From a virus: 29,095 nt of DNA. Both the position numbers and the translations under genes were made by a program. Positions within the stretch are counted from its first letter, which is position 1. Each line of letters opens with the position of its first letter. The stretch spans positions 1 through 29,095 of the IMG/VR virus record IMGVR_UViG_3300025168_000447. One strand, written 5' to 3'. Below the pieces are notes generated by a model. It saw only the letters and a list, made by a program, of their open reading frames with translations. It did no database searches and was not told where the DNA came from. Shown here piece by piece: positions 1-29,095 of this stretch.

Positions 1-560
1 CTTATAAAGCTGTTGGCGTTAAACGTAAGTATGACGCAGAAACAGGTGAAGAGGTTATAAGTATTCGTTACGACGAAGAAACAGGTGAACGTGTAGAAGA
101 AACTCTTAACCACTCTATGACGTTTAAGCCATTTCATTCTGGCTCTCATGGTATGACTATTAAGATGGGTGATCCTGTTACTATGCCAAGAGAAGAGTGT
201 GACTCTGATCCTGATGTAACTTGTTCTTCAGGTTTACATGTAGGTTCTATGGCTTATGTACATGACTTTGGGCATGGAAATAGTGTAGTTCTTGAGGTAC
301 TAGTATCTCCTCGTAATGTTGTAGCAGTTCCTACTGACTATGACAATACAAAGATGCGTACTTGTGAGTATTATCCTATTGCTATTACTAATGGCGAGAA
401 TGATGCTATCTATTTAGAATCTGATTATGAAGCCTTTGACCATGCAACTATGGAAGATGATATTGTAAACTATGAAGAGTCTAAGAGAGATGTAATCAAG
501 GATATAGAACGAGAACTTGGAGAGCGTAGAGCTATTGCTAATAATATAATGCAAGTATGA
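1..560 (+). CDS. rIIB-like phage protein, 3' part (5' end outside window)
   Basis: The frame is open from the left edge (first complete codon at base 3) to TGA at 558-560, so this is the C-terminal ~185 residues of a longer gene. The ATG at 117 is internal, because coding sequence with the same character continues upstream of it. The fragment begins with AYKAV-type sequence (YKAVGVKRKYD) and contains CSSGLHVGSMAY, then a hydrophobic strand ending in VAVPTDYDNTKMR and CEYY. I recognise this pattern from the C-terminal half of rIIB-like proteins found in many large phages, including crAss-like ones; in T4, rIIB works with rIIA in lysis inhibition and exclusion phenotypes. The biochemical role is unknown and the name is a family call from memory. 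An acidic near-repeat (YDAETGEEV / YDEETGERV) sits near the left edge. The stop overlaps the next start (ATGA), which suggests translational coupling to the glycosylase gene. Confidence 0.7.
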   Translation, partial: YKAVGVKRKYDAETGEEVISIRYDEETGERVEETLNHSMTFKPFHSGSHGMTIKMGDPVTMPREECDSDPDVTCSSGLHVGSMAYVHDFGHGNSVVLEVLVSPRNVVAVPTDYDNTKMRTCEYYPIAITNGENDAIYLESDYEAFDHATMEDDIVNYEESKRDVIKDIERELGERRAIANNIMQV

Positions 561-1237
561 GCCATACAGCAGATCAAGTTATAACTACTCGTAACATTGC
601 AGTAGAAACTTTAGGAGAATCCTGGGCCCAAATGTTGGGCTCAGAATTTTCTAAAGAGTATATGAAAATTTTATCTGCAACTCTTAAACGAGAAAGAATG
701 ACGCATACAATATATCCTGATCAAAAAGATGTATTCAATGCATACATTCATACGCCTTACGACAAAGTTCGTGTCGTAGTACTAGGCCAGGATCCGTATC
801 ACAATGGTGCGGCGGATGGTTTAGCTTTTAGCAGTAAGCGTGATAATTTTATACCACAATCGCTGCGTAATATATTTAAAGAGATTGGTTATGAAACTAA
901 ATATCCTAGTCTAGAGAGATGGGCAAAGCAAGGTGTGTTATTACTTAACACTTGCCTTACAGTTCGTAAAGGATTGCCTAACTCACATTCTAAAATAGGA
1001 TGGCAGGAGTTTACTTTTAGAACTATACAATCTTTAAATGATAAGAAACATGTAATATTTATGTTGTGGGGTGCTCATGCTCAGAAATATGATGAGTATA
1101 TAGACCCTAAGCATACTGTGTTAAAATGTTCACATCCTTCACCATTCTCTGCGCACAGAGGGTTCTTGGGTAGCGGACATTTTAAATGGATAAATGACTA
1201 TTATGAAAAAACAAACCAGGATACTATAAACTGGTAA
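557..1237 (+). CDS. ung: Uracil-DNA glycosylase, family 1 (UNG type)
   Basis: This enzyme removes uracil from DNA by cleaving the N-glycosidic bond, leaving an abasic site for base-excision repair. The 226 residues match the usual length of family-1 enzymes and carry all their signatures. GQDPYH lies at residues 77-82 with catalytic water-activating Asp79. LLLN at 128-131 includes the uracil-binding Asn131. LWG lies at 170-172. The minor-groove/leucine loop HPSPFSAHRGF lies at 193-203 with catalytic His193. No key residue is missing, so activity is expected. The ATG at 557 overlaps the upstream TGA, and there is no Shine-Dalgarno sequence. The gene ends in TAA just before the convergent terminator. 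Crass-like phages often carry such an enzyme with their replication genes, consistent with repair of deaminated or misincorporated uracil during phage DNA synthesis. The family call is secure; the role in infection is inferred. Confidence 0.96.
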   Translation: MSHTADQVITTRNIAVETLGESWAQMLGSEFSKEYMKILSATLKRERMTHTIYPDQKDVFNAYIHTPYDKVRVVVLGQDPYHNGAADGLAFSSKRDNFIPQSLRNIFKEIGYETKYPSLERWAKQGVLLLNTCLTVRKGLPNSHSKIGWQEFTFRTIQSLNDKKHVIFMLWGAHAQKYDEYIDPKHTVLKCSHPSPFSAHRGFLGSGHFKWINDYYEKTNQDTINW

Positions 1238-1281
1238 AAATCTAGCGTGTGTTGTTGATTACTTGTTGTTGTTGCTAGAGT

Positions 1282-1312
1282 TAGATAGAGGGGCCTTGAG
1301 CCCCTCTTTCTA
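1282..1312 (+). terminator. Hairpin terminator at the convergent junction
   Basis: An 8-bp GC-rich stem (1287-1294 with 1300-1307, AGAGGGGC/GCCCCTCT) closes a 5-base loop (1295-1299). After a single T-T mismatch, four more pairs (1282-1285 with 1309-1312) extend it. On the + strand the core stem is followed by TTCTATT, so it best serves the glycosylase operon. On the - strand the following bases are not U-rich. It lies between the TAA of the + strand gene (1237) and the TAA of the - strand gene (1313-1315), where a terminator is expected. A smaller inverted repeat, TCTAGC (1241-1246)/GCTAGA (1274-1279), flanks a TTG-rich tract just upstream. Confidence 0.8.
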
Positions 1313-1759
1313 TTAACTAGCAGATGCTACAAAGTATTCAACCTGGCATGCAGCTGTATCTGCATCAGCATGTATAGAATCTATATTTGCTAATGTTCCA
1401 GCATCTCCAACTGTAGTGTCGCCATCTTCATGTGCATCCATTACTGTATTACCAAGAATAAAATGATCTTCTGCTTCTAATTTTACAAAGTATTCTGCAT
1501 CTGCTTGCTGCACTCTAAGTGTAACAAAGTTAGATGAGTCTAAATTTGTAATACGTAAGTATTTTACAGTTCCATCTGCAAATTGTCCTGGACCGTTTGC
1601 AGCTGCAAATTGTAAAATTTTAATTTCGGATGTTCCCACATCCATTATTCTGTGATCTACTTCGTCCACAGTTACAGTTTGTACATTTGTTGTACCTCTG
1701 TCTGTGCTACCGTCTCCTAATGAAACAGCTTCAGTTACTGTTATTGTTAGTGTTGCCAT
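1313..1759 (-). CDS. Small beta-rich virion structural protein (fiber or decoration type)
   Basis: The 148 residues alternate short hydrophobic strands with Thr/Asp/Gly-rich turns: MATLTITVTEAV at the start, VKYLRITNLDSSNFVTLRV in the middle, CQVEYFVASAS at the end. There are no charged clusters, signal peptide or membrane segment. This reads as a compact beta-sandwich. I have seen similar small proteins beside tail and head genes of marine phages, but I cannot name a defined family or a position in the virion. It is the last gene of the long - strand block and ends directly against the convergent terminator. Its ATG lies inside the end of the 54-aa gene (29-bp overlap), so the two are probably translated together. 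An uncharacterised head-decoration or tail-fiber accessory protein fits best; the structural role is inferred from composition and operon position. Confidence 0.6.
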   Translation of the reverse strand: MATLTITVTEAVSLGDGSTDRGTTNVQTVTVDEVDHRIMDVGTSEIKILQFAAANGPGQFADGTVKYLRITNLDSSNFVTLRVQQADAEYFVKLEAEDHFILGNTVMDAHEDGDTTVGDAGTLANIDSIHADADTAACQVEYFVASAS

Positions 1760-1895
1760 TGTCTATTATTATAAAAATTTGTATTAATCCTAAAAAAAAT
1801 TGTACTTCATAGTACGGTGCGTATTCTTCTGGTTGGAAGTGCCTCATCCCAACTAAAAATCCTTTTGCCCATTGTATACCAAATGTAAATGTCAT
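1731..1895 (-). CDS. 54-aa hydrophobic small protein coupled to the giant gene
   Basis: This short reading frame starts with ATG at 1895, overlapping the TAA of the giant gene (TAATG), and ends in TGA at 1731-1733. The protein runs MTFTFGIQWAKGFLVGMRHF, then a QPEEYAPYYE segment, then VQFFLGLIQIFIII and an Asn-rich tail. The pattern of a WxKGFLxGxR motif, a short acidic/Tyr turn and an amphipathic hydrophobic strand looks like the tiny proteins often found in crAss-like and other phages of Bacteroidota, whose function is unknown. The hydrophobic segment (residues about 33-44) is short for a membrane span. Exact coupling to the upstream stop, the filled gap and the family-like motif make a real gene likely. 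Its last 29 bases overlap the next gene, so the Asn-rich tail may be a by-product of the overlap. Confidence 0.7.
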   Translation of the reverse strand: MTFTFGIQWAKGFLVGMRHFQPEEYAPYYEVQFFLGLIQIFIIIDNGNTNNNSN

Positions 1896-4800
1896 TAATC
1901 TTCGTCTATAATTTCTTCTGTTAAATATTCGAATGTATAATACGCAGATCCCCCAGGTAAAGCTCTAAACCATTTTTTCTTTAATGGGTCTTTTTGGCTA
2001 TCTTCATACTCTTGCGGATCATCTAAATAAGATATTGTCGCATCTATTGCTTTTGTAAAATCTCCTATAGTTTTTAAAAGAGGAGTTGGATTTCTTAAAA
2101 TATCCATCATAGTTCCTGGATGCAGATAGAACCATATATCTTGCTCTAATCTGAATAATGAATTTGCTAATAATCTATATAACCATGCCCAGAAATCATC
2201 AGTTTCTGCTGCCGCTTTTAGCATTAACATTGTACCATAGATGGCTGCATAAAATTTAATTTCCATTAAATTCTTACGCATGTTATCGTAATCTATAGTT
2301 TCCATATCGCCTTTCATATCTTCTTTAGAAAAGGCATTCCCTAAAGTAACCATATTTCCAATTCCTTTAAGAAGGAATTTAAGACTTCCTTTCGCCCCTA
2401 CAGTTCCGTAAGTTCTCCATCTACCTTTTGTAAAACGATTTAATTGATCATTATAATCTATTTCTGCAAACCTTGTATTAAATCCTTCAAACATCCATGT
2501 TCTAAATATTGTAAAAGCACGTCCATATACAGATTTCTTTAAAAGCATAAATGAATGCGGATCATAGTTACCATGATTTACTTTATTCATTTCAATAGAA
2601 GCATCTCTAAAATTAGTAAATTTATTTATAGTATCTGCATCTAAATCATCTGACCATTCCTCTGCATATTCTGCATACTCATTTTTCCAGTTTCCATTTT
2701 CATCATAAGCATCATATAAAGTTACACCAGGAGCTACTTCTGTGTTTAACATCTTGGCTACAAAAGGTGCAGTTTGATTTATAAACTCTGTACGACGTTG
2801 GATTTCAAACGGACTTAAATTATCTAAAAATTTAAATTCTCGTTTTCTGTCTTTACCATAATGAGCATCAATTTGTTCAAATAAAATTCCGTATTTAGAA
2901 ACTAAATGTGTAAGTTTAGTTGCAGAAACAACAGAACTTCCTGAACTTTTAAGAACCATCCAATAAGCTTGAGATAACTGATCAACAGTAAAATCTTCTT
3001 CACCTGCTGCATGTACAAAATTAGACATTGTACCAAAGCCCATGTTATTTACCCCTGCTACAACATTCCATCCCATACCCTTCATTTGAGTAACTTTAAT
3101 TACACTTTCTATTGCAGCTTCTTTACTGAATTGAGTAACTTGTAATTTTTCATACTCTTCTTCGAGTTTTGCTTTATCTATATTATATTGAGCATCAGTT
3201 AAAGCTCCTTGAGCTCTTCTCTCATCTAAGTTTTTTAATTCTTGTTGAATTTCATTTGCTCTTCTATTTATAATTATACCTTTTTCATCTATATCTTTAG
3301 TAAATCCGTATAATTCAGCATCAATAGCATAATCAACAGCTTCTTGAACATTTTTCAATCCACCTATTACGCTTAAATTAGTTCTCTTATCAGATTTCTT
3401 AATAGGATTACCTGAAGAATCTACTTGTAATTCTCTGGCCTCTCTAAGAGCTCTTTGTAATAATAAAACTCTATCTTCTACCTCTGCTTTGAATTCAAAG
3501 TTTTTAGCCATTGCTGTAAACATCTTCAACACTCTTTCTAAATCATATGATTTTTCTTGAGCCTTCACTCCTTTTATCATTCTAATAGGAACTGTTTTTA
3601 AAGGCTGCCCAGTACTTACATCTCTAGCTCCTTCCGATACAATTGTAGGATCTAGCTGTGCTTTTTTATTTATAGACACATATGAAAGTAATTCTGTAGA
3701 AGAGAAGTATTTCCAAAACGAAGCAAGACCGTCATTTTGTAAATTTTCTACAAATGATCTTCTAGCAGCAGGCCAGAAGTTTTCAGGTAACTGACGCGAT
3801 ACACTTTCAGGAAGAACTTTTGTTAACTCCTTCATTGTTTTTATATAATAATCATAAAACTCATTTAAAACTTTATCATTTTTTATTGTATTAAATGAGG
3901 AGTCATAAAAGTTTAAAGCTTTCTTAGTTACTGCATGGTTTTTTCTAGGCGCAGAAATTAATCTCATGTATCCATATTGTTTAGACCGTGCTTGCCCTTT
4001 ACCATATCTAATATTTAAAGCTATGACTGGACTATTTTCTTGAGTCCATCTTTTAATAGCTTCATCCACTTCTTGCGGACTAGAATCTCTAAGATCTGCT
4101 TTAATAATTTCTAAATTAGCGGCTTCCTCTACTTGATATTGCTCATACTTTTCAAGAGCTTTTTCTACAAGCCTTTCTCTAGTTTCCTGCCCTAGTTCTT
4201 TATCTAAAAACTCTATATACTCTTCTTTACTTTTATAAGAAGAATTTAAAACTTTATCTTGATGCCAGAATCTAATATCAATAGCAAGCTCAATATTATT
4301 TAGCTGTCTATTAAGTTTGATCGCTGCTGCATTTTTAGCTTTAGCTTGAGCATTTCTAGCTGCCGTAGTTTTTGCAGGAGTTTCATCTATTTTTTTAATC
4401 TTTTTATAGTAATCAGCAAAATACTTATTTTTTGCGACTCTATATGAGTCAGAAAACTCATTTACAAAATATCCCGAAAGCTTGCCGTTTTCATCTTTTT
4501 GGAAAAATAAATTAGGATCTCGTTTAAACTCAGGATGATTTTTAATAGTCTCTATTTTACTAGAAATTTCTTCAAATAACTTAGCTACTTGAATATCCTT
4601 AGCTCTACCTGCTAATTTTAATTTTTTATTAATAAGTTTTACTAACGGAGATTTAAATTTAGTTATATCTAAAGATTGATATACAAAAAGATTAGATTCT
4701 TCAGCTATTTCTAGTATATCTTTTTTAGTTACATCCATCTCAGGAATAAGAACACTTATTTCTGCAGTAACATCTTCAATTAATTTATCTAGTAATCTAG

Positions 4801-7800
4801 CTTTAAATCCTGAAGCTCTTTTACTAAAATCTAGTAAAGCTTTATTGAAAACATTAGTTTCTGTTAAATCTTCAGCATTTAAAAATTCATTAGTTACGCT
4901 GTAATTATAAGAGTCTGTAATGTTTATAGCTTCTTGCATTTCTATATCTGTAGGGGCCTCATTGTCTAATACTGTTTTAACCCATCTAAACTGTGCTGTA
5001 GCAATAATTTGAAGTTGCTCTATTGTACGCTTATCTTTTAAACTCTTACGTTGAGTAGCATATCTTCTAATACGCTCTCTAATACGCTGTCCTTCAACTT
5101 CAGTAATATTTTTATTTGTAAGTTTAGTTCTTAAGTTTTTAATACGCTCATTATATAAATCTATAAACTGCTGTATTGTGTCAATTTGTTTTACAATAGG
5201 TATAGAAAGATTTTGTTCAGCATTAAACTTTGCACGCTCTTCATATAATCTAACAGCATTATCTATTTTGTCTTGAGTGTATTTACCTTGAGCAGTTATT
5301 AAATGGGTCATTAAATCAAAACGTTGTAAGAATCCGCCATCTTTTTGAATCACTCCAATAAGTTCATCTGCAGTTACTGTTCCAACTCGGTTAGCCATTT
5401 CAGCAGTTTTCTGTCCTGCAGTTTCTTCTCTGCTAACCACTTCTAATACATTACCTACAGCTGTAGCTAAAGCACTATCTTTTTTAACTTCTACTCCAAT
5501 AACATCTCCTAAAGCTTGTATAAATCTTACAATCGCAACTTTAAATCTTTCCCAAATACTCTTTTTAACTTTTTGATTATTTAAGAATCTCTGCACCCCT
5601 TTATTAGTCATAGCATGAACTAACCATTCCTGGTCATTTTTAAATGCATAATCTAATAATGCGTGCTCCATACTATCAGGATCAATTTCTCCGTTTTTAA
5701 CTTTTTTAGCAAGAAGTTTAATGGAGGCTAATCTTAAAACTTTTGTTGTTTTTGCTAGCTCACTATCTTTATTAGCTAATTCATTAACTAAATATCCGTG
5801 TAAGTATTCATGCAGTACTACTTCTTCAAATGTAAGAGGTTTAGACAAATAGTTGCTATTTAATTTAACAGTACCATCTGTATATTCTCCTCGAATATCA
5901 ATTGTTTCTGTAGAGCCATCTGGATTTGTAATATCAGTTGTTTTAGCTTCTATTACTTTTTGTATTTCAGATCCTACAGTATCAAAATTATCTAAAAGTA
6001 TTCTAGCAAGCATTCTATAGCTTACATCTTCAGTTTCATTTACAACATTTTCAAGTAATTCTTTAGCTCCTGCTCTATCTAAAACATCACCTTCTTTAAA
6101 GTTATATTTACTAGGTTTAGTAGGAGTTGATGTAGGAGAAATCTTTTTAACAGGTATCTGAGGTACTTGCGCAGCTCCTGGGTTAGCAGCTCCTGGCGCT
6201 GTAGGTACAGCATTTTGAGAGAATACAGTTCCACCTTCTTTATTAAGTTGAGGAATACCTTCATACTCAGATATTCTAACCTTATTTGTATTATACCCTT
6301 TTAAAGGGATACGTTTAAATATAATACCACCGTCAATGGTAACATCTCCAGTTTTCTCATATAACTGAACTTTGTTATTTACTTTTCTACCTATTATAGG
6401 TATGTAAGTTAACACTTCATCCTTCTCATACGCATATTTATAATATGGTAAATCGATTTCAGGATTAATAGGTTTTAAAACTAATTGATATAATTGATTT
6501 CTACCATTAAATTTAATTCTATGATTACCTACAGGCTCTTGTAAAAACTGACCTACTGTAAGATCAGCTTCAGTTATTTGAGTTGCATAAAAAGGATTAT
6601 GTTGTAACCATTCTTTTAATGCTTGTGCAGAATTAAAATCTTGGTCATTTAACATTCTTTGTTCTTCCACTCTAAGAGCATCATAAAAACCAATTTCCTG
6701 TAAATAGGCAGATGGCACAAATTTTACAAAATTTCTAGCATTTTGATTACCTCCTGTTGCATATGCAAATTTTACTAAGTCTTCAAATAACTCTCTATGT
6801 CCTTCTATATCTGATTGGTATAAAGCAATAAAATCTTTATGCATCTGGTCCATAACATCTTCTTGTTTAGATGCCGTGTAACTAACAGTATTTGGAACTG
6901 TTAAACTACTTTTAATAATAGGAACTAATCTTTGTATGAATAAATTTCTTTTACCCCAAGCAGTATTTTGTACATTTTGGACTTTTGCAGCTAAGGAAGA
7001 TTCAGATAAGAAAAGCATATCTCTTCTTAACTCTTCTGCATTAATTTCAAAAGCATTTTCAAAAGCTCTAGCATATCCTTTATCTAACATTGCGTAAAAT
7101 AAAGATTCACGGACATTAGAAGAAATATCTTTCTCACCATTCATTTTTTGGAATTCCGTGATCATATCTGAATGCGCTTTAGCATTAAATGGCATTACTT
7201 TACCAAAAGCTTTATACGCTTGCTTAAGTTCATTATATAAAGTTTCAAATTGAGTGTTTTTAAGTGCGTCTGCAACTCCTGCAAGCCCTGATAATTTATC
7301 TTCAAAAATAACATCCATATTACTTAAAGCTCGTTGAGCTTCAAATATAGTACTACCCAATCCTTTTGTTCTAGGCGTCATGATACCTCTTTGAAGTTTT
7401 TTAACTGGATCAGAAGATACTTGTAATTGTCTAAATCCTGCTAAAATAGCTTTTTGAGTTTGATAATAAGTATCATTTTTAGTGTCTGTAAATAAACTTT
7501 TAAATCTTTTAACACTAAAAGTTTGAAACTTACCATTTTCATCTTGTCGTAATTCATCTAAAGACATTGTATAATCTTCTTGAAAATTACCATCTCCTAT
7601 TCGACTATCTAGAATCTGCATAGCAGCATTAAAAGCTCTATTACGTATTTGCTCAAAGCCTAAATATCCACCTTCTGCACCTGAACTAAAATAATCAAAT
7701 TGCTCATTATATATTTCAATAGATTCTTGTCTTAAAAAGTAAGTTAATTGATCTGTATGAATAGAATTTCCATATACATCTTTATACATTGGGGCAAATA

Positions 7801-10800
7801 AAGCAACATCAATAGTTGCATTATTAACACCAGCTGCAGCTAATGTTTGTTTATTAGCATTATCTACTGCAGCATTTTGTATACTACGTAAATTATCTGA
7901 AGAAGTTCTTTTTACTCCATTTTCACTAACTGAAAATCCTTTTCTTGATATATTAGTTAATTCTAATACTCCTTCTAAGGTTTCAAAAAATGTAAACTTA
8001 ATTAGATTTTGATTATAATCAGGATTTATTCCAATATCTCTTCCTTGCACAGCTGCATGTAATGTAGCAGCTAATGAAGCAGGTCCAATAAGTTTTTTAC
8101 CTGTTCTTTGAGATATATTATGGCTAATATTAGTAGTTAGGTATGATGGTGAATCTATTACATTATCTTTCTTTACTAATTTATCAACTTCTGTTGCAGC
8201 AGTTTCAATATCATTATTATCTAGTTTTTCAGTGGCTAAGAAATAATTTTTATTAAACACTAGCTCACGCATTGCATCAAAGTACTTATCTTGTAATTTT
8301 TGTAATGCAGATAAATCAGTTTTCTTTTTAATTTTTCCTTGATCATCTACTACATACATTTTTCTATAAGTATATAAAATATCAATATCAAAGTCACTAC
8401 CCATTTGATCAACCATCTCGTCAGGTATAATAGCAGTGGCTATTGATGTAGATGGTAAAAATCCTACAACTTCTAACGCCATAACAGAAGATCTACCTTG
8501 GCCAGGAATACGATACCCAATCATTTCAAGCAATTCTCTTGGTATAGCATCCACTTGTAAGTATCTTTTGCCATTACTAACTTTAGAATATTTTCTATTA
8601 GTTAAATCAACTTTAACTATTTTACCTTCTGCATTTGTAAATTCAAAATGTGGCTGTATAAGTAATTGTCCTGGTAAAAACTCACCTTCAGAATTTACTC
8701 TAGGCCCTTGTAATCCTATTGTTTCATCAAAAGCATTAAGACTATTAGGATTAATATAAGTTATTACATTACTAACATCATCTTTTCCAAATTCCTCTTT
8801 AAATTCTTTCCAAGTACGTCCTCCTTTAGCTCTAAATCCTGCGCTAGAAGACTGAATGTAACCATATCCAGGCAATTTAACATTAGCAATGTTCTTTCTA
8901 ATTAAAGATAATACTAAAGACTCAATATTAGTACGAGAATGATTAAACATAAGAGGAGATCTAAATATTCTCTCCGCTGTTTCTGCTACTTCTATAACCG
9001 TAAGTTCTTTTATATCTTTTTTAGACCAATTTCTTTGTTGGGCCTCTGCTTTTAAAAACTTAGAAAGTTTAGATGCATTTATATCTACAGCTCTTCCTGT
9101 GTCATCTAGGGTAATACCCATTCTAGAATATAAATCTTGCGCTCCAAGCTTATAAAAATCAGAAACTATTTTTTCTTTATCTATTCTCCACTGTTCTACC
9201 GTTCTATCTTTAGATAGTTTTAAATCTAAAAGATCATCAGCTGCTAATACATCTAATTGAGTACTTTTAGATACTTCTTTTTTATTAACAGGTTTTTCTT
9301 GCTGCCATCCTAAACCATCTCTATCTAAGCTTCGAATAGCATTTCCTTCTACAATATTAGCTTCTAGTTGTTCTGCAGATAAGAATTCTCCAGACCCATC
9401 ATATACCTGAATCGGGTTGATAGCTCCTTTTTTATCTGAAGACTCATGCCCCGCTCTTCTAATTTTTAAGCGTTCCATTACTAAACGTAGATTGTCTATA
9501 TCATGACCTTTTGTTTCTTCTGGCCATAACCATCTTGTAGAGGTTTTTCTAAAGAATTTATTATTACTATCTAATTCAACATTAATATCATTTACAATAT
9601 AAACAGGTTTATCTGTAACAAATACATCTTTTACTGCTCTATATTCTTGATCAGTTAAAAATTGTTTTAATGTATAGTAATTTTCTACATTATTAGGATC
9701 AGCTATTACACTTTCTATTCCCTTTTTAAGTTTGTTATAAATAGTTTGAGGAAGTTTACCGTGTGCAAACTTCATTTCTAAAGCTTCTAATGCAGTACCA
9801 TACTCTTGTCCATCTGTTCTTTCAATTTCTGAACCATTTTTAAATACTTTACTGTCAAACATAGTTATAGTACTAACTTGTTTATCTGTATACTGAGGAG
9901 AAGTTGCAGGAGATAATAAATCTGACCCTCTTTTCTCATAGTTATTTAAAGTTATTTTAATTGTAGCAGGTAAATTGAATTCTCCTTTATTTTCTTTATA
10001 TGCTAAAGCAGGATCTCCTGTAAATAAAATTCTTTGTTCATTATTAGAAATAATATAATTAAGAGCTCTATCAGCTACTAAAGCAGCTATTTTATTTTCT
10101 TCAGATTTAAGGTCTGCATTAGTTTGTTTTGTAGCTCCTTGGAAATATTTATTATTTACATATTTAGACGATATTTTAAGACGATCAAGAGTATCTATAT
10201 TTCTAGCTATTTCTTTTAAAACATCTTCCTTAATAATTTCTTTAATATATTCTTTAACTTGATTTTTATCTAAACCAATTTTAAGAGTTTTACCATCTTC
10301 TTCCCATAGTTCAGCTGCTCTTTCGTTATAAGAGTTTAAATAATCAAAATAATAAAAATAGTTAGCGCCTTCTTCATAAGCCCCTCTATTTACATTTTTT
10401 TCAATTGCTTTTTGTCTACCTTCTGTTTGGTGATAGTAAATCCTATTATATTCTCCCATTGCATATTCTGTAATAGTAGAAAGTATTTTATCTTTAATAT
10501 CTACTACTTCCCCATCTTCTATAACTACTTGACTTAAAGCAGTGTCTCCGTCAATAGTACTCCATTTAGGAGCTTTAAGCATAGGAGTAATGTCTTTATC
10601 AGATAAAGTTAATGGGAAGAAATAGGATGTATTTAAGCCTTGATTAGCAAATAATTCTAAACTACTTGCATGCTGCATAAATTCTCCTTGTTCTTTTCTT
10701 GCTTTTCCTCGTGTTCCAGAATTTAAAAGCCTAGTAGATTCTAACATTACAATATCAAGAGAAAAATCTTTGTTTTCTTCTAGTAATTTTTCACCCCAAG

Positions 10801-13800
10801 TAGAACCTTGAGAAGCATTAAGCGTTAATAAATTTTCTAAAGAATTATAACCTCCTCTTAAATTATCTTTATAGTTAGAGAGTAATCTTTGCATACCAAA
10901 TGCAAGACTGTAAGCATATATAGCTTTACCTCCCTCACCTCTAAAGTTATTTCCAAATATAACCCCATTATAATCCACAGTTAATTTTGCAAGACCTATA
11001 ACACTTCTTTCTTGATTAGGACCTTCAATTGGATTATTAATATAGAATAATCCTCCACTTCCGCTTTCTATTCTTTCATTAACTATATTTTCAGCAGTTT
11101 CTTTATTCTCTGAAGGAACGCTTATTTCTCCTAATTTATATTTAATAGCTTCTTGAATTTCTTCATTACCTAACGAATCAAATATAAACTGCATAAACCC
11201 TCGGCCATTAGGTCTTATTTGTGCTTCCCAGGTACCTTTTCTTCTTACATATGCTGCAAGATTGGTTGCGCTTGAAGAGATATATCTTAAGCCTCCTATA
11301 GGTACTTCCATACCAAGTCGTCTTAAAATACTTTGTAGCTCTCCTAAGAATTTATCAGAGTATATATTATTTTTAGTATCTTTTTTAAGATTTTGAGCTA
11401 TTTTTAATTTAGCCATGTATTCAGCTTTTATTGCTAAAACTTTTTTAGGATCTATTACAAGCTCGTCTTTAACTTCTTTAACTACTTCACTTTGTTTTAA
11501 ATGATTTAACCATTTTTCTTTTACATTAGCTATTGTACCGTAATTATCAGCTGCAATAACTTTTGTTTTAGAAGGACTTTTTGGATCAGATAAAACTTGA
11601 ACAAAATTTAATTTTGTACCTGACATAGCAACTACAAACTTATTTTGAAAATCTAAAGATTGGTTTTTTAATTTCTGTAAGATATTCTTATATACTGGAC
11701 TAGGAGTAGCTAATTCTACTGCAGCAATTTTAGATGATAACCCACCTTTAATATCAGTTAGAATAGATTTAAGAGTATCATAAGCATCTTGATACTTTAT
11801 ACCCATTGGGTACCCTGCCCAGTTTATATTATTAGAATCTGATATAGAAGATAAAAAGAATTTAACTTCAGCAGAAGCTGTCTTTTTTCTATCTGCTCTA
11901 TAGAATTCTATATCATAGCTTTCTTCTGTAAAGTCTGCATCTTTAAGTCCTTCTTCTGTTAATTGCTCATTTAAGAATTCTGCTATTTCTTCTTCAGAAT
12001 ATTCTCTAGACTCAAACCCTGCTTTTGTAGGAACAATATCTAACTCTTTAAGTTTAGCTAATATTAATGCTTCTACGGTAGTTTGACTTCCTTTTCGGTT
12101 AAAATTATCTAAAAGTGTTTGATAAGCTCTAGCTTTTTTAACTCCTTTTCTTTTATAAGTTGCTAAACGTTCTTCTAAATGTCGTTTTAAATTTATAGAT
12201 ACAAAGTCAAAGCTTTTCTTATGATTAACTATAAGGTCTGCATAAAGATGAAATACGCCTTCAATATATTGATCCTGCATTTCTTGACTTAAGTTATCAA
12301 GATCTATAGCATCTTCTTCAAGCTCTTCTTTTAGTTTTAAACTAATTACTTTTTCTTCTTCAGTTTTTTCAACTGTATTTTCAAAATCTATAGAAAAGAA
12401 TTGATCATTACCTTTTACTATAGAATCACCGTCATCTATAGCATTTTCATTTAATATGTTATTAGAAACAAAATCAAGATCTACTAATACAGTAGGCTGA
12501 GTCATATACGTATGCTCTATAGCACCATCTTTATGCTCTATCTTATTTTGCCCATTTATATCTGTTTTAAGATTATCTAATTTAAAACTGTTATAAGAGT
12601 TGTGTTTATTGATAATAGGATTTCTATTAACATCTAAAGCTACATTACCCTTTTTATCAAGTTGTACATCAGAAAACTCTCCAGGCTTATTAATTCTTTT
12701 AGCATCAACGCTTACTAATTTTCTTTTTAAAAGCTCAGTAGCTTTATTAGCTCCATCTTCATAATTTATAGATACTACTTGTTCGATTTTATTATCTACA
12801 AAGTATTGTTTAAGTTCTCCTGTGTATACTCCAGAATCATTTGTTTGTATAGTATTTATATCTTCAAAGAAATAATTAGGTTCATTAGTATAAATAGTTC
12901 TATTATCTACATCAAGAACAATTAATTGATTACGAAGTTCTGTTGGTGTATATACTAATACTTTTCTTTGGCCTTCAATTCGACCAAACTCTTCTTCTTC
13001 ATATTTATAAGAATACGGAGAGGCGTATACATATCTATTTATAAACGAATGGAAAGCTGTTTTTGCTCCATCTCTACCAAAGTCTAATCCTGTAGCGTCT
13101 GAAACAGTTTGATGTGTTTCTATATTATCAGTGACAAATGAAACTGCAGACCCTATTATAGTCTGCGCTTGAGTGTCAGAGATATTATCAGCCCACAATA
13201 CAGCAGGGAAGAAAGTTCCATTTGGAGTAGGAATCATAACAACAACTCTACCGTTGTCTATAAAGAAGTCATTAGATAAAGATTTTTTAGTTTCAACCCC
13301 TTTACTTGAATATATTATACCTGTATTTACAATACCTATTTCCAGATTATTCCAGTCAGGCATAGACTCTTTAACAGGTCTATTTGCAGGGATTAAATTA
13401 TTATTTACAGTTGCAAGATCTCCATTCTCTTCTTCTTCAAACATTTGAAGTACAAGACCGCTACCTTTAAAGATTACATTACTTTCAGCAACCTGATCTT
13501 CATTTTTAGCTAGCACTAAACGTAAGTTCTTAGCTTTCTGTGCCTGCTCTTCTGCGGTAGTTTCTGAATTCTCTCGTTGCACCCATTCAACAGAGTGCAT
13601 TGGAGCAATATCAGTTAAAGCGCCATCTATAACTTGTTGTATTACTATAGGAAGCTTTACTATTTCTTCTTCAGTCATGTTTGCCAATTCTTCAGAAGTA
13701 ATTTTCTTATTAGTATTTGGAGATCTAAGTTCTAATACAACTGAAGACCCTACTTGTAGATTTCTAGTAGTATGTACTGAATCTGCATACTTACCATCTA

Positions 13801-16800
13801 CTGTATTACTTTTACTAAGTTTCTTTTTAACTACTTTGCCATCTGGTAAAGTAACATCTACTTCTTGATACTCTATAGAAACATAGCCTGCAGACTGAGA
13901 AGAAAGTAATTGTTGAGATTTACCCTCTCCGTTGTCTTCAAATACCTCTACAACAGATTTAGGTATAACATTAGAGTTAGCCATATTAAGATCAGAAGAG
14001 TTAATCTCTTGACCTTCATTAGAAATATCACCTTCAAATATAGGAGATAAATGCTGTTCCGCAGAAGTTAAGTGTTTAAATACTTTATCTACTATTGCTT
14101 GATTATATTCTAACTCTATTAAAGGTTCTTGTTTTACATCTGTAATAATATTTTGATCTGCTGTTAGTAAAAAAGGAAGAATAAAGATTTTCTCAACAGG
14201 AATTCCTTGTTCGTCGTACATATATTTATACATAGACTGTTGTCTAGTATGACGAATTTTTTTACTAGTAAACATTCCATTATCTTCATACTTTGTAATC
14301 TGAGTACTAGTAATAGAAGCTTTAAGATCTATTATCCAAGACCTACCATCAGGGAAAGTAAGCATAATATCTGTTGCCCCTGCTATAGTTTTATCTCCTT
14401 TAGTGTTAAAAATTTTACGTTGAGCATCAAACACAGCATCAGGATACGTTGTCATTAAGTTATATATACTTTCTACTACAGTTTCAATGTTTTCAAACTT
14501 TGCAAAGTCTACATCAGCTAATCTATCTTCTCTTTTTAAATAAGGATCTAAAGTATTAAGTATTTTCTGACTAACAACTGCAATTACTTCTTTAGTAGAT
14601 TTCTTTCCAGTCTGTCTAATAGCGTCAGGTAACAACTGAATAGCATTTTCACCAATAAAATCTACTAAATTACCCCATTCTAAATTAAACTCACCTCCTG
14701 TCGGAGCAGATTCTTGAAACGCATTTCTAATAGCTGTAGAAACACGAGTAGCACTTACTTCTCCTGACTCTAAAGCTACAGGATATTCTGATTCTTGAGT
14801 TTCTGTATTTTCTACAGTTTCCCCAACCATATTATTTAGAGCCTGAATTTTATTTAAAATATCTAGCTGATTTGGCTTAGGAGATTCTTTTTTAGGTGAA
14901 GGCGTAGTTGTAGTAGTAGTTTTAGGCTGCACCTGTCCCCCTGGAGATACTACAGGCCCGTCTTCAAATTTTAGTACAGTTCGTCGTCTTGTAATAGCTT
15001 CTCCTACTAAAGGACTTTTCTTTTTATCTGCAGCTAACCTTGTTTCTTCTGCTGCTAATTCTTCAAGCGTAGCAATCTTACCAATTCTATCGATAAGTTC
15101 AGCTTCTTTCTCTGGACTAAGTGTATTTTTTACTACATTAACTGCGGCCTTAGCTTTAGCAGCTGCTTTTTGTGTGAAAGATTGCTTTTTATTATTGTTA
15201 CTTTTTTCTTTAGCTGCTTTTTCTTTTTTATCTTTCTCTGTAGCATCATCCTGAAGCTTTTTACCATCTGCTTTTAACCTTTCAGGAAATTTAATATATA
15301 TATCATAATAAGCACTTGCAGTTTCTCTATTAATTTTAGCTGTGTTGTAACGTGTTTGTGTTTCAATAATCTTAGCATCAAGTTCAGAAGAAGTTTCTAT
15401 TTCACTTACACGTTTTTTAATTTCTTGAATTGTAGTCTCTTTAAAAGTAGCCTCATCTTTTAGTTTAAAATCTAGCGCTTCTTTTCTTTCTTTTAAATGT
15501 TTTTTAGCATTCTTAACTCCATCTTTAACATGATTTAATCTTTCGTTACTTTCTGGAGTAAACAGGTAAGGCTCAGAGCTAAATTTTTCTTGTTCAGATT
15601 TTAACTGTTCTTGTTTATCTTTCAGAGATTTCTCTGCCGCTTCTACTTGCAACTGTAACTCTTGTATAGCGTATAAAGGAGCTAGCTCAGGATTATTGGC
15701 TATATCCTGCATAAGCTGTGTTTTCTCAGCTTTTAATTCATCTAATTCTTGTTTATAAGCTCGTACTCTATTAGCATTTTTATGTTGATTAATTCTAGTG
15801 CTTAATAAAATTTCTAACGCTCCAGGATCTTTAGTTTTAGGATCTTGTAGCAATTCATTAAACATATCTTCAACAACTTTTGCATCTTTTATATATTGAT
15901 CTGCTATTTCTTTATAGTTTTCAGCAACTTCTAAGTTAGCTGCTTCTTCTTCAGACATATTTTTATATCCTTCAAGAATATCCATAAAGTTCTCATACGT
16001 TCCACTATAAGCGCTACCTACTGCGTGTTGGTAAAAAGATTCTTCATTTAAATCATTAAACTTAGCATTATTACCTAATTTAGCTTCTAGTTCTTTAGCA
16101 TTTTCAATAGAAGCTTTTAATTGTTTACGCTGCATAATAGTACTAACAGTACCTACAGGTCCTGCACCAAAAGCTCCTGTTAAACCTTCAGACATACCTT
16201 GGTAGCTACCCATATGATCCACCCATCTTTCATGTGTAGGACGATAGTCTTTTAATCTAATACCTAACTCTTCATCTACTCTGTGTTTAGCTTCTGCTTC
16301 TAAGAAACCAGTGGTAGATTCTTCCATATATTCAGTGGGCATTTCAATCCCTACTCTTTTAAGCCCTTCTTTTAAGAGAGGAGTTTTAGCACTTGTATTT
16401 ACTAATCCTGCACGCCTAGTGTATCCTATATTTCTAAATAAATTTAACTGAGATATAGACTGCCACATAATATTTATTTTACCTCCCCAAACAATATCCT
16501 CAGCTTGTAGATAAGCTTCTTGTCTAGCTTTTTCTTCTGCTTGACTAGGATCCATTCCCTGGTTTACATAGTGCTGTAAAAGTCTAGGATACGATTCTTC
16601 TATATGTTTAACAGCAGATACAGCATGCTCACCATAGTTTAATGCCATTCCAGATAATACTGCACCTGAAACGTTTACAGCTCCCGCTGTTGATGTTGCA
16701 GAAGCACCTAAAGCATTTGCCATTTTACCCATCGCAAGTTTAGACGCCCAAGTACCTGCTTTAAAAAACTGTGAACCTGGAACTAAATATCCAAGAGAAC

Positions 16801-17314
16801 GAATCATTTGATCTCCATTTTGAGCAAACCATTCTGCGCTCATTAAATCAGGTGTTGGAGTAGAAGTATATATAGGATTACTTTCTCGAACTCCTTCTTC
16901 TGCATCTCTTAAGAGTTTAGATAACCAATTATCATAATTAGTTTCTACTCCTTGAAGAGTTTTAAGATGATGCTCAAAATCTAATACATAAGCAAAAGGC
17001 TCAACAGCTGCAGCAACTATACCTACTCCACCTCGTTTAAGAGTTCTCCAAAGTTGTTGTCCTCCTGATTGGTGTGCAGCAAGCTGTTTTTGTATGTCCA
17101 TCCCAGGTACATAATCTATACCTGCTTTTTCAAATTCATCAAACTTTTCTTTACTTAAAATACCAAAGGTACCTTCGTACCTTTGAGCTGCTTCTAATGC
17201 CTCTGAAGAGGGATCTCCGAGCAGAAATTTTGTGGGTTCTATTTGTTGAAATTGATCGTCGTATTGAGTTGCAGCTACTGTATTTCGCTTACCACCCTTT
17301 TTAGGCTGTAACAT
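1895..17314 (-). CDS. Giant virion protein: nuclease-like, RNA polymerase and zincin domains (5139 aa)
   Basis: One uninterrupted frame encodes 5139 residues. Approximate domain order: residues 1-480, helical with Ala/Gly-rich hydrophobic stretches (170-235 and 385-400) that may interact with membrane; 500-680, coiled coil; 690-810, Lys/Ala-rich then Thr/Pro-rich linkers; 875-1110, PD-(D/E)XK nuclease-like (D982, D996, K998); about 1110-3690, RNA polymerase module with DFDID at 2974-2978; 3700-3737, Pro/Ala linker; 3740-3985, zincin-like with HEYLH at 3835-3839; 3985-4700, mostly helical; about 5020-5035, a hydrophobic helix near the C-terminus. In crAss-like phages a polymerase of this type is carried in the virion and ejected to transcribe early genes; phi14:2 gp66 is the studied example, at about 2180 residues, so this chain is more than twice as long. 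The start lies 3 nt after the previous stop, with A/T-rich upstream sequence. Domain boundaries are by eye. Whether the chain stays intact or is cut during maturation is unknown. Confidence 0.9.
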   Translation of the reverse strand: MLQPKKGGKRNTVAATQYDDQFQQIEPTKFLLGDPSSEALEAAQRYEGTFGILSKEKFDEFEKAGIDYVPGMDIQKQLAAHQSGGQQLWRTLKRGGVGIVAAAVEPFAYVLDFEHHLKTLQGVETNYDNWLSKLLRDAEEGVRESNPIYTSTPTPDLMSAEWFAQNGDQMIRSLGYLVPGSQFFKAGTWASKLAMGKMANALGASATSTAGAVNVSGAVLSGMALNYGEHAVSAVKHIEESYPRLLQHYVNQGMDPSQAEEKARQEAYLQAEDIVWGGKINIMWQSISQLNLFRNIGYTRRAGLVNTSAKTPLLKEGLKRVGIEMPTEYMEESTTGFLEAEAKHRVDEELGIRLKDYRPTHERWVDHMGSYQGMSEGLTGAFGAGPVGTVSTIMQRKQLKASIENAKELEAKLGNNAKFNDLNEESFYQHAVGSAYSGTYENFMDILEGYKNMSEEEAANLEVAENYKEIADQYIKDAKVVEDMFNELLQDPKTKDPGALEILLSTRINQHKNANRVRAYKQELDELKAEKTQLMQDIANNPELAPLYAIQELQLQVEAAEKSLKDKQEQLKSEQEKFSSEPYLFTPESNERLNHVKDGVKNAKKHLKERKEALDFKLKDEATFKETTIQEIKKRVSEIETSSELDAKIIETQTRYNTAKINRETASAYYDIYIKFPERLKADGKKLQDDATEKDKKEKAAKEKSNNNKKQSFTQKAAAKAKAAVNVVKNTLSPEKEAELIDRIGKIATLEELAAEETRLAADKKKSPLVGEAITRRRTVLKFEDGPVVSPGGQVQPKTTTTTTPSPKKESPKPNQLDILNKIQALNNMVGETVENTETQESEYPVALESGEVSATRVSTAIRNAFQESAPTGGEFNLEWGNLVDFIGENAIQLLPDAIRQTGKKSTKEVIAVVSQKILNTLDPYLKREDRLADVDFAKFENIETVVESIYNLMTTYPDAVFDAQRKIFNTKGDKTIAGATDIMLTFPDGRSWIIDLKASITSTQITKYEDNGMFTSKKIRHTRQQSMYKYMYDEQGIPVEKIFILPFLLTADQNIITDVKQEPLIELEYNQAIVDKVFKHLTSAEQHLSPIFEGDISNEGQEINSSDLNMANSNVIPKSVVEVFEDNGEGKSQQLLSSQSAGYVSIEYQEVDVTLPDGKVVKKKLSKSNTVDGKYADSVHTTRNLQVGSSVVLELRSPNTNKKITSEELANMTEEEIVKLPIVIQQVIDGALTDIAPMHSVEWVQRENSETTAEEQAQKAKNLRLVLAKNEDQVAESNVIFKGSGLVLQMFEEEENGDLATVNNNLIPANRPVKESMPDWNNLEIGIVNTGIIYSSKGVETKKSLSNDFFIDNGRVVVMIPTPNGTFFPAVLWADNISDTQAQTIIGSAVSFVTDNIETHQTVSDATGLDFGRDGAKTAFHSFINRYVYASPYSYKYEEEEFGRIEGQRKVLVYTPTELRNQLIVLDVDNRTIYTNEPNYFFEDINTIQTNDSGVYTGELKQYFVDNKIEQVVSINYEDGANKATELLKRKLVSVDAKRINKPGEFSDVQLDKKGNVALDVNRNPIINKHNSYNSFKLDNLKTDINGQNKIEHKDGAIEHTYMTQPTVLVDLDFVSNNILNENAIDDGDSIVKGNDQFFSIDFENTVEKTEEEKVISLKLKEELEEDAIDLDNLSQEMQDQYIEGVFHLYADLIVNHKKSFDFVSINLKRHLEERLATYKRKGVKKARAYQTLLDNFNRKGSQTTVEALILAKLKELDIVPTKAGFESREYSEEEIAEFLNEQLTEEGLKDADFTEESYDIEFYRADRKKTASAEVKFFLSSISDSNNINWAGYPMGIKYQDAYDTLKSILTDIKGGLSSKIAAVELATPSPVYKNILQKLKNQSLDFQNKFVVAMSGTKLNFVQVLSDPKSPSKTKVIAADNYGTIANVKEKWLNHLKQSEVVKEVKDELVIDPKKVLAIKAEYMAKLKIAQNLKKDTKNNIYSDKFLGELQSILRRLGMEVPIGGLRYISSSATNLAAYVRRKGTWEAQIRPNGRGFMQFIFDSLGNEEIQEAIKYKLGEISVPSENKETAENIVNERIESGSGGLFYINNPIEGPNQERSVIGLAKLTVDYNGVIFGNNFRGEGGKAIYAYSLAFGMQRLLSNYKDNLRGGYNSLENLLTLNASQGSTWGEKLLEENKDFSLDIVMLESTRLLNSGTRGKARKEQGEFMQHASSLELFANQGLNTSYFFPLTLSDKDITPMLKAPKWSTIDGDTALSQVVIEDGEVVDIKDKILSTITEYAMGEYNRIYYHQTEGRQKAIEKNVNRGAYEEGANYFYYFDYLNSYNERAAELWEEDGKTLKIGLDKNQVKEYIKEIIKEDVLKEIARNIDTLDRLKISSKYVNNKYFQGATKQTNADLKSEENKIAALVADRALNYIISNNEQRILFTGDPALAYKENKGEFNLPATIKITLNNYEKRGSDLLSPATSPQYTDKQVSTITMFDSKVFKNGSEIERTDGQEYGTALEALEMKFAHGKLPQTIYNKLKKGIESVIADPNNVENYYTLKQFLTDQEYRAVKDVFVTDKPVYIVNDINVELDSNNKFFRKTSTRWLWPEETKGHDIDNLRLVMERLKIRRAGHESSDKKGAINPIQVYDGSGEFLSAEQLEANIVEGNAIRSLDRDGLGWQQEKPVNKKEVSKSTQLDVLAADDLLDLKLSKDRTVEQWRIDKEKIVSDFYKLGAQDLYSRMGITLDDTGRAVDINASKLSKFLKAEAQQRNWSKKDIKELTVIEVAETAERIFRSPLMFNHSRTNIESLVLSLIRKNIANVKLPGYGYIQSSSAGFRAKGGRTWKEFKEEFGKDDVSNVITYINPNSLNAFDETIGLQGPRVNSEGEFLPGQLLIQPHFEFTNAEGKIVKVDLTNRKYSKVSNGKRYLQVDAIPRELLEMIGYRIPGQGRSSVMALEVVGFLPSTSIATAIIPDEMVDQMGSDFDIDILYTYRKMYVVDDQGKIKKKTDLSALQKLQDKYFDAMRELVFNKNYFLATEKLDNNDIETAATEVDKLVKKDNVIDSPSYLTTNISHNISQRTGKKLIGPASLAATLHAAVQGRDIGINPDYNQNLIKFTFFETLEGVLELTNISRKGFSVSENGVKRTSSDNLRSIQNAAVDNANKQTLAAAGVNNATIDVALFAPMYKDVYGNSIHTDQLTYFLRQESIEIYNEQFDYFSSGAEGGYLGFEQIRNRAFNAAMQILDSRIGDGNFQEDYTMSLDELRQDENGKFQTFSVKRFKSLFTDTKNDTYYQTQKAILAGFRQLQVSSDPVKKLQRGIMTPRTKGLGSTIFEAQRALSNMDVIFEDKLSGLAGVADALKNTQFETLYNELKQAYKAFGKVMPFNAKAHSDMITEFQKMNGEKDISSNVRESLFYAMLDKGYARAFENAFEINAEELRRDMLFLSESSLAAKVQNVQNTAWGKRNLFIQRLVPIIKSSLTVPNTVSYTASKQEDVMDQMHKDFIALYQSDIEGHRELFEDLVKFAYATGGNQNARNFVKFVPSAYLQEIGFYDALRVEEQRMLNDQDFNSAQALKEWLQHNPFYATQITEADLTVGQFLQEPVGNHRIKFNGRNQLYQLVLKPINPEIDLPYYKYAYEKDEVLTYIPIIGRKVNNKVQLYEKTGDVTIDGGIIFKRIPLKGYNTNKVRISEYEGIPQLNKEGGTVFSQNAVPTAPGAANPGAAQVPQIPVKKISPTSTPTKPSKYNFKEGDVLDRAGAKELLENVVNETEDVSYRMLARILLDNFDTVGSEIQKVIEAKTTDITNPDGSTETIDIRGEYTDGTVKLNSNYLSKPLTFEEVVLHEYLHGYLVNELANKDSELAKTTKVLRLASIKLLAKKVKNGEIDPDSMEHALLDYAFKNDQEWLVHAMTNKGVQRFLNNQKVKKSIWERFKVAIVRFIQALGDVIGVEVKKDSALATAVGNVLEVVSREETAGQKTAEMANRVGTVTADELIGVIQKDGGFLQRFDLMTHLITAQGKYTQDKIDNAVRLYEERAKFNAEQNLSIPIVKQIDTIQQFIDLYNERIKNLRTKLTNKNITEVEGQRIRERIRRYATQRKSLKDKRTIEQLQIIATAQFRWVKTVLDNEAPTDIEMQEAINITDSYNYSVTNEFLNAEDLTETNVFNKALLDFSKRASGFKARLLDKLIEDVTAEISVLIPEMDVTKKDILEIAEESNLFVYQSLDITKFKSPLVKLINKKLKLAGRAKDIQVAKLFEEISSKIETIKNHPEFKRDPNLFFQKDENGKLSGYFVNEFSDSYRVAKNKYFADYYKKIKKIDETPAKTTAARNAQAKAKNAAAIKLNRQLNNIELAIDIRFWHQDKVLNSSYKSKEEYIEFLDKELGQETRERLVEKALEKYEQYQVEEAANLEIIKADLRDSSPQEVDEAIKRWTQENSPVIALNIRYGKGQARSKQYGYMRLISAPRKNHAVTKKALNFYDSSFNTIKNDKVLNEFYDYYIKTMKELTKVLPESVSRQLPENFWPAARRSFVENLQNDGLASFWKYFSSTELLSYVSINKKAQLDPTIVSEGARDVSTGQPLKTVPIRMIKGVKAQEKSYDLERVLKMFTAMAKNFEFKAEVEDRVLLLQRALREARELQVDSSGNPIKKSDKRTNLSVIGGLKNVQEAVDYAIDAELYGFTKDIDEKGIIINRRANEIQQELKNLDERRAQGALTDAQYNIDKAKLEEEYEKLQVTQFSKEAAIESVIKVTQMKGMGWNVVAGVNNMGFGTMSNFVHAAGEEDFTVDQLSQAYWMVLKSSGSSVVSATKLTHLVSKYGILFEQIDAHYGKDRKREFKFLDNLSPFEIQRRTEFINQTAPFVAKMLNTEVAPGVTLYDAYDENGNWKNEYAEYAEEWSDDLDADTINKFTNFRDASIEMNKVNHGNYDPHSFMLLKKSVYGRAFTIFRTWMFEGFNTRFAEIDYNDQLNRFTKGRWRTYGTVGAKGSLKFLLKGIGNMVTLGNAFSKEDMKGDMETIDYDNMRKNLMEIKFYAAIYGTMLMLKAAAETDDFWAWLYRLLANSLFRLEQDIWFYLHPGTMMDILRNPTPLLKTIGDFTKAIDATISYLDDPQEYEDSQKDPLKKKWFRALPGGSAYYTFEYLTEEIIDED
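5360..6097 (-). other. Zincin-like metallopeptidase domain within the giant protein
   Basis: HEYLH at residues 3835-3839 (bases 5798-5812) follows a hydrophobic helix start (FEEVVL) and gives zinc ligands H3835 and H3839 and general base E3836. E3896, in the segment DQEWLVHAMTNKGVQRFL, is the likely third ligand. The helix SIWERFKVAIVRFIQAL and a DSALATAV segment follow. The layout HEXXH, then (E/Q)-E-[WF]-[LI]-[VA]..[AM], a short strand, then SlwxRf, matches the metallopeptidase-like domain of large phage polyvalent proteins. A Pro/Ala linker (3700-3737) lies just upstream. Confidence 0.8.
8015..8917 (-). other. Catalytic core of the double-psi-barrel RNA polymerase
   Basis: DFDID at residues 2974-2978 (bases 8381-8395) supplies three aspartates (D2974, D2976, D2978) for Mg2+ binding, corresponding to DFDGD of cellular beta' subunits and DYDGD of QDE-1-type polymerases. 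About 40 residues upstream is GYRIPGQGRSS (from residue 2933), then a strand pair (VMALEVVGFLP, IIPDEMVDQMG) that matches the barrel preceding the loop in beta'-like enzymes. Downstream, about residues 3065-3095, is QRTGKKLIGPASLAA, a basic Gly-rich element. Ile in place of the usual Gly of the triad agrees with the phi14:2 gp66 type as I remember it. T7/N4-type polymerases have no such motif. Confidence 0.85.
14000..14690 (-). other. PD-(D/E)XK nuclease-like domain within the giant protein
   Basis: Residues about 875-1110 show the core pattern of the RecB/Cas4-type branch: GATDIML with D982, a 14-residue step through a short beta turn, then WIIDLKAS with D996 and K998, then RQQSMYKYMYDE with Q1026 and Y1029, followed by a hydrophobic strand (KIFILPFLL). 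The order D...DxK...QxxxY is the known signature of this superfamily. An upstream acidic residue could not be placed with confidence. It lies immediately before the RNA polymerase module. Possible roles are DNA cleavage or end binding after ejection; activity is an inference. Confidence 0.75.
15275..15817 (-). other. Coiled-coil region of the giant protein
   Basis: Residues about 500-680 contain long heptad-like runs rich in Glu, Lys, Gln and Leu (for example ELDELKAEKTQLMQDI and KSLKDKQEQLKSEQEKF) with few prolines. They separate the hydrophobic N-terminal part from the nuclease-like domain. It is followed by a Lys/Ala-rich linker and a Thr/Pro-rich linker (residues about 690-810). These could let the chain extend for passage through the tail. 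Confidence 0.6.
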
Positions 17315-17317
17315 ATA

Positions 17318-19279
17318 TTATTTATTTATTTTTGCTTTTTCTTTTTTAAACATTTCTTTTATATACTTACTTATTGAATCTGTATTAGGAAATGCTGGAG
17401 AATACGGTTGCTCACCATAGAGAGGCGTAAATGTTTGAGGATCTACTGCTACAACTTCATATTTTCCATTTCTTAAAACTACTCCCAAAGTTACATCTTT
17501 TCCATATTTTAAAAAGGCTAATTCAGATAATTTTTTAGGTATAACAGTTTGCCCTTCTACAACTAATCTTGACACTGCTTTTTTAGTGCCCGTTAATGCA
17601 GGCCATCCTAAATCATCAAAAAGATTTGTTTGAGCTCTTCCTTCAGGAATAGTTCCTTCAAATGAATGTTCTTCTTTTTTATTGTCAGAGCCTGTTGTAT
17701 ACGTTCCATTAATTTTATATACAAATTTTCCTGTCGAACCGTCATAGATAGGTCGAGTAGAAATTTCAGATATTTCTATATTTTCCCAATCTGTTTGTTT
17801 AATTTGTTTTTCTGTTGGCTCTGCCCATTCACTTTCTTTATCTTTTACTCTTTGAACATCCATAATTGTTCCTGGGGCAGATTGTATACGACTTTCAAAT
17901 TCAAGTAAAGATTTTTTACCATCTCCTCCTATTTCTACTACAGATTCCATACCAGGACTAAAGTTTGATCCGTCTAAAATTTCTTGTAACGATTCTTCTA
18001 GTAAGTCATCTATTTTTACCTGAGCTTTGTACTCTTCCATCTCTCCCATTGGATTTCTTCCTAGCTTTTCTCGCATCTTTGGAGTTTCTATATACCCCTG
18101 TTGCATTTCTTGCTCAGTAAATTGACGGCCTAATTTTGTTTCTGCCGCACTTAAAGCTTTGTACAAAATAGATGCTTCTGAACTATATTCTGCTGCGTCA
18201 ATTAAATTATTAGATGCTAAAGCATTTAAATTATACATTTTATTCAACATTCCTGATGGCTCAAGAGAAGGAGTTCCAGTTTCATCCTTAGTTGTTAAGA
18301 AATTACTAGTATCAAACTTTAAAACTTCTCCATTAAAAATCAAATTATCTCTAGAAGTTTTTTCTTTATCAGATGTAGTTTTATAAATATTACCTTCAGT
18401 GTAATCACTTCTTCTATATTCTTGAGGTAAACTACTTATTTTATTCTTTACCATATCTTCATAAGACATTCCTGTAGCATTAGATAAATCTCTTAAAAGT
18501 TCTTGCGCTTCAGCACTTCCTGCTATAGCATTCTGTAATCCTATTGAAATATCCTCTCCACTTCTTTGTCTATACTCTTTAGGTATTTGACGAATTTCAA
18601 ATCCTTTTTTTACTTTTCCTGATGAATCTAAATACTGATACTGATCGTCTTGTTTATCTTTTGAAGCATCCCATACCACTATACCATCCTCACTTATTAT
18701 AACAGGTACATTTTGTTTTATTTTAGGTGCAGTATCATAAAGACCTTTTGCTCTTTTTCTTAACATCTCGTCAAGTTTAGCTTCACTTAATGCTGCAGGA
18801 GGAGCTCCCATAAAAGATCCTTTATCTGCTCCTTGATAATCTGTAAGAGACTTATTTAAATAATAATTATGTAGTGTAGGAGAAAGCTTTCTTTTATTTA
18901 AATTCTTTTCGTAATCTAAATAGTCCTCTTTAGCTTGTAAAGCTCTTCTATAAACTTTATCATTAGATTGATTTCTAAATTTCCCTGAAAGAAACCCTGT
19001 AAGCTTTCCTAAATCTCCACCCACTTCTTGCATTTTTTCATCAAGTTGAGTATTAAATTGATCTTCTCTATCTTGTATTAATTGCTCATCTTGAGGTAGC
19101 ATAGGAACATTATACAATTCAGATAAATTATCTAATTTTTCTTCACTTTTATCATAAGCTGCTTGACGTAAAAGATTACCTGCCATCATTTCTTTGTAAG
19201 GTAATCCTACATATTGAGATTCAATATCACGCATTCTACCTAGTGCGCCTCTTACTCCTGTACCAAATTTAATTGCCAT
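17318..19279 (-). CDS. Internal virion (cargo) protein, 653 aa
   Basis: The protein starts MAIKFGTGVRGALGRMRD and continues as a long, mostly helical, charge-rich chain (residues about 40-180: LPYKEMMAGNLLRQAAYDKS, LQAKEDYLDYEKNLNKR). The second half is mixed alpha/beta and it ends in a Lys-rich tail (EMFKKEKAKINK). There is no signal peptide, membrane segment or catalytic motif that I recognise. A helical N-terminus with repeated YxxAxE-type heptads is common in phage internal proteins that are packed with DNA and ejected. Its place between the 975-aa cargo-type protein and the giant RNA-polymerase protein corresponds to the internal 'cargo' genes of crAss-like phages. It lies 11 nt after the upstream gene and ends 3 nt before the giant gene, so co-expression is near certain. 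The function is inferred from position and is not shown by sequence. Confidence 0.65.
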   Translation of the reverse strand: MAIKFGTGVRGALGRMRDIESQYVGLPYKEMMAGNLLRQAAYDKSEEKLDNLSELYNVPMLPQDEQLIQDREDQFNTQLDEKMQEVGGDLGKLTGFLSGKFRNQSNDKVYRRALQAKEDYLDYEKNLNKRKLSPTLHNYYLNKSLTDYQGADKGSFMGAPPAALSEAKLDEMLRKRAKGLYDTAPKIKQNVPVIISEDGIVVWDASKDKQDDQYQYLDSSGKVKKGFEIRQIPKEYRQRSGEDISIGLQNAIAGSAEAQELLRDLSNATGMSYEDMVKNKISSLPQEYRRSDYTEGNIYKTTSDKEKTSRDNLIFNGEVLKFDTSNFLTTKDETGTPSLEPSGMLNKMYNLNALASNNLIDAAEYSSEASILYKALSAAETKLGRQFTEQEMQQGYIETPKMREKLGRNPMGEMEEYKAQVKIDDLLEESLQEILDGSNFSPGMESVVEIGGDGKKSLLEFESRIQSAPGTIMDVQRVKDKESEWAEPTEKQIKQTDWENIEISEISTRPIYDGSTGKFVYKINGTYTTGSDNKKEEHSFEGTIPEGRAQTNLFDDLGWPALTGTKKAVSRLVVEGQTVIPKKLSELAFLKYGKDVTLGVVLRNGKYEVVAVDPQTFTPLYGEQPYSPAFPNTDSISKYIKEMFKKEKAKINK

Positions 19280-19290
19280 AATTTATATAT

Positions 19291-22218
19291 TTAAACCAAT
19301 TTTTCTCCTGTCCTAGGATCATATTCATAATCTTTAAAATCTCCGTAAGCACCATAATTAGCAGTATCCATATTCTGTAAACGTAAATGATCCATTCCTA
19401 AATTAACTAAACCACTTCCAATATTTTCTAATCCTGTTACAAAAGATTGTTTAGGATCGTATTGCATCATAAATTGATCCTCCATTAATTCTCTTTGCAT
19501 GTTTTTATCTGCTATACCTATGTTAGCAGTATCTGTAGCTCTTCTGTCTGTAGCTGTTTGTTGTGCTAAATTACCATAGAACTGTCCTGCCTGCGCTTGT
19601 GAAGTACTGTGTCCTGCTTGTAATCCTCCTCTAAGTTGAGCTCCTGTAGCTCCACTTCCTTCTAGACTTGCTCTTAATGATGCAAGATTTCTATCTTGCA
19701 TACCTAAATAAGTTCTTTCTAAAGGAGAGAAATCCATGTAATCTTGTTTATCTAGTCTACCTAAATCCATAGTAGGAGCTTTTGCAATTAAACCTTTAGC
19801 CATATTAAATAATCCAGGTGCTATTGCGGCTGCTTTCATCCATCCAGGAAGTTTTGCGTCTTCTTCTTCTGTATTTGTATAAGTACCAGGAGAAACATCA
19901 CCAGTAGGATTAGAAAAAGTACCAAGATTCATATTTCCAAAAGTACTTGCATCCCCTATATTAAAGTTGGTATCAAATGAAGGATTTATTCCATTAAGGC
20001 TAAAATTATTATTTCCTGTATTACTAAGCCCCATATCATATTGAAGAAAAGAAGATTGACTAGGGTCAAATGTACCTCCAGGGCTAGCCATCTTTACAGG
20101 ATTTTGTATATTATTATCAGCTTTAAACTTTTCTTGTGCGTCATATAAATTTTTAACTTCACCCATAGCTAAAGTATCCATCATATCTGCAGTAGTTCTA
20201 TCATAGCCTTCACCACCCATACGCATCTCTGCAATATTTTCTAAGTCTTTAGCCTTCCCTTTAACAGCATCAGCATATGTGTTAAATTTACCAAAAGATT
20301 TGTCTACTTTTAAATCTTTATTATTGCTAAATACATAAGATGGTTTACCGCCAAACTGCATAATACCTATACCACCACTAGAGTGTCTAGGGCCAGATAA
20401 GATATGCATACCACCACCTTTATAAGATTTCATAGTACCACCATTATAAGCTCTATTTACTTTTACATCTCCTACAATTACTTCTCCGTCTTCAGCTTCA
20501 AAATCTACGTTTGTAAATTTACCACCATCTTCTGCAAACATATTCATAAGACTCATAGGATTAAATCCTCCTTTACCCCCTTTATTATCTAACATGTTCA
20601 TCATTTTCATTCCTTTGTCTCCCATATTAAAAACTTTACCTGCAGCAGCTGCAGGATTTACAACCATAGAACTCAAACCTCCAAATATATTTCCCATTTG
20701 AGCTTCATTGCTTTCCATGTCAGCGCCCATATTAGAAGCTATGCCTGCTATACCTTTATTTAATGCTCCCCCTACTATTGGTATAGACCCTGCAAGACCA
20801 CCCAAAGCTCCCCCTAAGAATCCTCCAAAATTATATTCAGGTAGCATACCACCATAAGCAGCTTGAGAGTTTTTTATTGCTTCATTTGTTGGAGCGCCTT
20901 TGCTTCCTGGTTTACGCATTCTTTCTCCGCTGCCTCCTGCTATTCTTTTTCTTTTAGCGTGTATGTTTGCCCATAAACCCCCACCTTTATACTGAGGAAT
21001 AGCTTTACCACCGTACTGTCTATAGTTTATGTCGTAAAGTTCTTGTTCAGTATAAGGTTTAAGATACTGTCTGTTTACTCTATTTTTTAATAACTTTTGG
21101 CCTAATTTATCTGCATAGTCTGAAGGAAGTAACGCTTCATCCATTCCTAATATTTGAGCGATTAAACCAGGAGACAATGCATCTTCTAAAAGTGTACTAT
21201 CTCTAGTTATAGCATCGTTATATTTCTGCAAAGAAAATGATGGGTCTCCATATGGATTAAAAGGATTTGACGGATCAAACTGCAGTTGAACTGGTTTTTT
21301 CTTAGGTGGATCTCCACCATTCTCATATTTATTTATTTTTTTCATATTATTTCCTCCGTATTTTAAATCTCTACCTATTCTATAAGTTTCTAAATATTTT
21401 TCAGGTGTTTTATTTGGTGCCTCTGCATCTTCTCCATATATTTTTGGAAACACATTCGCTAGAGATCTACCATCTCTTAATACATATCCAAAGTACTCTC
21501 TTGTACCTTGTCTACCTAATAAGTTAGAAAGCGCAGAAATCTCATCATCTGTATAATTAAATGATATTCCTTTATCTTCTAAAACTTTTTTATACTCTAC
21601 TCTTAAGTCATTAGCATTTTTACCTAATCCAGGTACACCAGGTATCTTACCAAAATACCTATCTTCAAATAATCTATTTTGTAATGTAGTATCAGAAGCA
21701 AAAGATTGTCTATCTACTCCTTGTAGATAAGACATGTTTTGTAATTCTTCTGCGCTGTATAGTTGACCGTATAAACCTGTAGCACTACTGTTAGGATTTA
21801 TCATTTTTAATCCGTCAGAGCTTTCCACATATCTTAAACCTTTTTTAACTTTGTCTAAGTCTGTATCGTGAGATCCTCCGTGAGAGTATTCAGGTCTAGG
21901 ATATTGAGGTAATTTCCAAGAACCTTGTGCAAACTTTTCTGCTTCTTCTTGTGTATTAAACGGTATACCTTCTCCAGCATCCATCGCTTCTCTAAAAGAT
22001 TGAGGTTTATAAACAGTATTTGCATAAGGAGCTTTCTTATTTGTTATAGAAGGAATAACCCAAAATTTACCATCCGCTTCATAAGTTGTAGCTAAGTGTG
22101 TAGACTGAGTATTCGAAGGCTGGCTAAAGTTATACATGTAGTTTTCACCAACTGCAGGACGCATCATTCTAAACTTTTTAGCTTTATCTTTATTATCAAA
22201 TTTTTTCTTCTTAGCCAT
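19291..22218 (-). CDS. Internal virion protein with lytic-transglycosylase-like region, 975 aa
   Basis: This is a mosaic. Residues 1-17 are Lys-rich. Residues 38-102 hold a small repeat-like domain (HLATTYEADGKFWVIPSITN ... PFNTQEEAEKFAQGSWK) seen in many phage virion proteins. Residues about 121-285 resemble a lysozyme/SLT fold: YVES with candidate catalytic Glu132, then SATGLYGQL at 145-153, then a helical region ending near NKTPEKYLETY; it may cut peptidoglycan during entry. Residues 415-444 carry the recurrent phage motif LWANIHAKRKR...GERMRKPGSKGAPT. Residues 460-500 are Gly/Ala-rich and hydrophobic. Residues about 575-635 carry AEDGEVIVGD and GPRHSSGGIGI followed by YVFSN, a pattern I associate with crAss-like internal protein C1 (phicrAss001 gp45). 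The C-terminal third is Gln/Gly-rich and helical. Its place after the muzzle gene fits that role. Peptidoglycan cleavage is predicted only. Confidence 0.75.
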   Translation of the reverse strand: MAKKKKFDNKDKAKKFRMMRPAVGENYMYNFSQPSNTQSTHLATTYEADGKFWVIPSITNKKAPYANTVYKPQSFREAMDAGEGIPFNTQEEAEKFAQGSWKLPQYPRPEYSHGGSHDTDLDKVKKGLRYVESSDGLKMINPNSSATGLYGQLYSAEELQNMSYLQGVDRQSFASDTTLQNRLFEDRYFGKIPGVPGLGKNANDLRVEYKKVLEDKGISFNYTDDEISALSNLLGRQGTREYFGYVLRDGRSLANVFPKIYGEDAEAPNKTPEKYLETYRIGRDLKYGGNNMKKINKYENGGDPPKKKPVQLQFDPSNPFNPYGDPSFSLQKYNDAITRDSTLLEDALSPGLIAQILGMDEALLPSDYADKLGQKLLKNRVNRQYLKPYTEQELYDINYRQYGGKAIPQYKGGGLWANIHAKRKRIAGGSGERMRKPGSKGAPTNEAIKNSQAAYGGMLPEYNFGGFLGGALGGLAGSIPIVGGALNKGIAGIASNMGADMESNEAQMGNIFGGLSSMVVNPAAAAGKVFNMGDKGMKMMNMLDNKGGKGGFNPMSLMNMFAEDGGKFTNVDFEAEDGEVIVGDVKVNRAYNGGTMKSYKGGGMHILSGPRHSSGGIGIMQFGGKPSYVFSNNKDLKVDKSFGKFNTYADAVKGKAKDLENIAEMRMGGEGYDRTTADMMDTLAMGEVKNLYDAQEKFKADNNIQNPVKMASPGGTFDPSQSSFLQYDMGLSNTGNNNFSLNGINPSFDTNFNIGDASTFGNMNLGTFSNPTGDVSPGTYTNTEEEDAKLPGWMKAAAIAPGLFNMAKGLIAKAPTMDLGRLDKQDYMDFSPLERTYLGMQDRNLASLRASLEGSGATGAQLRGGLQAGHSTSQAQAGQFYGNLAQQTATDRRATDTANIGIADKNMQRELMEDQFMMQYDPKQSFVTGLENIGSGLVNLGMDHLRLQNMDTANYGAYGDFKDYEYDPRTGEKLV

Positions 22219-22242
22219 AATTTTGCAAGGTACTATATTTTA

Positions 22243-25200
22243 TTATCTTTTAGAAATTCTAAAAAAGGTTTTTACATAATGTAAAGCTATTTTATAATTA
22301 GCGAGAAGATTACTAACACCACGTTTTAATGTAATTTTTATATACGTATCCCTAAGCCTTTCTCCAGAACTATTTCTAGGAACAGGTAGCCTACTTATAT
22401 TTTCTCTTATATCAAAGTCACTATCTTCTACTATATTAAATCCGTCACCAAATGTTTCTGTTACTAGTTCTGATGGAGAAGATACTCTAAAACTAGCTTC
22501 ACTAAAATTATCTCCTAAATTTGTATAAATAGTATCGTTATTATTTTTACTTACAAACCATTCTATATGATCAAATGCTTTTGGGTATAATGAATTTTTA
22601 TTTACTATAAACTCTATTTTGTGCTCGCCAGGCACCTTAAACCATTTTGTTATTGCCCCTATATTATGCTGAAAAATTTCTCCTCTGTGCTCAAGGTTAG
22701 AATCAATAGATAATAATCTATCTGGTAGACTCATATACATTGGTGTATAATAAGTGTATATAGAAGTAAACTTATTTATGTTTTCACTAAAAGCTATAGT
22801 AGTACCATAATGCGGTGTTTCAGTATAATTTACTGCGTCAGTACGTAAGCTAAATAAAACTTCACTATTTAAATAATCATATCCTAACACTACATCTTTA
22901 TTCATTAATGTTGTGTCAGATAAAAGTCCACTAGTATAACTTTGAGGCCTATACATAGCAGCAAACCAAGATTTAACACCGTGAGTATCTGATATACTTT
23001 CTAAACCATTAGCTCTAAAAGCGTATGCTTTTTTTGCATTAGAATCAAACCAATAAATACCTACAGGAGAGGATACTACAGATAAAAAATTACTGCATCC
23101 TATATTAGTTGATATATAATTAACATCTTGAATTACATCTCCAGTACCTAATACAATTGATGCTCCTGCTTCATCTAATACGGTTGACACAGGGTTAATA
23201 GAAAACTTTCCAAATGCACTTTTTTGTAAAAAATACATAATATCATCTTTAAGAACTAATTTTTCTAAAGAACCGTATAAACCCTCAACATCTGCGTAAT
23301 TTTCTAGTTTAAAATTCCTCCAGTTATCTACACTTTGATTGTTTGATTTTACATCTGAGTACACTACTCTTGTATCTATAGTTTCATTATCTACAAAATT
23401 TAAAGGTTTTGGTAAAAATGTTTCTATATTATTTATATTACTATAAACAGGTTCTAATTCGAATGTATTTAATTCTTGCTCTGTATTAAAACCCCAATCA
23501 GTTTTATTTGCAAAATGCCATCCTCCTCTAAGAGTAGTGTTAACAGTAGTTTCAACTGGAAAAGCATAAGATTTACTATGTTCAATTGTACTTCCTGTAC
23601 TACCAGAGTCTCCCAAACCACTAGAATATTTTCTTACTTTTTCTAAATCGTATAAAGTAACATATGTATCTCCTCCCCAAACCTCTTGAGATTCTCCTAA
23701 AGTATCTACAGTAGCATAATGGCCTGTAGAAATATAAATATTACTAGCTCTGGCTGCATAAGTATTTCCACCATATTGAGTTGACCCTCCACCAAAAAGA
23801 AGATCGTTAGAGGCAGTACTATGAAGTTCTGTTTTTACAACACCTAAAAGTTTTGCATCCTTCCCAACTCTATCTTGTTGAAGAGGAGAATAAGGAAGCC
23901 ATTCGTCCCAAGGAATAGTAGCATTAGGATCAAAATATTCTGTATCTACTCCTAAAGCATCTTGAAAAGGATTTATTACTACTAATAAAGATTCTTCACC
24001 AATACTTCTAATTTGTATATTAGAAGCACTTACGACGTCAAAAGCCTTATTCTTAAATCCTGTTATTGAATATTCAGCTGAACTATTATTAAAATTAAAA
24101 AACCCCTCATTATCAAAGTGTGCACTTAAATCTATGTTTAAATCTGCTCCTCTACCAAATTTACTAGAGTGTAATATCTCATAAGTTCTTCCAAAATAAT
24201 CTTTAGTGTTTGCAAGTTTATGCGCAGTTAAAACAGTTGCACTAGTTGTATGGCCTTCTGAGCCACTGTCATTTGTCCCTGTAAAATCAGCGTTAGTTTC
24301 GCCTACAAAAGCTCCTCCTATTTTTAAATAATTACAAGATCCTGAAGGATAGTCATCATTAAAATTAAAGTCAGGAGAATCTATTGTCATTTGAAAATTA
24401 TATCTATCCCCCTGTGCTCCACTATCGCCCCCTTTCATATAGTAAAGATTTTGCGGACCAAACCCTGAAAATATTTCCCCATGCATAGAAAATCTTTCTA
24501 GAAAATTAATTATACCAGACCCTAAAACAGTTTTATCGTTTTGTTTTCTTTCTACTCTAACTATACTATATCCACTAACTTGAGATTTTAATTCGTGAGG
24601 TAAGTCTACTGTAAATTCTAGTCCTAATACATATAAGTCACTTGAATAATGAGATCCAAATTCAGGATCGTCATTATCGTATGAACTTTCTACGTTATCA
24701 TAATTTCCTGCATTATCTGGATCATAGTAGTTCATAAATGCATAAGCATCTGGCTCATTCTCATTCCAGTTATAATTTGTTCCTCCATGATTTGTTTGAA
24801 AATTTTGGGATAGAGTATAATTTGGTAAATATCCTGCGTCTGAGCCTGGGTATCTATCTATATCGTGATAATCTGGAAATCTTATATCATCAATCCAATT
24901 TACAAATCCAGGCTTACCTTTTAAATCGTATAAAACAATTCCAAATCTATATATTTCATCTCTTTGATAACCTACATAGTTCATAACATTTTGAGGAGAT
25001 TTATAATCTCCTTTTACTGCACCAACTGTATCACCACAACCAGTGCCAGGAGCAAATACTCCAGTAACAAATGGTGCTTGATCAGGTACACTTGAAAATT
25101 CATTTCCGTTTAATTTTCTTTTTTTAAATTTATAGCTAACATTTACTCCTGAACCACCTAAATCTCTTCCACTTTCATTAAATTTATAACTTAAACCTGC

Positions 25201-26619
25201 AGGAGTTTGTTGTTTGCCAAAAGCATTATATGGATTATAACTATCATAAAGTTGTCGAATACCTGCATACTCAAATTGTCCTTCAAAATCTGAAGAATTT
25301 AAATTTATATAATCATACGGATCTGCAGATTCATTAAAAGTAATATCACTTATATAAGTTGAAGTTTCTACATTAGCCCCTTCAGCTGTTTTTTGTGTGT
25401 GAGGATAAATAACATTATCGTTTCTTTTATATCTATAAGATCTTGCGTTAAATAGTAATTCTGTATTTTTATATTTTACATTTCCTAAAAATAATCTATT
25501 ATCTTTAGTTGTTATACATTTTGCTATATCAGGAGCGCTTTGAAAAGAAGTAACTTCTTCTATGGTTATAGGAGTTCCAGTATTATTTTTATGAGTAAAT
25601 GATTGTTTACCGCTATTACCAATTTTTCTTTTTTCTATAATGTATACGTCAGAAACAACATTAACATTTGTTTGGTAAATAGCTGCTACTTCAATATGGT
25701 CAAAAGTATTATTAACGTCTTGTATATCTATACTTAACTCAACTGCTTTATCTGTAATTTCTCCAGGAGTAATATTACTATATTCTATCTGATTCTCAGG
25801 ATCTTCTTCATAGGCCCAATATTGAGTTCCACTTAAAATAGGTATAAAATGTGTTATAGGAGAAAAAGTAGTGACAGCTCCTTCGAAATTAGAAAATCTA
25901 TATGCGTAAGAGTATGATCCTGCAGGTAACTTTCCATTAGAATTTATATTCGTTATTTTAGGGCTGCGTGGAAAACTTATAACAGGCTCTAAATCAAATT
26001 CAGGAGGCGTTATAAATGTTAAATCATCTTTAATGTTAAGAGTTCTCACAGGATTTATATTATCTGTCCAATATATTCTTTGAATATTTTCAGATTCATA
26101 TATACCTATAGCTTGTATTGGATTATTTAAACTAAAATTTAAATCATAAGATTCGTATATAAGTTCAGTATTATCTGTAGGAGCATTAGTTGTAACTGAT
26201 ACTCCTGTTTGAATTTCTACTGAATCAGGTAGTGTGCTTAAATCTGTAGCATGTATTAAAGATGATTGTGCACCTATACCTGTTACTTTTGAAAAAGTAA
26301 TTAGAGTATTTCTAATTGTAGTATAACCTATTATTTTACAAGGAGCTTGTAATACAGTTGTTCCTGAACTTGATTGCCCACCCTCGCTCGCGTCCTCGTT
26401 CCCTTCCTGCTGTATTTCATTAGGTACCTCATACGAATATTGTATATGCACCACCTGTTTATTACCATTGACACTAACTGCAATAGCATTTTCTCCAACA
26501 TCTCCGTCTGAAATTATCCTAATATTTTCAGCATGCGTGTAAGAACCTGGCTGAGGTACAGTAGCCCCCAAATCTTTTTGCATACCTTTTTCAAATGTAT
26601 TTATTTGTACGTCTTTCAT
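22243..26619 (-). CDS. Tail muzzle / stabilization protein (P22 gp10-like), 1458 aa
   Basis: The N-terminus (INTFEKGMQKDLGATVPQPG, then YTHAENIRIISDGDVGENAI, then VSVNGNK) is the typical opening of the crAss-like 'stabilization' protein related to P22 gp10, placed at the tail tip as the muzzle (gp44) in the phicrAss001 structure. The rest is beta-rich and Asn/Ser/Tyr-rich, with the family-style segment TTKDNRLFLGNVKYKN at about residues 370-385 and a C-terminal RLRDTYIKITLKRG. No enzymatic motif was seen. It would form the distal tail nozzle through which DNA and internal proteins pass. ATG at 26619 overlaps the TAA of the ring-protein gene (TAATG), giving tight coupling. Residues 72-82 (EGNEDASEGGQ) are acidic and encoded by a GC-rich patch unlike the surrounding AT-rich DNA. 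Family call good; structural placement by analogy. Confidence 0.85.
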   Translation of the reverse strand: MKDVQINTFEKGMQKDLGATVPQPGSYTHAENIRIISDGDVGENAIAVSVNGNKQVVHIQYSYEVPNEIQQEGNEDASEGGQSSSGTTVLQAPCKIIGYTTIRNTLITFSKVTGIGAQSSLIHATDLSTLPDSVEIQTGVSVTTNAPTDNTELIYESYDLNFSLNNPIQAIGIYESENIQRIYWTDNINPVRTLNIKDDLTFITPPEFDLEPVISFPRSPKITNINSNGKLPAGSYSYAYRFSNFEGAVTTFSPITHFIPILSGTQYWAYEEDPENQIEYSNITPGEITDKAVELSIDIQDVNNTFDHIEVAAIYQTNVNVVSDVYIIEKRKIGNSGKQSFTHKNNTGTPITIEEVTSFQSAPDIAKCITTKDNRLFLGNVKYKNTELLFNARSYRYKRNDNVIYPHTQKTAEGANVETSTYISDITFNESADPYDYINLNSSDFEGQFEYAGIRQLYDSYNPYNAFGKQQTPAGLSYKFNESGRDLGGSGVNVSYKFKKRKLNGNEFSSVPDQAPFVTGVFAPGTGCGDTVGAVKGDYKSPQNVMNYVGYQRDEIYRFGIVLYDLKGKPGFVNWIDDIRFPDYHDIDRYPGSDAGYLPNYTLSQNFQTNHGGTNYNWNENEPDAYAFMNYYDPDNAGNYDNVESSYDNDDPEFGSHYSSDLYVLGLEFTVDLPHELKSQVSGYSIVRVERKQNDKTVLGSGIINFLERFSMHGEIFSGFGPQNLYYMKGGDSGAQGDRYNFQMTIDSPDFNFNDDYPSGSCNYLKIGGAFVGETNADFTGTNDSGSEGHTTSATVLTAHKLANTKDYFGRTYEILHSSKFGRGADLNIDLSAHFDNEGFFNFNNSSAEYSITGFKNKAFDVVSASNIQIRSIGEESLLVVINPFQDALGVDTEYFDPNATIPWDEWLPYSPLQQDRVGKDAKLLGVVKTELHSTASNDLLFGGGSTQYGGNTYAARASNIYISTGHYATVDTLGESQEVWGGDTYVTLYDLEKVRKYSSGLGDSGSTGSTIEHSKSYAFPVETTVNTTLRGGWHFANKTDWGFNTEQELNTFELEPVYSNINNIETFLPKPLNFVDNETIDTRVVYSDVKSNNQSVDNWRNFKLENYADVEGLYGSLEKLVLKDDIMYFLQKSAFGKFSINPVSTVLDEAGASIVLGTGDVIQDVNYISTNIGCSNFLSVVSSPVGIYWFDSNAKKAYAFRANGLESISDTHGVKSWFAAMYRPQSYTSGLLSDTTLMNKDVVLGYDYLNSEVLFSLRTDAVNYTETPHYGTTIAFSENINKFTSIYTYYTPMYMSLPDRLLSIDSNLEHRGEIFQHNIGAITKWFKVPGEHKIEFIVNKNSLYPKAFDHIEWFVSKNNNDTIYTNLGDNFSEASFRVSSPSELVTETFGDGFNIVEDSDFDIRENISRLPVPRNSSGERLRDTYIKITLKRGVSNLLANYKIALHYVKTFFRISKR

Positions 26620-27518
26620 TATCTATTAAAGTTTTTTCTAATTTCAGGTGAACCTAACGATCTAAAAAATGTTTCATGTTGATTTATTTTTGGAAGTAAT
26701 CGCATTGTTTGATTTTTAATAGCTTCTATTTGATCAAGATTTGGCATTTTAGCTTTATTACCTGCTTGCCCTACATACCATGCCCACTCTTGTTCTGAAT
26801 GTTGGAATACATCAGGTCTAAGTTCTCCTTTTCTCCAAGCAATATAATCTATCTTCATTGTAAGATATTTTTTTATTGCTAATTGATAACTTGTTTCTTC
26901 TGGTATTAAAGGTAATCCTTCTTCATCTGTAGGAATAGCTAAGTATGCCATACATACTTTTCCTTCTTTTTCAGATAGTGTTATATGATTATTATTTAAA
27001 TCAAACGTAATTGGGTTAAAGCTATTGTCTACAGCTCCTGTTGTATTAAAAGACATTAAACCTGAATAATCTAAATTTAAATTATCCATTTCTTCTTCAT
27101 CTCTTTGCTCATAGCCCACAGTACCATCTGTATTTGTTATTTGAACTAGAGTACCCCAGTTTCTTTCTTGCACATTTTCAGCTAGCGTTGTATAACCTTC
27201 TATACCACAACAAGCGCCATCAAGTAAATGATGAAAAGTATCTCCTGAATATTCAGCGGGCATACCATTTACAGCCACTTGTTCTAAACTATGAAAGTCA
27301 CAAGGCAAATGTGCTCTATAATTTTTTATATCTAAATCAGGATTATCTTTATGTCCTGTTACTTTTCGTACATATTGTCTAGGGTGCCCTATTAAATTAA
27401 GAGCTTCTTCTGTCCACAACATGCAATCCATCCAAGGTAATTCAAACTGATAACCGTTGTCTGCATATATTTGCTCCATGATTGCATTTAGTGATATATA
27501 TTTTCCGTTTAGTGCCAT
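26619..27518 (-). CDS. Tail ring / tubular-type protein of crAss-like phages, 299 aa
   Basis: The N-terminus (YISLNAIMEQIYADNGYQFE, then WMDCMLWTEEALNLIG) followed by VTGHKDNPDLDIKNYRAHLP and CDFHSLEQVAVNG matches the pattern of the ring or tail-accessory protein that precedes the muzzle gene in crAss-like phages: an N-terminal helix with an acidic-aromatic patch, then a beta strand with LPCDFH. The C-terminal part is helical (LAIKKYLTMKIDYIAWRKGE, then QHSEQEWAWYVGQAGNKAKM) and ends basic. By analogy with P22 gp4 and phicrAss001 ring proteins it would form a ring between portal and nozzle. No enzymatic residues were recognised. The ATG at 27518 follows the 97-aa gene by 15 nt, with an A/T-rich upstream (AATATAATAGC) and no Shine-Dalgarno sequence. 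Its TAA overlaps the muzzle ATG. The exact ring (R1, R2 or R3) cannot be assigned by eye. Confidence 0.8.
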   Translation of the reverse strand: MALNGKYISLNAIMEQIYADNGYQFELPWMDCMLWTEEALNLIGHPRQYVRKVTGHKDNPDLDIKNYRAHLPCDFHSLEQVAVNGMPAEYSGDTFHHLLDGACCGIEGYTTLAENVQERNWGTLVQITNTDGTVGYEQRDEEEMDNLNLDYSGLMSFNTTGAVDNSFNPITFDLNNNHITLSEKEGKVCMAYLAIPTDEEGLPLIPEETSYQLAIKKYLTMKIDYIAWRKGELRPDVFQHSEQEWAWYVGQAGNKAKMPNLDQIEAIKNQTMRLLPKINQHETFFRSLGSPEIRKNFNR

Positions 27519-27533
27519 GCTATTATATTATTT

Positions 27534-27827
27534 TTACGTTGAAACTTTTATTGTGCCTCTGTCATTATAAAGAAGTCCTGCTGTTCTAGGGGCTGATGTG
27601 GGTAAAGCTGACGCATTTATCTCTTGAGCTATTTCATTACTAGCTATATATCTACGAAGTTCATCTATATCTTCTTTTAAAAGCTGTATTTGATATATAA
27701 GTGCTGCCTCTCCTTCAAAAGCCTCAAGCTCTGTGTGTTTAGAGTTGTCGTACTTAGCTTTTAATGTTGCTAAATCACTACCTGTTTTACTGTGTATTGT
27801 TCCTACCTTTCTTGATGCTAGTGCCAT
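27534..27827 (-). CDS. Small coiled-coil virion-associated protein, 97 aa
   Basis: The first ~40 residues are polar and basic (MALASRKVGTIHSKTGSDLA). Residues 36-70 form one long amphipathic helix with leucine/isoleucine heptads (AALIYQIQLLKEDIDELRRY), probably a trimeric coiled coil. The last ~25 are an extended Ala/Thr/Pro segment ending NDRGTIKVST. No catalytic motif or membrane segment was seen. It lies 1 nt after the fiber-like gene (TAA-T-ATG) and 15 nt before the ring-protein gene, so it is translated as part of the tail block. A trimeric coiled coil next to a fiber protein suggests an adaptor or short fiber anchor. I do not recognise the family, and the role is inferred from context only. 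Confidence 0.65.
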   Translation of the reverse strand: MALASRKVGTIHSKTGSDLATLKAKYDNSKHTELEAFEGEAALIYQIQLLKEDIDELRRYIASNEIAQEINASALPTSAPRTAGLLYNDRGTIKVST

Positions 27828-27828
27828 A

Positions 27829-29095
27829 TTATATTTTTGCTATAGTTAGTTTACCTCCGTATACTTCTTCACCAGATGCTTGTGCTAACTCTATTAATAT
27901 GTAGTTAGTAGCGTCAGAGTTAACATCAGTAATATCTATTTGTGTACCAATATTACCAGTACCTTTACTTGTTACCGTTTTACTATTAACATCAGCTTCG
28001 TAAACAGTAACAGCAGATGTTGCACTACCATAAATGTCTACATGAGTGGCTTTAAAACCAACAGGTATATCTATAGATGCAAACATCTTCGATGTACCAT
28101 GGGATTCTAACCATCTATCACTACCTGTGTCATCAATCATAACAGGTCTACCAGCATCATCAGGTATAAAATCGCTTGGCAGTATCTTTACGTATGTTAT
28201 ACCAGGTAAAACATTACCAGTTACATCTAAGTTTCCAGCTATAGTTGTTACTGAATTTACTCCCTGACCTATAGAAACATCTACCTCATCTTCTTCACTA
28301 CCACCAGTTAACTGAATTCCATATTGCAGTTCACCATCGTGGGTAGCAACCCAAATACCAAATTGACCAGATTCTTGACCGTCTGTAGCAACATCAATTT
28401 CACACAAAAACCCACCATACTCTTGAGAGTTTTGAGCACTGTCTTCGCCTACAAATCGCACTTCACCAATATTAGTTCCAACTGCTGGAGCAGCACCTCT
28501 ATCTTTAACAAAGATCATTTGAGCTGGATCGTTAGTATCGTTACTAGTATTTTTTAAAGTAAATATTGGGTCATCGGCATTTGCAGATTCAAACGTTACC
28601 GAATCTCCATTAACTGTTAAGTCTCCCCCAAAATATGAACCTCCATTCTGAACATAAAGTGCGTAAGCGTTGGTAATAGTTTGATTTGTACTTGCTACTG
28701 GCGATCCTTTTATATAAACTGTAGAAGCGTTTGTAGTTGTTACAGATGAGTTCGTAGCCATTAGCCTAGGATTCTCAAATGTTATATGATTGTATGTAGC
28801 GTTTGTTCCAGACGCAGAAGTACTAGCATCTGTCAGATCAGACGCATCAATATGTATTGCATGACCATCGACTCCTATTGTAAGATTTCTGTTATCAACT
28901 TGTACAAAACCTTTTGCAGTAATAATACCAGCTAAACTTTTATCTCCTGCTGTTAAGTTTGTAGCCGTAGCTGCATTACCTGTACAAGAACCTGACGAAC
29001 CAGAAGCATTACCTGTCACGTCACCAGTAAGTGCTCCAGCAAAACCTGTTGCAGTTAGTATACCTGTATTACCAACAAATGTTAATTCAGACTCC
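27829..29095 (-). CDS. Tail/head fiber-like protein, C-terminal part (5' end outside window)
   Basis: The frame is open to the right edge, so this is the last ~420 residues of a longer protein; a GTG at 29017-29019 is internal and not the start. The N-terminal part seen is a Gly/Ser/Thr/Asn/Ala repeat (GALTGDVTGNASGSSGSCTG, then NAATATNL), typical of fibrous stalks of phage fibers. Next come beta-rich segments with LYVQNGGSYFGGDLTVNGD and GEVRFVGEDSAQ, as in tail fibers of aquatic phages. The last ~120 residues, from ITYVKILPSDFIPDDAGRPV to the end, look like a separate beta-sandwich tip. It probably forms a trimeric host-recognition or head fiber. No chaperone/autocleavage motif (such as an intramolecular chaperone Ser/Asp pair) was identified. 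It is the first gene visible in the late block. The family is assigned by composition and repeat style, so the specific receptor is unknown. Confidence 0.75.
   Translation of the reverse strand, partial: ESELTFVGNTGILTATGFAGALTGDVTGNASGSSGSCTGNAATATNLTAGDKSLAGIITAKGFVQVDNRNLTIGVDGHAIHIDASDLTDASTSASGTNATYNHITFENPRLMATNSSVTTTNASTVYIKGSPVASTNQTITNAYALYVQNGGSYFGGDLTVNGDSVTFESANADDPIFTLKNTSNDTNDPAQMIFVKDRGAAPAVGTNIGEVRFVGEDSAQNSQEYGGFLCEIDVATDGQESGQFGIWVATHDGELQYGIQLTGGSEEDEVDVSIGQGVNSVTTIAGNLDVTGNVLPGITYVKILPSDFIPDDAGRPVMIDDTGSDRWLESHGTSKMFASIDIPVGFKATHVDIYGSATSAVTVYEADVNSKTVTSKGTGNIGTQIDITDVNSDATNYILIELAQASGEEVYGGKLTIAKI

Follow-up and report, generated by a model that had tools for sequence, protein, structure and literature searches.

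The window analysed here is a virus record of 29,095 bases and is probably a fragment of its genome. On the minus strand it carries a giant gene (1895..17314) that holds the crassvirus transcription/cargo block in one frame, as judged from the ORF and its translation, the coding composition and three blocks of homology. The frame runs uninterrupted over 5139 aa from an ATG start to a TAA end, and the plus strand across 1895-17314 contains many stops. Hence, the single frame proposed in the sequence-only reading is real, though it lies on the minus strand. At the base composition of the window, 5139 stop-free codons would occur by chance with a probability of about 10^-147, and a chance origin is excluded. 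GC3 lies between 0.11 and 0.19, the codon-position composition is even from end to end and no frame join was seen.

We assign the phage to the crassviruses (crAss-like phages), as the sequence-only reading had done, because muzzle and ring-1 proteins are encoded upstream of the giant gene. Tail ring protein 1 (26619..27518, minus strand) matched PF24228 at E 3.3e-62. The muzzle protein (22243..26619, minus strand) matched PF25731 at E 5.8e-164 and aligns with crass phages at 24-26% identity, covering as much as 86% of the protein (tblastn). The order ring 1, muzzle, 975-aa gene, 653-aa gene and giant gene is that of gp43-gp47 in PhicrAss001; the 975-aa and 653-aa genes showed no sequence match to PhicrAss001 gp45/gp46. 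In the 975-aa gene (19291-22218, minus strand), which occupies the position of the cargo protein gp45 in crass phages, the stretch RYVESSDGLKMINPNSSATGLYGQLYS at residues ~125-160 resembles a lysozyme/transglycosylase motif by eye; the gene had no Pfam match. Just past the cargo block, a uracil-DNA glycosylase gene (557-1237; PF03167, E 1.1e-18) lies on the opposite (plus) strand.

Iterated HMM searches, together with blastp for the second and third regions, divided the giant protein into three modules. Residues 1-400 led to PhicrAss001 gp47 and phi14:2 gp67, residues 2001-3650 to phi14:2 gp66 and PhicrAss001 gp50, and residues 4251-5139 to phi14:2 gp65 and PhicrAss001 gp49. We therefore distinguish an N module (residues 1 to ~1634, 12413..17314, conserved part 73-383), an RNA polymerase module (residues ~1635-3690, 6245..12412, core 2601-3094) and a C module (residues ~4031-5139, 1895..5224, conserved part 4652-5131), all on the minus strand. 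PDB searches with the N and C modules gave nothing meaningful, and Pfam searches with bare pieces of the window gave nothing useful. Tiles over 751-1150 and 3751-4150 found no relatives as single queries, and domain-sized profiles were required to recover the relatives of these regions.

To map the module borders, four split relatives were concatenated and aligned with single-chain relatives (eight sequences in all). The first gene border falls at window residue 1619-1634 in all four split relatives and the second at residue 4006-4031 in three of them; in phi14:2 the second border corresponds to residue 3747, near the start of the zincin domain and ahead of its HExxH. The DxDxD and HExxH columns coincide in 8/8 sequences, and the summed length of phi14:2 gp67, gp66 and gp65 is 5398 aa versus 5139 aa in the window chain. 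We therefore interpret the giant gene as the entire crassvirus transcription/cargo block joined into one frame.

Residues ~1635-3690 are predicted to form a crass-type two-barrel virion RNA polymerase like phi14:2 gp66. The aspartates of the catalytic motif DFDID (residues 2974-2978, 8381..8395, minus strand), from which this type of polymerase had first been proposed, are invariant in our alignments A1 and A4. When gp66 was left out and the polymerase profile drew solely on the window and viral contigs, it matched a single PDB chain, 6VR4, at E 1.3e-51. An initial match to 6VR4 at E 4.7e-146 came from alignment A1 and was set aside as circular because A1 included gp66. From PhicrAss001 (PMC10172136) and the phi14:2 annotations, we infer that the polymerase is packaged in the virion. 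In cr108_1 the polymerase frame (2967 aa, L005:19725-31315) stops exactly inside DxDxD and the next gene (798 aa) continues it, which suggests an intron or a similar interruption at the catalytic motif.

Within the N module, residues 941-1077 (14084..14494, minus strand) are assigned to a RecB-type PD-(D/E)XK nuclease-like domain and thus to a putative nuclease. An HMM built from relatives, with the window left out, matched residues 941-1052 at E 6.5e-8. D982, D996 and K998, the residues originally assigned to this fold, are the only invariant columns among 23 sequences. Q1025 and Y1029 are nearly invariant, and the window displays the RecB-type pattern D...DxK plus QxxxY. Ahead of the first aspartate, nearly all relatives have a glutamate at the column of window residue Q965. 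The AF2 model (pLDDT 75) has an alpha-beta-beta-beta-alpha-beta core topology, so that structure prediction returned the expected nuclease fold. The best Foldseek matches of the model were RecE (E 1.2e-4), Cas4-like and AddAB exonucleases, and VIA-align aligned it with AddA (Z 10.3, rmsd 3.7, 148 aligned). Pfam PDDEXK_1 was matched by seven relatives. For some crass phages, PDDEXK domains had already been noted in the large transcription proteins (Yutin et al. 2021, PMC7886860). The domain resides in the N protein of PhicrAss001, cr128_1, DAC15, the window and L044, and in the C protein of cr108_1 and a large group of contigs; judged from this distribution, it wanders among the proteins of the crass block.

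Between the polymerase and the C module, residues 3744-3975 (5390..6085, minus strand) are classified as a zincin domain and a putative metallopeptidase. The motif HEYLH (residues 3835-3839, 5798..5812, minus strand) and E3896 (5627-5629, minus strand), the candidate for the third ligand, had suggested a zincin from the start. In alignment A2 (24 zincin sequences), invariance is confined to the columns of H3835, E3836, H3839 and E3896, and the domain is very divergent outside its motif. SprT-like was matched by 11 members of the set. The AF2 model is of middling confidence (pLDDT 69). Its best VIA-align rows were zincins, with Z 5-6.9 below the guide value of 8 and rmsd 4.3-5.8, and Foldseek returned no match at E 0.001. 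For these reasons, the assignment rests mainly on sequence profiles. All the motif residues, including DFDID, lie at the positions originally claimed, and the invariant columns of the nuclease and zincin alignments together with the match of the gp66-free profile to 6VR4 indicate that they are more than chance occurrences.

Against the PDB, the zincin profile matched the internal virion protein 9SFN at 2.5e-13, the virion RNA polymerase 11FW at 7.4e-8 and the ejection protein gp48 (8VB2) at 1.1e-7, with HExxH aligned in these matches. Going by the matching name, we equate 8VB2 with gp48 of PhiM1, whose tetrameric form is described in PMC11440229; a keyword search of this ejectosome paper found no mention of a metallopeptidase. 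Since 11FW was not matched by the crass polymerase profiles, it appears to be a polymerase of another kind. The profile also matches the internal virion proteins of phikF77 and Kantovirus. In these Autographiviridae-type podophages, a homologous zincin with aligned HExxH was observed in phikF77 gp41 (L093:2298-6311) and Kantovirus gp03 (L094:2385-6179). Within the crass phages the domain has already been annotated: cr11_1 gp65 is listed as 'RNAP associated protein fused to zincin protease' and Rudgehvirus carries a 'ZnMc_tr' entry. Three relatives (L024, L045 and L046) showed two zincin matches in the block, one preceding the RNA polymerase and the other following it or lying in the C protein. 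As unrelated podophages have the same domain in their internal virion and ejection proteins, and another virion RNA polymerase has it as well, the zincin is most likely a peptidase that would act at entry.

A more far-reaching version of this idea, which we put forward tentatively and at well below even odds, is that the zincin represents an active family of entry peptidases, not recognised as such, that travels on several ejected proteins of unrelated origin: the giant proteins of crass phages, internal virion proteins of the phiKMV type and a virion RNA polymerase of a different kind. The single-chain crass form would then couple envelope-stage proteolysis, DNA entry and first transcription in one molecule. 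Conversely, the nuclease-like and zincin domains could be relics or structural modules without catalysis, leaving the polymerase as the sole enzyme; Q965 of the window, at a column with glutamate in nearly all relatives, and the high divergence of the zincin beyond its motif would fit such a loss. We regard this as unlikely, given that D, D, K and HExxH...E are the sole invariant columns over very divergent sequences. Invariance of only the catalytic columns amid divergence is the usual sign of selection for catalysis.

To see how often the block is encoded as one chain, we surveyed 80 related viral-contig loci obtained by an alignment-based scan of viral contigs; single-protein scans of these contigs with the RNAP core or the C-terminus had found nothing. 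Six sampled genomes including the window encode N, RNAP, zincin and C in one frame of 4799 to at least 6446 aa. The five further single chains measure at least 5114 aa (L017), 5005 aa (L020), 4799 aa (L026), at least 6446 aa (L032) and 6255 aa (L044), and the last one also contains the nuclease in the same order as the window. Elsewhere the block is divided as N|RNAP-Z|C, N-RNAP-Z|C, N|RNAP-Z-C or N|RNAP|Z-C, where Z is the zincin and each bar a gene border; loci were truncated at 10 kb or where a contig ended, and some fusion states may be under-called. On the RNAP tree, the single-chain label requires six changes, of which well-supported branches force at least five, and it clusters no more than shuffled labels do; the tree was built by a quick method with a midpoint root, and long branches unite the window with L091. 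Because the single chains are scattered over this tree, we consider the fusion state of the crassvirus block to be evolutionarily labile.

The comparison across crass-like relatives thus upholds the domain order that had been read from the window: the profiles confirm nuclease-like domain, two-barrel RNA polymerase and zincin within one chain, and the order N-RNAP-zincin-C is the same whether it is encoded as one, two or three genes. The exceptional size first ascribed to the protein does not hold, with six sampled genomes encoding single chains of up to at least 6446 aa and the literature giving up to ~6000 aa for the RNA polymerase gene in crass phages (review PMC10136315). Virion RNA polymerases fused to large proteins are likewise known from crass-like and N4-related phages (PMC10770324). 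Neither the size nor the fusion of the 5139-aa chain is new, and since single chains recur among environmental relatives, it exemplifies a known kind well and is not a new machine.

Our preferred reading, to which we give a probability of roughly 0.82, is that the giant gene encodes a whole-block fusion of an N protein with a nuclease-like domain, a virion RNA polymerase, a zincin and a C protein, which would act as an ejected machine. Mass spectrometry placed gp47, gp49 and gp50 of PhicrAss001 among the cargo of the virion, and it has been proposed that they are extruded through the tail before the DNA in a partly unfolded state (PMC10172136); the phi14:2 gp65-gp67 records carry MS/MS support notes. 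The earlier proposal of a virion protein is supported by this homology, from which we infer virion location and ejection of the 5139-aa chain. By analogy with these relatives, the fused chain would be packed in the capsid near the portal, leave in a partly unfolded form by way of portal and tail before the DNA does, and refold in the host, where its polymerase would begin early transcription as the DNA arrives. The zincin, which has counterparts in internal virion and ejection proteins from unrelated podophages, would most likely serve as a peptidase at entry. One chain would fix equal stoichiometry and bring the parts in together; functionally, it is probably equivalent to three co-ejected subunits.

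Two elements of the sequence-only reading fit this picture poorly. First, hydrophobic N- and C-terminal parts were thought to frame the chain and to cross the envelope. The best 19-residue hydropathy averages are 1.41 in the N-terminal part (from residue 95) and 1.02 in the C-terminal part (from 5016); both are below usual membrane-helix levels and below the 1.64 reached inside the RNAP core (from 2945). In addition, the channel of PhicrAss001 is ascribed to the candidates gp45 and gp46 (PMC10172136), whose positional counterparts here are separate upstream genes. Secondly, the chain was suggested to process itself. In its explicit form, this means a polyprotein that the zincin cuts near the module borders (~1630 and ~4030) into the subunits that are encoded separately in relatives. 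Related phages do make separate chains, and the zincin lies near a module border, with the second gene border on either side of it depending on the relative. Self-processing is nevertheless disfavoured, and the polyprotein quite improbable, because the domain is retained in relatives with three genes (L013, L015, L031 and phi14:2), in which no fused junction needs cutting, and also occurs in other podophages, on internal virion and ejection proteins that are not fused.

An assembly or frameshift artefact that joined separate genes, which the sequence-only reading had named as a possible flaw, might be suspected in a metagenomic fragment whose relatives often use two or three genes for the block, but it is ruled out for practical purposes by a coding signature that stays even over both module borders without any sign of a join and by the same block in one frame on five further contigs.

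Under the whole-block fusion, two points are of interest: the fusion state recurs, and the zincin connects crass cargo with other proteins that are ejected. Fusion of the crassvirus cargo block can evidently be complete without a change of order. As the same line-up occurs as one, two or three genes and the single chains are scattered, it allows a plain test of whether the RNA polymerase subunits, once ejected, function as one covalent unit. Crass cargo has the zincin in common with internal virion proteins and ejection proteins from other podophages, which points to a shared step of genome entry.

Among known systems, gp67-gp66-gp65 of Cellulophaga phage phi14:2 (gp66 is the virion RNA polymerase 6VR4) comprise the same three proteins in the same order as the window chain, with the RNAP core and a zincin ahead of the C protein. 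In contrast to the window, they are three genes (1797+2180+1421 aa) with the zincin at the start of gp65; in gp67, the nuclease profile did not detect a PD-(D/E)XK domain. PhicrAss001 gp47, gp50 and gp49 are homologous to the N, RNAP and C modules, and the N protein likewise has the nuclease-like domain, but the three genes are distributed over both strands and the HExxH lies in gp47 instead of following the RNAP. Gp32 of Flavobacterium phage Fpv3 (4287 aa), compared together with gp33, combines DYDID and HEVIH in the same order in one chain, whereas the C module is on a separate gene. The giant RNAP proteins of Intestiviridae (cr11_1 gp66 with 4388 aa, Rudgehvirus) share the fusion of RNAP and C module, and a zincin is already annotated in their blocks; unlike in the window, the N protein with the zincin is a separate gene ahead of the RNAP. 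The internal virion proteins of phikF77 and Kantovirus, PhiM1 gp48 (8VB2) and 11FW carry a homologous zincin with HExxH and the third glutamate aligned, while the phikF77, Kantovirus and PhiM1 proteins are devoid of a crass RNA polymerase. Finally, Thermus phage P23-45 gp96 (5002 aa, PMC10770324), in which a tape measure protein and a virion RNAP are fused, is also a giant virion protein with a two-barrel RNAP, but it is a tape-measure fusion of a long-tailed phage with the RNAP in N-terminal position.
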